Part shown: one piece after another, positions 1 to 52,412 of the stretch
How positions within the stretch are numbered: the first letter of the stretch is position 1
How the letters are laid out: every line of letters starts with the position of its first letter
Source: a virus
Direction: 5' to 3' (one strand)
DNA length: 52,412 bases
IMG/VR virus record: IMGVR_UViG_3300027743_000033
Span: 1-52,412 of that record
Translations under genes and position numbers: made by a program
The notes under the pieces: model-generated
Seen by the model: only the letters and a program-made list of their open reading frames with translations
What the model was told of the DNA's origin: nothing
Database searches by the model: none

Positions 1-43
1 GTTATACCTCGGAATGGTTTTTGAATTCGCATCCACCCCCCCC

Positions 44-403
44 TCATCGTTTCAGGCCCTCACGGACTGCCGAGGCAAACCGTTGAACACGTACACGGAA
101 GGTCTTGCGCTCGTGATGCGATGCACAAAGGACCATTCCATTATTAATATCAAATGGTTGACCACCATCCTTCAACTCTACTATGTGGTCAGCGTACACA
201 CGATGCTCGGGCCACGCCTTGGTGCACCTACGCCCATGCTCGTCCCGCGCCTCACACCGACGGCCTGCTCGGCTCGTGATCTCGGCACGCCAAGCTATGT
301 ACTGCGGGCTATTGTAGATCGGATCGATCTGCTTGGGTGGTAGCTTGGTGGTCCTGGTGTCCACGGCCCGGATCACCGGGGTGATGCTGCGAACCTTGGT
401 CAT
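44..403 (-). CDS. HNH endonuclease beside the terminase
   Basis: A 119-residue HNH nuclease. The C-terminal half shows the fold: paired cysteines (CEARDEHGRRC), then YADHIVELKDGGQPFDINN and a final CASHHERK. In many HK97-like phages a small HNH protein next to terS/terL works with the terminase in cos cleavage and packaging (established). Here the gene ends 43 bp from the left edge, while terS starts 73 bp from the right edge on the same strand. It would therefore sit directly upstream of terS if the ends join, which I infer they do. No strong ribosome site is visible before the ATG at 403. Confidence 0.85.
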   Translation of the reverse strand: MTKVRSITPVIRAVDTRTTKLPPKQIDPIYNSPQYIAWRAEITSRAGRRCEARDEHGRRCTKAWPEHRVYADHIVELKDGGQPFDINNGMVLCASHHERKTFRVRVQRFASAVREGLKR

Positions 404-491
404 CGTGGATAGGCCCGCAATCGGCCAGAGAAGGCCGCTGGTGCGTTGTTTGGAGGATAGGGACGGGTAAGGGCGCTCCAGCCCATTGAAC

Positions 492-510
492 CAGCCAGAG
501 GCTGTTTTTT
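492..510 (+). terminator. short hairpin with T-run, plus direction
   Basis: CAGCC-AGA-GGCTG followed by six T residues forms a minimal intrinsic terminator for rightward transcription. No plus-strand gene precedes it here, so it may stop readthrough arriving from across the joined ends. The stem is only 5 bp, hence the low confidence. Confidence 0.3.
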
Positions 511-537
511 CTGTACCATAGTTTCACGATAAATCAA
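510..537 (-). promoter_or_regulatory. candidate leftward promoter for the HNH-terminase late operon
   Basis: In an AT-rich gap between the DUF6362 gene and HNH, the minus strand reads TTGATT, 16 bp, TACAGA. This is the only longer gap before the HNH gene, so it is a plausible late promoter if the molecule is circular. It is a weak sigma70-like match and an inference only. Confidence 0.3.
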
Positions 538-560
538 TATTTGGTAATAATCTTTCGCTG

Positions 561-1052
561 CTACACCACCGGCACGCCTTGGCGGGTGAGTTCCAACGCA
601 ATGACATGGGCTCCTGCTGTGGCCCGACGATAGAACGTGGACCGGGACCACCGGCGTAGCTTTAGCAACCTGGACAGAGATCGCCGGTATGCGGCAGACG
701 CGGCCCAATGGCTGAGGCACAGCCGCTCCTCGGGATATGGGGCTAGGAATACCCTCAACCAATCGTGAGCCTGTTCCATGCGGGAAATGTCGGCCGCGGA
801 GGCGCCGAGCTGAGCATACTCCCAGCTATGGAACCGTTCCTTCCGGTCGTCATCGGCACGCCCTACAATGTCCGAGAACTCAACCTTCATGCTGGGCCAG
901 GCGCTGGCAATCAACAAGCGGCGGCGCGCGTGCGGCAACCGGCGCTCGACAGCGTACGCCTCGATGAGCCGCTGCTGTACCCAGTCGGCGGACCATGCCG
1001 CTGGCGTGACGGCGCGGGATGCGTCGATCGCGATGGTGCTCAGGCGGGGCAT
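561..1052 (-). CDS. DUF6362 family phage protein
   Basis: A 163-residue protein with the DUF6362 layout: an N-terminal helix around 'WSADWVQQRLIEAYAVERRLP', a middle block with 'SAWP', and a C-terminal helix-turn-helix-like block 'LLKLRRWSRSTFYRRATAGAHVIALEL'. The family is common in alphaproteobacterial prophages just ahead of HNH/terminase genes. Its role is not established; the C-terminal HTH suggests DNA binding. It is the last gene of the replication block before the presumed late promoter. Confidence 0.75.
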   Translation of the reverse strand: MPRLSTIAIDASRAVTPAAWSADWVQQRLIEAYAVERRLPHARRRLLIASAWPSMKVEFSDIVGRADDDRKERFHSWEYAQLGASAADISRMEQAHDWLRVFLAPYPEERLCLSHWAASAAYRRSLSRLLKLRRWSRSTFYRRATAGAHVIALELTRQGVPVV

Positions 1053-1089
1053 CGTTGCATCACGCGGCTTTGTTGGGTTGGTGGGGTGC

Positions 1090-2547
1090 TCATGAGTAAG
1101 CCCCGGTGTCGTAATCCGTGGACCGGTATCTCCCCGTCGCGAGGTTGTATTGGAGGCCGAGTTTGCAGGGATATCCGAGCTCGTCGAACCGGGCCTTGCG
1201 ATGGTAGAGCACAGCCTCGGTTTTGCGGTTCACACCGTCGAAAATCTCAGGGCGGTGCACGACGAAGCCCTGGTCGACCATATTTTCCCAATGTTTGGCT
1301 CCCGCGATGTCTTCGAGGCCCGGGGGCCCGCCGCGCCGATTGCCATCCATTTTTGCGGGGTGAGCTACGATCTGGACGTGGCAGTTCATGTCATTGGCGA
1401 ACACGTACAGCGTGCGCAGGCAGCGCGCGATGTACTCATCCTCGCGTTCGTTTCGCTCCCGCGAACCCTCGAGCCTATTCCAAGGATCCAGCGTGATCAC
1501 CTTGGCACCGTGGCGCACGATCGCAATTTCGGCGAGGTCCAGGAACCACTCCAAGGTCTGCCGGTGTTCAGGGTGGACGGCGAAAAGATAGTGCTCGTTG
1601 ATCCAGCCATCGGCCTTGCGCTTGTCATCGTCGTCCAGATCGCGTTCGTGCCTGCCCATGAAGAGCGTCCGAAGTTGTTTGCGCATATGCGGCTTCGGCC
1701 GTGTCTCGAAAGTGGCGGCGAACAACACCAGGCGATAGGCTTGGACGATCTGAAACCAGACTTGCGTCCAGAGGAGAGTTTTGCCCATTCCGGCGTGGCC
1801 AGTAACGACCGACAACGTACGCGGGGCGAGCCTGATTTTGCTTTCCCACTCCGAAAATCCTGGGTCCCATAGCGTCAGCGCCGGTGGCTCGGGGAGTTCG
1901 CCGAGGCGGTAGAGCCCGGCGACTGGCCACTGCAGCGACCCTTCGGTTACGAGGTCGCGTAGGTCGCGCGCGCCTTCGGTGCGGAGGACATCGTTGGCGT
2001 CCTTGCAGCCTTCCGGCCAGTCGACAAACCAGAACCGTGCCGCACCGAGCAGCCTGGCCATGTCAGCGCGGAGTGACAGGCCGGCATCGTCGCCGTCGCC
2101 GCACCACACGAACTTCTTGGCCTGGTTGAGGCCAGCCTTAAGCGCTTCATCGACGTAGGAATACCCTCTCAATTCCGATGGTGCTTCAGCGCTGCGCTGC
2201 TTGGCCCCGTTTGGAACTGACAGAACACTGCCGCGGGGAATTCCGGCCTCGACGAGGGCGCAGCGGTCGAGCTCGCCTTCGACCAGGAAAATTGTTTCTG
2301 GCTGGTCCGCGAGCGCGTCGTCCTCGCCCCAGAAGCTGAGTTTGAGACCTTTGCCGGCGACGAAGGATTTTTCTGGAACTGCCCTGGCCTTCCAGCCGTC
2401 ACGGTAGTGAAAAACGATGCCCTCGGACTTCCGATTGAGGTCAGGAAAGTAGATTGTACCGGAGGCGACGCCGAGCTGTTCCAAGGTCTCCCGGCTGATG
2501 CCGCGTTCGGTTTTGGCCCAGTTGGCGACGTCGTCCGACAGGGTCAT
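1090..2547 (-). CDS. phage primase-helicase (TOPRIM + RecA-like helicase)
   Basis: Replicative primase-helicase resembling T7 gp4/Twinkle. From the ATG at 2547 (485 residues) a TOPRIM domain comes first, with the conserved acid in 'IFLVEGELDR' (about E91) and the DxD in 'WCGDGDDAG' (about 151-153). A RecA-like helicase follows, with Walker A 'GHAGMGKT' (about 250-257) and 'VITLDPWNRL' as the likely Walker B strand. The zinc-binding domain expected at the N-terminus is in another frame just upstream, in the gene ending at 2441. The frame stays open to 2598, but those 17 extra residues are only a shifted reading of the zinc domain, so I use 2547. Confidence 0.88.
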   Translation of the reverse strand: MTLSDDVANWAKTERGISRETLEQLGVASGTIYFPDLNRKSEGIVFHYRDGWKARAVPEKSFVAGKGLKLSFWGEDDALADQPETIFLVEGELDRCALVEAGIPRGSVLSVPNGAKQRSAEAPSELRGYSYVDEALKAGLNQAKKFVWCGDGDDAGLSLRADMARLLGAARFWFVDWPEGCKDANDVLRTEGARDLRDLVTEGSLQWPVAGLYRLGELPEPPALTLWDPGFSEWESKIRLAPRTLSVVTGHAGMGKTLLWTQVWFQIVQAYRLVLFAATFETRPKPHMRKQLRTLFMGRHERDLDDDDKRKADGWINEHYLFAVHPEHRQTLEWFLDLAEIAIVRHGAKVITLDPWNRLEGSRERNEREDEYIARCLRTLYVFANDMNCHVQIVAHPAKMDGNRRGGPPGLEDIAGAKHWENMVDQGFVVHRPEIFDGVNRKTEAVLYHRKARFDELGYPCKLGLQYNLATGRYRSTDYDTGAYS

Positions 2548-2758
2548 CCGTGACGCCGCCTGCCCAATTGCAGTGGTGGCAGAAGTACAAAAGTTCATTG
2601 CCCGTCACCGTGACCGAGAGGCATTTTTGGGTTTTCTTGCGTCTGGTATGGCTGCACTGAGGGCAGCGAAATTGTCGGGTGCCGGCGAAGTTTTGGCGGA
2701 CGCCGACGGTGGAAAGTTGGCGAAGAACGTCATCGGAATTTTGCATTTCACCAGGCAT
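2441..2758 (-). CDS. primase zinc-ribbon domain, separated by a frame change
   Basis: Residues 30-65 form a CHC2/T7-primase-type zinc ribbon with C32-x2-C35 and C60-x2-C63, in 'FRCPQC...YFCHHCNWAGG'. Such ribbons recognise the primer template. In relatives this domain is continuous with TOPRIM-helicase. Here real coding seems to end near residue 74; the following 'GRRRQLGQNRTRHQPGD' is an arginine-rich out-of-frame reading of the primase gene. A +1 shift near 2545-2560 would restore one polypeptide. It may be a separate zinc subunit, a programmed frameshift, or a mutation. The start at 2758 overlaps the upstream gene; ATG 2746 is an alternative. Confidence 0.75.
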   Translation of the reverse strand: MPGEMQNSDDVLRQLSTVGVRQNFAGTRQFRCPQCSHTRRKKTQKCLSVTVTGNELLYFCHHCNWAGGVTDDPVGRRRQLGQNRTRHQPGDLGTARRRLRYNLLS

Positions 2759-3497
2759 TCCCGCTCAGCCGTAGAGCTTCCTTCGCAGAAATATCCGGGT
2801 CGCCACGAGTAGCGGACACGACGTATTCGCGGGGATCGAATTTGGTCGAAGCGGTTTCGAGAGCGGCCCTTGCGAGGGCTACATTTCCGCCTTTCGCCTT
2901 GAGAAGATTGCGAATTAAGCCGCCGGAGGTTTTCCCAAGAACGGCTTTCCCGCGCTTGAAAAGCTCGGCTTCCGGCGTTGGTGGGTCGTGTCCGTTTTCA
3001 AAATTCGGTGCCGCGTCAGCGGCCGCGGAAGCGGCATCTTGTTTTCTAGATTCTTTCTGGATTCTAGCTTCTAGCATATGGGCTTTATCGGGGGGGATAA
3101 CCCCCCCGTTGGCCTCTTGGTTAACCAACCCGTTTTCCGGTGGCTTTAGCTTAGGATTACCTCCCCCTTTTCCATTCTTGCGGTCTGTTGCTTCCTTGGC
3201 CTTATCCCTGACCATGCGACGGGAGTATATCGTACCCGCCTCCGACGTACTGAAAACGCCACGTCCTCGGAGTTCGTCGAGCGCCTTAGTTACCTCCTTT
3301 ATGGGGCGACCCACGAGCGCCGATATTTCCGATACGTCCGGCGGCTTGCCATCGATCAGCAAATGGCCGTAGGGCTCACCCTCGTGCATATAGGACATCA
3401 TCTCAATCCAAAGCCCCCGAGCCGAGAGCGAGCACATCCGCAAGCGCGGCTCGCTGCGCCAATCCGCCGGATAGAATTTCATCCATGGGCGGTTCAT
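2748..3497 (-). CDS. phage replication protein (DUF1376/replisome-organiser-like)
   Basis: Using the ATG at 3497 gives 249 residues beginning 'MNRPWMKFYPADW'. This start matches phage replication proteins in which an N-terminal winged helix ('LRMCSLSARGLWIEMMSYMHE...', 'EISALVGRPIKEVTKALDELRGRGVFS') precedes a low-complexity linker and a C-terminal helical part. It lies immediately upstream of the primase genes, so it probably loads or organises the helicase (inference). The 63 extra upstream codons in this frame are an antisense-like arginine-rich reading and were dropped. Confidence 0.7.
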   Translation of the reverse strand: MNRPWMKFYPADWRSEPRLRMCSLSARGLWIEMMSYMHEGEPYGHLLIDGKPPDVSEISALVGRPIKEVTKALDELRGRGVFSTSEAGTIYSRRMVRDKAKEATDRKNGKGGGNPKLKPPENGLVNQEANGGVIPPDKAHMLEARIQKESRKQDAASAAADAAPNFENGHDPPTPEAELFKRGKAVLGKTSGGLIRNLLKAKGGNVALARAALETASTKFDPREYVVSATRGDPDISAKEALRLSGNAW

Positions 3498-4003
3498 TGA
3501 TCGTGGTCGTCCTTTAGCTTCTGATACAGTTTGCAAATCTGAACGACACACTCGAATGGGTCCCGGAATATCTCCGAGCCGGTGAACCTCAAAAGCGGAA
3601 CGCCGGCGATCTGAATATCCCGATCCTTCTTGCGATCGCGCGCCGCCTGATCCTTGGTTCGCTCGTGGAAGTCGTGCCCATCGCATTCGATGAACATCAT
3701 CTTCCGAAAATTGTCGTTCGGTCGGTTGCCGATGAGCGCGAAGTCAATTCTGTAATTTTCAAACAGGTATTGTGGCACAATCATCATGCAGCGCTTATCC
3801 TGCCACTTCCCAATATCCCCAAACGGGCACAGAACAGATACGTCTGGAAAATTGAATCTGAGCGACGCCGTGACGGCAGCACCAAGTAGGATTTCGATCT
3901 CGCTCCCACACATCGGAGTCAGCGTATCGATGATGCCCCGGTAGCAGAGCGAGACACTCGGCACCATGCTTGTCAAAAGCCTATGCTCAAAGTCCGGGTT
4001 CAC
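3494..4003 (-). CDS. DUF559/Vsr-like PD-(D/E)xK nuclease
   Basis: A 169-residue protein starting at GTG 4003, behind a clear GGAGG seven bases upstream. The core reads 'YRIDFAL' (D87), 'FIECDGHDFHERTKDQAARDRKKD' (E106, D108) and 'GVPLLRFTGSEI'. This is the PD-(D/E)xK arrangement of DUF559 and very-short-patch-repair-like endonucleases. It overlaps the next gene's start by four bases. Known relatives nick or cleave DNA; here it could act on host DNA or in recombination. The target is unknown. Confidence 0.75.
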   Translation of the reverse strand: MNPDFEHRLLTSMVPSVSLCYRGIIDTLTPMCGSEIEILLGAAVTASLRFNFPDVSVLCPFGDIGKWQDKRCMMIVPQYLFENYRIDFALIGNRPNDNFRKMMFIECDGHDFHERTKDQAARDRKKDRDIQIAGVPLLRFTGSEIFRDPFECVVQICKLYQKLKDDHDQ

Positions 4004-4049
4004 GTCGTCGCCTCCATAATCACCATGGCGCTCGGTCGTGGTGCGATTG

Positions 4050-4241
4050 TCATAGCAGCCGCTCCCCCTTTGCCGCCGCAACGTAGTCCTGCACGATTGC
4101 CGCCATGCATGCGATCTCATGGGCGGCCTTGCCGGCGGACATTTTGCCTTCCGTGACCCACCGCTCATAAACGCGCGTTCGCATTTTCAATTCGCGTTCA
4201 GCGCAGGCAAGTTTGTCGGCCGCGGTGATGGTATCGGTCAT
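4050..4241 (-). CDS. small phage protein of unknown function
   Basis: A 63-residue, mostly helical protein 'MTDTITAADKLACAERELKMR...' starting at 4241 behind an AGGGGGG ribosome site. It overlaps the end of rusA by four bases, so it is translationally coupled. The middle 'ERWVTEGKMSAGKAAHEIACMAAIVQDY' is a pattern I have seen in small alphaproteobacterial phage proteins. I cannot assign a function. Confidence 0.6.
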   Translation of the reverse strand: MTDTITAADKLACAERELKMRTRVYERWVTEGKMSAGKAAHEIACMAAIVQDYVAAAKGERLL

Positions 4242-4735
4242 GCGGCCCCCCTCGCCTGCTCGCCCCACAGGAGCGGCTCGGTCGTTGGCGCTATGTCAGC
4301 AATGCTGATGGCCCCCTGCACCTCGATCAGCAGGCCGGGCTTGTCGGCGTAGGACTTTGACACGAAGCCCTGCACGATCTGGCTGTCATCGCGCCACACA
4401 ATGCCGTTGAGCGCATCAAGCATCTTGACGAGGTTGTCCCAATCGGGACGCCCAGTGGGGCGCAGGATGCCGCGCAGGGCCTGCTCACGCTTCTTTCGGC
4501 TCCAGCTCTGCGGGACCGAAAAGAACGCAGCGACTTTCACCTTCAGCGGGCCATCGCATAGGGGCTTATCACCCATAGCCTGTTGCGCGGCATCGCGGAG
4601 GAGCGACTCGTAGGAGCGGGTGTTCGTCGGTGTGTACGCGCTCACGAACGACGCACCTGCTTTCGTCGTGATCTGACGGAACCGCGGGCGACCCTTACCT
4701 TGCGGTTGTCCTGGCAAGAGGATGGTAATTCTCAA
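4238..4735 (-). CDS. rusA: RusA-family Holliday junction resolvase
   Basis: RusA cuts four-way DNA junctions during phage recombination and replication. Starting at TTG 4735 gives 165 residues. This start is set by AGGAGG five bases upstream and a four-base overlap with the preceding gene's stop. The protein shows 'GKGRPR' (residues 13-18) and the acidic set 'PDWDNLVKMLDALNG...WRDDSQI', with D98, D100, D107 and D116/D117 matching the metal-binding aspartates of RusA. A second, broken rusA N-terminus lies upstream at 5427-5519. Confidence 0.88.
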   Translation of the reverse strand: MRITILLPGQPQGKGRPRFRQITTKAGASFVSAYTPTNTRSYESLLRDAAQQAMGDKPLCDGPLKVKVAAFFSVPQSWSRKKREQALRGILRPTGRPDWDNLVKMLDALNGIVWRDDSQIVQGFVSKSYADKPGLLIEVQGAISIADIAPTTEPLLWGEQARGAA

Positions 4736-5430
4736 GCCACCCTCCTGCGTCTCGTATTGCGGGCTTGTTCTGATCGCGTCGCCCATCGACAATTGCCCGG
4801 CTCATAGTTGCCGTCGTTGTTTTCGCGCTCGATCGAATGGTTATGAGATGGGCGTGCGCCCATGTCGGCAATAAAATTCTCGAATGAATTATTCCATCGC
4901 TCGCAGACTTTGATGCCCCTGCCCCCATAGTCTTGAAAGCGGACAACGGCGGGGTTCTGACACCGCTGCTTCATTGAATTCCAGATACCGTACTCTGGCG
5001 TTTTGCGCTTCCCATGAGTGGCGTTAAGGCGTCCCGTAGTTGCAGACACCTCCTTGGCGAGGCACCCGCAAGATTTGGTGCCGCCATTCCGGAGCAGACC
5101 AGTCCTCACCTCATTTTGAAGTCCGCAGTCACAACTGCACAGCCAGTGTGTCGTCGGCCGTTTTTCACTACGCTCAATTACGACAAGCTTTCCAAACCTC
5201 CGGCCCCTTAGATCAAGCAGACGCTTTGCGATCGTTTCCCGCCGCTGACAGCCGCATGAACTAGAAAGACCGCGCCGAAGATTGGTCGCATACACGACAA
5301 CATCGGCGCCACAATCACAAAGACAGTGCCACAGCGCGTGGCCCCTTGGGCTTGACCCAGCATGCTTTCCGGCAATCAATTTGCCGAAACGCTGCCCCGC
5401 AACGATATTGGTTTTGGTTATCATGGTCAC
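4732..5430 (-). CDS. zinc-repeat HNH/AP2-like homing endonuclease
   Basis: A 232-residue protein with two zinc-binding modules, each 'W.C.CDCG...SCGC' (about residues 34-56 and 96-122), then an HNH-like C-terminal part ('GIWNSMKQRCQNP...YGGRGIKVCERW', 'HSIERENNDGNYEPGNCRWAT'). Many phage homing endonucleases share this architecture. It starts with GTG 5430 overlapping the stop of a truncated rusA start, and its own stop overlaps the TTG of intact rusA. Its placement exactly between two rusA starts points to insertion by homing. Confidence 0.8.
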   Translation of the reverse strand: MTMITKTNIVAGQRFGKLIAGKHAGSSPRGHALWHCLCDCGADVVVYATNLRRGLSSSCGCQRRETIAKRLLDLRGRRFGKLVVIERSEKRPTTHWLCSCDCGLQNEVRTGLLRNGGTKSCGCLAKEVSATTGRLNATHGKRKTPEYGIWNSMKQRCQNPAVVRFQDYGGRGIKVCERWNNSFENFIADMGARPSHNHSIERENNDGNYEPGNCRWATRSEQARNTRRRRVA

Positions 5431-5519
5431 TGCGCCCCAGCCCTCGACCTAGCGATGCGCGCGCGCGGGCGGCCTTTACCGCGCGGCTCCCCAGGAAGCG
5501 TGATGGTGATGCGGGTCAT
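5427..5519 (-). pseudogene. truncated second rusA N-terminus
   Basis: A 30-codon frame from ATG 5519 reads MTRITITLPGEPRGKGRPR and then stops after an arginine-rich run. It closely matches the first residues of the full RusA downstream (RITILLPGQPQGKGRPRF), including the GKGRPR motif. I read it as the 5' remnant of a rusA copy cut by the endonuclease gene, with a second copy or regenerated start following. It is too short to be a resolvase. Confidence 0.7.
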
Positions 5520-5524
5520 GGCAA

Positions 5525-6124
5525 TCAGTGCGCCTGCGCCTTGACCACCTTATGCGTAGCCGGCGCGCCGCCGATGCCCGCTTTCTCCGCCTCCGCGCGC
5601 TGCATGAAGCCGGGGCGCACGTCGCGCTCGTCACCATCAGCAAGTGGCTTGATGCCTTTTGCCAAAATGGCTTGGCCCTCATGGAAGCCATCCATGTAAA
5701 GGCGGTACTGCTCGAGCTCTGGAGCGTAATCCGGCTTGCATGGGTCGCCCGCGAGCCCGTCGCGTTTCCCCTCGGCGTAGGCGCGGTCGACTGACGGCGT
5801 GCGGTCCTCTCCGAAAAGCTCCGCTTGCGTGCCCATGGCCAATCCAAGCCACCTGGCAATACGCATCTGCGCCTCGATCTTTTCCTTGAGCTTCTCCTCG
5901 CCCTTCTCGTCCTTCAGCAGCGCCCAGGTGCGGATATCGCGAACGGCGTGCTTGCCAAGCTTGGCCTTGGCCTCCTCCTCGACAATCGCAAGCGTGTCCT
6001 TCGCGGCTTGCCAGCGCTTGGCGAAGCCAAAGAAAGTCATCGCCTTCACGTCGTCGTCTTGGTGATTGCCGTTCGTCGGCGGCACATCAGGCGTCTCGCT
6101 CGCGGATTTTTTCGGGCGTCCCAT
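5525..6124 (-). CDS. phage early protein of unknown function
   Basis: A 199-residue protein from ATG 6124, chosen for AGGAG seven bases upstream. The N-terminus is basic and polar ('MGRPKKSASETPDVPP'), the middle is helical and lysine-rich, and the C-terminal part contains 'AYAEGKRDGLAGDPCKPDYAPELEQYRLYMDGFHEGQAIL', a tyrosine-glycine pattern seen in small phage proteins that I cannot name. It shares a duplicated 20-bp leader with the gene at 6168-6731. Confidence 0.6.
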   Translation of the reverse strand: MGRPKKSASETPDVPPTNGNHQDDDVKAMTFFGFAKRWQAAKDTLAIVEEEAKAKLGKHAVRDIRTWALLKDEKGEEKLKEKIEAQMRIARWLGLAMGTQAELFGEDRTPSVDRAYAEGKRDGLAGDPCKPDYAPELEQYRLYMDGFHEGQAILAKGIKPLADGDERDVRPGFMQRAEAEKAGIGGAPATHKVVKAQAH

Positions 6125-6134
6125 TTTAGGTCTC

Positions 6135-6154
6135 CTCACGCTGCGCGATTGGAT
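6135..6154. repeat. 20-bp direct repeat, copy 1 (leader and stop segment)
   Basis: Plus-strand CTCACGCTGCGCGATTGGAT, identical at 6739-6758. On the minus strand it encodes the last codons of gcrA (SNRAA-stop) plus the start of a ribosome-binding segment. Here it lies in the gap ahead of the gene at 5525-6124, as if a gcrA tail and leader had been copied. Confidence 0.85.
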
Positions 6155-6167
6155 TTGCGTCAGTCTC

Positions 6168-6731
6168 CTAGTGATAGGCCAGCCGCCGGTTGTCGACCTT
6201 GTGCCGCGCGTCCACGAGCGACTGGATTTCTGTCATAACGACCGGCGGCATTAGCGTTTCGAGCAGCGGCATCGCTTCAAGGAACGCCTTGGCCGCGTCC
6301 GATTCCAGACCGTGCGCGACGATTTGCGTCTGCGCGTCAAGGCTCATGCTCTCGATTTTCGAGATGGCCTCTTTCTCGATCGCTTCGATTTTGGATATTG
6401 CGGCTCGGCGTAGCTCGCCACGGCGTTCACGCGACGCGTTCTGACCGCGGCCGGTCCAGTAGACGTGCAGGCCAGGCGCAAACTCAACGGGAATGCCAAG
6501 TTCGCGGCATCTCGCCTGTATCGCCTCCTGTGCAGAGGCGACGGCTTTCTCTGCTTCCTCACGGACACGAGCCCAAACGGCGTCTTCGTCCCAGTGGTGA
6601 ATCTTCGCCGACTGCGCGTCAAACTCGGCAAGCAGCGCCGCCGATCGCTCCGCCGCCTTCACCTTCATGACCTTCTCTCGCTTCTTGATGAGCTGCAGGA
6701 GCTGGTCGCGTTCGCCTTTGGTCATTGCCAT
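6168..6731 (-). CDS. coiled-coil phage protein of unknown function
   Basis: A 187-residue protein from ATG 6731. The N-terminal half is a charged coiled coil ('KGERDQLLQLIKKREKVMKVKAAERSAALLAEFDAQ'), followed by 'LGIPVEFAPGLHVYWTGRGQ' and a second helical stretch rich in isoleucine and glutamate. It sits between gcrA and another unknown early gene, with tight spacing. No catalytic motif is visible. An internal ATG at 6725 is an alternative start. Confidence 0.6.
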   Translation of the reverse strand: MAMTKGERDQLLQLIKKREKVMKVKAAERSAALLAEFDAQSAKIHHWDEDAVWARVREEAEKAVASAQEAIQARCRELGIPVEFAPGLHVYWTGRGQNASRERRGELRRAAISKIEAIEKEAISKIESMSLDAQTQIVAHGLESDAAKAFLEAMPLLETLMPPVVMTEIQSLVDARHKVDNRRLAYH

Positions 6732-6738
6732 CGCCACT

Positions 6739-6758
6739 CTCACGCTGCGCGATTGGAT
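6739..6758. repeat. 20-bp direct repeat, copy 2 (end of gcrA)
   Basis: Second copy of the repeat at 6135-6154. It covers the gcrA stop codon and the leader of the gene at 6168-6731. Confidence 0.85.
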
Positions 6759-7243
6759 CTGGCGGCGATGCCTGGGCAGCACAGGGCAAAATGTTCACTG
6801 CAGTAAGAGCGGTTGGGCAGCGTCTCGGCGGCGCAAAAGAAGAAGCTCCCCGAACCAGGCTCGCCAAACGGGAACCGGCAATCGCTCTCTTTGAGCTCGA
6901 AGAACTGCTTGCGCCGTCGTCGGGGCCTGCGCGGGACCGCCTCGGCCGGAAGTGCTGGCGCCGGCGGCCTCATCGGCTCTTGCTTCAGTTTCCTGTTGAT
7001 GCGGCCAGCGATGGTGTAATCGCCGCCGGCCTGGCGGGGCTGCGGCCGCAGCTTCGGCGGTTTCGGCGGTTTCGGCCGCGACAGACCAAGACGGTGTATT
7101 CGCCCGATCACGGCGTTGCGGGTCAGCCCGCAGTCGAGCTCGATGGCGATCCGGCCCGCAGACAAGCCCTCGGCGTGCAGACGCCTCAGGGCCTCGTCCC
7201 GCTCCGCGTGCCAAACAGTGACCTGTGCCATGCCGTCCCCCAT
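6740..7243 (-). CDS. gcrA: GcrA-like transcription regulator
   Basis: GcrA is the alphaproteobacterial cell-cycle activator that works with sigma70 at promoters methylated by CcrM (established). This 167-residue protein has the diagnostic N-terminus: 'VTVWHAERDEALRRLHAEGLSAGRIAIEL...TRNAVIGRIHRLGL', a basic proline-rich linker, then a C-terminal block 'CRFPFGEPGS..FFFCA...PNRSYCSEHFALCC' typical of the family end. A phage copy may redirect host cell-cycle transcription or act on phage promoters (inference). ATG 7243 has GAGAGG seven bases upstream; ATG 7231 is possible. Confidence 0.85.
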   Translation of the reverse strand: MGDGMAQVTVWHAERDEALRRLHAEGLSAGRIAIELDCGLTRNAVIGRIHRLGLSRPKPPKPPKLRPQPRQAGGDYTIAGRINRKLKQEPMRPPAPALPAEAVPRRPRRRRKQFFELKESDCRFPFGEPGSGSFFFCAAETLPNRSYCSEHFALCCPGIAARSNRAA

Positions 7244-7286
7244 CCTGTTGCCTCTCGCCCGCTACAAAAGACGGGCGCGCGAAATT

Positions 7287-7955
7287 TCATTCTGCCGCCT
7301 CGGCCTTGGTTTGTAGACGACGCGCATCCTCTTCCCGTTTGAGCGTTTGCCATTCGATGTCGGACAGCTTTGCTGCTTGTTTGGCAGCTCGGTCGAAAGC
7401 AGACACCTTTTTGCGGACGGGTTTTTTGCGGAAACCAGCCTCGATCATGCCGGCGTGCGGCGACAGCTCGCCGGCCAGCACGCGGGCGTGGATCTCGGGA
7501 CGGTCCTTGCGGAGACGGCGGAGCGCAGCAGCGGCGGAGGTGCCGGTGGGCCTCTCCACTTCGTTGATAACGGCGATCTTGTTATCAACAAGGTCGGTGC
7601 GCTTCCCCTGTTGGCTCTCATTAGCCCGATCCTTTTCCTCGATCTCGTTTGCCACCTTGGCTCGAATAGCTTTCTGCCATAGCTTCAGGGCTTCGGTGTC
7701 TTCGGCTTTAAGCAACAGCGTGGTGACAATCTCCGGGTCCCAGCCACAGCCCGCCGGCTTTTTGCCGGTGACGAATTCGGTGAAATCATCGAAGCGGATG
7801 ATCTTGCCCAGCTCATAGCGCTCGCGCCATGCGCCAGTTTCCAAGATTTCCCTTATCATTTGCGGAACATGAGGCAGCGTGCAGTCCTCTACTGCGCGCT
7901 TGAATCTCTGCACCACAGTAGTGTTGTCGCTGAGAAGGACCTTTTTAGGCGACAT
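7287..7955 (-). CDS. conserved phage/plasmid protein with KDRPE..GELSPHAGM motif
   Basis: A 222-residue protein from ATG 7955, which has AGGAG five bases upstream. The C-terminal half 'RPTGTSAAAALRRLRKDRPEIHARVLAGELSPHAGMIEAGFRKK' matches a widespread uncharacterised family found on phages and plasmids, sometimes near ParB-like genes. The N-terminal half ('IIRFDDFTEFVTGKKPAGCGWD...') is typical of the same family. It overlaps the end of the HNH-helicase gene by 11 bases, so the two are co-translated. I infer a DNA-related role. Confidence 0.65.
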   Translation of the reverse strand: MSPKKVLLSDNTTVVQRFKRAVEDCTLPHVPQMIREILETGAWRERYELGKIIRFDDFTEFVTGKKPAGCGWDPEIVTTLLLKAEDTEALKLWQKAIRAKVANEIEEKDRANESQQGKRTDLVDNKIAVINEVERPTGTSAAAALRRLRKDRPEIHARVLAGELSPHAGMIEAGFRKKPVRKKVSAFDRAAKQAAKLSDIEWQTLKREEDARRLQTKAEAAE

Positions 7956-10473
7956 CGGACTCCTCCGAAAGATCGCCATAGAGGTGCTGCGCGGGCCCGA
8001 CCACGCCGCGCATGATGAGATCAGCAAGCGCCAGGGATTTGAGTTTGTTTTTAATGGATGGGATCGAGAACTGGTAATGGAACCAGGGCCGGTCCAGGGG
8101 TCCGTTGTTTTCGGTGGAATGCGAGCCAGTCAGTCCACACATCTTGGCGGCGGCGGTGTACACCGCTTTGCTGGTTGGTCCGATGATAACCCGATAGTCA
8201 AACCCCTGCTTTGTCAGCTCCGCAAGCAGCGCATTGCGGACATTGGTAAGGACTCCGGGTTTCCCGTCGGCCGCGATCAGTTGCCGTATCTTGGTCACCG
8301 CCCTGAAATGCTGCTGGTCGTATTTTCGTTTCTGTTGTGCAACGAGCTTGCGGATGTTCGGGTCGGTACCGATCAACTCAGCGAGAGCCGGATCATTGCT
8401 GCCGTCACGCAAGTACCAGTCGCATAATTCATCAGTCGTGTAATCGGCAATGTCTTTGGGAGCCTCGCTCGATATTGGCCTGAGAATATCGAAACGCGGC
8501 TGCAAGATTGTCTCTCTGTAATCGCGACTGGTAAGCACTTGTCGGATGTGCTCTTCAGCGGATTCAGTCCGGCTTTCCGATTGCGGATCCGGCAGTGAGC
8601 ACACAATCTTACCAACATCCTCCGGCGTTACTTGCTTTCCTTGCTTTATGAGCGAGCCCAACTCGTTGTCGATTTGCAATCGGTCCATGAGAGTGAACGG
8701 TGCGTTCGCGTCCACAGGCCCCTCGATCGGCTCGATCTCCAGGCCCTTCATCAGATCGCTCCACGACAGCAGCCCGGAAGTCTCCAGCCTGGCGTCCATT
8801 TGCAATATGAATTCCCAGGCGTCCGCCGCGGCGCTGGGGCATTTGTCTTCGTTGCCTGGGTGGGGAAAATACCAGCGAGGATGGCAAAACCAATCGAACA
8901 TCTCAGCCTCGCGCATTTCTTTCAAATGTGCGGGCAGGCGTGATGTGCGGCCAATCGTCTGTACTTGTTCGCTCCAAGAGGCGCTCCGCTTTACGTCAAC
9001 GACGTACTTGAGCCCCCAATGGTTGAGTCCACGCACCGCGATGTCGACCACAAATATGATACGCGACGATCCCGGCACGCAGCGCCCGTTGTTGTCGAGC
9101 GCGAGCATGAATGGATGTTTCATGTCGGGATTGTTGTAGAACAGACTCGATTCATTCTTCGGGCGGTTGTGTTCACTCGACTTCTTACCGCCAGTAATTG
9201 ATTTGCTGCTTACCATATAGGTCGGGTACCAACCATCGTTGGGAGATAGCCCCATAAGCGATAGGTCTAACGCCGTCTGCTGGCATAACTCGATTGCTTC
9301 ATCGATTCCGTTGCAGGCAACAAAGATATGCGGCGAGAACCAATGAGACGACCATTTTTGCCGTATCTCTCGCTCATGTTCGATGCAGTCATGGACTGCT
9401 TGACGTATCGCCGACATGGTCCCCGGCAATGAATACTTTTCCCCATGTGCTCCTTTCTCTAGGTGCTCGACGCCCGAAACGTCCCGGCTAAAGCCGTCAT
9501 GCTTCACAGCCTGCACATAGCCGCGATCCAATGCGGACTGCCATGGCAACATTGGTGCCAGACAGCTATCCTCGCGAAAGACCGTCGAATGACTTGCAGT
9601 CGCCGCCAGGACAAAGTTGTTGCGGATGAATTTGCCATCCGCGTCGATCGGCGCGGCGGTCAATCCGAACTTCAGCGCGTGCGGTGACAATCGCACAAGC
9701 CGGTCGATCTGATCGCGGGCAAAATCGCACTCGTCCCAGATGATGACGTCATATTGCGCAAGCAGCGACTCAATCTCAATGTCGGACCGGCGCTGGTTTT
9801 TGCCTCCCCATAAAGCGTGAGGGCAGGAAATCACTATATCGTGGTGACCTGGGCCACGATCCAAATCGCCAGTTTCATCGCAAATTGTTATGCTGGGCAA
9901 TGTGGCTACCAAACGATGGTTACCGATATCGGCTTTTAGGTCGGACATAAGCTGCCGGCCGATCTGAGATTGATGACAGAACCACAACACCTTTGAGGGT
10001 CGCGGCGAGACCTTCTGACGCCTATTCACTTCCTCGCAAATGGCGAATAGAAATGCCAACATCAGAACGGTTTTGCCGGCACCGCAAGTCAGCGCCAGCA
10101 ACGAGACATTGCCGAGTAGTTTGTTGCGCAAATCACCGATAAACAGCTCGCCATTCTCAAACACATTGTCGACATTGAATTGTTGCGTCTGCCGCAGACC
10201 AGCGTACCTGAAAGCGCCATCAAACCAGCTCTGTTTACTCCATTTTGGATCGTAAGTCATTCCTCTCTCCTGGTTTGCTTTTCTACAGATTAATCGGCAG
10301 TTTGCTAAACTGGTTTCTCCTCCCAACCCGCGTGAATTGACGTGGTCAACTTCAAGGCGGCTGTCGCACTGAGTTGCGCAGCAAATCTCACACTGCCCTT
10401 TGGACCGCGCCAATAATGCGGCCCAGGTCGTGAGGTTCATGTCATTTGGTTTGTGGGGTAGTATCCATTTCAT
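7945..10473 (-). CDS. HNH nuclease-SF2 helicase fusion
   Basis: An 842-residue protein. Residues 25-72 form an HNH nuclease (C28, C31, 'LEVDHVNSRGLGG', then 'NCRLICRKANQERG'). A complete SF2 helicase/translocase follows: Walker A CGAGKT (130-135), DECD box (247-250), motif III 'LTAAP' (271-275), motif V 'VVDIAVRGLNH' (about 475-485) and motif VI 'QTIGRTSR' (505-512). About 330 further C-terminal residues match no domain I know. It heads the leftward early operon after the HTH genes. The domain order resembles restriction or exclusion enzymes more than replicative helicases. Start 10473 has AAGG upstream; ATG 10440 is possible. Confidence 0.82.
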   Translation of the reverse strand: MKWILPHKPNDMNLTTWAALLARSKGQCEICCATQCDSRLEVDHVNSRGLGGETSLANCRLICRKANQERGMTYDPKWSKQSWFDGAFRYAGLRQTQQFNVDNVFENGELFIGDLRNKLLGNVSLLALTCGAGKTVLMLAFLFAICEEVNRRQKVSPRPSKVLWFCHQSQIGRQLMSDLKADIGNHRLVATLPSITICDETGDLDRGPGHHDIVISCPHALWGGKNQRRSDIEIESLLAQYDVIIWDECDFARDQIDRLVRLSPHALKFGLTAAPIDADGKFIRNNFVLAATASHSTVFREDSCLAPMLPWQSALDRGYVQAVKHDGFSRDVSGVEHLEKGAHGEKYSLPGTMSAIRQAVHDCIEHEREIRQKWSSHWFSPHIFVACNGIDEAIELCQQTALDLSLMGLSPNDGWYPTYMVSSKSITGGKKSSEHNRPKNESSLFYNNPDMKHPFMLALDNNGRCVPGSSRIIFVVDIAVRGLNHWGLKYVVDVKRSASWSEQVQTIGRTSRLPAHLKEMREAEMFDWFCHPRWYFPHPGNEDKCPSAAADAWEFILQMDARLETSGLLSWSDLMKGLEIEPIEGPVDANAPFTLMDRLQIDNELGSLIKQGKQVTPEDVGKIVCSLPDPQSESRTESAEEHIRQVLTSRDYRETILQPRFDILRPISSEAPKDIADYTTDELCDWYLRDGSNDPALAELIGTDPNIRKLVAQQKRKYDQQHFRAVTKIRQLIAADGKPGVLTNVRNALLAELTKQGFDYRVIIGPTSKAVYTAAAKMCGLTGSHSTENNGPLDRPWFHYQFSIPSIKNKLKSLALADLIMRGVVGPAQHLYGDLSEESDVA

Positions 10474-10487
10474 TGAGCACCTTCGCC

Positions 10488-11009
10488 CTATCGTTTGCGA
10501 GCCAAGGTGCGATGAGGACCGCGAGCCACCGCGCGAAGCGCATCACCTTGCTCGCGATAAAATTCCTCGTCCTGAACAAGAAGGGCATCCGCACGGCCGA
10601 TGGCGGCGGAGAGCGCGGTGTCAGCATCGATCGCCTCCCTGAGCCTGCGGCGCGCCGCGCGTTGCAGCCGCTGCGCATCGATCGCGGCGAAATAAGCCTT
10701 GACCCGCCGCCACCAGACAGGCTCGGCGTCAGCCATCAGTGCGACCAGGAAATCGAGCCCGCGTTCGGAGCGGATCAGTGCCGCCAGCGCGTCCGTCGAT
10801 AGCGTGCGCTCGCCTGCAAGCCATCGTTCGGCGGTGCGGAGCGAAGCACCTGTAAGCTCTGCTAATTCGGCCGCCGTCTTGCGCGGCCACAAGCTGCGCG
10901 CTGCGAGCATGACGGGCGAAATCGACCGGCGCTTTGGTCGGTCATTACCGACCAGTTGGCCGGTGACGGAATTTGCGTTCCGGCGCCCGCCGATGCTGAT
11001 GGCGCTCAT
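10488..11009 (-). CDS. HTH regulator with C-terminal basic region
   Basis: A 173-residue protein with a central helix-turn-helix: 'LWPRKTAAELAELTGASLRTAERWLAGERTLSTDALAALIRSERG'. It continues with 'FLVALMADAEPVWWRRVKAYFAAIDAQRLQRAARRRLREAI'. The same arrangement is common in rhizobial phages and plasmids next to immunity genes. Its start overlaps the Cro-like gene's end by four bases, so the two are made together. Likely an early regulator. Confidence 0.7.
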   Translation of the reverse strand: MSAISIGGRRNANSVTGQLVGNDRPKRRSISPVMLAARSLWPRKTAAELAELTGASLRTAERWLAGERTLSTDALAALIRSERGLDFLVALMADAEPVWWRRVKAYFAAIDAQRLQRAARRRLREAIDADTALSAAIGRADALLVQDEEFYREQGDALRAVARGPHRTLARKR

Positions 11010-11227
11010 GATGTCGCCTCAGCGCCTACGTGCAACTTCATCAGTGTGTCCGCAGTTATGCCGCTTAATTTGCGGGCCTTTGCTGCCGCAAGGATATTTG
11101 GCCAATATTCGACTGGAATGCTGCCGCGCACCCGCATCGTCTGGGCGTGCGTGGGTTTGATCCCGATGTCCCGAGCAAATTCCGCGACCGTGGGCCAAAG
11201 ATTCATAAGGTCGTCGATCGTGTGCAT
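11006..11227 (-). CDS. Cro-like HTH regulator, first gene of the leftward operon
   Basis: A 73-residue protein 'MHTIDDLMNLWPTVAEFARDIGIKPTHAQTMRVRGSIPVEYWPNILAAAKARKL...', a compact Cro/CI-type HTH. It is the first gene after the left operator pair. With ATG 11227 the start lies about where transcription should begin from the promoter at 11236-11264 and has no Shine-Dalgarno, which suggests a leaderless message. The frame also allows GTG 11254, but that would lie upstream of the predicted transcript start. Confidence 0.7.
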   Translation of the reverse strand: MHTIDDLMNLWPTVAEFARDIGIKPTHAQTMRVRGSIPVEYWPNILAAAKARKLSGITADTLMKLHVGAEATS

Positions 11228-11235
11228 GGCGGCTA

Positions 11236-11264
11236 TTGCTACAATGTGTAGCACACGGGGTCAA
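11236..11264 (-). promoter_or_regulatory. leftward early promoter
   Basis: On the minus strand TTGACC (11264-11259) is followed by a 17-bp spacer and TAGCAA (11241-11236). The rightward promoter at 14796-14824 has the same -35, spacer length and -10 (TTGACG, 17, TAGCAC). One operator covers the -10 and a second touches the -35, in the same positions as at the right-hand promoter, so both should be repressed by one protein. Confidence 0.65.
11237..11253. promoter_or_regulatory. operator OL1 (perfect 17-bp palindrome)
   Basis: TGCTACAATGTGTAGCA: two perfect inverted 7-bp arms around ATG. It overlaps the -10 of the leftward promoter, so binding would block transcription of the Cro-like gene. 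Related sites at 11263, 14781 and 14807 support a real operator. Confidence 0.75.
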
Positions 11265-11279
11265 CTACCAACTGTAGCA
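11263..11279. promoter_or_regulatory. operator OL2 (imperfect)
   Basis: AACTACCAACTGTAGCA: a perfect right arm TGTAGCA and a degenerate left arm keeping CTAC, with the same 3-bp spacer. Its centre is 26 bp from OL1, and it overlaps the -35 hexamer by two bases. Confidence 0.6.
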
Positions 11280-11302
11280 ACATGAATCCTAGTGTGGTAA
11301 GC

Positions 11303-11488
11303 ATGTCCACACGAGGGGAACGACTGCGAGAAGCGCGGATTGCGGCCGGCTATGGATCGGCTAGCGCAGCCGCGACCGCACTGGGCATCTCTCGTTCGAC
11401 TTACAATGCACATGAGCGCGCCGAGGAGCCCGGTGGAAGAGATTATGGCCCAGAGGATGCGGATCGTTATGGACGGAAGTTCAATGTC
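11303..11488 (+). pseudogene. 5' half of the HTH-HicB repressor, cut by IS21 element
   Basis: Sixty-two codons from ATG 11303 give a CI/XRE-type HTH domain ('TRGERLREARIAAGYGSASAAATALGISRSTYNAHERA...EDADRYGRKFNV'). The reading is broken exactly at the left 8-bp target duplication of the insertion element. After removal of the element and one duplication, the frame continues without a stop into 14285-14587 as '...KFNV-SDAYLLTG...', a normal continuation for this repressor type. It was divergently arranged from the Cro-like gene and presumably bound the flanking operators. In the present DNA it reads a few more codons into the element and stops at 11545. ATG 11282 is a possible upstream start. 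Confidence 0.8.
11481..11488. repeat. IS target site duplication, left copy
   Basis: TCAATGTC, repeated at 14277-14284 immediately outside the element's TG...CA ends. The 8-bp length is within the range known for IS21-family insertions. Confidence 0.9.
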
Positions 11489-11495
11489 TGTTGCG

Positions 11496-11549
11496 CGGCG
11501 TGGAAAATTGCCCCCCGTCTGGGGGTGATCGGCGTCGAAAACTGACCCC
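11496..11549. repeat. IS21 left-end repeated sites L1 and L2
   Basis: Two related sites, CGGCGTGGAAAATTGCCCC (from 11496) and CGGCGTCGAAAACTGACCCC (11530-11549). They are inverted relative to two sites at the right end (14226-14269). Such multiple repeats are the transposase binding sites of IS21 elements. Confidence 0.8.
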
Positions 11550-11590
11550 TTACCCCTTGGTCTGAAGATGACCTCTGGTGCGTTCATCGC

Positions 11591-13171
11591 ATGAGAGGCG
11601 AGACGAGGATGGTGACGGTGGAGACGATTGGCAAAGTTCGGCGGGCCTACTGGGTTCAGAAGAAGAAGATCAAGGCGATTGCGCGTGAGCTGAAGCTGGC
11701 GCGGAACACCGTGCGGTCGATCGTGCGGAGCGGAGAGACGGCGCCGGTCTACCTACGCAAGGCGCAGCCGCTGCCGAAGCTTGGGCTTTTTGTCGAGCCG
11801 CTCGATAAGTTGCTTGAAGAGAATGCAGGCAAGTCCAAGCGCGAGCGGCTGACGACGAAGAGGGTGTTCGAGAAGCTGCAGCAGGAAGCAGGCTATGCGG
11901 GCGGCTACGACGCAGTTCGCCGGTACGCACAGCGCTGGCGCCAACAGCATGCGGCAGCAACTGCGGCGGCGTTTGTGCCGCTCTCGTTTGCGCCAGGGGA
12001 GGCCTATCAATTCGACTGGAGCCACGAGATCGTGATCCTCGACGGCGTGACGGTCGAGGTGAAGGTGGCGCACATGCGGCTCTGCCACAGCCGGATGCCG
12101 TTCGTGCGGGCCTACCTGCGCGAGGCCCAGGAGATGGTATTCGACGCCCACGACACGGCGTTTGCCTTCTTCAAGGGAGCCTGCCAGCGGGGCATCTACG
12201 ACAACATGAAAACGGCTGTTGACGCGATCTATGTGGGCAAGGATCGAGCGTTCAACAGGCGCTTCCTACAGATGTGCAGCCACTACTTGGTCGAGCCCAC
12301 GGCGTGCACGCCTGGTGCCGCGTGGGAAAAGGGCCAGGTCGAGAAGCAGGTGGATAATCTTCGCACGGCCGTGTTCATGCCCAGGCCGCGGTTCAAGAGC
12401 TTGGAAGACCTCAACGCCTGGCTGCTCGCGGAGTGTATTGCCTGGGCCAGAAAGCAGGCTCACCCGGAGTTCCAAGACCAGACGATCTTCGAGGTGTTCG
12501 AGGCTGAGCGCAAGAATCTGGTCGGCTATCGAGGTCCTTTTGATGCCTACCGCTCGATCTCGGCGTCGGTGTCAAAGACGTGTCTGGTCCGCTTCGACAA
12601 CAACAAATACTCGGTAATGGCCAAGGCCGTCGGCCGTCCGGTCGATATCTACGCCTATGCGGACAGCGTCGTACTCAAGCAGGACGGCGAGGTCGTCGGC
12701 GAGCATCCGCGCTCATTCGCCCGCAACAAGACCCAATACGATCCGTGGCACTACGTGCCGGTGCTGGCGAGGAAGCCCGGGGCCATGAGGAACGGGGCGC
12801 CGTTCAAGGACTGGGAACTGCCCGGCGCGCTCGGCCGGGTGAGAGCCAAGCTCAAGGGCGTAACGGATGGCGATCGCCAGATGGTCGATATCCTCACCAC
12901 GGTGCTCACCGACGGGCTTGCTGCGGTGGAGGCGGCGTGTGCGGAGGCTTTTGCCGGTGGGACGCATAGCGCGGACGTCATCTTGAACATCCTGGCGCGA
13001 CGCAGCGAGCCGACACCATCCCCAGCCGTTGCTACACCGGCGCAACTGCATCTGGCGGTGCCGCCACGGGCTGATTGCGCTCGCTATGATGGCCTACGGC
13101 CGCTGCCGACCCACCCCACCGCTGCGCTTGTCGAAGCCGCCACCGTGGGAGGTACTCATGGAGCGGTCTGA
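11591..13171 (+). CDS. istA: IS21 transposase IstA
   Basis: DDE-type transposase of 526 residues. The N-terminal HTH '[34 protein letters not shown]' binds the ends. The rve-like core has the catalytic residues in 'YQFDWSHE' (D near 142), 'GIYDNMK' (D near 204) and '[11 protein letters not shown]' (E near 246). The C-terminus carries the usual 'NKYSV...VYADSVVL'-type Mu C-terminal barrel. Length is normal for IstA. It overlaps istB by 14 bases. Confidence 0.95.
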
Positions 13172-13886
13172 GATCCTGGAGATGATGGGCCAACTGCAGC
13201 TGTCTGGCATGCGGGGGGCTTACGACGAAATCGTCACAGCGGGCATCAAGCGCAGCCACGGGATCGAGCGCGTCATTGGTGCCTTGCTCAAGGCCGAGAT
13301 CGCGGAGAAGGAGGCGCGCTCGATTCGCTACCAGATGGGGATCGCCAAGCTGCCGCTCGCCAAGGAGCTTGCCGAGTTCACCTTTGCCGGCACGCCGATC
13401 AACGAGCAACTGGTGCGCGACCTGGCGGGCGGCGGCTTCCTTGCTCAGCAGCGCAACGTCGTGGCGATCGGTGGAACTGGCACCGGCAAGACGCATCTTT
13501 CTATCGCCATCGCGAGAAGCTGCATTCGTGCGGGCAAGAAGACGCGCTTCTTCAACGTCATCGATCTCGTCAACAAGCTCGAGGCCGAGGTCAAGCTCGG
13601 TCGGGCCGGCCGCATCGCCGACGGGTTGACACGCGTCGACCTGGTGATCCTCGACGAACTGGGCTATCTGCCATTTGCCCAGAGTGGCGGCCAACTGCTG
13701 TTCCACCTGATCAGCCGCCTCTACGAGCGCACCTCTATCATTGTCACCACAAACCTTGCTTTCGCCGAGTGGCCGACCGTATTCGGCGACGCCAAGATGA
13801 CGACCGCACTGCTCGACCGGCTCACGCACCACTGCGACATCATCGAGACCGGCAACGACAGCTGGCGCTTCAAGAACCGCAATTGA
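13158..13886 (+). CDS. istB: IS21 helper ATPase IstB
   Basis: AAA+ ATPase of 242 residues that assists IstA in target choice. It starts at ATG 13158 with GGAGG five bases upstream, inside the istA end. It shows '[12 protein letters not shown]' at the N-terminus, Walker [10 protein letters not shown], Walker B '[12 protein letters not shown]' and sensor '[18 protein letters not shown]'. It appears full length and intact. Confidence 0.95.
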
Positions 13887-14276
13887 CGCGCTTGCCCGCT
13901 CCGGCCAAGCGCCCACATGATCGCTGCCCGACTTGCACTTAGCCTGCCAGCGTGCTCGCCACCGGCAAGGTGCGGCCTGGCGACGGCGGAGTGTGCCGCA
14001 CGGTTGGAGCGACGGCCGACCTTGACGGCGTCTGCGCGCGCTGGCCGCGCGCGATCGCAAGGTCGGGGCGAAGGAACGCGCCAGATCGAACAAAGGAACT
14101 GCACTGTAGAACGGCGCCAAGTTCTGACCCCTCATCAGCATCAATCCTGACCCAAAAAAACGACCGACACTTGAGGCTGAAGCTGCGCAGCTTCGGGCTC
14201 AAATGGCCGAAAACTCATGCGCAGGAGGGTCAAATTTGCACGCCGATCGGGGGTCAACTTCGGACGCCGATTGACA
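13887..14276. other. non-coding right arm of the IS element
   Basis: About 390 bp after istB without a convincing gene. It is part of the element and includes repeated sites R2 (14226-14245, GGGTCAAATTTGCACGCCG) and R1 (14249-14269, GGGGTCAACTTCGGACGCCG), inverted copies of L2/L1. The open frame through here simply joins the downstream HicB fragment. Confidence 0.7.
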
Positions 14277-14284
14277 TCAATGTC
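14277..14284. repeat. IS target site duplication, right copy
   Basis: TCAATGTC, matching 11481-11488. It directly precedes the resumed repressor reading frame. Confidence 0.9.
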
Positions 14285-14587
14285 TCGGATGCCTATTTGT
14301 TGACCGGAAAAAACTTGGTGCCACCCGATGCCTTCAAGAGATCAAAGCCTGTGCCAATGCTGATCGTCATTAAGGCTGAATTTGATCCCGACTCCGAATC
14401 CTGGTGGGCCACCGCGGATATTGACGATCGCCACGCGTTAGCAACTGGTGCTCCTACATTGAACGAATTGCTGGAACGAATCCCAATTGTGCTGCGAAGT
14501 CTTTTGGCAGAAGCGTACCCGGACACGGAAATTCCGTTCAGCATCGTGGCCCACAAATTCAGCGTCGTGAACACGCGCGTGGCATGA
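14285..14587 (+). pseudogene. 3' half of the HTH-HicB repressor (DUF1902 antitoxin domain)
   Basis: One hundred codons that continue the frame broken at 11488. 'SDAYLLTGKN' completes the HTH repressor. It is followed by a DUF1902/HicB-like antitoxin domain 'MLIVIKAEFDPDSESWWATADIDDRHALATGAPTLNELLERIPIVL...IPFSIVAHK'. The stop overlaps the hicA start (ATGA). Uninterrupted, the protein would be 162 residues: repressor head and HicA-neutralising tail in one chain. An internal ATG at 14357 could still give a lone antitoxin domain, although no ribosome site is visible before it. Confidence 0.8.
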
Positions 14588-14778
14588 ATAATTTTACCCC
14601 GGCGTTAAAAAAACTTCTGCGTGAAGCCGGTTGTTTTGTCGTCAGATCGGGGAAGGGCGACCATGAAATCTGGGAAAGCCCGGTTTCCAACAAGCGCTTC
14701 CCGGTCGACAGCAAGATTGCATCCCGCCACTTGGCGAACGCAGTGCTGAAACAAGCCGGATTAGCCAAACAATTTTGA
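14584..14778 (+). CDS. hicA: HicA-family mRNA-interferase toxin
   Basis: A 64-residue HicA toxin with the double-stranded-RNA-binding-like fold. 'FTPALKKLLREAGCFVVRSGKGDHEIWESP' carries the catalytic histidine (H27), and 'KRFPVDSKIASRHLANAVLKQAGL' is the standard second half. HicA cleaves mRNA and is neutralised by the HicB protein encoded next to it. Here the partner is the C-terminal part of the split HTH-HicB gene, overlapping by four bases. The toxin itself looks intact. Confidence 0.92.
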   Translation: MNNFTPALKKLLREAGCFVVRSGKGDHEIWESPVSNKRFPVDSKIASRHLANAVLKQAGLAKQF

Positions 14779-14780
14779 AT

Positions 14781-14797
14781 TGCTACAAAACGTAGTT
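14781..14797. promoter_or_regulatory. operator OR2 (imperfect)
   Basis: TGCTACAAAACGTAGTT: a perfect left arm, a degenerate right arm keeping GTAG, and a 3-bp spacer. It overlaps the -35 of the rightward promoter by two bases, as OL2 does on the left. Confidence 0.62.
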
Positions 14798-14824
14798 GAC
14801 GGCCTCTGCTACGTAGTGTAGCAC
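14796..14824 (+). promoter_or_regulatory. rightward early promoter
   Basis: TTGACG (14796-14801), 17 bp, TAGCAC (14819-14824). It mirrors the leftward promoter, with one operator over the -10 and another touching the -35. It should drive the recombination/integration operon starting at 14853. Confidence 0.65.
14807..14823. promoter_or_regulatory. operator OR1
   Basis: TGCTACGTAGTGTAGCA: one mismatch from a perfect 7-3-7 palindrome. It covers the spacer end and -10 of the rightward promoter. Its centre is 26 bp from OR2, the same spacing as OL1 to OL2. Confidence 0.72.
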
Positions 14825-14852
14825 TGCTCCCCACGTTCACCGGGAGCCGCCC

Positions 14853-15077
14853 ATGCCGAAACTCCACGACCTCGAAGTCTTCGTCTGCCTCAACGAGGAC
14901 GGCGATTACGTCGCCGATATCGACGCCGATATCGCGCTGTCCCAGTGCCAAGAAAGCATGGGCGGCCAAGCATTCAGGACCGTCAAATTGATGGTGACCA
15001 TGGCGGCGCCCGAAATCGCCGCCGTCGCGGTCCGCGTGCCGGACGAGGCGGGCGAGACCGTCGCGGTGGGGGCGTAG
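14853..15077 (+). CDS. small early protein, unknown
   Basis: Seventy-four residues, 'MPKLHDLEVFVCLNEDGDYVADIDADIALSQCQESMGGQAFRTVKL...'. It is the first gene after the rightward promoter, with GGGAG six bases before the ATG. The acidic beta-rich N-terminus is followed by a 'VTMAAPEIAAVAVRVPDEAGE' tail. I recognise it only as a small-protein type from rhizobial phages. No function can be assigned. Confidence 0.65.
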   Translation: MPKLHDLEVFVCLNEDGDYVADIDADIALSQCQESMGGQAFRTVKLMVTMAAPEIAAVAVRVPDEAGETVAVGA

Positions 15078-15081
15078 GGCC

Positions 15082-15489
15082 ATGAGATCCTACGACGCCT
15101 GGAGGGCGACCAACCCCGCCGACGAGCTGCTCGGCCCTGAGCCGCAGACGGAGCGCCCCGCGCGCCCCGCCCTGTCGCCGCCGCATCAGGCGCACGCCGA
15201 ACTGATCGCCAAGCTCGCGGCGGCGAAGCCCACTGTCATTCGCACCGCCCGCGGCGCCGACGAAACCGACATCGGGCTGCGCGAGATGCACGTCCGCGCG
15301 GTGACCGGAAATTACCTCAAGTATCTCAAAGCGGTGGTCGAGGATCTCAACCAGCACCTCGTCGCCGGCGAGAAGGTCGACTGCCAGCAGTTCGTGTCGG
15401 CGTTTGTCGATGTCGCCGCCGACTATCTCTACGCGCCAATACGCGCGGCTGCCAACGCGACCGAAGCCGAGCGGGAGTGGATCGCATGA
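15082..15489 (+). CDS. early protein of unknown function
   Basis: A 135-residue protein starting four bases after the preceding stop. The first 45 residues are proline-rich and disordered. A helical C-terminal part ('LREMHVRAVTGNYLKYLKAVVEDLNQHLVAGEKVDCQQFVSAFVDVAADYLY') follows. It overlaps the next gene by an ATGA. Its position in the recombination operon suggests a DNA-metabolism accessory, but no motif proves it. Confidence 0.6.
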   Translation: MRSYDAWRATNPADELLGPEPQTERPARPALSPPHQAHAELIAKLAAAKPTVIRTARGADETDIGLREMHVRAVTGNYLKYLKAVVEDLNQHLVAGEKVDCQQFVSAFVDVAADYLYAPIRAAANATEAEREWIA

Positions 15490-15797
15490 CCCCGCTCGCT
15501 TATCGCATCGTGAAGGACATGATGCTGCTGGTGAAACAGAGGCAGGTGCATCTTGAGCCGGAACTGCTCGCGCAATTCCGCGAAGAATTCCACTGCTTTG
15601 AAGTAACGGCCATCAAACAACTGAGTTGGTGCCTGCGCAGCCAGATGCTTCGCAGCTTCCAGCCATCAATCGCCGGTGCATTTCTGCCCGCCGAAAGGAC
15701 TTGGCTCGAATGGTCGGGCGATGGATCGCTCGGCGTCAAGCGGAGCCGCATCGCCGAACCTGACCGGCACCTACACCGTGAAGAGCGATTGAAATGA
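15486..15797 (+). CDS. small early protein, unknown
   Basis: A 103-residue protein from ATG 15486 ('MTPLAYRIVKDMMLLVKQRQVHLEPELLAQFREEFHCFEVTAI...'), coupled to its neighbours by ATGA overlaps at both ends. The C-terminal 'LPAERTWLEWSGDGSLGVKRSRIAEPDRHLHRE' is polar. No domain recognised. Confidence 0.55.
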   Translation: MTPLAYRIVKDMMLLVKQRQVHLEPELLAQFREEFHCFEVTAIKQLSWCLRSQMLRSFQPSIAGAFLPAERTWLEWSGDGSLGVKRSRIAEPDRHLHREERLK

Positions 15798-15973
15798 TGA
15801 CGCCCGGATACGCAGTCGATCCGATCATTGGAGCGCTCATTGCCCGTCTACCGGAAGTGGGCAGCGTCTGGCCGGAGACCGAGCGGAACCTATGGCTCGA
15901 TCTCATGCGTCAATGTTTCAAACTGATTTACAAAGATCCGGAGGTGGTTGGACAGGAAGGGCACCCGTCATGA
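15794..15973 (+). CDS. 59-residue early protein, unknown
   Basis: A short gene linked by ATGA overlaps on both sides, which is strong support that it is translated. It reads 'MMTPGYAVDPIIGALIARLPEVG...' and then a tryptophan-rich block with WPETERNLWLDL and FKLIYKD. Similar mini-proteins accompany YqaJ/RecT genes in rhizobial phages as I recall them. Function unknown. Confidence 0.6.
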   Translation: MMTPGYAVDPIIGALIARLPEVGSVWPETERNLWLDLMRQCFKLIYKDPEVVGQEGHPS

Positions 15974-16890
15974 TCGAACGTCACCCCATGACGGACGGAC
16001 GGGTTCACCCGCTCCGGGCGTTCGCCATCACCGGGTCCGTTGGTGGCGGCCTGCTCGGCGTCCATCCCCACTGGACCCCCTATAGCTTGCACATGGTCAA
16101 GGCCGGATTGGTCGCCGACGACGTCGAAGAGACGGCGCCGATGAAGCGCGGAAGGCTTTTGGAGCCTGTCGCGGTTCAGTTGATCCGAGAAGATTACCCC
16201 GCCATTACGCTAGAAGAATACCCGGTAGGGACGTATTATCTCGATCCTGAGGCGCGCATTGGCGCTACGCCAGACGTGCTGGCGAGGGACGCCAAAGGAC
16301 GGCTCGGCGTAATCCAAATAAAAAATGTCGAGCCCTCAATCTTCCGCCGCGACTGGCGCGGAGAGAACGGCGTCGTCGATCCGCCACTGTGGATCGTGGT
16401 GCAAGCCCTCATCGAGGCGTACCTGACCGGCGCCGAATGGGCGGCCGTCGCGCCGATGCGCGTCAGCTTCGGTGTTGAGATCGAACTCATCCCCATCCCG
16501 CTGCACGAAGGCATCATCGATCGGCTGAAATACGAGGTCGCCGAGTTTTGGCGCCGCATCGAGGCGGGAACGCCGCCCGACCCCGACTATGGGAAGGATG
16601 GCGCGCTGATCGCCAAGCTTTTCCCGAAAGACGACGGCAGCGAAATCGATTTGAGCGCGGACAACATGGCGCCGCAGCTCGTGGCCGACCTCGAGCGCGC
16701 GCGCGCCGACAAGAAGGATGCCGAGACGCGCGAGAAGGTCGCCAAAACCGGCATCAACGAGAAGATGGGCCCTGCCCGCTTCGCGCGCCTCGCCGATGGT
16801 CGGCGCATCTCGAACATCACCGTTAATCGCGCAGAATTTTATGTCAAAGCCACCACTTACCGCGCAATCAAAATTTTGGCAGCAAACTGA
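15970..16890 (+). CDS. YqaJ-family phage exonuclease
   Basis: A 306-residue lambda-exonuclease-like (PD-(D/E)xK) alkaline nuclease that resects double-strand ends for the annealing protein. It shows 'MKRGRLLEPVAVQLIRED' (the GxxLEP-type glutamate), 'IGATPDVLA' (catalytic D), 'LGVIQIKNV' (QIK, standing in for ExK) and 'PPLWIVVQALIEAYLTGAEWAAV' (the YqaJ signature). The start at 15970 is set by an ATGA overlap. RecT lies two genes downstream, giving the expected exonuclease-annealase pair. Confidence 0.85.
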   Translation: MIERHPMTDGRVHPLRAFAITGSVGGGLLGVHPHWTPYSLHMVKAGLVADDVEETAPMKRGRLLEPVAVQLIREDYPAITLEEYPVGTYYLDPEARIGATPDVLARDAKGRLGVIQIKNVEPSIFRRDWRGENGVVDPPLWIVVQALIEAYLTGAEWAAVAPMRVSFGVEIELIPIPLHEGIIDRLKYEVAEFWRRIEAGTPPDPDYGKDGALIAKLFPKDDGSEIDLSADNMAPQLVADLERARADKKDAETREKVAKTGINEKMGPARFARLADGRRISNITVNRAEFYVKATTYRAIKILAAN

Positions 16891-17738
16891 TGACCTTCTA
16901 CACCTACGTGATGCGCGACCCGCGCCCGGGTAAAAACTTGCAGCCGATCTACGTCGGCAAAGGCAAAGGTAGACGAGTACACGTGCATTGGCGCAAAGCC
17001 CTCGACCATAGGAATCCATTGCTCCGTCGCGTCTTTGGCAAACTTCACAAATCTGGCTTGGAACCGCAGATTGAGATCGTCGGCCATTTCGATGTCGAGA
17101 CCGAAGCCTTTCAGCGCGAAATCGAATTGATCGCCCAATATGGACGACGCGATCTTGGCTTGGGCACTCTTTGCAATCTTACTGACGGTGGCGATGGCGC
17201 GTCTGGATGTTTGATTACTGCGACGCGCGTCGAACGCTTTCGAAAACAACTCACCGATCCTGAGTCTGAGTTTTCCAAAGCAAGAGTTGAAGGTTTGCGA
17301 AAGCCGGAGGTTAGGAAGGCCAATTCCGAACGCATGCGAAAGCGCTCTGCCGACCCGGAATTTAGGAAGGCTAATTCCGACCGTACGCGGAAGCAAAATG
17401 CCGATCCGGAATTCATCAAGGCGCGTGCTGAAGCTTTAGTTAAGCTTCACGCTGACCCGGAATTCACCAAAGCGAATACCGAACGCATGCGCAAGCGCAG
17501 CGCCGACCCAGAATTTAAAACTCGCGCGGCCGCTGGTCGTGCGGCTTATCAGGCCAAAGGGCTCTCGTGTGGTGAGGGTAACAGCATGGCAAAATTGAAT
17601 GAAGAAGCGGTTTGCGAAATCAAGAAACGCATTGCAAGCGGAGAAAGGAGTACGCCGATTGGCTGTGACTTTGGTGTTTCCAGGCGAACAATCTCACACA
17701 TCAAGAATGGGACAACCTGGGGGCACGTTAATGTCTGA
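16890..17738 (+). CDS. GIY-YIG homing endonuclease
   Basis: A 282-residue protein. The N-terminal GIY-YIG nuclease domain starts 'FYTYVMRDPRPGKNLQPIYVGKGKGRR' and includes 'FQREIELIAQYGRRDLGLGTLCNLTDGGDG' (catalytic E). Four short NUMOD-like repeats follow, each near 'ADPEF.KANSERMRKR'. A C-terminal HTH 'AKLNEEAVCEIKKRIASGERSTPIGCDFGVSRRTISHIKNGTTW' completes it. This is a classic mobile homing endonuclease. It is wedged between the exonuclease and the coiled-coil gene with one-base and eight-base overlaps. Confidence 0.9.
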   Translation: MTFYTYVMRDPRPGKNLQPIYVGKGKGRRVHVHWRKALDHRNPLLRRVFGKLHKSGLEPQIEIVGHFDVETEAFQREIELIAQYGRRDLGLGTLCNLTDGGDGASGCLITATRVERFRKQLTDPESEFSKARVEGLRKPEVRKANSERMRKRSADPEFRKANSDRTRKQNADPEFIKARAEALVKLHADPEFTKANTERMRKRSADPEFKTRAAAGRAAYQAKGLSCGEGNSMAKLNEEAVCEIKKRIASGERSTPIGCDFGVSRRTISHIKNGTTWGHVNV

Positions 17739-18630
17739 CCGACTTGCCATTGGTGACAACCGGCCCGCGCTCATCACCGCCGACCAGCTCGCGAAGGACT
17801 TCGCGCATATCGAGAAGTTCGTGGCTGAACTTGAGGCTACAGCGAAGGACGTCGCCCCCGTCGTTGAAGACGATGAGGACCTCGCCATCGTCAATGCGCT
17901 GGTGCCCAATCTGCGCGCCGGCGCCAAGCATTGCGACGAGGTCCGCGACCAAGAGAAGCGGCCCTACCTCGACGCCGGCACCACGGTGCAAACCTTCTTC
18001 AAGGCGTTTGAAAACCGCCTGCTCACGCTCAAGACGGATCTCGAGAGCCGCGGCGGCCGATACCTCAAGAAGAAGGCCGACGCCGAGCGCATCGCGCGCG
18101 AGGAAGAAGCCCGCAAAGCCCGCGAGGAAGAAGCTCGCCAGCGCGCTGCAGCCGAAGCCGCGGAGGCCGCAGCACGGCGCGCGCGCGAAGCCGCTGAGAA
18201 GGCGGAGGCGGACCGCGCCAAGGCCGCAGCAATGGCCGATGCGGGGGCGTTGGAGAAAGCGGCACAGGCGAAGGCCGCAGCTGATGCTGAGGTCGCCGCA
18301 GCGACGGCGCGCGCGCAGGCCGAGCAGAAAGCCGCCAGCGAAGCGACGGCCCAGACCGCGGCGACAGAAAAGGCGGCAACGGCAAAGACGGCCGACCTTG
18401 CACGTACGCACACCGCCGGCGGAACGAGCAGTTTGCTGGAAACTTACGAGCCGAAAGTCGGCGACTTCGCGAAGGTCGATTTGCTCGCGATCCGGGCCTT
18501 CATTCGAGAAGACGAGATCATGTTGGCGCTACGCGCCTACGCGCGCGCGAACAAGGACGAGCTCAAAGCCGGCGGCGCCAAGATCGACGGCGTGACGTTC
18601 GTGCTCACCACGAAAGGAAGTTTTCGATGA
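17731..18630 (+). CDS. alanine-rich coiled-coil protein of the RecT operon
   Basis: A 299-residue protein from ATG 17731 (GGGGG seven bases upstream). The middle (about residues 105-215) is an uninterrupted Ala/Glu/Arg coiled coil ('REEEARKAREEEARQRAAAEAAEAA'). Ordered ends flank it; the C-terminal 'LETYEPKVGDFAKVDLLAIRAFIREDEIMLALRAYARAN' resembles proteins encoded between phage exonuclease and RecT genes. It probably helps recombination or host-nuclease control, but that is inference. Confidence 0.65.
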   Translation: MSDRLAIGDNRPALITADQLAKDFAHIEKFVAELEATAKDVAPVVEDDEDLAIVNALVPNLRAGAKHCDEVRDQEKRPYLDAGTTVQTFFKAFENRLLTLKTDLESRGGRYLKKKADAERIAREEEARKAREEEARQRAAAEAAEAAARRAREAAEKAEADRAKAAAMADAGALEKAAQAKAAADAEVAAATARAQAEQKAASEATAQTAATEKAATAKTADLARTHTAGGTSSLLETYEPKVGDFAKVDLLAIRAFIREDEIMLALRAYARANKDELKAGGAKIDGVTFVLTTKGSFR

Positions 18631-19643
18631 CCACCACCGAAGTCGCAGTCCAGCAGGCTAGCAACGTCGCAGCGTTGCCGACGCGCCATCTCGTGCCATC
18701 AACCGATCTGTTCTCCGACCCAGCGGCCTTCGAACACGCGCAGCGAGTTGCCAAGGTCTTTGCCTCGTCAAAGCTCGTCCCGCAACACATGCAGGGCAAC
18801 ACGGCCGACTGTCTTATTGCGCTCCAGATCGCACGCAGGCTCAACGAAGAGCCTCTGACGGTCATGCAGCAAATCTACATCGTGAATGGCCGCCCCGGTT
18901 GGTACACGAGCTACATGATCTCGCGCGTCAACCGCGCTGGGATATTAAAAGGCCCAATCACATGGGAAGAGGCGGGTGAGGGCGACGCGCTCACTGTGAC
19001 TGCAAAGGCAGTGCTCGCAGCCACTGGAGAAGAAATCCGCGCGTCTGCGGACATGCGTATGGCGGCCGCCGAGGGATGGACCAAAAACGCCAAATACAAA
19101 AGCATGCCGGCCCATATGCTGCGCTGGCGCTCGGCCGCGATGCTGATCCGCCTTTACGCCCCCGAGGTCATGCTCGGCATGCCGGCCGTCGAAGAACTTG
19201 AGACGATGCCGAAGATGCGGGACGTGACGCCGGCGAAAAACCTGGCCGACAAGCTCGACGCTCTCGCCCAAATCCCCGCCAAGGCCGAGACGCACGACCC
19301 CGAGACCGGCGAAATCACCGACGAAGCTCCGCGTGCGGGCACAGCTTCGACGCAGGCGCCTTCAGCAATGGATGCCCCACCTGCGACGGGCCAGCCGGCT
19401 TCCGATCCTGATCCCTCCCAAAGGAAATCAGAACAACCGGGAGCCGGCGCGGCCTCTGCTGCTGCCTATCTGCAAGACACCCACGCATGGATCGAAAACC
19501 TGCTCGACGCCGACGCTGGGGAGAAAAGATGGAAAGCCGAGAAAGTCTTGCGCAATCGCTTGAACGTCGATCCAGACGATCGTGACAGGCTTGATGCCGC
19601 ATTGAAGGCGAAGATCGCGGCGCTGCGCGGGCTGATGACGTGA
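18627..19643 (+). CDS. recT: RecT-family single-strand annealing protein
   Basis: A 338-residue annealase. The RecT core lies in the first 190 residues: 'PQHMQGNTADCLIALQIARRLNEEPLTVMQQIYIVNGRPGWYTSYMISRVNRAG', then 'ITWEEAG', 'EGWTKNAKYKSMPAHMLRWRSAAMLIRLYAPEVMLGM'. The rest is a disordered proline/alanine linker and a C-terminal helical domain. It works with the YqaJ nuclease upstream and overlaps the coiled-coil gene by an ATGA. Confidence 0.9.
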   Translation: MTTTEVAVQQASNVAALPTRHLVPSTDLFSDPAAFEHAQRVAKVFASSKLVPQHMQGNTADCLIALQIARRLNEEPLTVMQQIYIVNGRPGWYTSYMISRVNRAGILKGPITWEEAGEGDALTVTAKAVLAATGEEIRASADMRMAAAEGWTKNAKYKSMPAHMLRWRSAAMLIRLYAPEVMLGMPAVEELETMPKMRDVTPAKNLADKLDALAQIPAKAETHDPETGEITDEAPRAGTASTQAPSAMDAPPATGQPASDPDPSQRKSEQPGAGAASAAAYLQDTHAWIENLLDADAGEKRWKAEKVLRNRLNVDPDDRDRLDAALKAKIAALRGLMT

Positions 19644-19666
19644 ATCGAACACCACGGAGACCACCT

Positions 19667-19852
19667 GTGCGAAGCATCATAATTATTGCCGCCACCATGA
19701 CCGTCGCCAGCACCACGCTGGCGTCCGCGCAGACGATGACGACGCGCTGCACGACATCCAGGGTTGATGGGGGCATCCAGACGGTTTGCACCACCACCAC
19801 AGCACCGGCACCGAGGCGGTACTGCACATCCTACGGATACTGCCCGAAATGA
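19667..19852 (+). CDS. small exported cysteine-rich protein
   Basis: From GTG 19667 (GGAG seven bases upstream) the product is 61 residues with a signal peptide 'VRSIIIIAATMTVASTTLASAQ' and a threonine-rich mature part 'TMTTRCTTSRVDGGIQTVC...YCTSYGYCPK' with four cysteines. Similar small periplasmic proteins occur in Bradyrhizobium. It is the first of a run of exported proteins in the middle of the early operon. The frame also allows a GTG at 19640. Confidence 0.65.
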   Translation: MRSIIIIAATMTVASTTLASAQTMTTRCTTSRVDGGIQTVCTTTTAPAPRRYCTSYGYCPK

Positions 19853-20016
19853 CCAAGCGCGAGATCCAGCAGCGCGTCGACCGCATGATCCAGCACCTCG
19901 CCCGACTGGTGCTCAACGGCGACATGAGCGCGGAGGACAACCACGCAGCACTGCGCGACCTGGCCGAGTGGGAGAAAGCCGAGATGCTCAAGCTGCGCGC
20001 GCGGGACGAGGTTTGA
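19849..20016 (+). CDS. 55-residue cytoplasmic helical protein
   Basis: Starts by ATGA overlap at 19849: 'MTKREIQQRVDRMIQHLARLVLNGDMSAEDNHAALRDLAEWEKAEMLKL...', a charged all-helical mini-protein. The tight coupling supports expression. Function unknown. Confidence 0.6.
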   Translation: MTKREIQQRVDRMIQHLARLVLNGDMSAEDNHAALRDLAEWEKAEMLKLRARDEV

Positions 20017-20018
20017 CC

Positions 20019-20378
20019 ATGCGGCTTCACGCGACAGTCATTGTGCTCGCCATGGTCCCGCTCGTGGTGTTCGCGATCGGGAGCTACGGCAAGCCGCAGA
20101 AGCCGCCGGCGCCGATCGAGCAGGCGACCGTACTGCGCGCGGTCAAGACCGACAGCTTCCGCGCGCCGGCGCTGGTCGTCACCGCCACACCATTCACGCC
20201 GGTCCTGGTCGAGCGTCCGGTCGTGACGGAGGAGGCCCGGTCCATCCCCGCCTTCGGGCCTCCTCCACCTCAGTCAGTCAAGAAGAAGACCAGGCTGGCT
20301 TACCGGCCGGACGACATCTGTACGCGACACGGCCTCCGTCGCGTGGACTACGGCCGGCGATGGAGATGCCGGAAATGA
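20019..20378 (+). CDS. membrane-anchored proline-rich protein
   Basis: A 119-residue protein with an N-terminal hydrophobic helix 'ATVIVLAMVPLVVFAIGSY', a proline-rich stalk and a basic C-terminal motif 'DDICTRHGLRRVDYGRRWRCRK' with two cysteines, a tail seen in other small Bradyrhizobium envelope proteins. Probably anchored in the inner membrane with a periplasmic domain. It belongs to the exported-protein cluster. Confidence 0.62.
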   Translation: MRLHATVIVLAMVPLVVFAIGSYGKPQKPPAPIEQATVLRAVKTDSFRAPALVVTATPFTPVLVERPVVTEEARSIPAFGPPPPQSVKKKTRLAYRPDDICTRHGLRRVDYGRRWRCRK

Positions 20379-20404
20379 TCTCAACCCAGAAGGACTATCA
20401 CCCC

Positions 20405-21064
20405 ATGAGGAAACTACTCGCGCTCGCGACCACAGCCGTCTTACTCGCTATGGCGGCACCTGCGAAAGCCGACATCATCATCGACACGACCGGCCAAGGT
20501 GGCACCGGCAACAACGTCATCTTCAGCAGCATTGCCAACTCTAGCCTGATCCTTGGCCGCCTCAACGGCCAGAACAACGAGTTTGTCCGCTTCCGGGACT
20601 TGTCCGGCAACGGCGCTTTTTCCGGCGCCGCCAACGGCAACGACATCAAGATCGTGAACACATCGGACTTGGACATCACGGTCTTCGACAGCAACAACCT
20701 GATCCAACTTGGTGTCACAAGAGATATCTTCAGCATCAAAGGCACCGGGACCATGTTCTTCCATGTGACGGCCTTGGAAGCGGACGGCACCTTCCAGACC
20801 TTCAACTTTGGCGGCTACACGCTCGGGAGCGGGCAGAACGGGTTTGATTTCCAGGCCATCAACGGCGAGCGTATCTGGGACATGGACTTGGTGAACATCG
20901 GCGGCACCATCTCTGACTTCGAACACTTCCGCATCGATGTCGCGCCGTTCGCGGCAGTGCCGGGCCCCATAGCTGGCGCTGGCCTGCCTGGGCTGATCGC
21001 AGCTTGCTTCATGCTGTTCGGGCTCAACAAGCGGCGGCGGCAGCGGCAGATCGGGCTCGCCTGA
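20405..21064 (+). CDS. secreted protein with PEP-CTERM-like C-terminus (1)
   Basis: A 219-residue exported protein. The signal peptide is 'MRKLLALATTAVLLAMAAPAKA', the mature domain is beta-rich and Asn/Gly/Asp-rich, and the C-terminus is tripartite: 'VPGPIAGAGLPGL', a hydrophobic helix, then 'NKRRRQRQ'. This motif-helix-basic-cluster layout is that of PEP-CTERM proteins, which host exosortase/archaeosortase-like enzymes process at the cell surface. It shares the motif with the next gene. Start 20405 has AAGGA ten bases upstream; ATG 20375 is also possible. Confidence 0.78.
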   Translation: MRKLLALATTAVLLAMAAPAKADIIIDTTGQGGTGNNVIFSSIANSSLILGRLNGQNNEFVRFRDLSGNGAFSGAANGNDIKIVNTSDLDITVFDSNNLIQLGVTRDIFSIKGTGTMFFHVTALEADGTFQTFNFGGYTLGSGQNGFDFQAINGERIWDMDLVNIGGTISDFEHFRIDVAPFAAVPGPIAGAGLPGLIAACFMLFGLNKRRRQRQIGLA

Positions 21065-21096
21065 ATTCTTCCAACCAACCCTCATGAGGTAACCAC

Positions 21097-21684
21097 ATGA
21101 AGAAGCTACTTCTCGCGACCGCCGCGCTGCTCGCCACGACGGTGGTGGGCAACGCAGCAATCATCGATAATTTGGGCTCCAACCCTACAAGTGCCCAGGG
21201 CGATTTCACCAGCGTCCTCGGCGGCGTCAACGCCACCGGAAATGGTCTCTTCTCCGACCAAATACTGTTCCAGTTGACCAACGCACAAACTATCACCGTC
21301 GCCTCGGCCACCAACAGCTTCCCCGGCGGCAACACGACGACTGACTTTATCACTAACTTCGCGGCGTCGATCTACAGCTACGGTCTCGACAACCTCTTCG
21401 ACGGCCCAGGGATCGGTGACGACTCGCTGTTGTTTGGCCCGCAATTCGCGACACTAGGCTGCTCCAATCTCTGCCAGAACTTGTTTGGTATCGCCACGCT
21501 TGATGCCGGGTCCTACTACGTCAGCCTGACCGGCACCGGCGGCGGGACTTCTGGTTATGGTGGCAACATATCAACGCTTGCCGTGCCCGGCCCCATCGCA
21601 GGTGCAGGCATTCCTGGATTGCTAACCGCGTTCGGCGCGGTCGGCGTCTGGTGGAAACGCCGTCGTCAACAAGCTCACGCCTGA
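21097..21684 (+). CDS. secreted protein with PEP-CTERM-like C-terminus (2)
   Basis: A 195-residue exported protein starting behind GAGG. It has the signal peptide 'MKKLLLATAALLATTVVGNAA' and a beta-rich mature domain 'FSDQILFQLTNAQTITVASATNS...SYYVSLTGTGGG', similar in style to PEP-CTERM surface proteins. The end is 'AVPGPIAGAGIPGLLTAFGAVGVWWKRRRQQ', nearly identical in its motif to the previous gene. The two bodies differ in sequence, so the tail is the shared functional element. Likely a lysogeny-expressed cell-surface protein. Confidence 0.78.
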   Translation: MKKLLLATAALLATTVVGNAAIIDNLGSNPTSAQGDFTSVLGGVNATGNGLFSDQILFQLTNAQTITVASATNSFPGGNTTTDFITNFAASIYSYGLDNLFDGPGIGDDSLLFGPQFATLGCSNLCQNLFGIATLDAGSYYVSLTGTGGGTSGYGGNISTLAVPGPIAGAGIPGLLTAFGAVGVWWKRRRQQAHA

Positions 21685-21781
21685 CGGGGCAACCCTCTGG
21701 TGCCCTCCCGTCAGCATGAGGGCGCGTGCGGGTTATGTGCCGCGTCCCGCACGCGCATCATGCTCTGCTGGAGCTGCCCGC

Positions 21782-21919
21782 ATGATCGAACATGAGTTCA
21801 TGACGATGGGGCAAATCCCGTTTGGCTATATCGCCGGCTTTGGGATCGTCGTGTTGGCGCTAATGGTACTGGCCGCCTACGGGTTGTTCGTCGCGGTAAC
21901 GCGGATAATGGGATCGTGA
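21782..21919 (+). CDS. single-span membrane mini-protein
   Basis: Forty-five residues from ATG 21782 (GGAG upstream): 'MIEHEFMTMGQIPFGYIAGFGIVVLALMVLAAYGLFVAV', one transmembrane helix. The 22 codons upstream in frame are arginine/alanine noise. Its stop overlaps the next start (GTGA). Confidence 0.55.
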   Translation: MIEHEFMTMGQIPFGYIAGFGIVVLALMVLAAYGLFVAVTRIMGS

Positions 21920-22089
21920 CCACCCACCCCGAGGTCCGTGAAAAATCACCGCGCTACTGGAAGACCGGCCGCAAGCTCAGCGCCAAGCGGATCGCCGAGA
22001 ACGAGCACGCCGAAGAACTCAGCCGGTGGATCAAGGAAGAACTCGCCAGGGTCAAAGCCGAACTCAAAACCAAGGCCAAGGCCAAATGA
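21916..22089 (+). CDS. 57-residue charged helical protein
   Basis: GTG 21916 overlaps the preceding stop and the ATGA at its end overlaps the next gene. The product is lysine/glutamate-rich ('SPRYWKTGRKLSAKRIAEN...', 'WIKEELARVKAELKTKAKAK'). Translational coupling on both sides is the main support. Function unknown. Confidence 0.55.
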   Translation: MTTHPEVREKSPRYWKTGRKLSAKRIAENEHAEELSRWIKEELARVKAELKTKAKAK

Positions 22090-22322
22090 ACCTCAAGATC
22101 ACGCTGCCCCGCATGCCGGCACGCTTGGCCAAGGCGTTTGCAGTGTGGCTGGAATGGATCAACGCCGATGCCTGGAAAAGCATCCGCCGCATCGACGTGC
22201 TGCTCGTCGCCCTCGGCGTCTGCGTTGGCATCTACTACTACCAAGAAGGCGGCTGGCAGCTCGCCGCTCAAGGCGTGGCTTTGTACACGTTCGTCGCCCT
22301 CGTTTCGTTATGGATGTTTTGA
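22086..22322 (+). CDS. small membrane protein
   Basis: Seventy-eight residues from ATG 22086: an amphipathic N-terminus 'MNLKITLPRMPARLAKAFAVWLEW', then two hydrophobic segments ('IDVLLVALGVCVGIYYY' and 'LAAQGVALYTFVALVSLWMF'). Likely an inner-membrane protein; no family recognised. Confidence 0.6.
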   Translation: MNLKITLPRMPARLAKAFAVWLEWINADAWKSIRRIDVLLVALGVCVGIYYYQEGGWQLAAQGVALYTFVALVSLWMF

Positions 22323-22324
22323 CA

Positions 22325-23005
22325 ATGAGCGGACATAGGCACCAAACGAAACGCTGCGATACCTGCGAGTTTTGGGCACGGGGAGACCAGGGCAAGGGCC
22401 GCGTCTACACCAACCAACGGCCGCTCGTGGCGCTGCAATCGCTAATGGAGAAACCCCATGCATACTGTCCGCTTCGAGCCGGTCAATCCGACAGAAGTCG
22501 AACTCGAACTTCGGCTGCACATGACAAACCTCTGCCTCGCTGTCGTCAGCAAGGAGCCGGGCAGAGTACGCGAGTGCAAAGATCTTCTCGTTCAAAAGGT
22601 TTGCGAATTGATAGACGCGGCAGTGGAATCGAAAACATGACCGCACCGCTGTATACCGTGGACGATGTGGCCGGGCGCCTTCACAAGAGCCGGCGCTGGT
22701 TGCAGGATTTCCTGCGCGGTCGGGACATCGGACGGCTGGCCGGGCGCACTCGGCTATTCACCGAGATCGACGTCGGCCGACTGATCGAGGCTCTGCCATG
22801 CTCAAGCTCAAAGACCCCCGCAAAGGCAAAAGCCCGAACTACTCGATCCGGGGGACGTACCGCGGTATCCGCGTGGACAAGAGCTGCGGAACTCACAAAC
22901 GATCAGTCGCTGTTGCCGAACTCAAGCGACTTGAAGAGGCCATCGAGCGCGGCGAGTACCCGCCCAAAGAAGCCCCAACTGATCGTGGACAACCAACGTT
23001 CCTGA
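22325..23005 (+). CDS. CxxC mini-protein in a run-on frame reaching through xis
   Basis: From ATG 22325 the first 50 codons look real ('MSGHRHQTKRCDTCEFWARG...', 'QRPLVALQSLMEKPHAYCPL': a CxxC...C zinc-type motif). The frame then continues with Ser/Arg-rich noise across the gene at 22458 and joins in frame with the excisionase-like HTH protein. Probably a small zinc protein has lost its own stop codon. The long fusion is unlikely to be the main product, because 22458-22640 is better coding in another frame. Confidence 0.4.
   Translation: MSGHRHQTKRCDTCEFWARGDQGKGRVYTNQRPLVALQSLMEKPHAYCPLRAGQSDRSRTRTSAAHDKPLPRCRQQGAGQSTRVQRSSRSKGLRIDRRGSGIENMTAPLYTVDDVAGRLHKSRRWLQDFLRGRDIGRLAGRTRLFTEIDVGRLIEALPCSSSKTPAKAKARTTRSGGRTAVSAWTRAAELTNDQSLLPNSSDLKRPSSAASTRPKKPQLIVDNQRS
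22458..22640 (+). CDS. 60-residue early protein, unknown
   Basis: ATG 22458 has GGAG seven bases upstream: 'MHTVRFEPVNPTEVELELRLHMTNLCLAVVSKEPGRVRECKDLLVQKVCELIDAAVESKT'-type sequence, alternating strands and helices. It ends in an ATGA overlap with the excisionase-like gene. It is clearly the coding frame in this stretch. Function unknown. Confidence 0.6.
   Translation: MHTVRFEPVNPTEVELELRLHMTNLCLAVVSKEPGRVRECKDLLVQKVCELIDAAVESKT
22637..23005 (+). CDS. excisionase-like HTH protein (AlpA/MerR type)
   Basis: From ATG 22637 the first 55 residues are a winged-helix excisionase type: 'PLYTVDDVAGRLHKSRRWLQDFLRGRDIGRLAGRTRLFTEIDVGRLIEALPC'. The rest is a basic tail encoded on top of the integrase 5' end (a 208-base overlap). 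It sits immediately before int, the usual place for the directionality factor, so it probably bends attP and promotes excision (inference from family and position). Confidence 0.72.
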   Translation: MTAPLYTVDDVAGRLHKSRRWLQDFLRGRDIGRLAGRTRLFTEIDVGRLIEALPCSSSKTPAKAKARTTRSGGRTAVSAWTRAAELTNDQSLLPNSSDLKRPSSAASTRPKKPQLIVDNQRS

Positions 23006-23841
23006 GTGCAGCCGTTGCGTACATGGAAGCCGGCCGGCGGCCGAAATATGTTGCCAGGCTGATCAAGCATTTCGGAGAGACGCCCCTCACAGAGATCGAC
23101 CAGGCGGCGATCGATGAAGCCGCGATCGCGATCTGCCCGAACACCACGCCCGGCACGCGCAATGCCTGCGTCTATACACCGGTGTCCGCGATCCTGCACC
23201 ACGCCGGCATCAAGATCACCATCCGCCGGCCGAAGGGTGCCAAGGGCCGGGTCGTCACCGACTGGATTTCAGAAGCCGACGCCCGCGCCATCATCACGGC
23301 AGCCGACAAGATCAACCCCCAATTCGGGCTGCTGCTGCGCTACCTGCTGTTCACCGGCCTACGGCTCAATGAGGCGCTGCGTCTGCGCTGGGAAGACTTG
23401 CAGCTCGACGAAGCAACGGCCTGGGTCCGCCGCAGCAAGGGCGGGCCGGCGTCCCCGGTGCGGCTGCGGGGCGAGCTGGTGGCCGGGATGGCCGCCCGCC
23501 GCCCACAGGAGCCCGTAGGGCGCGTGTTCACCTTCGGGCAAGGCGGACGGCTCAAATATCTGCTTGTCCGCGCCAAGCTGGCAGCGCTGGGCATGCCTGC
23601 CCCCGTTGAGCGCCCAACCGGCTGGCGCCAACCGCCGAACCGGCTTCAGTGGCTCAACTTCCATTCGTTCAGGCACACCTGGGCGACTTGGATGCGGCGC
23701 GCCGGGGCCGATGTAAAGGGGCTGGTGGCGACCGGAAACTGGCGCGACGAACGGTCGGCCAGCCGCTACGCGCATGCCGTCCAGCGCGAGGAATGGAATC
23801 GGGTCGACAATCTGCCGAGTGTGGAAAAGAAGACAGCATAG
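22798..23841 (+). CDS. int: tyrosine recombinase integrase
   Basis: A 347-residue phage integrase catalysing attP x attB exchange. The N-terminal arm-type DNA-binding region (1-60) is followed by a core-binding domain and a catalytic domain with 'TGLRLNEALRLRWEDL' (R189), K214 region, 'HSFRHTWATW' (H289, R292), 'GNWRDERSASRYAH' (W315) and the nucleophile Y324. All key residues are present. It lies mid-window with no host DNA adjoining, so attP should be close by but I could not identify its core. Confidence 0.92.
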   Translation: MLKLKDPRKGKSPNYSIRGTYRGIRVDKSCGTHKRSVAVAELKRLEEAIERGEYPPKEAPTDRGQPTFLSAAVAYMEAGRRPKYVARLIKHFGETPLTEIDQAAIDEAAIAICPNTTPGTRNACVYTPVSAILHHAGIKITIRRPKGAKGRVVTDWISEADARAIITAADKINPQFGLLLRYLLFTGLRLNEALRLRWEDLQLDEATAWVRRSKGGPASPVRLRGELVAGMAARRPQEPVGRVFTFGQGGRLKYLLVRAKLAALGMPAPVERPTGWRQPPNRLQWLNFHSFRHTWATWMRRAGADVKGLVATGNWRDERSASRYAHAVQREEWNRVDNLPSVEKKTA

Positions 23842-23851
23842 GAGGACGAGA

Positions 23852-24052
23852 ATGAGCGCCCTGGCCGATGTTAAGAGCTACATGGAGTTTTGGGGATGGA
23901 CGAACGGCGGTGCCCCCGGCTCGGTTAAGCACGACGACGAGCAACGGATTGTTGCTCGCTATGGCGACACCAATTGGATTGCCGACGTAGACAAAGCGTG
24001 TGCGACGCTGGGCCGCCTACAGGCTCAGATTCTTGGAAAATCCGTGGACTGA
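23852..24052 (+). CDS. small protein after integrase, unknown
   Basis: Sixty-six residues behind a strong GGAGG-type site: 'MSALADVKSYMEFWGWTNGGAPGSVKHDDEQRIVARYGDTNWIADVDKACATLG...'. Start and ribosome site are good; no known domain. Confidence 0.6.
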   Translation: MSALADVKSYMEFWGWTNGGAPGSVKHDDEQRIVARYGDTNWIADVDKACATLGRLQAQILGKSVD

Positions 24053-24055
24053 CCC

Positions 24056-24271
24056 ATGACCAACCCGCAACCCATTGATCCGTCAACAGCGTCCTTTCTC
24101 TCCCCCCGGAGGCGGGCCGCTCCGTTTCTATCCCACAAACCCCCGCATTTATTGGCCTTGCCGCGCCGGCTCACGACGTTTCGCGACGCAACGGAGCGTG
24201 AACGAGGCGCTCCGATCCGTGTAAAATCCGTGGAAAAATCTCCATTCGTTCTTGGGAGAATAATCCGATGA
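24056..24271 (+). CDS. doubtful small ORF
   Basis: A 71-codon frame with Arg/Pro/Ser-rich composition ('SFLSPRRRAAPFLSHKPPHLLALPRR'), starting four bases after the previous gene without a clear ribosome site. The stretch may instead be non-coding and could hold attP. Similar 'AAAATCCGTGGA' segments at about 24,036 and 24,222 make it slightly repetitive. Confidence 0.25.
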   Translation: MTNPQPIDPSTASFLSPRRRAAPFLSHKPPHLLALPRRLTTFRDATERERGAPIRVKSVEKSPFVLGRIIR

Positions 24272-24456
24272 TTGCCAAATTCTATGCTGCCCGAGTTGCT
24301 GGAGCATTTGGCGCGGCAGATCAGGGGCGACAGGAAATGAGTTCGCCAATGACGCGACAAGAGATCATCGACGGCTTGGCCGCGGCGATCCACGATCCCG
24401 GGTGCCCGGTGCGGTTCAGTCCGCTGTTGATGGCGGCGCGACATGACCCTGCATGA
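24268..24456 (+). CDS. small protein, unknown
   Basis: Sixty-two residues from ATG 24268 with GGGAG nine bases upstream. The most protein-like part starts at the internal ATG 24337: 'MSSPMTRQEIIDGLAAAIHDPGCPVRFSPLLMAARH'. It overlaps the next gene by 14 bases. Function unknown. Confidence 0.5.
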   Translation: MIAKFYAARVAGAFGAADQGRQEMSSPMTRQEIIDGLAAAIHDPGCPVRFSPLLMAARHDPA

Positions 24457-24934
24457 ATTCATCACAGGTTGCAGCGATGCCGCCGCGAAGGTGTTTCATC
24501 TGCGCGGTCACCTCTCCCCAATGTGGCACGCCGTCACGCGCGCCGGCGAGCACCTGATGACACCGTCGCCGAGCGACGACAAGGACACCGCGGTCGCCTT
24601 GATGCGCGCGATGTTCGAGTTGAGCGATGTGGTGCGCTACGTTTTCATCGACGAGGCTTGGCAGGTTGAGGTCGCGAGGCGACCGGGTGAAGACGTGGAC
24701 GCGCTCACTGCTCGCTCGCGAAAGCTTGGCGGCTCGCTGAAGGATCACCCCGACCGCGTCGAAATCGTAGTGTTGAATGGCGAAGACGAGATCGCCGGAA
24801 TTTGCGTGGCGCGTCGTGTCATCCATCGCCCGCCCCACGGCAAGGCCTATCTCGGTCCGCTTGAGATCGCCACGCCTGCCTCCTCCGAAGGGCGCATGGT
24901 CGGCCTGCTGCCGCAACGGGGGACGCGGCAATGA
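24443..24934 (+). CDS. conserved rhizobial phage protein, unknown
   Basis: A 163-residue protein: 'MTLHEFITGCSDAAAKVFHLRGHLSPMWHAVTRAGEHLMTP...', 'MFELSDVVRYVFIDEAWQVE', 'PDRVEIVVLNGEDEIAGICVARRVIHRPPHGKAYLGPLE'. I recall a family with the RYVFIDEAW motif in Bradyrhizobium genomes but no function for it. It overlaps the following gene by ATGA. Confidence 0.6.
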   Translation: MTLHEFITGCSDAAAKVFHLRGHLSPMWHAVTRAGEHLMTPSPSDDKDTAVALMRAMFELSDVVRYVFIDEAWQVEVARRPGEDVDALTARSRKLGGSLKDHPDRVEIVVLNGEDEIAGICVARRVIHRPPHGKAYLGPLEIATPASSEGRMVGLLPQRGTRQ

Positions 24935-25743
24935 AACTCGGTGAATCCCTCCGCCATCGGCGCAATACCTGCCTCGCGTGCGGGGCGCTGCTCGACGCGG
25001 TCACGATACAACGTCCGCCGCCAAGCAATTACCCGGATCAAATCCCATCAGCGATGGAGCCACGTCGAATGAGCAAGGATCGTCCTTTGCCTCCAATCCC
25101 GCGCCGCATAAAACATCTGTCGGTCAATCACCAGGGGTTTGTCGTTCCATTTTTTGTGCAGTGGTTCAAGGACGGCGAGGCCAGCGCCTTTGGCGAGGGC
25201 GCGCCCGACTTCCGCGTTGCCGACGAGCGCAAGTTTCGGCGCGCGTTGCAGGAGAAGCGCTGCTGGGTTTGCGGCGACAGGCTCGGTGTGCACTTGGCCT
25301 TTCTGATCGGGCCGATGTGCGCGGTGAACAAGGTCACCAGCGAGCCATCGTGTCATTTTGAATGTGCGGACTATGCGGCGCGCGTCTGCCCGTTCCTGAC
25401 GCGCCCGCGGATGCGGCGCAACGAGCATGCTTTGCCAGCGGCGCGCATCGAGGCGGCCGGTGTGCATTTGCGGCGTAATCCGGGAGCGGCCTGCATTTGG
25501 GTGACGCGCAGCGTGCGGCCGTTTCGGCCAGACATGGGCGAGGACGGCATTCTGTTCGCCCTCGGCCCGCCGGAGCGCGTGCTCTGGTATTGTGAGGGTC
25601 GGGCGGCGACGCGCGCCGAGATCGAGGCCGCGATCACCAGCGGCTTGCCAGCGCTGGAAGCGGTGGCTGAGCTGCAGGGCGGCGGCGCCATGGCCGAATT
25701 GCTCAAGGGCGTGCGGGCCGTCCAGACGCTGTTGCCGGCATGA
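24931..25743 (+). CDS. cysteine-rich conserved phage protein
   Basis: A 270-residue protein. It starts with 'TCLACGALLDAVT' (CxxC) and contains a central zinc-type cluster 'KRCWVCGDRLGVHLAFLIGPMCAVNKVTSEPSCHFECADYAARVCPFL'. Later come 'GAACIWVTRSVRPF' and 'RAATRAEIEAAITSGLPAL'. The central block is conserved among many phage proteins of unknown function. The first 46 residues may be a fused small zinc protein, since ATG 25069 gives the usual shorter form. Confidence 0.65.
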   Translation: MKLGESLRHRRNTCLACGALLDAVTIQRPPPSNYPDQIPSAMEPRRMSKDRPLPPIPRRIKHLSVNHQGFVVPFFVQWFKDGEASAFGEGAPDFRVADERKFRRALQEKRCWVCGDRLGVHLAFLIGPMCAVNKVTSEPSCHFECADYAARVCPFLTRPRMRRNEHALPAARIEAAGVHLRRNPGAACIWVTRSVRPFRPDMGEDGILFALGPPERVLWYCEGRAATRAEIEAAITSGLPALEAVAELQGGGAMAELLKGVRAVQTLLPA

Positions 25744-25764
25744 AAGGGAATAGAGGAGCCGCGC

Positions 25765-26355
25765 ATGGACGACAAGGACAAGCGACAAGACGTGCCCCCG
25801 AGCCACCCGAGCCACCCCGACTCAGTACGTCGATGGAACGACGAGTTGAAGATGTATGTTTGGCAAGACCGCCAAGCCCCCGCTCCGCTGAGCCGGGCGG
25901 ATGGCTGGCAGTTGGTGGCAAAGCCACTTCGAGATGAGATCGATGATGTTGTAGAGTTGTGTCGCAAGCAAATGACGGGTCGAGTCGGGCCTACGCAAAC
26001 GGCAACTTGGTGCGCGTGCGCATCATTGAGCCATTGCCGTCACGAAAACCCCGCGGCGCCAACAGACCCTCCACCATCCCCACCCCCTCAATCGGGAGAC
26101 GGGGAGGCCTCCGACCGCGTCGCCACCCACGACCAGTTGAAAGAGGAGGTTCGCAAGCTGCGTGAGATGATCGAGAAGTTGCGGGATGTCGTGAGACAGC
26201 GCACGAAACTACTTGACGACCAATTCGGCACCCCCTGCGAACAGATACGCCACGAGCAAGAGGTCGAGCGGCTGCGGGAAGAAGTTCTCGAACTGCGTGG
26301 GATGATCGAGAAATTGAGGGGCGCGCGATCTTGGGGAGACTATACCAGGTCATAG
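25765..26355 (+). CDS. coiled-coil protein ending in LRGARSWGDYT
   Basis: A 196-residue protein behind GAGGAG. An N-terminal soluble region ('WNDELKMYVWQDRQAPAPLSRADGW') is followed by a proline-rich stretch that looks partly out of frame (about residues 72-112), then a coiled coil 'QLKEEVRKLREMIEKLRDVV' and 'RLREEVLELRGMIEKLRGARSWGDYT'. The last 12 residues match the end of the minus-strand gene at 44338-44484. The mid-protein stretch could mark an old frameshift. Confidence 0.55.
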   Translation: MDDKDKRQDVPPSHPSHPDSVRRWNDELKMYVWQDRQAPAPLSRADGWQLVAKPLRDEIDDVVELCRKQMTGRVGPTQTATWCACASLSHCRHENPAAPTDPPPSPPPQSGDGEASDRVATHDQLKEEVRKLREMIEKLRDVVRQRTKLLDDQFGTPCEQIRHEQEVERLREEVLELRGMIEKLRGARSWGDYTRS

Positions 26356-26436
26356 GTGCAGCACCCATGCGCAGGCTGACCAAGGAAATGCACGTTCGGA
26401 TGCCGAGTGAGGGATGATGAAATCTAGGGGATACCT

Positions 26437-26778
26437 ATGGACATCAATCCAAAGGACTACGTCGAGACAAATTGGGACGGCAGGATCATGGACCGAACTA
26501 TCGGAACGATGCATGGCAAGGATCGCGTCTGGACTATTGAAGTTGGCGACGGCGCAGTCATGTCGGTGCCAATCGGACAGTGGCTTTGGCAACTGCGCTA
26601 TGTGCGGCCAGAGCCGGATCGAGGACCAAACATCTGCGACGACCGCATGCTCGCGGCTGGTGTGCTAGAAAGCTATATGTATCTCGTGCAGGAATGCACG
26701 AAGGACGAGGCATGGCGTCGGATCAAACTCATGCGCGAATCACTCAGGCTCAATCAGCCCGGCATGCCTTCTCTCTGA
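26437..26778 (+). CDS. accessory protein with MDIN start, unknown
   Basis: A 113-residue protein 'MDINPKDYVETNWDGRIMDRTIGTMHGKDRVWTIEVGDGAVMSVPIGQWLWQLRYVRPE', with a helical C-terminal half. GGGG lies six bases before the ATG. It is the last intact gene of the rightward operon. Its first ten residues are echoed by a truncated frame 17 bases downstream. Confidence 0.6.
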   Translation: MDINPKDYVETNWDGRIMDRTIGTMHGKDRVWTIEVGDGAVMSVPIGQWLWQLRYVRPEPDRGPNICDDRMLAAGVLESYMYLVQECTKDEAWRRIKLMRESLRLNQPGMPSL

Positions 26779-26794
26779 CAGCGAGGGGACAGCC

Positions 26795-26881
26795 ATGGAC
26801 ATCAACGCAGCGGACTACGCCGAACTAAGCGCCGCGGGATTGAGCAACGGCAACTCCAGCCAGGCGGGCTTTGCCGGCTGA
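26795..26881 (+). pseudogene. truncated copy of an MDIN-start gene
   Basis: Twenty-eight codons, MDINAADYAELSAAGL..., with GAGGGGAC upstream. It repeats the start of the previous gene (MDINPKDYVE) and then ends, running into the convergent holin gene. I read it as a leftover of a duplicated gene cut at the junction of the rightward and leftward operons. Confidence 0.5.
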
Positions 26882-27093
26882 CGGCAGTCGCGAATGTCTC
26901 GGACCAGATTGCTGATGAGCTCGAGCTGCGACTTGTTGCGCTCGCTGGCATTGGCGGCGACCTCGCCGAGCACGTAAGCTGCGAAGCCAAGGAAGCCGAC
27001 GTTGACCACCAGCAGCGCGATGGCCAGCGGCGTCGACTTCATCGCATCCAGGGTGCTGGCGGCAACCTTTCCAACTTCCTCTGGAATACTCAT
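26815..27093 (-). CDS. holin-like single-span membrane protein
   Basis: A 92-residue protein 'MSIPEEVGKVAASTLDAMKSTPLAIALLVVNVGFLGFAAYVLGEVAANASERNKSQLELISNLVRDIRDC'. One transmembrane helix (about 22-44) is followed by a polar helix and a short C-terminal tail. It follows the amidase with an ATGA overlap at the end of the late operon, the usual place for a holin. The last ~20 residues ('PAKPAWLELPLLNPAALSSA') may be altered by the convergent junction. Confidence 0.7.
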   Translation of the reverse strand: MSIPEEVGKVAASTLDAMKSTPLAIALLVVNVGFLGFAAYVLGEVAANASERNKSQLELISNLVRDIRDCRQPAKPAWLELPLLNPAALSSA

Positions 27094-28034
27094 CGGCTAC
27101 CCCCCGACGGAAAGATGACCTCGACCTCGTCATCGGTCTTGAGGCCAAGGTCGGCCAGCAAGCCAGGGCTAAGGTCAGCCACCCGCCCCGTGGCCTCGTT
27201 CGGCCCCCAGTCGGCCGGGAATGCCGTCAGCTCGATTCCGCCCGCGCGCACGATCGCAATCTCCTCGCGCATCATCGCTTTCGGCGTCACGTTGTAATCC
27301 CATCGGCAAGCGACGTAGTGGATGTGCGGATTGAGCCGCCGCGCCAGGCCAGTCGTCCCTTCCGGCTGATACGGCAGGAACAGGTGCGGCGCCTGCTCGA
27401 CCTCGGAGATGAAGGCGAGACCCTCGCTCGGCGAGACCCCCGTGTCGTCCGGCCCGCCGAAGCTGGAGCACTTGCCGCGCGCCGTGAAGGCCGGCGCCGG
27501 CGCCTCGGCGATGCCGTCCAACGGCGCACCGCCGAGCTCATCGGCGATCGCCATGCAGATGTCATAAACCTTCGCCTCGTAGATCTTCGCGTCGGCCTCG
27601 CTGTCGACGAAACAGATCTCGAGCAAGATCGCTGGCTTCTCGGTGTTGTTGAGAAAGAACAGATCGGTGGTCCGCTTCGCGCCGCGATTGATGAAGCCGC
27701 AGGACGCAATGGCAGCGGACATCTCAGCGGCGAGCGCCTCTTGCGTCACATACCAGACCTCGGTGCCGACCGGCCCCTCGCGCTGCTCGAACGCGTTGAA
27801 ATGGATTGAGACATCGAGATCGCGTTCCTGCGCGTTGTGAAATGCAACGATGCGTTCGAGGTTCTCTTGCTGGGTCTTGCTGGTGTTGTCGTGAAACACC
27901 ATCACGTCGGCGCCGCGGTTGTGCAGCTCGGCTGCAACGCCATTGACAACCCTGCGGGCCTCATTGACCTCGTCGAGGATGCCGCAGGCGCCGCGAACGT
28001 AGAGACCGTGACCAGACGATATGACGACGCGCAT
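27090..28034 (-). CDS. N-acetylmuramoyl-L-alanine amidase endolysin
   Basis: A 314-residue Amidase_3 enzyme that cuts the peptide-glycan bond for host lysis. Zinc ligands and catalytic glutamate are visible: 'SSGHG' (H9), 'EVNEARRV' (E25), 'VSIHFNAF' (H78), 'GTEVWY' and 'ILLEICFVD' (E139). The C-terminal ~110 residues form a separate domain of unknown, perhaps wall-binding, role ('LIPYQPEG'-like to 'VEVIFPSGGSR'). It starts behind GAGAGG and is flanked by small membrane proteins. Confidence 0.88.
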   Translation of the reverse strand: MRVVISSGHGLYVRGACGILDEVNEARRVVNGVAAELHNRGADVMVFHDNTSKTQQENLERIVAFHNAQERDLDVSIHFNAFEQREGPVGTEVWYVTQEALAAEMSAAIASCGFINRGAKRTTDLFFLNNTEKPAILLEICFVDSEADAKIYEAKVYDICMAIADELGGAPLDGIAEAPAPAFTARGKCSSFGGPDDTGVSPSEGLAFISEVEQAPHLFLPYQPEGTTGLARRLNPHIHYVACRWDYNVTPKAMMREEIAIVRAGGIELTAFPADWGPNEATGRVADLSPGLLADLGLKTDDEVEVIFPSGGSR

Positions 28035-28044
28035 TTTTTACCTC

Positions 28045-28143
28045 TCAGCGAGTGAACATCAGAAGCAGCAGCACGGCCAGGATCGGGAGCGTGCTGGCGG
28101 AAACGATCTGCGCCACCAGCAAACGGTCAATCGGTCTTCGCAT
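28045..28143 (-). CDS. 32-residue membrane peptide of the lysis cassette
   Basis: ATG 28143 overlaps the preceding stop (TGATG). The product starts MRRPIDRLLVAQIVSAS and continues into one hydrophobic helix ending LLLLMFTR. It lies directly ahead of the amidase, so it may be a holin, antiholin or small spanin-like helper. Confidence 0.55.
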   Translation of the reverse strand: MRRPIDRLLVAQIVSASTLPILAVLLLLMFTR

Positions 28144-28727
28144 CACAGGCTCGTTGAATAATTTACATTCAACTGATCACCATTCACTACCGCCTTATCA
28201 CCCGTGCTGAACGTGCCGGCACTCCACAGCACGCCGCCGGTGTCGTCCTTGGTGGCGACCGCGCCGGTGCCGAAGACCAGGAACGCGCCCTTCACTGTGC
28301 CCGTGCTGGTGATGGCGAACGATAGCGCCGCCGACAGCGCCTTCGATCCCGCCGAGGCCGCCGACCACACCGCGGTCTTGCGGTTGCCCGTGTACGTCGG
28401 CGCATTGGCGCCGCCAGCTTCCAGCCATCCCGAGTGCGACGCCATGGTGTCGCCGGCGGCGACTGCGCTGTAGGACGCGGACGAGATCAGGCCCATGTAA
28501 GGCCCGGTCACGGTGTAGGCCGCCCCGGCAAAGGCGGTATCCAGCATCAGGTTCTTGCCGACCGTGGCGACGACGTTCTCGATCACCTCGCGCCATTTCA
28601 GCTTGCCGTCCGCGCCGATGCATTCGACCTCGTAGCGGCCATGTGCCTCGGCGTGCTCGCCGAGACCAGAGCCACGGACAACGGACGCATCATTGCATTC
28701 GCGCGCCTGCGCGCGTTCGTCGGTCAT
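28143..28727 (-). CDS. tail fibre/receptor-region structural protein
   Basis: A 194-residue beta-rich protein with the phage pattern 'ENVVATVGKNLMLDTAFAGAAYTVTGPYMGLISSASYSAVAAGDTMASHSGWLEAG', '..WSAASAGSKALSAALSFAITSTGTVKGAFLVFGTGA' and '..GVLWSAGTFSTGDKAVVNGDQLNVNYSTSL'. I know this as a common small tail or fibre protein in alphaproteobacterial phages. It sits between the SPRY-like protein and the lysis genes. Confidence 0.65.
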   Translation of the reverse strand: MTDERAQARECNDASVVRGSGLGEHAEAHGRYEVECIGADGKLKWREVIENVVATVGKNLMLDTAFAGAAYTVTGPYMGLISSASYSAVAAGDTMASHSGWLEAGGANAPTYTGNRKTAVWSAASAGSKALSAALSFAITSTGTVKGAFLVFGTGAVATKDDTGGVLWSAGTFSTGDKAVVNGDQLNVNYSTSL

Positions 28728-28759
28728 CAGGTTTCTCCATTAAGTCAGCGTGAAGGAAA

Positions 28760-29686
28760 CTAGGCAGTCCACCCCGAGGTGAACCCGGATGGCACGGCGC
28801 CAGCGAATGCAGACGCACCGAAATTGGCAGTAAACACATTATTGGCGGCGCCAGCAGTGCCGCCAAAAACTACAAACGGCACCATCGTGCCCGCCGGGAT
28901 TGTGACACCTCCGACATTGGTAGCCGGGTCATAGGTGGCGTTATTATTCCAATTGCCCGAAGCTCCGCGACGGAACCAGATCTTCCGGTTGGTCAGATCA
29001 ACCGCCATTCCGTACGTTGAGCCACTCCCGCTGATAGAAATTCCTTGGCTAGAGCCATTCGAATAAATAGCCCCAGAAGTCACATACACAACACTGCCCG
29101 TCGTCGCGCTATTACTCATGCCGGTATAAGTCGATGCTGTTGTGCCTATGCCTAGACCACGATTGGCGCCACCCGTGTTCGTCGTGAACGTCGCCTCGAA
29201 ATAGAACTTGCCGGTGGTCTTGCCTGCCGTACTGGCGGCTCGCGCCCCCTGGTCGGCCGAAGTCGTTCCGGTATTGGTGGCGACCAGATTGCCGCCTGAG
29301 AGTGTGACAGCGGTAACGGTCGCCGGGTCCCATGTTGCATACGCAACGCCGCTGATCACCGAAGCATCTTGCGTGGATGCCGCGGTAGCCGTCTCCGCCA
29401 CCGTTCCAACAACAGGCACAGAAGACGTATCGGCAGCGGCTGCCGCTTCGACGATCCCGGCAGCGTAGGCGAGCCCGGCAGTGACGGTGGAGCTGGCGTT
29501 TGCCACCTCGCGCATGATCTGCCCGAGGAACGCATCGACGTGGTCGCCCACCGAAGCCGGGTCGTCCACCAGCGTGGCGAAGACGACGTTGCCGGTCCCC
29601 GGTGCATCCAACGCCGCGGCAGCCTCGGCAACATCGGCCGCGATCGCCGCCCGCCGCCGCGATTGGATGACGTTACAGACGAGCAT
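28760..29686 (-). CDS. tail protein with SPRY-like domain
   Basis: A 308-residue protein. The N-terminal ~110 residues are alanine/valine-rich. Residues ~115-305 resemble a SPRY/B30.2-type beta sandwich used by phages for host binding: 'VTLSGGNLVATNTGTTSADQGARAASTAGKTTGKFYFEATF', '..RGLGIGTTASTY', 'GMAVDLTNRKIWFRRGASGNW', 'VPFVVFGG'. Its position at the end of the tail genes agrees with a receptor-binding role. Confidence 0.65.
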   Translation of the reverse strand: MLVCNVIQSRRRAAIAADVAEAAAALDAPGTGNVVFATLVDDPASVGDHVDAFLGQIMREVANASSTVTAGLAYAAGIVEAAAAADTSSVPVVGTVAETATAASTQDASVISGVAYATWDPATVTAVTLSGGNLVATNTGTTSADQGARAASTAGKTTGKFYFEATFTTNTGGANRGLGIGTTASTYTGMSNSATTGSVVYVTSGAIYSNGSSQGISISGSGSTYGMAVDLTNRKIWFRRGASGNWNNNATYDPATNVGGVTIPAGTMVPFVVFGGTAGAANNVFTANFGASAFAGAVPSGFTSGWTA

Positions 29687-30295
29687 TCAAGTTCCTCCAG
29701 CAGAAAACGTGGCGCTGGGTGGGTCTATGATCACATCCAGAGTAAATGTCAGGGTTTCTTCAGGCGCGGCCCTTCCGGATTTCGCCATTGGGTTGTTGAA
29801 CAACCCTGGTATGATTGCGGTGGCGATTGCCTGCCACTCATAATAATTGTCTGCAAAAGCTACGGTCGGCCTCAAGTTCATGGCAACTTTTATTTGTATT
29901 GTGTTTTCCCCCAGGAACGGTTTCTGAGGCGGAGTTGTAGAACTGTCGTAGGTAACCTGGCCGGACACAGTACCCACGACTGGCAATTGCCGAAGCGACC
30001 AATTCGCTTTCAGTGTGCCTGACTCTCCGACGGGCATGGTCAGCTCAGTACGGCCACCGTACCAGGGGGGGAAAGACGGATGGGTCCCTTCCACCGCATT
30101 CACCTTGAACGTACTTGGATCAAGCAGGGGAAGACCTTGTACCGACAATGTCGCGATGGTCGGAGTGCTGTCTATATAAATACCTAACGGTCTGGCAGAA
30201 AAACCAAGCGATAATACTGCAAGTGAAAGGCCCTCAGCCCAGTGCACATTGTAGATGCGCGTCAGCACATCCTGCGAGTACGGCCCGACCGGCAT
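29687..30295 (-). CDS. tail structural protein, unknown
   Basis: A 202-residue beta-rich protein ('VLTRIYNVHWAEGLSLAVLSLGFSARPLGIYIDSTPTIATLSVQGLPLLD...', 'DNYYEWQAIATAIIPGLFNNP'). It ends one base before the SPRY-like gene begins and overlaps its upstream neighbour by one base. Location implies a minor tail or baseplate component. Confidence 0.55.
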   Translation of the reverse strand: MPVGPYSQDVLTRIYNVHWAEGLSLAVLSLGFSARPLGIYIDSTPTIATLSVQGLPLLDPSTFKVNAVEGTHPSFPPWYGGRTELTMPVGESGTLKANWSLRQLPVVGTVSGQVTYDSSTTPPQKPFLGENTIQIKVAMNLRPTVAFADNYYEWQAIATAIIPGLFNNPMAKSGRAAPEETLTFTLDVIIDPPSATFSAGGT

Positions 30296-31092
30296 CAGAT
30301 ATCCGTGCGCAGGAACGGCAGCGTCACGGATAGCCCGGACGGCGCGGCATTATCGGATTGCGTGGCGCGGATGGCGTAGCTGTCGCCCTCGGCAAAATCC
30401 ACCAGCGCCGGAATGTTGAACGTACCGGCTTTGCCGCCGCCGGCATCGAGACCGCCGACAGCAAAGGTTATGGTGCCGATCTCGACGCGGTTCTTTTCGA
30501 TCGACAAGATGATGCTGGTGCCCGCAGCGATACCCACGTCCAGATAGGCGTAGGCGTGCGCGTCGCCGCTCACGATCTGCATCGTCCTGCCGGCAACCGC
30601 CTGGAACAGCAACTCGTCCGGCTCGCGCTGGATGGACCCCGGCACAAAGATGGCCGCGTCGTAGTTCACGTCATACAGCGGCAGCCAAAACGAATAGAGC
30701 GGGTTCTCGTCGGTGCTCCCGTCCGTCGCATTCGGGTCGAAGATCGCCGGCAGCGGCGGCGTCATGTGATCGAACAGCACCTGGAACATGCCGAGGCCGC
30801 GGGCCGAGATCATCTGTCCGCGGGTGTATGGCGTGCTGTTGGTCCACTGCCCGACGTAGGTGATGACGGCAATCGGCAGCGGAATGACTTGCGACGTCCC
30901 ATCGGTGAAATGGATCGTCATGCTGTTGGGTGTGGAGCTGACGCTCTCGATGCTCTTGCCGTCAGCCAGGTCGGCGTTCAGGGCGACGATGCGCTGATCG
31001 AGGTCGTAAAAATTGCCGTCGACCTGGCCCGCGCTGTTCGGCGCGCCGGTGCCAGAACCCCAGGCGCCGGTGGTAACGTATACGATCGTCAT
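30295..31092 (-). CDS. minor tail protein
   Basis: A 265-residue protein: 'GAPNSAGQVDGNFYDLDQRIVALNADLADGKSIESVSSTPNSMTIHFTDGTSQVIPLPIAVITYVGQWTNSTPYTRGQMISARG'. The 'GQWTNSTPYTRGQMI' segment resembles carbohydrate-binding or fibre-attachment repeats in tail proteins, and a jelly-roll-like C-terminal half follows. It overlaps its neighbours by one and four bases. Confidence 0.6.
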   Translation of the reverse strand: MTIVYVTTGAWGSGTGAPNSAGQVDGNFYDLDQRIVALNADLADGKSIESVSSTPNSMTIHFTDGTSQVIPLPIAVITYVGQWTNSTPYTRGQMISARGLGMFQVLFDHMTPPLPAIFDPNATDGSTDENPLYSFWLPLYDVNYDAAIFVPGSIQREPDELLFQAVAGRTMQIVSGDAHAYAYLDVGIAAGTSIILSIEKNRVEIGTITFAVGGLDAGGGKAGTFNIPALVDFAEGDSYAIRATQSDNAAPSGLSVTLPFLRTDI

Positions 31093-31487
31093 CGTGTCAC
31101 GTCTGTCGCCAGGGGTACGACATTGTTGGCTTGCGGCGGATCGTTATAGAGCACTTTGATCGGCCCCTGGTCTGTCTCCAACCTAACTCGCTTCAAGCGC
31201 TCGACCTCGACGAAATTCTCTGCGCTCAAAATGGTGGCGCCGCCCGCCGTCGTCTTGACCTGGTGGACCCTCTCTTTATCGAATTGCCGCGCCGATTCCC
31301 GATGCTGCGACTTCTGACGCGAAAGGCTGACGCTCCAAGTGTGAGGAATGTCGATCGACTTGCCGCCCGAGCCGCTGATGACGGCGAGGCCCTGCGTGGG
31401 GTCACTCTCGAGTGCCAGCACGCGCGGAGGCGCCGGCCGGATGTTGGGCAAGACGACCGGACGAACGACGACTTCAAACCCTGCCAT
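31089..31487 (-). CDS. small tail protein
   Basis: A 132-residue protein 'MAGFEVVVRPVVLPNIRPAPPRVLALESDPTQGLAVISGSGGKSIDIPHTWSVSLSRQKSQHRESARQFDKERVHQ...'. It lies between the large tail-tip protein and a minor tail protein with a four-base overlap. Probably a baseplate adaptor, judged only by position and size. Confidence 0.55.
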   Translation of the reverse strand: MAGFEVVVRPVVLPNIRPAPPRVLALESDPTQGLAVISGSGGKSIDIPHTWSVSLSRQKSQHRESARQFDKERVHQVKTTAGGATILSAENFVEVERLKRVRLETDQGPIKVLYNDPPQANNVVPLATDVTR

Positions 31488-31489
31488 TG

Positions 31490-33562
31490 TTACACAGCCT
31501 CCAAGTCATAGCCGGTCGGCACACTCAACATAGTAACCGCAATCTCGTAATCGCTGGAGAACTGGCGAGACATGCTCTTGAGCTTGAACGTTGCCTTGGT
31601 CGGAACCTCGTTCAAGGCGTTGCTGATCGACTGTGACCGCGCCTGAACTGCGGCTTGCCTCTGCTCGTCGGTGATGGCGAAGTTCTGGTCCTCGTCCCCG
31701 CCGCCAACGATGAGCCCGGTGTCGAATAGCTCGACGATAGGCGATGGGGAAACCCAATGGGCATGCGTCCAAACGTAGTTCACCTGCACCGATGCCGGAT
31801 TTTCGACGGCGAGCGGAATGTCGATCACATCCTCGGCCTTGAGCGTGGAAAGGAAGTTGATCCCATCGTCGTTCGGGTCCGCGGCCGGCGGCTGATAGCC
31901 GACCGAGGTGTCGAACAAGACCGTGCGGCCGGTGAACTGCTGATAGTCCGCGCCGGCATATTCGACATCGCAATACGTCGGCTCGCCGCCGGCAGCCACC
32001 GCCGAGCCGCCGCGGCCGATCGCGCAGCCGATGCGGATCTCGCACTTGACGCGCCCGTCCGAGCCGTCCAGCGCCAGCGAATAACCGATGACCTTACCAA
32101 GCGCCTCGCCGATCCGAGGCTCGATCAGAAATGCGTTCTTGCGCAACGTAATTTCCGGCATGCGCGACAGCTTCGGTGCGAACGCGATCTCCACCACCCG
32201 CGCCCGCTTCATCAGGTGAGCCCGCGCCAGTGCGATCAGGTGCTCGAGGCTCTGGTTGCCGCGCTCGGTCGCGATGTAGGACCGCCGCCGCGGATCGACG
32301 ATCGGCACATGGGCCTCGGACCCTTCGCCGATGGCCTCGCTCAGGTTGACCGACTTGACGTCGTCAACCCGCAACGCCTCGCCATCCTCGGGATCGGTCA
32401 AGACATGCTGCACGTCGGCGTAGAGCGAGAACGACACCAGCTCCGTGCATTGCCGATTGGCGGTGTAGCCCGCCAGCAGTGTGGGTGCGATGGTGTTGAG
32501 TGGCACCACGGCACCCACACCCGACCAGTTGCGGCTATAGGACGAGGTGTATGAGGATATAATTCCCCCAGGCTCGGGCGCGGTCGCGAAGCTGATCTTG
32601 TCTTGGGTCAGCATCTCGGGATAGGTGATGGCGATCGGGCCCATCACGAAACTCGTCGTTTCCGTATAATTCAGGGTCGTGGTCGAACCGCCGAACCAGC
32701 TCGTGTCCGGGAAAAAGAGCTTCTGTTGGCTACCCACGCTCTTGCTCTGAACCGTGAAGTCATACGGCGTGCTGGCGGTTGCTTCGCTGACGACCCAGCC
32801 ATCCCCAATCCCGGCCCCGGCCTTCGGCCAGCTATCGGCCGTCATGGTCAGCGAAGTGATGTAGTTGGGGCCCGCCTCCGGCCAGTTGCGGATCAAGTAT
32901 TTCGTCAGGTCGACCGTGCCCTGCGCCTGCTGCGTCCAGGTATATTCGGCTTTGACGTCGACGCGCGCGAGCGGGCCGCTGGTCAGCGTGAGCCCGAGGC
33001 CGTCATACAAGATCTTACCGTCCTCGCTGGCGCCGTCGAACTCGACCAGGCCATCCTCGCCGGTGATCTCGTCCGAGACCGTCAAGAGATGCGTCTCGCG
33101 GTCGTAGTGCCAGATTGCGCTGTAGCCCTCGAGCACGACCTCGGGGTCGGTGCGCCGCGCCTTGTCGATCACCACCTCGTCGTAATACGGCAGCACCCGC
33201 AGCGTCTCAGCCAGGGCCTCCTTCTGCGCCACCAGATCGATCGGCCGCGCCACGAATTCGAGCGTCACGAGTTCCTCGAATATCGAAGTCGGCACCCCGA
33301 CGAGGCGCCCGCGGAAGCGAACCAGATCCGGCCCGCAGTCGAACGCGAACCAACACCAGATCTTGCGGCCGGGGCCGAGCAGGCCGATGGCATTGCCGGC
33401 ATCGTTGCGCGGGCGGCGAACGACCAGGGTCAAGGATGCCGGGTCGCCCTCGTCCTGCTTGAGCGTGAAGCTGAAGATGTTCTCGTCCCAGCGCATATGT
33501 TCTGGCGCGAACGTCGTCTCGGTCGGGTCGACCCAGGCGAAATACGGCAAGCCGGCAGGCAT
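31490..33562 (-). CDS. large tail-tip/baseplate hub protein
   Basis: A 690-residue protein from ATG 33562 (AGGA seven bases upstream). It starts 'MPAGLPYFAWVDPTETTFAPEHMRWDENIFSFTLKQDEGDPASLTLVVRRPRN' and continues 'GPGRKIWCWFAFDCGPDLVRFRGRLVGVP', the look of hub proteins (gp27-like or GTA tail-tip type). The middle is beta-rich. It follows tape measure and small adaptor genes, as a hub should. The 13 upstream in-frame codons were excluded. Confidence 0.65.
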   Translation of the reverse strand: MPAGLPYFAWVDPTETTFAPEHMRWDENIFSFTLKQDEGDPASLTLVVRRPRNDAGNAIGLLGPGRKIWCWFAFDCGPDLVRFRGRLVGVPTSIFEELVTLEFVARPIDLVAQKEALAETLRVLPYYDEVVIDKARRTDPEVVLEGYSAIWHYDRETHLLTVSDEITGEDGLVEFDGASEDGKILYDGLGLTLTSGPLARVDVKAEYTWTQQAQGTVDLTKYLIRNWPEAGPNYITSLTMTADSWPKAGAGIGDGWVVSEATASTPYDFTVQSKSVGSQQKLFFPDTSWFGGSTTTLNYTETTSFVMGPIAITYPEMLTQDKISFATAPEPGGIISSYTSSYSRNWSGVGAVVPLNTIAPTLLAGYTANRQCTELVSFSLYADVQHVLTDPEDGEALRVDDVKSVNLSEAIGEGSEAHVPIVDPRRRSYIATERGNQSLEHLIALARAHLMKRARVVEIAFAPKLSRMPEITLRKNAFLIEPRIGEALGKVIGYSLALDGSDGRVKCEIRIGCAIGRGGSAVAAGGEPTYCDVEYAGADYQQFTGRTVLFDTSVGYQPPAADPNDDGINFLSTLKAEDVIDIPLAVENPASVQVNYVWTHAHWVSPSPIVELFDTGLIVGGGDEDQNFAITDEQRQAAVQARSQSISNALNEVPTKATFKLKSMSRQFSSDYEIAVTMLSVPTGYDLEAV

Positions 33563-33572
33563 CAGGCGATCC

Positions 33573-33962
33573 TCACGGCGCCACGCGTGATTCTGCCTCA
33601 AGCGTCCACGCCACTTCGGCCGCCCATTCGTCGCGCGACGTGTTCCAGCTCGTGACCTTGGCCAGGATAGTCAGCACCTCGCCTGCGCCATCGGTGCCGC
33701 CGCTGCCGAGGCCGGGGATGCAGACGATGGTGACATCCGTCCCCGGCCAGACATCCGTGAGCTCGGGCGCCTCGTGGTCCGTGCAACTGATCGTCACCTT
33801 GTGTTGACGGAATTGCGCCAGCGAGATGTCGGCGAGCGCGCCTCGGCAGTCGCGCGCCAGAGCTGCCGCCTGATCGATCGGCGCCAGCGTCATGGTGATG
33901 CCGCGCACGGCGTATTGGCTGAAGTCCACACCGTCGATCGCCAGCAGCGTATAGGCAGGCAT
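33573..33962 (-). CDS. tail adaptor protein, unknown
   Basis: A 129-residue protein from ATG 33962: 'MPAYTLLAIDGVDFSQYAVRGITMTLAPIDQAAALARDCRGALADISLAQFRQHKVTISCTDHEAPELTDVWPG'. It suggests a distal-tail or adaptor beta protein, placed between tape measure and hub. The 34 codons upstream in frame are arginine-rich noise. The ribosome site is weak. Confidence 0.6.
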   Translation of the reverse strand: MPAYTLLAIDGVDFSQYAVRGITMTLAPIDQAAALARDCRGALADISLAQFRQHKVTISCTDHEAPELTDVWPGTDVTIVCIPGLGSGGTDGAGEVLTILAKVTSWNTSRDEWAAEVAWTLEAESRVAP

Positions 33963-33994
33963 CAGGATATGACTCGCTTCTCGTCGGTGATAGG

Positions 33995-34138
33995 CTATAT
34001 GGATCGCGTTCGGAGAGCCCCGTCGCCTGAAGGATCGAGGCGATGCTGCCAAGCAGCCGTACAACAGGGGCCGCCCACGGCATGCTTCTTCTCTAGCAAA
34101 GCCTTGGTCGTGCCCGAGTCCACTACCGTCAGAGCCAT
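33995..34138 (-). CDS. possible 47-residue ORF after the tape measure gene
   Basis: A short frame from ATG 34138, four bases past the tape measure stop: 'MALTVVDSGTTKALLEKKHAVGG...'. The first dozen residues look like a phage tail-protein start, but the rest ('AAWQHRLDPSGDGALRTRSI') looks random. The region 33963-34141 may hold a decayed gene. Confidence 0.3.
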   Translation of the reverse strand: MALTVVDSGTTKALLEKKHAVGGPCCTAAWQHRLDPSGDGALRTRSI

Positions 34139-34141
34139 CTG

Positions 34142-36922
34142 TTACGAATACCGGCTCGGCTTGCGCCCGCCCGAGCGGACCTGCGCCATCGCAGCCGCCT
34201 GGCGCAACTGATCGACCACGCCGGACGATGCGCGCAGGCCGGTGATGTCGGGCAGGCCGGGAAAAGCGATGGTGACGTTGTGCATGCCGCCGCCGGCGAA
34301 CGCCGGGATCGACAACGGCGCCCGTATCATGCCGCCGAGCGCGAAGTGGCCCATGCTGTTGAGCACGGCGCGCAGATTGCCGCCCGAGAGGCGCAGCGCC
34401 TCGAGGAAAGCGAGGACGCCAGGCTGGCTGACGGCGCGCGCCGGCATGATGTGCTCGCCACGCGAGACCCAGGCGAGGTTTGAGTCGCTGGTGCCGGTGC
34501 CGCGGCCGCCGAGCAATCCGCCAGCGGCGTTTCCTTTGCCACCTGACAGCGAGGCACCAAGGCGCGCCGCGTCACCCGCCAACGAAACGGGCGAAACCAG
34601 GGCTTTAAGTATTTTCGCCCCCGCACTCTCGGCCGCTGCCACCAATTGCGCCACGACGGCATCGAAGGCGGCGACGAGCCACTGCCAGGCGTTGGCGATG
34701 GGCGTTGTCACCCACGCTGTTATCAAGGCAGTCACGTCTGCAATTACGTTCTTGATAGTATTCCCTGCGACGACCGCCATGTTCTTGATGGTGTCCCAGA
34801 AAACAACGACTAGAACAGCAAGGACAGGCAGCAACGCAATAAACCCAGCGACCGCCGCCGCCGTAGCGCCAAAGGCAAATCCGATCAACGTCACGGTGGC
34901 GACCAGAGCTGTGAAAACTCCACCAACAACGGTAGCCACCGCCGCTAGCGCCGAGAATGCCCCGGACATTTGTCCGACGATCCCCAGCACGAGAGCTCCC
35001 GTGCCAGTTATTTCCACTCCGAATATGCGGCTGAGAATAGGTGCGAGAGCAACCCCGGCTTTGCGCAAGCCAACAAAAGCGGCAGCGAGAAGCGCGAGTG
35101 TAGCCGGCAACTCCACGCCAATTTGCTTGATGGACTCAACCAATTCCGCCAGCCAGGGCGATCTAATCTGGTCCCCGGCTATCAGTCGGATGAGGTCCGC
35201 GAACACGCCCTCGCCAGTGCGCCTGATGTCGTTGAAGGTTTGAATAACGACAAACTTGATGGTCTCGAACGCCTCGATCGCCGCCGCGCTGAATAATTCC
35301 CAGGCCTTTGCGAAGTCGCCTTGCAGCAATGATTGGAATGCCTGCTTTAGTTTCTCGATCGAAAGCGGGAGCAGCGCCGCCACTGCGCCGGCGCCGGCCT
35401 TGATCTGGTCCCAGAACAGCACCACCAGCGCGATGAGGGGGATGAGAATAGGGCCGAACGAAGCAAACAGCCCGATCAGCGCCGTGAACGGCGACAGCAC
35501 AAAAGCAATTCCCTTAAATGCAACTGCAAAGGCGGTCGCGGCAATCGCCACCGTGACTAAACCCGCAGCCACCTGTTCCCACGTCACGCCAAAATTGCCG
35601 GCGATCTGCTTGACAACGGCCATCACTTTCTCACCGGCCGGGACCAGGACATCGTTCCAGATCCCGGCGAGCTGATCGCCAAGTGCGATCAGAATTTTGA
35701 ATGCTGTTGCAGCTGCGCCGGTCCCGATGTCCTGCAGGCGCAGCGCGCGCTGCGCATCGCTCAAGCCAAGCCATTGTCGCAACAGCAGGCGCGTGTCATC
35801 GACCATATCCCGCAGCCATGTAACGCGCTTCAGTTCGCCCGCGAGAAAAAACGCGCCGACCTGGTCCTTGGTGGCGCGGATCGCGGCGCCCAGGTCATCC
35901 CACGCCTTCTTGACCTTCCCGGCGGTGTCGATCTGATCGGCCGTCAGTTCGCGAGACTTCAAGCGCGCCGCTTCTGCCGTATCGACCGTGGCGGTCCTTG
36001 CAGCAAGCAGGGTCTTGATCACGGCCTGCCAGCTGTCACCAAAGAATTGAACGCCGGCCGCCGATTTCTTCAGGCCATCCGGCATGCCGTTGATGATCGT
36101 CGCGGTCTCGCGCAGTATGGCCATCGTGTCGCCGCTCTGAAGCGTCTTCATCTGTACGCCGAGCGAGCGGAATGCCATCGCCGCTGCTGCGCTTTCTTTC
36201 GTCAGCTCGTTCATGCGGGTGGCGGTCACCTCGACCGATTTGCCGTCCACCCCCATCACCTTGAATGTCGTCGACACCTTCGCAATCTCGTCCTTCATCT
36301 TCTGGATAAGGTCGACGGTTTTGCCCGCGCCTTTGACAAAATCATCGAACGACCCGCCGGCGCCGGCAATCGCTTGACGCAGCGCCACCCATTCCTTGGT
36401 GGATAGTTTCAGCTTCTCGGCCTGCTCGGCGATCTTCACTCCGGTTTCGACTGCGCCCTTCGTCAGAGCCGAAATCAAGACAGTGATGGCACCGGCAATG
36501 CCGATGGCGGCGAGCTTGAAAGCGGTGGCTGTTGAAACGAGCTTCTGCGAAGCCGTTTGCCCGGAAGCCTCGATCCGCTGCGCGCTTTGCCCGACTGCAA
36601 TCCCAAAATCCTGAGCCGCCGCAGTGGTCTTTCCAGCCGCCCCCGCCACTTCGGAAAACGAGGCAACGCCTTTGCTTCCAAAGTTTACGACGCTCTCGGC
36701 CAGCCCCTTGAATTGATTCCCTAGTTGCGTGCTGGCCACGCCGAGCTTCTCGACAGAGGTCTTGACTTGATCAAACCTCGCCGGATCGGCCTTGGTTTTC
36801 TCGGCGGCGTCTGCGATCTGCTTGAACGACTTCTCGCCAGCCTTGCCAAGCTCTTCGAGCTTCTTCTTGATGTCGTCGCTGCCCTCAAGGCTGATCCGCT
36901 GGCTTATCGTCTTGCTGGCCAT
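34142..36922 (-). CDS. tail tape measure protein
   Basis: A 926-residue protein, the longest in the window, which sets tail length and passes DNA. It begins 'MASKTISQRISLEGSDDIKKKLEELGKAGEKSFKQIADAAEKTKA', typical of rhizobial tape measures. It contains long helical stretches, several hydrophobic segments ('FKLAAIGIAGAITVLISAL', 'FASFGPILIPLIALVVLFWDQI', 'GFIALLPVLAVLVVVFWDTI') and a glycine-rich C-terminus. It follows the tail chaperones and overlaps the upstream stop by one base (TAATG). Confidence 0.9.
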   Translation of the reverse strand: MASKTISQRISLEGSDDIKKKLEELGKAGEKSFKQIADAAEKTKADPARFDQVKTSVEKLGVASTQLGNQFKGLAESVVNFGSKGVASFSEVAGAAGKTTAAAQDFGIAVGQSAQRIEASGQTASQKLVSTATAFKLAAIGIAGAITVLISALTKGAVETGVKIAEQAEKLKLSTKEWVALRQAIAGAGGSFDDFVKGAGKTVDLIQKMKDEIAKVSTTFKVMGVDGKSVEVTATRMNELTKESAAAAMAFRSLGVQMKTLQSGDTMAILRETATIINGMPDGLKKSAAGVQFFGDSWQAVIKTLLAARTATVDTAEAARLKSRELTADQIDTAGKVKKAWDDLGAAIRATKDQVGAFFLAGELKRVTWLRDMVDDTRLLLRQWLGLSDAQRALRLQDIGTGAAATAFKILIALGDQLAGIWNDVLVPAGEKVMAVVKQIAGNFGVTWEQVAAGLVTVAIAATAFAVAFKGIAFVLSPFTALIGLFASFGPILIPLIALVVLFWDQIKAGAGAVAALLPLSIEKLKQAFQSLLQGDFAKAWELFSAAAIEAFETIKFVVIQTFNDIRRTGEGVFADLIRLIAGDQIRSPWLAELVESIKQIGVELPATLALLAAAFVGLRKAGVALAPILSRIFGVEITGTGALVLGIVGQMSGAFSALAAVATVVGGVFTALVATVTLIGFAFGATAAAVAGFIALLPVLAVLVVVFWDTIKNMAVVAGNTIKNVIADVTALITAWVTTPIANAWQWLVAAFDAVVAQLVAAAESAGAKILKALVSPVSLAGDAARLGASLSGGKGNAAGGLLGGRGTGTSDSNLAWVSRGEHIMPARAVSQPGVLAFLEALRLSGGNLRAVLNSMGHFALGGMIRAPLSIPAFAGGGMHNVTIAFPGLPDITGLRASSGVVDQLRQAAAMAQVRSGGRKPSRYS

Positions 36923-37458
36923 TAGCCCTTGATCCGTTGCTCATAGAATTCAGTCATGCGTCCCGCAGCCCGTGCGAAGATGGCGTAGAGGTCGAGCCGC
37001 TTGCGAATGTTGACCTGGCTCACGCCGACGAACAGCGGCCCGAGCTCGCGCTTGCCGGCGTCGAACAGCAGCGGCGGCTTGCCGGCCACATTCACCGATA
37101 CGAGCCTGCCGCCATACGCCCGCGGCGAATGGATGCCAGCCGGCAGGTTCCGCTCCAGCGGCAGCCACAGCAACGGCCGTCCTTTGATCGTGACGCCGCG
37201 CTCGAACACCCCGGCGAACGGGATGGTGTCAAAGATCAATGCCGCCGGATCGTCGCCCTTGTTCGGGTAGAATTTCGACTTCAGCGCCGCCCGCCAGCGC
37301 GCCGGGAAGCCGGCCGATGCGATATTCGCGCGCCCCTCTCGTACCGCGAGGTCGGCGGCATCCTGTACGGCGCCCGCCCTGGCCTCGTCGATCTGGCGCT
37401 CGATCTCCTTCACCAGCCGATCCAGAACGGCTTCCTGCGCAGAAAACACCAGCTTCAT
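36922..37458 (-). CDS. DUF6441-like phage tail protein
   Basis: A 178-residue protein: 'EIERQIDEARAGAVQDAADLAVREGRANIASAGFPARWRAALKSKFYPNKGDDPAALIFDTIPFAGVFERGVTIKGRPLLWLPLERNLP'. The FERGVTI...LLWLPL pattern fits the DUF6441/minor-tail family. It lies directly before the tape measure. Upstream in the same direction an open frame (37643-37455) ends with an ATGA overlap at this start, which may be the remains of another tail gene disturbed by the plus-strand gene at 37564. Confidence 0.65.
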   Translation of the reverse strand: MKLVFSAQEAVLDRLVKEIERQIDEARAGAVQDAADLAVREGRANIASAGFPARWRAALKSKFYPNKGDDPAALIFDTIPFAGVFERGVTIKGRPLLWLPLERNLPAGIHSPRAYGGRLVSVNVAGKPPLLFDAGKRELGPLFVGVSQVNIRKRLDLYAIFARAAGRMTEFYEQRIKG

Positions 37459-37563
37459 GTCAGATTGGCACCGATGAGCAAGGGCGTGGCACGATTTATC
37501 AAGACGGCATCTTCAGGATTGGACACCGCTGGACGTGGTCGGGGGCCAACGTAGGACTTGCAC

Positions 37564-37863
37564 ATGAAACCTGTCGTGCTCGCCATCCTTATCGCGACCA
37601 TGTTGACGACCCAACCGGCAATGGCTGAATCATGCACTATCACCCCTTATCCGCCTGGGTCGCCGGAAGCCGTCGCCGAAGCCATCGCCGCACTGCGCTA
37701 CCCAGGAACAACTCCGAGAGACTGTCGGCAGAGTGCGGAAGCAACCAAGCTATTCCGCTCAATCGGCGTCAAGAACTTGCGACTCGAGAAAGGGCCGACC
37801 CAAAATTGCGTGGTCCTCACTACGACTGACGACAAGGTCACCACCATCTGTGGCCCCAAATAA
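37564..37863 (+). CDS. secreted cysteine-containing protein inside the late operon (moron)
   Basis: A 99-residue exported protein on the opposite strand to its neighbours. ATG 37564 has AGGA seven bases upstream. The signal peptide is 'MKPVVLAILIATMLTTQPAMA'. The mature part 'ESCTITPYPPGSPEAVAEAIAALRYPGTTPRDCRQSAE...QNCVVLTTTDDKVTTICGPK' has four cysteines, enough for two disulphides. It sits between the tail-chaperone and DUF6441 genes, the typical place and orientation of a lysogeny-expressed moron. Function unknown. Confidence 0.68.
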   Translation: MKPVVLAILIATMLTTQPAMAESCTITPYPPGSPEAVAEAIAALRYPGTTPRDCRQSAEATKLFRSIGVKNLRLEKGPTQNCVVLTTTDDKVTTICGPK

Positions 37864-37864
37864 T

Positions 37865-38487
37865 TCACCCGCCCAACTCCTTGATCGTCTTCTCGATCGA
37901 CGTCTTGTCGCCCTGCGCCCCGATGGCGGCGATCGTGAGATCGTTCGCCCGTTCGATGCGGTCGAGCTTCTCTCCGAATTCCAGGTAGGCCGCGATCTGG
38001 CGCGGCGTCAGCGTCATTGCAAGGTCTGGCGAGAAGCCGGCGCGTCGTCCGAGGGCGACGACGGCGATGGCGATTTCCGCAAGCGCATCCTGACGGTTTT
38101 TGCCCCTTCGTCCGCCCCGCCGATGAGGCTGGTCAGTTCCGTGACGAAGGAGCCGATCCCGTTTGGGAATGTGAGACCGAATATAGCCTTGATGAATTTG
38201 ACCTGATGCTCGGGCAATAACTTAGCAGCGTGCTGCTCGTAGATCTCGTCGGCTAGGTGCCCGCAGCCGGCCGCGATGATCGGCCCGACCGCCGCGCCAC
38301 AGCCTTCGATCAGGCGCGGGACGATGCTGTCGCCGAGACCTCCGTTGACCAGCGCCTTGAGCTCGGGAAAACGGGAGACGATGGATGCGATCGCATCGAC
38401 CGAGACGCCGCGGACCTTGACCCGCTGCCCGTCGATCTTGACGACCCCGACCGCCGTCGACGGCGCGATATCCAATAGATCGGCCAT
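37865..38487 (-). CDS. tail assembly chaperone, -1 frameshift product (G-T type)
   Basis: Joint product of 38487-38098 and, after a one-base backward slip, 38098-37865 (207 residues). After the slip the chain reads 'NRQDALAEIAIAVVALGRRAGF', then 'TLTPRQIAAYLEFGEKLDRIERANDL...'. This is plainly protein-like, whereas the unshifted frame ends in 'RKSPSPSSPSDDAPASRQ' noise. Phage tail chaperones are classically made this way, the longer form recruiting the tape measure. The downstream part could also start alone at ATG 38017 (50 residues). Confidence 0.75.
38014..38487 (-). CDS. tail assembly chaperone, short form (G type)
   Basis: A 157-residue protein 'MADLLDIAPSTAVGVVKIDGQRVKVRGVSVDAIASIVSRFPELKALVNG...EHQVKFIKAIFGLTFPNGIGSFVTELTSLIG'. 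It lies between tail tube and tape measure, the conserved place for the chaperone pair. The last ~27 residues beyond the slip site are low-complexity Ser/Pro/Arg. It is made in excess if frameshifting is inefficient. Confidence 0.8.
   Translation of the reverse strand: MADLLDIAPSTAVGVVKIDGQRVKVRGVSVDAIASIVSRFPELKALVNGGLGDSIVPRLIEGCGAAVGPIIAAGCGHLADEIYEQHAAKLLPEHQVKFIKAIFGLTFPNGIGSFVTELTSLIGGADEGAKTVRMRLRKSPSPSSPSDDAPASRQTLQ
38095..38104 (-). promoter_or_regulatory. putative -1 frameshift slippery tract
   Basis: On the minus strand GGCAAAAACC is read GCA-AAA-ACC in the short chaperone. Slipping one base back gives AAA-AAC and opens the longer frame. The A5 run is the only homopolymer near the point where coding quality switches frame. 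Confidence 0.65.
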
Positions 38488-38498
38488 ACTGTTGTCCT

Positions 38499-39026
38499 TT
38501 ACGCCGACACCGTTTCATCGCGGACGGTGAAGATGCCGAAGTCGCCGTCGTCGCCCTTCTGCACCTCAAGCTCGACCTCGAGCGCCGAGAAGTCGTCCTC
38601 GGCGGTGATGAAGCTAAAATCACCGGACGGGTTGACCGAGACGCGGCCGATGTAGTCGACCTGCTGGCCGATATCGTTGGTGCCCTCGACTTTGATTACG
38701 CCGGCGACCTCGGTCTTCTTGAAGGCCGAGACGGTGACATTGCCATCCGTGTCGGTGCCCTTTTCGCCGAGCGTGAAGATGGCCAAATTCTCGCCGTTGA
38801 TCTCGTCGAGCGTCATCTTGATCGTTGCGCCCGTTTGAGTGATGGCGGTGAAGTCCTTCACCTTGACGCCCTCGCGCGCCGAGAAGTGTTCCTTCTTCTC
38901 GATCGTGGGCGTCCAGACGAACGACGGCGCATTGCCGAGATCGACGAAGTCGGCGGCGCCGTCTTCCTTGAACGAAACGATACCCTTGCCGATGTGATAG
39001 TTTTGGATCGATGGGCTTGCGGGCAT
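38499..39026 (-). CDS. major tail tube protein
   Basis: A 175-residue protein: 'IQNYHIGKGIVSFKEDGAADFVDLGNAPSFVWTPTIEKKEHFSAREGVKVKDFTAITQTGATIKMTLDEINGENLAIFTLG'. The 'YHIGKG.V.F...G...DLGN...F' start and 'EKKEHFS.REG.K..D' motif are typical of siphophage tail tube proteins. It sits between the tail terminator and chaperones, as expected. Confidence 0.85.
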   Translation of the reverse strand: MPASPSIQNYHIGKGIVSFKEDGAADFVDLGNAPSFVWTPTIEKKEHFSAREGVKVKDFTAITQTGATIKMTLDEINGENLAIFTLGEKGTDTDGNVTVSAFKKTEVAGVIKVEGTNDIGQQVDYIGRVSVNPSGDFSFITAEDDFSALEVELEVQKGDDGDFGIFTVRDETVSA

Positions 39027-39029
39027 GGC

Positions 39030-39488
39030 TTATAGGTCCTTTATTTTGAGTGAGTATTTGAACATGAACTGCGCTCGCAGAGCGCCCTGCAGCGAGCGAC
39101 CCCAGCCGAGGTCGGTCTGACAGCCGAGGTAACGGATCGCGCCGTTGCCGAACCTTCCGGTCTTGACGATCGTCTCGTTCAGCGCGGTGTCGGTCAGCAC
39201 CCGCCGGATCAGCTCGCGCCGCAGGGTGGTGAGCTCGGACCCGACCTCGTCGGCTTGCTGCGCGATGACGATCTCGGGTTGCATGCGGACGACGGTTGAC
39301 CGGTTGGGTAGCCGCATCGACAGGTCGGACGCGTCGTCGGTTTCCTCGTCGCCATCGAACACGATCGCGGCCGGCAGTTTGTCTTCCGGGATATCTGGAT
39401 CGTTGCGCAGCGCCGATCGGATATTCGGAATGCCGGCGACCACCTCGAGCAGGCGCGCCAGGATATCCTCGCGGACGTCGATGCTCAT
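39030..39488 (-). CDS. tail terminator/completion protein
   Basis: A 152-residue protein '[52 protein letters not shown]...' with a beta-strand-rich C-terminus. Size, N-terminal helix and position just before the tail tube gene match the gpU-like terminator. It overlaps the end of the fibre gene by four bases. Confidence 0.7.
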
Positions 39489-41512
39489 CTCACCCGGCGG
39501 GGTTGGACGCCGCTCTCCAGCGCGTCGATGCGCGCGCTCAATTCCTTCACGCAGTTCACCAGCGCAAACAACAGCGCCGTCGTGTCGAGCACACGCAAAT
39601 CGTCAACCGGCTCGCCGTCGATGTAGCCGGCCTCCGTCGTAACCATCTCAGGCATCGGCACTTCGGCCTGCTGTGCAATCAGCCCGACAAATTCCTTCTT
39701 CTCTTCCGCCAGCTGCTGATGCGGCGACTGGCCGGTGGCCTGTTTGGAATAGTTGCCCTGGAACGTGTAGCGCACCGGATCGAGCTTCAGCACCTCGGCG
39801 AGGCCGTGCGTGTAGTCTCCGAGCACGTCCTTGATGCGTTCGTCGGATGTTGCGGCCCAAGGACCACCTCCCGGCTTGTAAGCATTAGCACTCACCGACA
39901 AATCGCCAGTGGCGCGGGAGATGGCCAGCGGAATGTCAAGCAGCCCGCCTGCATCATTGGCGCGAATTAACTGGAAATCGGAGCCAGCGTTGCCGCCGGT
40001 TTCGGCATCACTCGATCCGGGGATCATAATCCATCGGGTGATCCCGCCCTTCTGGCCTGCAATTGAAGAACTATGGGTGCCTGCGCCTGCGTTGATCAGG
40101 AGGTATGGATCGGGGGAAGCGAGTGTCAGGTTCCCCGTCATGGTGTCGCCGGCCTTGGCAACCGCAGCCTGCCAAGACGTGTCAGAACCACGGCGGCCAT
40201 AAGCCGTTCCGTCTGCCGGGGCTTCCGGCATGTTGTTTGAGCCGATGCCAAAGCCTGCGAAGATCACCCGCCCCGCCGAGAACGGCGTGGCACTGCCGGT
40301 TGCTAGCCATGCGACGGGGATGGTGAAATAAGCTCCGTTATCGACCGCAGGCCCGGAGGTTTGGTAATACTGCACATTCGTTGCGTTAGTCTTGTCCTGC
40401 ACGAGGATTTTGACGCCCGCCGCAATGAGCTTCAAAGCATTGGTAATATCGATGCCAACCGCATTCGTCTCGTGTAAGTAGAAGGCCGTTATGGCGCTCT
40501 GCGTTGCATTATTGCCCCGCAACTGCCCGGTTGACGGTGGCGCTGTGAGTGTCGTTGAATAAGTATACTCCGCTGTAGACATGCCGCCAATGCCGAGAGC
40601 CGCAACCGCATTAGCAACAAACGCCGTCGTCGCAATTGATGTATCGTTATCGCCGGTTGACGGCGTCGGCGCCTGCGGATCGCCTGTGAATACCGGAGAT
40701 GCAAGCGGTGCGCGCGATGTGTCGCTCGGGTGGACGTGATCCTCGCGCGATGCGAGCGTGGCCGAGACACCCGCCGCGGCGACGCCATCCATCTTCGGCT
40801 GCGCCGTCCCCGGCAGCATCACGCCGGGAGCGCCCTGCGGCCCCTGAGCACCTGTCGCACCCGCATCGCCCTTGTCGCCTTTTGGTCCTTGCGAACCAGT
40901 CGGGCCGGTGGCGCCGATGTCCCCCTTGGGACCTTGTGGGCCGGCGGCTCCTGCATTCCCTTGCGGACCAGGCACGCCTTGTGGGCCTTGCGATCCCTGC
41001 GCGCCCGGATCGCCTTGCGGACCCTCCGCACCTTGCGGCCCTTGTGGCCCTTGTGGCCCCGGCTCACCTTGCGGCCCGGCTGGCCCTGGCGGCACCTCCA
41101 ATCCGGGCGCCGTGAGCGTGCCGCTGACCGCGAGACTGCCATTGAGGGTGATATCGCCGTCGATAGTCCCACCACGATGCACATTGAGGTCGGCGGCACC
41201 GGCAACGACAGCCGCGCGCGCCGCGCCCTTCAAATTCAGCTTGGCTTGACCGATCACCCCGCCAATCGAAGAGTACCGCACCGTATTGCGCGCGAACTCA
41301 CAACTCTGCGCCGTGCAATTGCGTACGGTCGCTTCCGAAAGTTCGAAGTCACTGCCTTCCTCAAGCAGCAGTGTCACCGGATCGCCATCGCGCACACCGG
41401 CATCGTAAGGACGCATGTACCGCGGGTCTGGGTCGGTGACCACGACGTTCCCGGTGCCGAGCGTGGCCGTTGGACACTGGACGCGATCGAACGGCGTCCC
41501 CATCACGGTCAT
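39485..41512 (-). CDS. collagen-like tail fibre with S74 autochaperone
   Basis: A 675-residue fibre from ATG 41512 (GGGAGGGG upstream, ATGA overlap). After a beta-rich N-terminal region, about residues 140-230 are Gly-X-Y collagen repeats ('[19 protein letters not shown]'). A shaft with '[12 protein letters not shown]' and '[31 protein letters not shown]' follows. The C-terminal ~120 residues are a Peptidase_S74 intramolecular chaperone starting 'SDERIKD' (catalytic S556, D557) with '[10 protein letters not shown]'. It should trimerise and self-cleave. Its place among head-tail genes, away from the tail tip, is unusual. Confidence 0.85.
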
Positions 41513-41940
41513 ATCGCCCCTCCCGAAATCGAGCGGCTGGAGACGGAGTTCGACGAGGCAAAACCGCCGCCGCCGCTGCCGCCGCCATTGCCGGTATGCT
41601 CCTTCAACAGGAACCGCACCTCGCCAAAGTCCTCGCCGTTCGGGCTGCCGCGCACCTCCCACGAGCGCACGGTCCAGGTCCGGCCGTTGAACGCGAGCAC
41701 GGCGTCGCTATAGACATCGCGGGTAATGCCTTTTGCCGCCAGCTCATAGATGCGCGCAAACGCACCTGGCCCGACGCTGCGAACCTCCGCGGCAGATGCC
41801 TGCGTCACCGCCGACGAGATCGGCAAGGCCTTCGGCCGGGTGTCGTCGATGACCGTGATGTCGGCAGTGCCCATGATGGCCGGCACGCCGATCTCGGCAT
41901 AGACCGGGTCGAACAGCAGTGCGCCGTAGTTGATCGTCAC
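41509..41940 (-). CDS. head-tail joining protein
   Basis: A 143-residue protein starting at GTG 41940 (GTGA overlap with the methyltransferase stop): '[38 protein letters not shown]...[63 protein letters not shown]'. The pattern resembles phage head-closure/joining proteins. The Gly/Ser-rich C-terminal tail is flexible. Confidence 0.65.
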
Positions 41941-42530
41941 AGCGTCAGCAGCTCGTATGCGAGCCACGTGCCCTCGACGTGCACGATGTCGCGACCGTCG
42001 TGGTGCAAGGCTTCGAGCACTGGCTTCACGTCGACGGTGCCGAGTTCATGAAAATCATGATAAATGATGATCCCACCCGGCCTGACGATCGACCTCGCGA
42101 GCGCGCTATCGTGCTCGACGGCCGCGCGTCCGTGGTCCCCGTCGATGAAGATCGCGTCGGCGGGCGGCAAGTCCTGCGGCGTGAGATCGAGCGATCCGCG
42201 CCGCAGCAGCACCAGCTCGAACCTCGCGTCGTCCTTAACCAGTTCGCCCGGATTGGCGGGCACCTCGTGACGCTGCACTGCCTTCTCCGGTACATAGCCG
42301 GGCATCACGTCGACCCCGGTATAGTGCTCGATGTCCGGCACGTTGGCGAGGATCGCCTTGGCGGTGCGGCCCGTATTGACGCCGATCTCGATCACGTGGC
42401 GTGGCGATACGCTGCGCACGAGCGCGATCAGCACCTCGAGCTCGCCGTGGTTCATGTAGCGCCGCGGCAAGCCGGCCCAATCGATGGGACGCACGTCAAA
42501 TCGCGATTGCGGAACGGTCGGCAGCGACAT
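41937..42530 (-). CDS. class I SAM methyltransferase
   Basis: A 197-residue enzyme from ATG 42530. Motif I is VIEIGVNTG (46-54), the acidic loop lies in 'YTGVDV', 'FIDGDH' is at 128-133, and 'GGIIIYHD' at 152-159. This is the Methyltransf_24 type often found in glycan or polysaccharide clusters. No DNA-methylase DPPY/NPPY motif is visible, so a sugar or protein substrate is more likely (inference). It is the last gene of a three-enzyme cassette inside the structural operon. Confidence 0.8.
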   Translation of the reverse strand: MSLPTVPQSRFDVRPIDWAGLPRRYMNHGELEVLIALVRSVSPRHVIEIGVNTGRTAKAILANVPDIEHYTGVDVMPGYVPEKAVQRHEVPANPGELVKDDARFELVLLRRGSLDLTPQDLPPADAIFIDGDHGRAAVEHDSALARSIVRPGGIIIYHDFHELGTVDVKPVLEALHHDGRDIVHVEGTWLAYELLTL

Positions 42531-43452
42531 GGTTATCCAGGAAACGCGCGATGCGTGCGTGAGCGTCGTCGAGGTCGATGTCCTTGTTGCACGGGTGCTT
42601 GGGCAGGAAGCAGTCGCACGGCTGCACCGGATCGATGCCGAGCGTGGGCGCGAAGCGCGCGCCGTAGGCATAGAAGCGCGACGACTCGCGCCCGCCGTAG
42701 ACGGTGATCACCGGCGTGCCGACAGCTTGCGACAGGATCAGCGCGAAGCCGGGCGAGCAGAAGGTGAGCGCAGCGGATGCGATCAAACCGATCATGGCCT
42801 CGGCGTCCAGTTCGCCCGCGTGCAGGACAACGTCGGCATCCAGATGGTCGCCACAAATCCATTCGACGCCGTCGACCAGGTCGGCGATCGACACCACGAA
42901 GAACCGGGAGCGGATGGCATTGTAGATCGCCGCGTAGGCCTTCGGGTCGGGATTGCGGGTGGCGCAGCCGCCCCATTCGGTACGGTCGACCAGTGGGCGC
43001 AGCACCATGACAGGACGGCCGGGCCGTGGGCGCACGATGTGCAGTGCCTTCGCGCGCCATGCCTCGGGCACCGGCAACGAGAAGTCCGCGCCGTCGAGGG
43101 GTTGGTGCAGCGTATAGCGCAGCATGCCGCCCAGGATGGAGCCCGAGGCGCGAATGCACGTCGTGTCGTACCAGATCTTCTTTTTCTTTGGCGGGATGAT
43201 TGTCCGCCGCAGGCGCGCATAGCTTTCGCGCTCGCGCAGAACGTTCTTGCACTGGGTGCGCAGCGTCGTTCGAGCCGGCGGCAATACCGCAAACCGCTCG
43301 CCGACGAGGTCGTGATAGAGGCACGGCCACGGGGTGTGGAGCCACACGTCCGAATCCGACGTCGCGAGCACGCGGCGCACGAGCGCGCGCTGGTGGATGC
43401 AATCTCCAAATCCATGCATGCCGTCGAACACGAGAGGCGGCTTCATCTTCAT
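42496..43452 (-). CDS. glycosyltransferase-like protein (GT9-like)
   Basis: A 318-residue protein from ATG 43452. It starts 'MKMKPPLVFDGMHGFGDCIHQRALVRRVL', a GDxxxQ-type nucleotide-sugar fold. It continues with 'RPVMVLRPLVDRTEWGG' and ends with a donor-site-like block 'IGLIASAALTFCSPGFALILSQAVGTPVITVYGGRESSRFY', followed by a cysteine cluster 'PCDCFLPKHPC'. The layout fits heptosyltransferase/GT9-like enzymes. It overlaps the upstream gene by ATGA and the methyltransferase by 35 bases. Confidence 0.7.
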   Translation of the reverse strand: MKMKPPLVFDGMHGFGDCIHQRALVRRVLATSDSDVWLHTPWPCLYHDLVGERFAVLPPARTTLRTQCKNVLRERESYARLRRTIIPPKKKKIWYDTTCIRASGSILGGMLRYTLHQPLDGADFSLPVPEAWRAKALHIVRPRPGRPVMVLRPLVDRTEWGGCATRNPDPKAYAAIYNAIRSRFFVVSIADLVDGVEWICGDHLDADVVLHAGELDAEAMIGLIASAALTFCSPGFALILSQAVGTPVITVYGGRESSRFYAYGARFAPTLGIDPVQPCDCFLPKHPCNKDIDLDDAHARIARFLDNHVAADRSAIAI

Positions 43453-44105
43453 GCCGCCACCCGCCGATGAACTGCTTCGTGGATTGCGTCCGGCAGGTCG
43501 ACGACCGGCCACAGGTCGGCGTAGGCGCTGCCAGGACTGGCGTTGAGCAACGAGATGCCCATGGTCCGCAGCGGCTCGACCATCGTCGCGACATCAGCCC
43601 GATGCCGATCGTAGCGTTCCGGCTTCGGCCCCCAACGGTGCGGCTTGTGGTGCCAGACCCGGCCATCCGGAGCCGCCTTGCCGTCGGCGCCGAGCCAGAC
43701 GATCGTGCCGCCGCGGCCGACCAGGTGCGCCGCCAGATTGGTGGCCGCGGTGAGAGACGTCCACTTCTGCGTCAGGGTGTCGGGCGCCTGCGACAGTCCT
43801 GGCGGCTTGCCTTTGCGGCAGACGAGCACCTTCTCGTTTTGCACCATGTTCGAGACCGTGACGACGCGCCCGCCGAGGCTCGCGATCGCCGCCTGGTTTT
43901 CCGGCTCGTTCCACCAGCGCCAGTCGCCGAAGTAGCAGAAGTCAGCCCACGGCGCGGCATGGATGCTTGAATTGATCACAATCACCCGCCGCCCGCGCAG
44001 TTGCCCGAGGTCGTGCCCGAGCACCGACGGCCCGCCGGCAATGATGAACGCAGTCTCGCGTTCCCATTCGCGCGGCACCGACCAGAACGTCATCGTCTTA
44101 CCCAT
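43449..44105 (-). CDS. MptE/DUF115-like protein
   Basis: A 218-residue protein whose start 'FWSVPREWERETAFIIAGGPSVLGHDLGQLRGRRVIVINSSIHAAPWADFCYFGDWRWW' carries the AGGPS loop and 'NSS..APWAD' block of 6-hydroxymethylpterin-pyrophosphokinase-like/DUF115 proteins. These often accompany surface glycosylation enzymes. The end includes 'TIVWLGADGK' and a His-rich loop. Start 44105 overlaps the upstream stop; ATG 44093 is an equally good choice. Confidence 0.65.
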   Translation of the reverse strand: MGKTMTFWSVPREWERETAFIIAGGPSVLGHDLGQLRGRRVIVINSSIHAAPWADFCYFGDWRWWNEPENQAAIASLGGRVVTVSNMVQNEKVLVCRKGKPPGLSQAPDTLTQKWTSLTAATNLAAHLVGRGGTIVWLGADGKAAPDGRVWHHKPHRWGPKPERYDRHRADVATMVEPLRTMGISLLNASPGSAYADLWPVVDLPDAIHEAVHRRVAA

Positions 44106-44319
44106 GGACGATGCGCCACGTCGGCAGTCCCAGCAGCATGGCCACGACCATATACAGAACGATCAGCATCACCACGAGCAAGTATAGCCGCTGCACGTTC
44201 CAGTCGATGCTGTAGGTGAACCACTTCGCGACCATGACGATGATCGCGCCGACCAGCACGAGGATGGCGGCCACGATTGCGGCATTGACCACGCCGAGCA
44301 GCAACCCGGTCAATGACAT
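44098..44319 (-). CDS. small membrane protein in the structural operon
   Basis: Seventy-three residues with two strong transmembrane helices ('LLLGVVNAAIVAAILVLVGAIIVMVAKWF' and 'LYLLVVMLIVLYMVVAMLLG'), behind GGAG. Membrane proteins are unusual between connector and sugar-modifying genes. It may anchor the cassette enzymes at the membrane, act as a holin, or be a moron. Position alone cannot decide. Confidence 0.65.
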   Translation of the reverse strand: MSLTGLLLGVVNAAIVAAILVLVGAIIVMVAKWFTYSIDWNVQRLYLLVVMLIVLYMVVAMLLGLPTWRIVHG

Positions 44320-44337
44320 GGCGACCGCTCCACGTCC

Positions 44338-44484
44338 TCAAGCTGACGCACTGGTGTAATCCCCCCAGGACCGCGCGCCGCGCAGTTTGGATACTTCCTC
44401 GCGCAACTCGCGCACTTCCTCTTTCAGCTTGCGGACTTCTTCTCTCAGGTCATCGAGAGTAGCCGCCAGCGCATCTTCGCTCAT
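44338..44484 (-). CDS. 48-residue coiled coil ending in LRGARSWGDYT
   Basis: From ATG 44484: 'MSEDALAATLDDLREEVRKLKEEVRELREEVSKLRGARSWGDYT', a six-heptad coiled coil. The 12-residue end matches the plus-strand gene at 25765-26355. It overlaps nothing and follows the head-tail connector by 19 bases. Possibly a small virion or assembly peptide. Confidence 0.6.
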   Translation of the reverse strand: MSEDALAATLDDLREEVRKLKEEVRELREEVSKLRGARSWGDYTSASA

Positions 44485-44503
44485 ATCGGACGCCCGTTGA
44501 TGG

Positions 44504-45124
44504 TCATGCGACACCCAGCCGCCGGAACGGCCGGATGAGATCGACCACCGGTGCCGACAGAAACCCGGAATTCGCCGTTGCCGTCGCCGAGGTGAAGTAA
44601 CTGATCCGCGTATCGCCGTGGCTGATGTCGCGGATGCTCGGGTCGCGCCCACCGGATGACCTGACTTCGAACACCGCCTCGATGACTGCCTTGGCGAGCC
44701 TGGCCGGTGCCTCTTCCGGCAGATCGTAGCCGCCCGAATAGGCGACCGCGATCTTGTTCTCCCAGGCGCCGTCCGGCATCCAGAGGCGCCCGGTCGGCGG
44801 ATCGAACTCGTAGTCGGCCGCGGTGGCGCCCAGTGTCGAGATCTCGAGCACCTCGACCACCGGATAGAGAGACAGCGTCAACGCCTGCCGCGCCGGCATG
44901 ATTTCGTTGCGATCGAAGGTAAACGTTTCCAGGCATTCCGCCCGTCCAAAGCGTCGGTCGCAATATTCCGCAATAAGCCGTGATTGAAACGTGATAGCCG
45001 CCTGCAGCGCCGCGTCGTCCGCGCTGCCCTCGATGCCGAGCGCGAGCTTGAGGTCGGCGAGACTGACGAGGTCGGGGCCGGCGCTGTCGGTCGCCTCGTC
45101 GACGATCTCGAAGATCGAGTGCAT
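44504..45124 (-). CDS. head-tail connector (gp6-like)
   Basis: A 206-residue protein: 'SLADLKLALGIEGSADDAALQAAITFQSRLIAEYCDRRFGRAECLETF', 'LYPVVEVLEIST', 'YEFDPPTGRLWMPDGAWENKIAVAYSGGYD', 'PARLAKAVIEAVFEVRSSGGRDPSIRDISHGDTRISYF'. This is the classic helical gp6-like adaptor that binds the portal. It is one gene downstream of the portal plus an inserted collagen-like gene. Confidence 0.85.
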   Translation of the reverse strand: MHSIFEIVDEATDSAGPDLVSLADLKLALGIEGSADDAALQAAITFQSRLIAEYCDRRFGRAECLETFTFDRNEIMPARQALTLSLYPVVEVLEISTLGATAADYEFDPPTGRLWMPDGAWENKIAVAYSGGYDLPEEAPARLAKAVIEAVFEVRSSGGRDPSIRDISHGDTRISYFTSATATANSGFLSAPVVDLIRPFRRLGVA

Positions 45125-45126
45125 CG

Positions 45127-45888
45127 CTACTTGAACCTGACCGGCTCGAGCGCGCGCTTGTCGTCCGGCCGGAAGTCACGGCCGTCGGCGCCGCGCTTGA
45201 CGGCGAGCCGCCAGTGGTCCGACTTGCCGGGCTTCTCGCTGGTATCGGCCTGCGCGATGAACATCGACCCGCCGTGGCTGACCGTATCGCCGGCCACATA
45301 GGCGCGCTCGGTCCAGACGCCGGCATCAAGCGGAATGGCGGTCTTGATCTCGTGGGTTTTGCCGCCGAGCGCCGCGTTCAGCGTGCGGCCGAGATCCGCC
45401 GAGGTGAACGCGGCCTTTTCGAAGACGCCGGCGATCTCTGCCGTGACCTGCTCGACGATGTAGCTCCGTAGCAACGCAAGGTCAGCGGCGTCCCGGCCAT
45501 CGCGTCCAGGATCTCCCTTGTCGCCTTTTTCCCCAGGAGGGCCTTGAGTAGCTTGCGGCCCAGGATCGCCTTGAACACCACGTTGCCCTTCCGGCCCAGG
45601 AGGACCTGGAATTCCATCGGTTCCTCTCTCGCCTTGCGCCCCTTTTTCACCGGCATCGCCTTTCGGCCCGATCGGACCTTCGGGTCCAGGAAGACCACGT
45701 TCGCCTTGCGATCCATCGATCCCTCGCTCTCCGACCGGCCCCGGCTCACCGGCGTCGCCCTTCTGGACCGGCCGCGCCTCAATGGCGACGAGGCGCGCAA
45801 TGAGCGGCGCGACGACCGCGCCTACGACCTCGTTCACGAACGGGACCAGGCCTTTTGCCAAGGCCTGAATCATTCTGTCGTCCATCAC
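45127..45888 (-). CDS. collagen-like virion protein with C-terminal binding domain
   Basis: A 253-residue protein. The N-terminal helix 'IQALAKGLVPFVNEVVGAVVAPLIARLVAIE' leads into about 90 residues of Gly-X-Y repeats ('GEPGPVGERGIDGSQGERGLPGPEG'). After a helix comes a C-terminal block 'GVWTERAYVAGDTVSHGGSMFIAQADTSEKPGKSDHWRLAVKRGADGRD', like a carbohydrate-binding CBM5/12-type module. It lies between portal and connector, so it probably projects from the capsid or neck and may bind sugars. Confidence 0.78.
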   Translation of the reverse strand: MMDDRMIQALAKGLVPFVNEVVGAVVAPLIARLVAIEARPVQKGDAGEPGPVGERGIDGSQGERGLPGPEGPIGPKGDAGEKGAQGERGTDGIPGPPGPEGQRGVQGDPGPQATQGPPGEKGDKGDPGRDGRDAADLALLRSYIVEQVTAEIAGVFEKAAFTSADLGRTLNAALGGKTHEIKTAIPLDAGVWTERAYVAGDTVSHGGSMFIAQADTSEKPGKSDHWRLAVKRGADGRDFRPDDKRALEPVRFK

Positions 45889-47270
45889 GCGGCCTCGCGA
45901 TACACGGCTTGCAGCGCCCGATGAAACTGCTTCGGCACATCCGCAAGCTGTTCCTCATTTGGCGGCTTGGCCGCGCTGCCATCGGGCGGCGGAGATGGTG
46001 GAGCCGGCGGAGCATTCGGCTTGAACGGATCGTCTTGCGCGTCGCGTTTGGCCAGGGCCGCGAGCGAATAATTCTGCTGCTGCAAGTACGGCGACTCGCC
46101 GCCGTCGACCGGCTTGAGGTCGAGCTTGCCGCGGCCTTCGTTCGGCGACATGACGCCAGCGCCGACGGCGTCGCGGATCGAGGTGACCAGCGTCACGGTA
46201 TCCATGCGCAGCAGTGTCTCGGTGTCGAACTCTGTTCCGAGATCGCTGCCGCCGAGGCCGAGCGCATAGTCGAGCAGCTCCTCGATCTCCTCGATGTGGC
46301 TTTGCAGCGCTTGCGAATAATACTCGACGTTGAGCGCCTGCACGTTGTTGTAGGAGGGCAACGCGCCGACGCCGACCTTGTAGGGCGGGACATGGTAGAC
46401 CGAGCACACCACCTCGGCCGACCATTTCAGGTTCTCAATCAACTGACCCTCAACATGGGTCATCGAGACCTTTTCATATTTCAGACCGCCGCCCAGCACG
46501 GCAACGCGACCATAGTTGGCGCCACCGAAGCGGGCTTCCCATTGCTCCTTGAACCGCGTCTGCTGGACGTCGCTGATCTCGCCGGGCGCGGTGATGATGC
46601 CGCCAGGCGTTGACGAGTTCTCGAACAGCAGCGTCGATGCCCTTTGCGCATTGAGGCCGAGCATCGAGGACAAGCCGCTGGCAAACACCGGCGGCGTGCC
46701 GCACAGCGGATGGAACAGGCAGTTCATTCTGTCGTGGATGATCTCGCGCGCCGGCACGATGATGTCGCCGATGCCGGCGAGATTGTCGCTACTGAGCCGG
46801 TAGAACACGCTGCCGTCGTCGGACACCAGTGGCTGCACCCGCGTCGGATCGAGGACGTGCAAGTCGGTCACGACCTGGCGGTTGTCGCGCACCTTGAGAA
46901 TGTACGCATTGCCGCGGCTCAGTTTCGACAGCACCCAGCATTCGAAAAACTGGTTGTGGGTCTGGTAGTCGTTCGGCTGGCGCAGCACGGGCGAGTACGC
47001 CGGGTTCGTTGTCTCGCTCCAAATGTCATTGCTGTCCTTTTCGACCAGCTTGACGCGCAGCTTGGCGATGTCGCGCGCGATCAAAGTCTTGCATGCGAAG
47101 TCGGCATGGAAGCTCGACGCCGTGTCGGTGTTGATCGAGACGTTGCGCTGCCAGGCCCCGGCGAACGGTTCGCGGATGATCGGGAACCAGCCACCGCGGC
47201 CCTCCGAGACAGAACTCAACGCCTTCTGCTTCTCCCCGGTGAACGGGATCGGCAAGCCGAAAATGCGCAC
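45885..47270 (-). CDS. HK97-family portal protein
   Basis: A 461-residue portal: 'DTASSFHADFACKTLIARDIAKLRVKLVEKD...PVLRQPNDYQTHNQFFECWVLSKLSRGNAYILKVRDNRQVVTDLHVLDPTRVQPLV...IIHDRMNCLFHPLCGTPPVFASGL'. This is the standard HK97 portal pattern, with 'VCSVYHVPPYKVG' and 'FDTETLLRMD' near the C-terminus. It forms the dodecameric DNA gate. The C-terminal tail is proline-rich. It overlaps its neighbours by four and one bases. Confidence 0.92.
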   Translation of the reverse strand: MRIFGLPIPFTGEKQKALSSVSEGRGGWFPIIREPFAGAWQRNVSINTDTASSFHADFACKTLIARDIAKLRVKLVEKDSNDIWSETTNPAYSPVLRQPNDYQTHNQFFECWVLSKLSRGNAYILKVRDNRQVVTDLHVLDPTRVQPLVSDDGSVFYRLSSDNLAGIGDIIVPAREIIHDRMNCLFHPLCGTPPVFASGLSSMLGLNAQRASTLLFENSSTPGGIITAPGEISDVQQTRFKEQWEARFGGANYGRVAVLGGGLKYEKVSMTHVEGQLIENLKWSAEVVCSVYHVPPYKVGVGALPSYNNVQALNVEYYSQALQSHIEEIEELLDYALGLGGSDLGTEFDTETLLRMDTVTLVTSIRDAVGAGVMSPNEGRGKLDLKPVDGGESPYLQQQNYSLAALAKRDAQDDPFKPNAPPAPPSPPPDGSAAKPPNEEQLADVPKQFHRALQAVYREAA

Positions 47271-47629
47271 TAGCGGGTTTCCCGTGAAACCTTCGAGATC
47301 TCGTGCTGCAGCCGGATCGTACCCCAGCGCTTGTCGATCTCGATGCCGAGCCGGTGCGCTTGCGCACGCAGATCGTCGAGCGGATCGAGTTTGGTCTCCA
47401 TCCGCGCCGCCACCACCGGCTCTGGCATCGGAGCCGGTGGCAACGACTGCGGCGGAGACTTGCCGGGAGGACGAGGCGAAGCCTCCGCCGCATAGCGCGC
47501 CTTCTTGCTGGCGAGGAGCGCAAGCGCATGCCGCGCCGGCACCTCGTACTCGTCGCCGGCGGTCAGGTGCCGCGTGCCGTACTTGTGCGGCTTGACCGCC
47601 GTCAACCGGCGCATTTTTGTCATCGGCAT
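47270..47629 (-). CDS. small head protein, unknown
   Basis: A 119-residue protein between capsid and portal: 'MRRLTAVKPHKYGTRHLTAGDEYEVPARHALALLASKKARYAAE', a compact N-terminal domain common in phage head operons, then a proline linker and 'DDLRAQAHRLGIEIDKRWGTIRLQHEI', a lysine-poor SAP/HeH-like helix pair. Probably a head or packaging accessory. Confidence 0.6.
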   Translation of the reverse strand: MPMTKMRRLTAVKPHKYGTRHLTAGDEYEVPARHALALLASKKARYAAEASPRPPGKSPPQSLPPAPMPEPVVAARMETKLDPLDDLRAQAHRLGIEIDKRWGTIRLQHEISKVSRETR

Positions 47630-47663
47630 AAGCCTTCCAGACGGCGTCTAACGCCTGATGTCC

Positions 47664-49064
47664 TCACGCGGTGTGAACCGGGCCGCCCCAATCGGCGCTG
47701 GTCAGATACGCAACCGACTGGGTCCGTCCACGCATCCAGTTGATTATACGCTCGGCGCGTATAAAAACGCTGTTGGTCTGAAAGGCCGATACTAACGATG
47801 CACCGGTCGGCGTGATCGAGTCATGCGCCGGCGCATCCGACATTTCGAGCGAGGCTTCGCGGCTGGCATCGATCTGGATGTCACCATCGTCCGCCACGAA
47901 GATGTCCGAGGCGTTGACAAGCACGACGATGTTCATCGCCTTGGTGATGTAATCGCTGGCAATCACCGGCATACCGTTAAGCGTGCCGCCGGTCATGCTC
48001 ATGCCATTGAACTCATGCTGTCCCAACGGGTTGGTCATCATTGCCAAGGCAACCGCATTGTTCGAAGACATGATCCAGACGCCGCTCGAGATTGGATTAT
48101 TGGCCGCAGCGAACTTGGCGTAGAGCGATCGGATATCGAGCCGGATGTCGTCGGCATCATCGCCCGACGACACCACCGTGGCAGCACCGTTGGTGATCGA
48201 GGCCGGCGAGACACCCGACACCGCGGTTTTCGCTGGATTGATAAAATCGATGTCCAGCCGTTCCCGTAAGGCTTGTGCCAGGCTGTCGCGAACGATGATG
48301 TCCGACTTCGGATTGCTGAAGCGAATCGACTCGTCGGTGAGCGCGCAGATGTTGGCGACCTTGGTTGGCGGAAGTGTCGTGCGCGCGAAGTTGAACGAGG
48401 TCAGCGGCTTGGCCTTGCCTTCGCCAACCCAGTAGCCGGCACCGCCACCGGTCTGCGTAACGATCGGCGTATTGAACATCACCGACCGCAGCGCGGGAAT
48501 GCCGCCCGTGCCGAAGCGGCCAAGGATGGTCATCGGCCGCAAATATTCCAGAAAAGCAGCAACCGCGGCGCTCTCCGCGCTGTACAGGTTGGCGGCCCAG
48601 TTGCCGCTGATCGTCGAGCCGGCCGGGACGGCGGTTTTGGTAAACTCACCGACGATGGCACTGTCGGGGCCGTACATTTCCACAGCAAGATCGGCCGCGG
48701 GACGAAACACCTTCTGTGACAAGGCCAAGCACTTAACCTTTTGGGCAAACAGCTGTCCCGGCTCCAGCCTCGGCTGCGGCTTGACGATGATCGAGGAGCC
48801 GCGCGCGTCGGAGCCTTCCTGCGCGGTGCTGGCTTTGGTCACCGGCCGAGCCGTGAACGCCTTGGCTTTCTCGACCTGGCGCAAGCGGACCAGGTCCTTG
48901 TCGATCGCCTCGACCTCGCCGGACAGCTTGTCGAACTCGTCCTGCTCGGCCGTGTCCGAGGTGCGATCCTCGTCCAACGTCTTCTGCATCACGGCTTCCA
49001 TGCGGGTGGCACTCGCCATCCGCTTCGCTTCCAGCGCGGTTATTTGCTCTGCAATAGTCTTCAT
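47664..49064 (-). CDS. major capsid protein from internal in-frame start
   Basis: ATG 49064 (residue 187 of the fusion) is preceded by AGGAG with six-base spacing, a nearly ideal ribosome site inside a gene. The product would be 466 residues: delta domain 'MKTIAEQITALEAKRMASATRMEAVMQK' plus capsid. This would supply capsid in excess over protease. Confidence 0.6.
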   Translation of the reverse strand: MKTIAEQITALEAKRMASATRMEAVMQKTLDEDRTSDTAEQDEFDKLSGEVEAIDKDLVRLRQVEKAKAFTARPVTKASTAQEGSDARGSSIIVKPQPRLEPGQLFAQKVKCLALSQKVFRPAADLAVEMYGPDSAIVGEFTKTAVPAGSTISGNWAANLYSAESAAVAAFLEYLRPMTILGRFGTGGIPALRSVMFNTPIVTQTGGGAGYWVGEGKAKPLTSFNFARTTLPPTKVANICALTDESIRFSNPKSDIIVRDSLAQALRERLDIDFINPAKTAVSGVSPASITNGAATVVSSGDDADDIRLDIRSLYAKFAAANNPISSGVWIMSSNNAVALAMMTNPLGQHEFNGMSMTGGTLNGMPVIASDYITKAMNIVVLVNASDIFVADDGDIQIDASREASLEMSDAPAHDSITPTGASLVSAFQTNSVFIRAERIINWMRGRTQSVAYLTSADWGGPVHTA

Positions 49065-49622
49065 GGCGCCCTCCTGGGCTGATGTTCGTCCCGAGGCGCC
49101 GGGTGGGTTGAGATGCACGACAGCGCGTGGCATGCGGCCAGGCGCGGCCCGCTGCGCGGTGTCGAGAGATTTGATGGTGTGAATTGTGGCCGAAGCATTT
49201 GCCGGCACACTTACCAAGCTCAGCTCTACGACTTCGGTTTCAATGAAACGAATTCCTCCATCCTTGAGCATCGCGTGCTCAAGTGGTCGAAACCCGATCG
49301 ACACGCCGCGCACCAACCCGGCCTTCACTTCTGCCCAGGCTGTGTCTACGCGATCTTTCAGAGAAGGCGGTTCTGCGACGTGAGGTATTCGCGCTTTAAA
49401 GGTAATTCCGTCCTCGGTAGGTTTATCAAACGTAACCGTGCCGATAGGTTTGTCGGACTTGTGATGGTGCAAAAGCGGAAGCGGGTTTTTGTAGTTTACG
49501 CCAAGCGGCTCGATAATGTCCCCGATTCTGTCAGGTTCAGGTGTTGTGGCCGTGCCCGTAATGATGCGCTGATCATCCTCTACCGCTTTCACAGTGAGGA
49601 TCGAATAAGCCCTGTTGAGCAT
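47664..49622 (-). CDS. prohead protease-major capsid protein fusion
   Basis: A 652-residue fusion. Residues 1-160 form an HK97-type prohead protease ('LPLLHHHKSDKPIG' with H52-H54, 'VRGVSIGF' with S108, 'VELSLVSVPANASA'). Residues 187-280 form the coiled delta/scaffold segment. The rest is the HK97-fold capsid ('LYSAESAAVAAFLEYLRPMTILGRFG', 'GYWVGEGKAKPLTSFNFARTTLPPTKVANICALTDE', 'VFIRAERIINW'). Self-cleavage between scaffold and capsid should mature the head. An internal in-frame start at 49064 is also likely. Confidence 0.92.
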   Translation of the reverse strand: MLNRAYSILTVKAVEDDQRIITGTATTPEPDRIGDIIEPLGVNYKNPLPLLHHHKSDKPIGTVTFDKPTEDGITFKARIPHVAEPPSLKDRVDTAWAEVKAGLVRGVSIGFRPLEHAMLKDGGIRFIETEVVELSLVSVPANASATIHTIKSLDTAQRAAPGRMPRAVVHLNPPGASGRTSAQEGAMKTIAEQITALEAKRMASATRMEAVMQKTLDEDRTSDTAEQDEFDKLSGEVEAIDKDLVRLRQVEKAKAFTARPVTKASTAQEGSDARGSSIIVKPQPRLEPGQLFAQKVKCLALSQKVFRPAADLAVEMYGPDSAIVGEFTKTAVPAGSTISGNWAANLYSAESAAVAAFLEYLRPMTILGRFGTGGIPALRSVMFNTPIVTQTGGGAGYWVGEGKAKPLTSFNFARTTLPPTKVANICALTDESIRFSNPKSDIIVRDSLAQALRERLDIDFINPAKTAVSGVSPASITNGAATVVSSGDDADDIRLDIRSLYAKFAAANNPISSGVWIMSSNNAVALAMMTNPLGQHEFNGMSMTGGTLNGMPVIASDYITKAMNIVVLVNASDIFVADDGDIQIDASREASLEMSDAPAHDSITPTGASLVSAFQTNSVFIRAERIINWMRGRTQSVAYLTSADWGGPVHTA

Positions 49623-49636
49623 GGCGGTTGGCCTTT

Positions 49637-49729
49637 TCAGAACCGGAACATCACGACGGCGAACACGATTGCCACGGCGGCGATGAGCGCGGCGAGGCCC
49701 GTCGCTATCACCACGTCGCGGTCGGCCAT
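49637..49729 (-). CDS. 30-residue membrane peptide before the capsid gene
   Basis: ATG 49729: MADRDVVIATGLAALIAAVA, then a hydrophobic helix ending FAVVMFRF. It ends 15 bases upstream of the protease-capsid start. Single transmembrane span, weak ribosome site. Function unknown. Confidence 0.42.
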   Translation of the reverse strand: MADRDVVIATGLAALIAAVAIVFAVVMFRF

Positions 49730-49789
49730 TGCTTTACTTGCCTGCTCTACGTTGTCCAAATAATAACGCGCAAATACTACTGAAATACA

Positions 49790-49817
49790 TTGACTACTTG
49801 GTAAATCAAAGTACATT
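49790..49817 (+). promoter_or_regulatory. sigma70-like promoter for the plus-strand gene at 49846
   Basis: TTGACT, 16 bp, TACATT in a markedly AT-rich island within the GC-rich late operon. It points rightward, and the next gene starts 29 bp downstream. It could give expression from a silent prophage. Confidence 0.5.
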
Positions 49818-49845
49818 ACAAGTATTGGAACGAAGGAACACGGAC

Positions 49846-50013
49846 ATGACCAAGCAAGACCCCATCAAGCAGACCGGCGCCTACCTCGATGCACATTGCG
49901 CCGCATTCAATGGCTGGAGCCTTCCAGCCGCCAGGAACCAGTTCGAGCAGCAGGCCATCGACCGGGGCCACTGGGACGGCCTCAAGGCCAGGGAACGAGC
50001 ACTGGGGGCGTAA
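49846..50013 (+). CDS. small plus-strand moron between capsid and terL
   Basis: Fifty-five residues from ATG 49846 (AAGGAA seven bases upstream): 'MTKQDPIKQTGAYLDAHCAAFNGWSLPAARNQFEQQAIDRGHWDGLKARERALGA'-type helical protein. It runs against the late operon and has its own promoter, which is the signature of a moron. No known domain. Confidence 0.62.
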   Translation: MTKQDPIKQTGAYLDAHCAAFNGWSLPAARNQFEQQAIDRGHWDGLKARERALGA

Positions 50014-50040
50014 GCCCCCACCACTCTACGCACTTCCGGC

Positions 50041-50232
50041 TTAGCGCCGCTCTTGAACTTCGCTGCGCTTGACGACCTTTTCGGTGCCGTCCTCGAGCGT
50101 GACAACAACCTGGTCCTGGCCATCCGCAAAGCCCTGATCGCCCTTTCGCGCGTCACGCATGTTGCGGATGTTCTTGCCCTGATATTGACCGTGCTGGCCG
50201 CCTTGTCCTTGTCCACCTTCTTGCTGTGCCAT
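50041..50232 (-). CDS. small glycine/glutamine-rich head protein
   Basis: Sixty-three residues from ATG 50232 (AAGGAG nine bases upstream): 'MAQQEGGQGQGGQHGQYQGKNIRNMRDARKGDQGFADGQDQVVVTLEDGTEKVVKRSEVQERR'-like. A disordered start is followed by a small beta domain. It lies directly after terL; similar mini-proteins occur at this place in related phages. Function unknown. Confidence 0.6.
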   Translation of the reverse strand: MAQQEGGQGQGGQHGQYQGKNIRNMRDARKGDQGFADGQDQVVVTLEDGTEKVVKRSEVQERR

Positions 50233-50271
50233 GGCAATTTGCTCCTTTTTTGGTTGCCTGGTTAAACTCAC

Positions 50272-51960
50272 TCACGCAAAGAACAACTGATACTCGGGAT
50301 CGCGCTGCGGCTTCGGATCGCGCACCATCACCGTGACCGCGTCCATCAGTGCCATCCACGGATCGATCTTGGCGTCGCCCGCGCTCTGCTTGGTCGCCCG
50401 GATCGCCGTCGCCGTCGGCTCGATCTTCACATTGCCCACGCACCAGTCCATCAGCGCGTTTGGCGCGTGTTTGAGCGTGCCGTTCTCGACCTTGCGCTCG
50501 GCCGTCTTGATCGCGTTCATAAGCTGATAGCCTTGCGGCGCGCCGACGACTTGCTCGCCCTCCTGCGTGATCTTGATCGCGCGCAACGCCTCGATGAACT
50601 CGCCCAGGCCCGCGGGATCGACCGCCACGCACGCCAGCAGCTTCTTGTCCCGGATTTCGGCAATCAGCTCGACGATCTCCTCAATGTCCTGCTTCGCGTG
50701 CTCGACAATTGTCAGTTCACCGGCCGCCTGCGCCTGCACCAGCCGTGCCGCGATCGACTTGCGCCGTTCGAGCACGCTCCGATGACACCACGCATGCGTC
50801 CAGCACAGCCAGTCGAGCGTCTCGCGGCAGCGCCCGAGCACGGCGACCCCGAACAGGTCGTCGAGCCCACCTCCGTCAATCCCGACCACCACCACCTCGC
50901 ACCGGATCAGTATCTCCTCGAGCGTCAGCGCCGCATCCTGCGCCTCCTCCCAGAAGTCCGCGCCCGCCCAACGGTCGGTCGTGAACCCGATGCCCATCTC
51001 GATGTTGAGATGCTGCGAGGCCCAGCGCCGGATCTCCTCCTCGCCCTTGTAGGTGGCGGTCTCGTAGTCCGCGACCAGCCGGTCGATGGTGATCGACTTC
51101 CCGAGGTTCGGCGTCACCATCGGCCAGTGCGCCGGATTCTGCCACTGCTGCCGGTCCTTCGCGATGTCCGGCGGAAACTCGTACAGCACCGGCAACATCG
51201 CGGCGCCCGCCGCGCCGGCCAACCCGTCGCGGATCGCGCGCGCCATGTTCAGCTCGGCCCGGAACGCGCCCGCCGGCGGCTCGTCGCTTTGCGTCGTGAT
51301 GAACGCCAGGAACGCCTCCGGGATCGGCAATAGCCCGCCGCGGATCTGGCCGATGATCCGGGCGGCCTTCGCGTTGCGCGAAATCTCATGCAGCTCGTCG
51401 ATCAGCACGCCCGCCGGCTTGACGCCGGTCAGCACGCTCGTGTCGAACGTCTTGATCTTCAACTGCGCCTTGGTCCTACGATCCGTGATGCACTTCAGAT
51501 GCTCTTGCACCAGCATCCGCTTCTGCAGGAACCCGTCCGGATCGATCTGCGTCATGCCGGCCGCCTGCATGAACGCCAGGTCGGCCACCGCCTGCGTCGG
51601 CGCCACCAGCAAGAACTCGGCGCGCGGCCGCTTGTTCATCAACAGCGCCGTCATCATCAGCGCCGCACCGTAGGACGTCTTGCTCGATTTCTTCGCCGCC
51701 AAGAGGAACAGCTCGCGGATCACCCGCTCGCCGGTCTCCGTGTCGACGGCGCCGAGCAGCACGCCGACGATCTCGCGAAACCACGCGCCGGCGGCATCCG
51801 CCAGCGCCGGCGTGCCCGGCACGTCCGGCAGCCGCAGCTTGTCGAAGATCCTGGTCGCGCGCGCGGTCTCGGCCGCGTTGATGCTGTGCGCCGCCGGCGG
51901 GACCAGCGAGCGCAGATTGCGAATGCGCTCGCCCCAGTCCGCACACGACAGGTCGAGCAT
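50272..51960 (-). CDS. terL: terminase large subunit
   Basis: A 562-residue packaging motor from ATG 51960 (TGATG overlap with terS). ATPase: Walker A-type 'LLAAKKSSKTS' (about 87-96), Walker B 'GVLIDELHE' (184-192) and the C-motif 'AFITTQSD'. Nuclease: 'VVVGIDGGGLDD' (D362) and 'ACVAVDPAGLGEFIEAL'. 'QGYQLMNAIKTAERKVENGTLKH' near the end is typical of HK97-type TerL. It translocates DNA into the prohead through the portal. The 40 codons upstream in frame are noise. Confidence 0.93.
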   Translation of the reverse strand: MLDLSCADWGERIRNLRSLVPPAAHSINAAETARATRIFDKLRLPDVPGTPALADAAGAWFREIVGVLLGAVDTETGERVIRELFLLAAKKSSKTSYGAALMMTALLMNKRPRAEFLLVAPTQAVADLAFMQAAGMTQIDPDGFLQKRMLVQEHLKCITDRRTKAQLKIKTFDTSVLTGVKPAGVLIDELHEISRNAKAARIIGQIRGGLLPIPEAFLAFITTQSDEPPAGAFRAELNMARAIRDGLAGAAGAAMLPVLYEFPPDIAKDRQQWQNPAHWPMVTPNLGKSITIDRLVADYETATYKGEEEIRRWASQHLNIEMGIGFTTDRWAGADFWEEAQDAALTLEEILIRCEVVVVGIDGGGLDDLFGVAVLGRCRETLDWLCWTHAWCHRSVLERRKSIAARLVQAQAAGELTIVEHAKQDIEEIVELIAEIRDKKLLACVAVDPAGLGEFIEALRAIKITQEGEQVVGAPQGYQLMNAIKTAERKVENGTLKHAPNALMDWCVGNVKIEPTATAIRATKQSAGDAKIDPWMALMDAVTVMVRDPKPQRDPEYQLFFA

Positions 51961-52340
51961 CAGTGCACCAGCGTGACCCACTCGGTGCCATCGGCGCTCT
52001 TGACCGCGTCGATCGTCGCCTGCTCCTTCTTGCCGAGCGGAGGCGGCAATGGCGATGGCGACGGCGCATACTCGGACCAACCGGCGCGCACCTTCAGCCA
52101 GAAAATCGCCGCGGTGACCGCCTCACGCCCGGTGCCGGTCGCGATCTTGAACAGGTTGTCAGCTACTTGCGTGTTGGTCCTAACGTGCCCAAGATCGAGC
52201 TCGTCCCGGTAGTGAAGGCTGAGTGTCTTCGGATCAATGCCCATGACACCCGCGATGTCCGCCTCGCGAATTCCATAACCTGCCATGGTCTCAACCTGCC
52301 GCCGTTGGTCGGCGGTCGGCGTGTGCCTCTTTCTTCCCAT
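51960..52340 (-). CDS. terS: terminase small subunit
   Basis: A 126-residue DNA-recognition subunit. It has the N-terminal HTH 'PTADQRRQVETMAGYGIREADIAGVMGIDPKTLSLHYRDEL', then 'VADNLFKIATGTGREAVTAAIFWLKVRAGW' (oligomerisation) and a proline-rich tail that contacts TerL. It is the first gene of the late operon, 73 bp from the right edge. Upstream in the joined molecule would be the HNH gene. Confidence 0.88.
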   Translation of the reverse strand: MGRKRHTPTADQRRQVETMAGYGIREADIAGVMGIDPKTLSLHYRDELDLGHVRTNTQVADNLFKIATGTGREAVTAAIFWLKVRAGWSEYAPSPSPLPPPLGKKEQATIDAVKSADGTEWVTLVH

Positions 52341-52412
52341 CGAACCTCCAGTGATTTTTCATATTCTGGAAATATGTGTCTGATCCAAAGGGCAAAAAAT
52401 TCCCTGGATGGT

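Follow-up and report, generated by a model that had tools for sequence, protein, structure and literature searches.

A conserved two-gene phage cassette made of an HNH nuclease-SF2 motor fusion and a downstream partner

The DNA analysed here, which we call the window, is a stretch of 52,412 bases encoding an integrase, a large terminase, a portal, a DnaB-like primase-helicase, a YqaJ/RecE-like exonuclease, a RecT-like annealase and RusA, together with a replisome-organiser-like protein recognised by a weak match. The integrase, terminase, portal and replication and recombination set indicate a temperate tailed phage. A GcrA-like cell-cycle regulator gene (6740-7243, minus strand) lies just after the gene pair described below, with homologues near the pair in two other loci (L001 and L002), and suggests that the host is alphaproteobacterial. 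Further nuclease genes are scattered through the phage: two encode HNH proteins (44-403 and 4732-5430), one is of the REase_MTES_1575 type (3494-4168, minus strand) and one is a weak GIY-YIG match (16890-17738, plus strand).

The gene of interest encodes an HNH domain fused to an SF2 motor and follows a group of HTH regulators, which were confirmed where the first-pass annotation had placed them; the gene may be made early. On the opposite strand, a short HTH repressor-like reading frame of 87 aa (11282-11545, plus strand) seems to continue into an IS21-like element with an istA/istB pair (11591-13886, plus strand). No peptidase-type C-terminal half of a repressor was seen beyond this element, which may have broken the repressor-like gene. 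Frames resembling HicB and HicA were noted by eye after the element (about 14150-14800, plus strand), and are possibly a toxin-antitoxin pair.

Table 1. Features of the HNH-SF2 gene and its partner in the window.
Feature	Position	Strand	Basis
HNH-SF2 fusion gene, 842 aa	7945..10473	-	ORF read, ATG start, Pfam, homologue alignment
HNH nuclease domain, residues 28-69	10267..10392	-	Pfam PF01844 and alignments
SF2 motor, residues 94-514	8932..10194	-	Motifs, Pfam, alignments, profile comparison
C-terminal 282 residues of the 842-aa protein	7948..8793	-	Model and alignment columns
Partner gene, 222 aa	7287..7955	-	ORF read, alignments, AlphaFold model
GGAGGA ribosome-binding site of the partner, within the helicase frame	7961..7966	-	Sequence read

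The layout that had been read from the letters, an N-terminal HNH followed by a full SF2 motor, was borne out by Pfam, in which both HNH (PF01844, E 4e-5) and ResIII (PF04851, residues 94-276, E 7e-9) pass the cut-off and Helicase_C is a weak match at 468-512. The motor motifs are found as CGAGKT at 130-135 (Walker A), DECD at 247-250, LTAAP at 271-275 and QTIGRTSR at 505-512 (motif VI), and the sequence GAAGG sits 7 nt 5' of the start codon. The roughly 280 residues C-terminal of the motor have no Pfam match. An AlphaFold prediction on the 842-aa protein with four homologues (pLDDT 45) makes this third all-helical at low confidence, and it is also the least conserved part of the protein, with 11% invariant columns in the four-sequence close group, where the HNH has 28% and the motor 26%. 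HNH is the only nuclease domain that Pfam finds on the chain, a search that a diverged PD-(D/E)XK domain in the C-terminal third could escape.

The partner frame begins with an ATG at 7955, so that it overlaps the HNH-SF2 stop by 11 nt. In its AlphaFold model, built with 39 sequences (pLDDT 87), residues 8-116 form an N-terminal domain and residues 140-221 a helical C-terminal one containing a three-helix HTH-like unit, with a disordered linker (120-136) between them; the relative placement of the domains is not fixed (pTM 0.49). The strongest conservation in the alignments is a stretch within this C-terminal domain. Comparison with the PDB gave no credible match by fold (Foldseek best E 1.6; VIA-align best Z 4.7) or by sequence, a weak list which is no proof of a new fold. 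In a viral structure library a single protein, unnamed and from Caudovirales, matches the partner strongly (E 5e-7); similarity to a short ParB-like segment (E 5.6, 38 columns) is a hint only. The model suggests that the partner may bind DNA or load the HNH-SF2 protein.

Full-length homologues of the window HNH-SF2 protein were found in three other distinct viral contigs, at 48%, 43% and 33% identity and with the architecture unchanged (L003 and L004 bear an identical match), and a partner homologue follows the gene in 3/3 of them. With the window partner alone as query, partner homologues were also recovered behind two diverged SF2 genes; in one of these loci (L012) a gene lying upstream, judged by eye, is closely akin to the window regulator at 10488-11009. 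Profile scans identified the wider HNH-SF2 family on 17 contigs, always with a partner downstream. As the first profile scan was built on HNH and motor patterns, only the scan made with the partner profile is unbiased as to the HNH. This partner scan of viral contigs yielded 34 contigs, all 34 with a family SF2 gene directly upstream, and a hand count found the HNH fused to the motor in 30, present as a short adjacent ORF in two (L065, L066) and lost at the contig end in two (L039, L069). The two frames overlap mostly by 4 to about 100 nt. The window group joins the wider family by profile over residues 17-515, that is HNH and motor, with an hhalign probability of 97.6% (E 4e-12). The pairing pointed out in the first-pass annotation is thus conserved across viral contigs, and the window itself has all the defining features: an N-terminal HNH fusion, a partner directly downstream and retained HNH catalytic residues. 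We conclude that the HNH-SF2 gene and its partner are a conserved two-gene cassette and not a one-off.

Some members are irregular. The motor frame of L044 is broken, the partner of L051 runs past the contig edge and L068 is strongly diverged. HNH and motor occupy separate overlapping frames at L012:2782-3006 and 2948-4657, L065:3019-3336 and 3254-4984, and L030:731-937 and 811-2829, which may be split genes, frameshifting or assembly errors. On a Streptomyces canus plasmid (L077:4986-8360) the HNH-SF2 gene is followed by a 443-aa protein that is only partly partner-like, a diverged variant, and at L026:2096-5746 a 1,216-residue ORF has the HNH-SF2 unit as its C-terminal half.

Outside these contigs, the sole cassette among 50,697 phage records is PIS_093/PIS_094 of Saccharomonospora phage PIS 136, annotated in its record as a DEAD-like helicase and a hypothetical protein. 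It has the same order as the window pair, an HNH-SF2 gene and then the partner, but belongs to the larger subgroup. The cassette is also carried by two Streptomyces plasmids. The window HNH-SF2 protein itself has no match in the 50,697 phage records or in 72,556 plasmids, and two pattern scans of bacterial genome contigs gave no confirmed relatives of the window subgroup. The pair spans actinobacteriophages to alphaproteobacterial phages, and where we saw annotation it was merely 'DEAD/DEAH helicase' and 'hypothetical protein'. HNH-SF2 fusions as such are an already known kind; the papers and family libraries searched, with most of the subscription literature outside their scope, gave no account of the fixed partner, of an N-terminal HNH on an XPB/RadD-like motor or of the breadth among phages.

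Across 31 aligned fusions, 17 columns are invariant (M1, H44, G52, N58, N67, R94, G133, K134, D247, E248, A393, V476, G482, Q505, G508, R509 and R512), so that the HNH triad H44, N58 and N67 varies no more than the residues of Walker A, Walker B and motif VI. The alignment thus does not show the inactive HNH on an ordinary helicase that the first-pass annotation had named as fatal to its view. The four closest homologues all keep C28, C32, C36, H44, N58, C63 and N67 together with the motifs of the motor. In the window group the first zinc ligands follow a C-x3-C-x3-C spacing, as against C-x2-C in the wider family, and in L062, L063 and L071 the zinc cysteines are gone and the H-N-N pattern is retained. 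The HNH matches endonuclease VII families. Because the triad is invariant alongside the motor residues, the domain looks functional, and the alignments are strong indirect evidence that its nuclease activity is under selection.

Compared with solved motors, the family profile has XPBII (E 2e-23) and RadD (3e-23) tied at the top as the nearest, the Type I R subunit close to them (4e-21), then Rad25 (1e-19) and, lower, UvsW (2e-10). By its profile the motor is assigned to the group that remodels or translocates on duplex DNA, which also takes in restriction motors. RadD is reported to speed up RecA strand exchange (PMC8887467), and T5 D10, with XPB and UvsW as its nearest kin, is described as carrying out DNA branch migration (PMC5180179). 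A replicative helicase of the DnaB type was considered and rejected, since the SF2 motor has no DnaB domain and a DnaB-like primase-helicase is encoded by a separate gene of the phage (1090-2598).

Of 39 non-redundant loci, at least 10 (the window, L001, L002, L003, L012, L013, L014, L052, L064 and L065) have recombination or primosome genes in the fetched flanks, identified by profile, by record annotation or through homology with proteins that had a profile match; replication or recombination neighbours rise to about 19/39 when assignments made by eye are added. Other copies, mostly Streptomyces-like, are beside lysis genes (L017, L025, L056), on plasmids or elsewhere, some of them away from replication genes. 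Early phage genes commonly sit near replication genes and the count was made without a control gene set, so the neighbourhood is weak evidence.

Against the PADLOC defence models the window HNH-SF2 protein has no match below E 0.01, the weak match to Type II REase standing at 0.021. In the wider family, 27 of 31 members have a PbeA match (best E 1.5e-28) and 21 of the 31 a Type I REase match. PbeA is described as joining an HKD nuclease to an SF2 helicase and is one of the four-gene PbeABCD set (PMC10853773). No CxC-ABC ATPase/DndE set was found among the neighbouring genes scanned, and among window ORFs of at least 60 aa none shows a credible methyltransferase motif. A Type I/III restriction system, which calls for a methyltransferase and a specificity partner at the locus, is not supported by the latter result.

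The reading that we favour, and hold to be slightly better than an even call, is that the HNH-SF2 protein is an ATP-dependent, ZRANB3-like nickase of forks and junctions, working with a DNA-binding loader partner in phage recombination and fork repair. The HTH-like C-terminal domain of the partner would bind DNA or a phage replication protein and recruit the HNH-SF2 protein, whose XPB/RadD-like motor would use ATP to translocate on or remodel branched duplex DNA such as forks, D-loops or Holliday-type junctions. The HNH might then nick one strand where the motor makes a structure or halts, and the nicked product could enter the recombination pathway of the phage (YqaJ/RecE-like exonuclease, RecT-like annealase, RusA resolvase) for fork restart or the resolution of joint molecules. 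We favour this role because the motor is XPB/RadD-like, the pair is often found in recombination or primosome modules, no methyltransferase was seen in the window and no defence model matches below E 0.01. The invariant HNH triad and SF2 residues, the H-N-N pattern of the cysteine-less members and the endonuclease VII matches count for it too, as do the phage's own exonuclease, RecT and RusA; its DnaB-like primase-helicase speaks against the protein being the replicative helicase. Against it, likeness to XPB and RadD is common to restriction motors, as the E value of the Type I R subunit shows, some Streptomyces-type copies are by lysis genes or on plasmids, and the putative DNA binding of the partner comes from a model that matches no solved structure. 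Both fork processing and the degradation of host or competitor DNA had been put forward in the first-pass annotation; the motor and the recombination and primosome neighbours speak for the former, and the latter fits less well, with no methyltransferase seen in the window and no defence match under the 0.01 threshold.

The main rival reading is a prophage exclusion or restriction-like system, in which the partner would recognise incoming DNA, the motor translocate and the HNH cut, so that the lysogen is protected or host DNA is removed. A nuclease with an SF2 motor is a frequent arrangement in defence, and the PADLOC matches of the wider family and the copies that adjoin lysis genes or ride on plasmids agree with it; we nevertheless regard it as the less likely, given the window protein's lack of a PADLOC match at E 0.01, the lack of CxC-ABC ATPase/DndE in the scanned genes, the want of any credible methyltransferase motif among the window ORFs, and the frequent position of the pair inside replication and recombination modules. 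If it were true, the system would be one that the defence library used here does not list by name. It is very improbable that the cassette serves origin recognition and initiation, with the partner binding the origin, the HNH nicking it and the motor opening it: an HTH-like partner and frequent primosomal neighbours are what one would expect of such a device, but the phage has its own primase-helicase and replisome-organiser-like protein (the weak match above), and a nicking initiator leaves the copies adjacent to lysis genes unexplained.

Two other explanations concern the HNH itself. The protein could be a remodelling helicase whose HNH is only a structure-binding zinc domain and not a nuclease, to which the odd spacing of the first ligands in the window group lends something; the invariance of the triad in the 31 fusions and the H-N-N pattern kept by the three cysteine-less members make this quite improbable. 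A mobile homing-type nuclease inserted by chance beside a helicase gene would suit the free-standing HNH genes of the phage and the three loci in which the HNH is a separate ORF, and yet it is scarcely to be credited when the HNH is N-terminal in about 30 of the contigs selected by the partner, keeps its collinearity with the motor even in distant groups and is still adjacent when split off.

The fork and junction nickase can be put in a broader and more doubtful form, which we offer as a possibility. The cassette may be an undescribed and widespread machine of phages: the partner, its fold unmatched, would load the XPB/RadD-type motor with its HNH nickase on branched DNA, and phages would in this way cut and remodel forks or joint molecules of their own for recombination-dependent replication; it would then be a prokaryotic counterpart of ZRANB3 made from different parts. 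As a conserved unit the cassette points to a defined step, open to experiment, in the DNA metabolism of phages or in conflict.

Among known systems, PbeA and the Type I/III restriction motors resemble the cassette protein in joining an SF2 motor to a nuclease, and share the PADLOC similarity seen in the wider family, but the nuclease of PbeA is HKD within a four-gene set whereas that of the window is HNH. T4 UvsW, T5 D10 and XPB belong to the same broad SF2 group as the cassette motor, and UvsW and D10 are phage recombination helicases; unlike the cassette protein, neither is described with a nuclease fusion in the text consulted. The partner family has no match to UvsW.1. E. coli RadD aligns with the motor end to end by profile, but is a cellular enzyme with no HNH in the aligned part, the match being confined to the motor.

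ZRANB3 and the bacterial ZRANB3-like proteins are like the cassette protein in having an SF2-type motor and a zinc-containing HNH on one chain. The ZRANB3 motor is SNF2-type and its HNH is C-terminal, whereas the cassette has an N-terminal HNH, an XPB/RadD-like motor and a fixed downstream partner; by motor type and domain order, the HNH-SF2 protein is not classed as a member of ZRANB3. ZRANB3 is nevertheless our favoured working analogue for the mechanism. In this SF2-HNH protein, structure-specific cleavage by the HNH requires ATP hydrolysis, and T4 endonuclease VII is among the closest structural relatives of its HNH (PMC5481773). If ATP-dependent fork nicking proves true, the cassette would be a compact microbial model for enzymes of the ZRANB3 type.

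Follow-up and report, generated by a model that had tools for sequence, protein, structure and literature searches.

In phage lambda, cI, rexA and rexB lie between the operators OR and OL, with the repressor gene first and the exclusion genes behind it. The C-terminus of CI is a self-cleavage and oligomerisation domain, whereas RexAB is not HicA and is not neutralised by CI. Genes of the RexAB type are also present in the Pseudomonas putida prophage P1 (PMC12894663). Toxin-antitoxin (TA) antitoxins often have a DNA-binding domain and autoregulate, and the survey of Gerdes (2024) distinguishes 14 classes of HicA, with TTHA1013 as the reference for the partial RNase H fold of HicB (PMC10865869). 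Phage Adephagia encodes a hicBA pair of class 2, gp90-gp91, and its lytic growth is impaired without its HicB (PMC11373665). The prophage pair hicAB2 of P. putida is functional but takes part neither in stabilising the prophage nor in defence against phages (PMC12894663), which calls for caution in assuming a role for hicA-type pairs.

The nearest functional analogue of the locus described here in the open-access literature is paaR2-paaA2-parE2 from the cryptic lambdoid prophage CP-933P of E. coli O157:H7, where a CI-like repressor and a TA pair share one immunity-region operon that faces the Cro-like YdaS (PMC8630535). PaaR2 also controls another prophage promoter, and the paaA2-parE2 pair is addictive (PMC8630535). 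In CrlTA of Pseudomonas aeruginosa, a prophage Cro-like HTH protein is an autoregulating type II antitoxin (PMC9127804). Host cells that lose RacR, the repressor found with YdaS-YdaT in the Rac prophage, suffer toxicity (PMC5700373); the toxin status of YdaS/T is disputed (PMC5917428).

Our locus lies in IMGVR_UViG_3300027743_000033, a virus record of 52,412 nt that was analysed at its full length (hereafter the window) and has the gene content of a temperate phage. The gene order is lambda-like, with cro and the replication genes leftward and exonuclease, RecT and integrase rightward (Table 1). An IS21-type element splits an HTH-HicB gene after codon 62 and is flanked by two copies of its target duplication, TCAATGTC (11481-11488 and 14277-14284). 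An earlier note on this DNA had claimed that removal of the element and one target copy leaves a single frame of 162 codons, and this was borne out: read across the IS from the ATG at 11303, the frame is open for 162 codons up to the TGA at 14585-14587.

Table 1. Features of the window around the interrupted HTH-HicB gene and in the wider phage genome.
Feature	Position	Strand	Remarks
Primase/helicase	1090-2598		
Cro-like (carph-isopro) gene, first in leftward early operon	11006-11224	-	NF046037 E 1e-6, below cut-off
Left operator 1 (predicted)	11237-11253		TGCTACAATGTGTAGCA, perfect palindrome, 0 mismatches
Left operator 2 (predicted)	11263-11279		3 mismatches
Fused gene, 5' fragment	11303-11488	+	Codons 1-62, HTH; ends in first duplication copy (11481-11488)
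IS21-type element	11489-14276	+	2788 bp; 8-bp target duplication
istA	11591-13171		Mu-transpos_C_2 E 4e-20 (IstA)
istB	about 13159-13886		PF01695 E 4e-74 (IstB)
Fused gene, 3' fragment	14277-14587	+	Second duplication copy, HTH end, linker, DUF1902/HicB from about 14357
hicA	14584-14778	+	PF07927 E 8e-9; PHROG 353 toxin E 9e-13; ATGA overlap with fused gene
Right operator 1 (predicted)	14781-14797		3 mismatches; 3' of hicA
Right operator 2 (predicted)	14807-14823		1 mismatch; 3' of hicA
First gene of rightward early operon (towards YqaJ-type exonuclease, RecT, integrase)	14853-15077	+	ORF list
YqaJ-type exonuclease	15892-16890		
RecT	18627-19643		
Integrase	22798-23841		PF00589 E 2e-18
Terminase, head and tape-measure genes		-	

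The order of domains proposed before, an HTH followed by DUF1902/HicB in a gene that overlaps hicA by ATGA, also held, with weaker support for the HTH. DUF1902 occupies residues 89-153 of the joined protein and exceeds the Pfam cut-off (PF08972, 27 bits; cut-off 22 bits). It matches TTHA1013 (1wv8) both in hmmsearch (E 1.5e-22) and in Foldseek (probability 1.0, TM 0.74 of target). The HTH extends over about residues 5-72, and its match to HTH_31 (E 1.9e-4) is below the Pfam cut-off. Its other N-terminal matches were HTH_19 and PHROG 4 'transcriptional repressor' (E 1.9e-5), and no Phd/YefM match was among them; in PADLOC, neither the fusion nor HicA had a match. Structure prediction of the fusion, which had been proposed as a check, resolved one half of the protein: in an AlphaFold model built from an alignment, DUF1902 was confident (pLDDT 91-94), whereas the HTH blocks ranged from pLDDT 38 to 84. 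Single-sequence AlphaFold prediction of the fusion was poor (pLDDT 46). The best Foldseek matches were coiled coils, which were discarded as meaningless (TM about 0.13).

At 44-49% identity, the window HTH is closest to the N-terminal parts of repressor-like phage proteins. In three of these relatives (L004, L005 and L006) a long CI/LexA-like C-terminus follows, the S24 character of which was judged by inspection of the sequences and by weak model matches, not by a Pfam hit. In the fusion, DUF1902 forms the C-terminal domain and the S24 self-cleavage/oligomerisation domain of lambda-type repressors is absent. Because these three relatives of its HTH carry the CI/LexA-like C-terminus, the protein appears to be a CI-type repressor in which the C-terminal domain was replaced by a HicB domain. 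Judged from the sequences, we put at about 0.68 the probability that the gene, before the IS entered it, encoded the phage immunity repressor and the HicA antitoxin in one protein.

The proposed search for an uninterrupted HTH-DUF1902-HicA locus at an immunity position was successful. A search with the HicA sequence identified the viral contig IMGVR_UViG_3300046816_000387 (L010), in which a single uninterrupted gene of 176 codons, with an HTH-like N-terminus and DUF1902, lies directly 5' of hicA with the same ATGA overlap and also faces a divergent Cro-like gene. Identity between the window and L010 is 91% for HicA and 67% for DUF1902, and only 32% over 41 residues for the N-terminal parts. 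Similarity at the DNA level runs from window position 14354 (L010 position 4765), a single codon ahead of the Met that opens the DUF1902 module, to the end of hicA. The HTH of L010 gave no Pfam match at E 0.05 and matched PHROG 4 with E 4e-4.

For the operators, we searched the 52 kb with the 17-bp near-palindrome TGCTACANNNTGTAGCA, allowing up to 3 mismatches. Five matches were observed where 0.69 were expected, and none of 100 shuffles gave five. The predicted operators have the form TGCTACA-N3-TGTAGCA, and the start-to-start spacing is 26 in both pairs of Table 1. The left pair agrees with the earlier claim that the gene occupies the repressor locus and faces a Cro-like gene across operators; the right pair is present in addition. 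In L010, the palindrome CGTTAC-N5-GTAACG was found at 4390, 4434 and 4449 and at 5212 and 5246. A count of five is not rare by itself, being reached in 25 of 200 shuffles; the placement, though, is exclusive, since every copy lies in one of the gaps on either side of the gene pair. The operator sequence differs between the window and L010, as the HTH does. Consensus promoter scans found nothing.

Two-sided operators likewise surround the repressors of L002, L005 and L008, so the place between two operator sets can be taken as the repressor slot. Both the window and L010 show the features of a lambda-type repressor locus, i.e., an N-terminal XRE-type HTH (weaker for L010), a divergent Cro-like gene with operators between, and a second set of predicted operators at the opposite early operon. 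The Cro-like counterparts in L002, L003 and L010 pass the carph-isopro cut-off. Since a DNA-binding domain and autoregulation are common among TA antitoxins (PMC10865869), and DUF1902 modules move between phages, the locus might instead be an ordinary hicBA passenger with an autoregulatory HTH, the true immunity repressor being encoded elsewhere. We consider this unlikely, because in both phages operators are found at the opposite early operon besides the gene's own promoter, related phages keep their repressor in the same slot, and no second CI-like gene was present among the ORFs scanned.

The toxin gene has the properties expected of a HicBA type II system, with hicA adjoining and overlapping the antitoxin gene, an antitoxin domain of partial RNase H fold, and the HicA histidine. 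This residue, His27, is invariant in the 18 HicAs compared. The module of DUF1902 and hicA is under purifying selection, with dN/dS values between the window and L010 of about 0.08 for DUF1902 (dS saturated) and 0.12 for hicA. Conservation of this kind bears on the possibility that DUF1902 serves only for dimerisation or oligomerisation of the repressor, with HicA inactive, unexpressed or not its partner. Such a role would suit the free-standing DUF1902 genes of L002, L003 and L034, where no hicA was detected by blastn comparison, but it has a slim chance of applying here, given that hicA is retained with a translational overlap, strong purifying selection and an intact histidine.

Among about 37 distinct viral hicA loci, the fusion occurs in two, the window phage (also present as L001) and L010. 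The other loci have small free HicBs, and in a few of them the upstream frame is open with an ambiguous start. In L002, a separate HTH gene is followed by the second operator pair and then by DUF1902 as the first gene behind it, while the DUF1902 genes of L003 and L034 are free-standing and shortened, and start at a Met equivalent to window position 14357. Since DUF1902 is a separate gene in these three, comparison of the loci indicates that the module is mobile between phages in fused and unfused states and that the fusion is rare. The earlier note had named separate genes in related phages as evidence against a fusion; this holds for L002, L003 and L034, whereas the window and L010 have one frame. 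The identity of repressor and antitoxin is thus supported in architecture and position, by L010, the two-sided operators and the Cro-like gene, while the three unfused loci speak against it. As further points against this reading, there are only two fused loci, of which one is broken by an IS, the HTH of L010 is diverged and weakly matched, and the predicted structure is confident for DUF1902 alone.

Bacterial genome contigs scanned with the joined protein and alignment A3 yielded no relative. Phage and plasmid collections contained no fused homologue, their sole match being the HTH of a LexA-family regulator from a Pseudochrobactrum plasmid, and an exact search of viral contigs for the left half of the gene gave nothing. 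In Salmonella phage SEN22 and a Klebsiella phage, hicA lies near anti-repressor genes with no HTH fusion; the SEN22 protein upstream of hicA matches DUF1902 only.

The starts of the L003 and L034 genes would also be consistent with HTH and HicB being made as separate proteins, HicB from an internal ATG at window position 14357 and L010 position 4768. We regard this as very unlikely, since no stop codon separates the HTH and DUF1902 parts in the joined window frame or in L010, and no Shine-Dalgarno-like motif precedes the internal ATG in either phage, whereas the ribosome-binding-like motif GGGGAGG lies ahead of the L003 start. Contig L001 represents the same phage as the window (100% over 8308 nt), and its first base coincides with that of the target duplication; because that start fits an IS-bearing as well as a mixed population, L001 proves no empty site. 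That the joined frame is fortuitous, by chance or as an assembly artefact, is scarcely credible: although the window copy is interrupted and no empty site was seen, the target duplication is clean, and because the L010 copy is uninterrupted the fusion is neither chance nor a product of reading across the IS.

In the window genome itself, the left fragment would give an 80-residue product that stops short of the HTH end and has none of the C-terminus. With its HTH and HicB parts separated by the IS, the repressor has probably lost its activity, and immunity has probably gone with it. The phage may be a clear-plaque type mutant or a prophage in decay. The right fragment lies within a frame that is open from position 13943, still within the IS, and continues across DUF1902; HicB may therefore still be produced from this fragment and hicA be tolerated.

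If the intact protein was both repressor and antitoxin, its N-terminal HTH would in a lysogen bind the left operators, where it would silence cro together with the replication operon and regulate its own promoter, and would bind the operators to the right of hicA, where it would silence the exonuclease-RecT operon. The HicB domain would bind and silence HicA, and a single protein level would govern immunity as well as toxin control. HicA would be released if the fusion were lost by curing or depleted by proteolysis. Binding of HicA to the HicB domain could in turn alter operator occupancy, as in autoregulated TA pairs. From family knowledge, we infer DNA binding, autoregulation and HicA neutralisation by the fusion; toxicity and the consequences of fusion loss are likewise presumed. 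Because freed HicA would harm the lytic cycle, as the Adephagia results suggest (PMC11373665), induction would have to spare or bypass the HicB function: either the fusion would drop operator binding without immediate HicA release, or lytic growth would need fresh antitoxin.

A bolder and rather doubtful extension is that HicB took over the job of the CI C-terminal domain with HicA as the switch signal, and that the free DUF1902 proteins of the L002 and L003 early operons are decoy antitoxins by which HicA from a resident prophage is disarmed. Operator occupancy would then be set by the HicA-to-HicB balance and HicB turnover, and lysogeny would be lost via a toxin-antitoxin cycle and not by RecA-driven self-cleavage.

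On the preferred reading of a combined repressor and antitoxin, prophage immunity and toxin control would reside in one protein, and curing or repressor loss would automatically unmask the toxin; losing dormancy would be linked to losing the antidote because repressor and antitoxin are one chain. The repressor could also sense stress by antitoxin turnover instead of the SOS response. With two genes plus operators and no interruption, L010 offers a small system for asking whether TA modules join the lysis-lysogeny decision.

Comparison with the published HicA classes (PMC10865869) shows a shared core, HicA beside a HicB/DUF1902 antitoxin of partial RNase H fold, with the hicBA gene order of classes 2 and 5. 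The HicBs of class 2 have 63-103 codons and no DNA-binding domain, whereas the window and L010 proteins have 162 and 176 residues and an N-terminal HTH. Class 3 has a C-terminal HTH and hicAB order, whereas here the HTH is N-terminal and hicB comes first. Class 5 shares the gene order but has an N-terminal Phd/YefM domain in place of the HTH. An XRE-type HTH at the N-terminus of a HicB preceding hicA occurs in none of the 14 classes, so the fusion lies outside them and, if the reading is correct, constitutes a HicA arrangement beyond those published.

The Adephagia antitoxin is a free protein of 65 residues, distinct from the immunity repressor gp43 (PMC11373665), whereas the antitoxin domain of the window and L010 is fused to the predicted repressor. 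CrlTA differs in that its RelE-like toxin is encoded upstream, its antitoxin has a single, Cro-like domain, and it is not known to be an immunity repressor between two operator sets (PMC9127804). RacR acts by repressing ydaST transcription and not as a protein antitoxin (PMC5700373). The locus follows the OR-cI-rex-OL plan of lambda, with HicB in place of the CI C-terminal domain and hicA in the rex position.

As in paaR2-paaA2-parE2, the HTH-HicB gene and hicA appear to share one operon of the immunity region, next to the cro-like gene and between operator sets, with co-transcription suggested by the overlap. In the prophage system, PaaR2 is a protein of its own beside PaaA2, and ParE2 is the toxin, whereas in the window and L010 the repressor and antitoxin domains share one chain and the toxin is HicA. 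The novelty that the earlier note saw in the N-terminal CI-type arrangement therefore stands against the 14 HicA classes, but the joining of a repressor with a TA operon has this precedent. A prophage immunity operon that combines a CI-like repressor with a TA pair has been described before (PMC8630535); judged from the open-access papers searched, what is new is that the repressor and antitoxin domains are in one chain.

The IS21-type element that splits the fused HTH-HicB gene upstream of hicA ends in TTGACA (window 14271-14276), which, judged from its sequence, is a possible outward -35 box facing DUF1902-hicA. A promoter scan at this end of the element found no full promoter match.

The DUF1902 genes of the relatives L002, L003 and L034 may be remnants, or possibly decoys against HicA. 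Those of L002 and L003 lie in early operons, adjoining the repressor region. In L002, repeated GC-rich segments coding for ARPG-like runs (8200-8400 and 9060-9640) take the place of the end of DUF1902 and occur again downstream.

Features of the window, L010 (the other fused-repressor phage) and the relatives
Feature	Sequence	Position	Strand	Match
Free-standing DUF1902 antitoxin-like gene, without hicA	L002	7944-8312
Free-standing DUF1902 antitoxin-like gene, without hicA	L003	8007-8165
Free-standing DUF1902 antitoxin-like gene, without hicA	L034	4004-4201
ORF containing internal ERMRKRSADPEFRKAN-like tandem repeats	window	16890-17738
Protein(s) with signal-peptide-like N-termini, rightward region	window	20360-21684
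Protein(s) with signal-peptide-like N-termini, rightward region	L010	6063-6755
842-aa protein, HNH motif and ResIII-type helicase in one chain, Cro operon	window	7945-10473	-
Phage-encoded GcrA-family cell-cycle regulator	window	6740-7243	-	PF07750, E 1e-30

Signal-peptide-like N-termini in the rightward region are common to both fused-repressor phages. The N-terminus of the repeat-containing ORF looks like a putative GIY-YIG-type endonuclease, and the GcrA-family gene points to an alphaproteobacterial host for the window phage.
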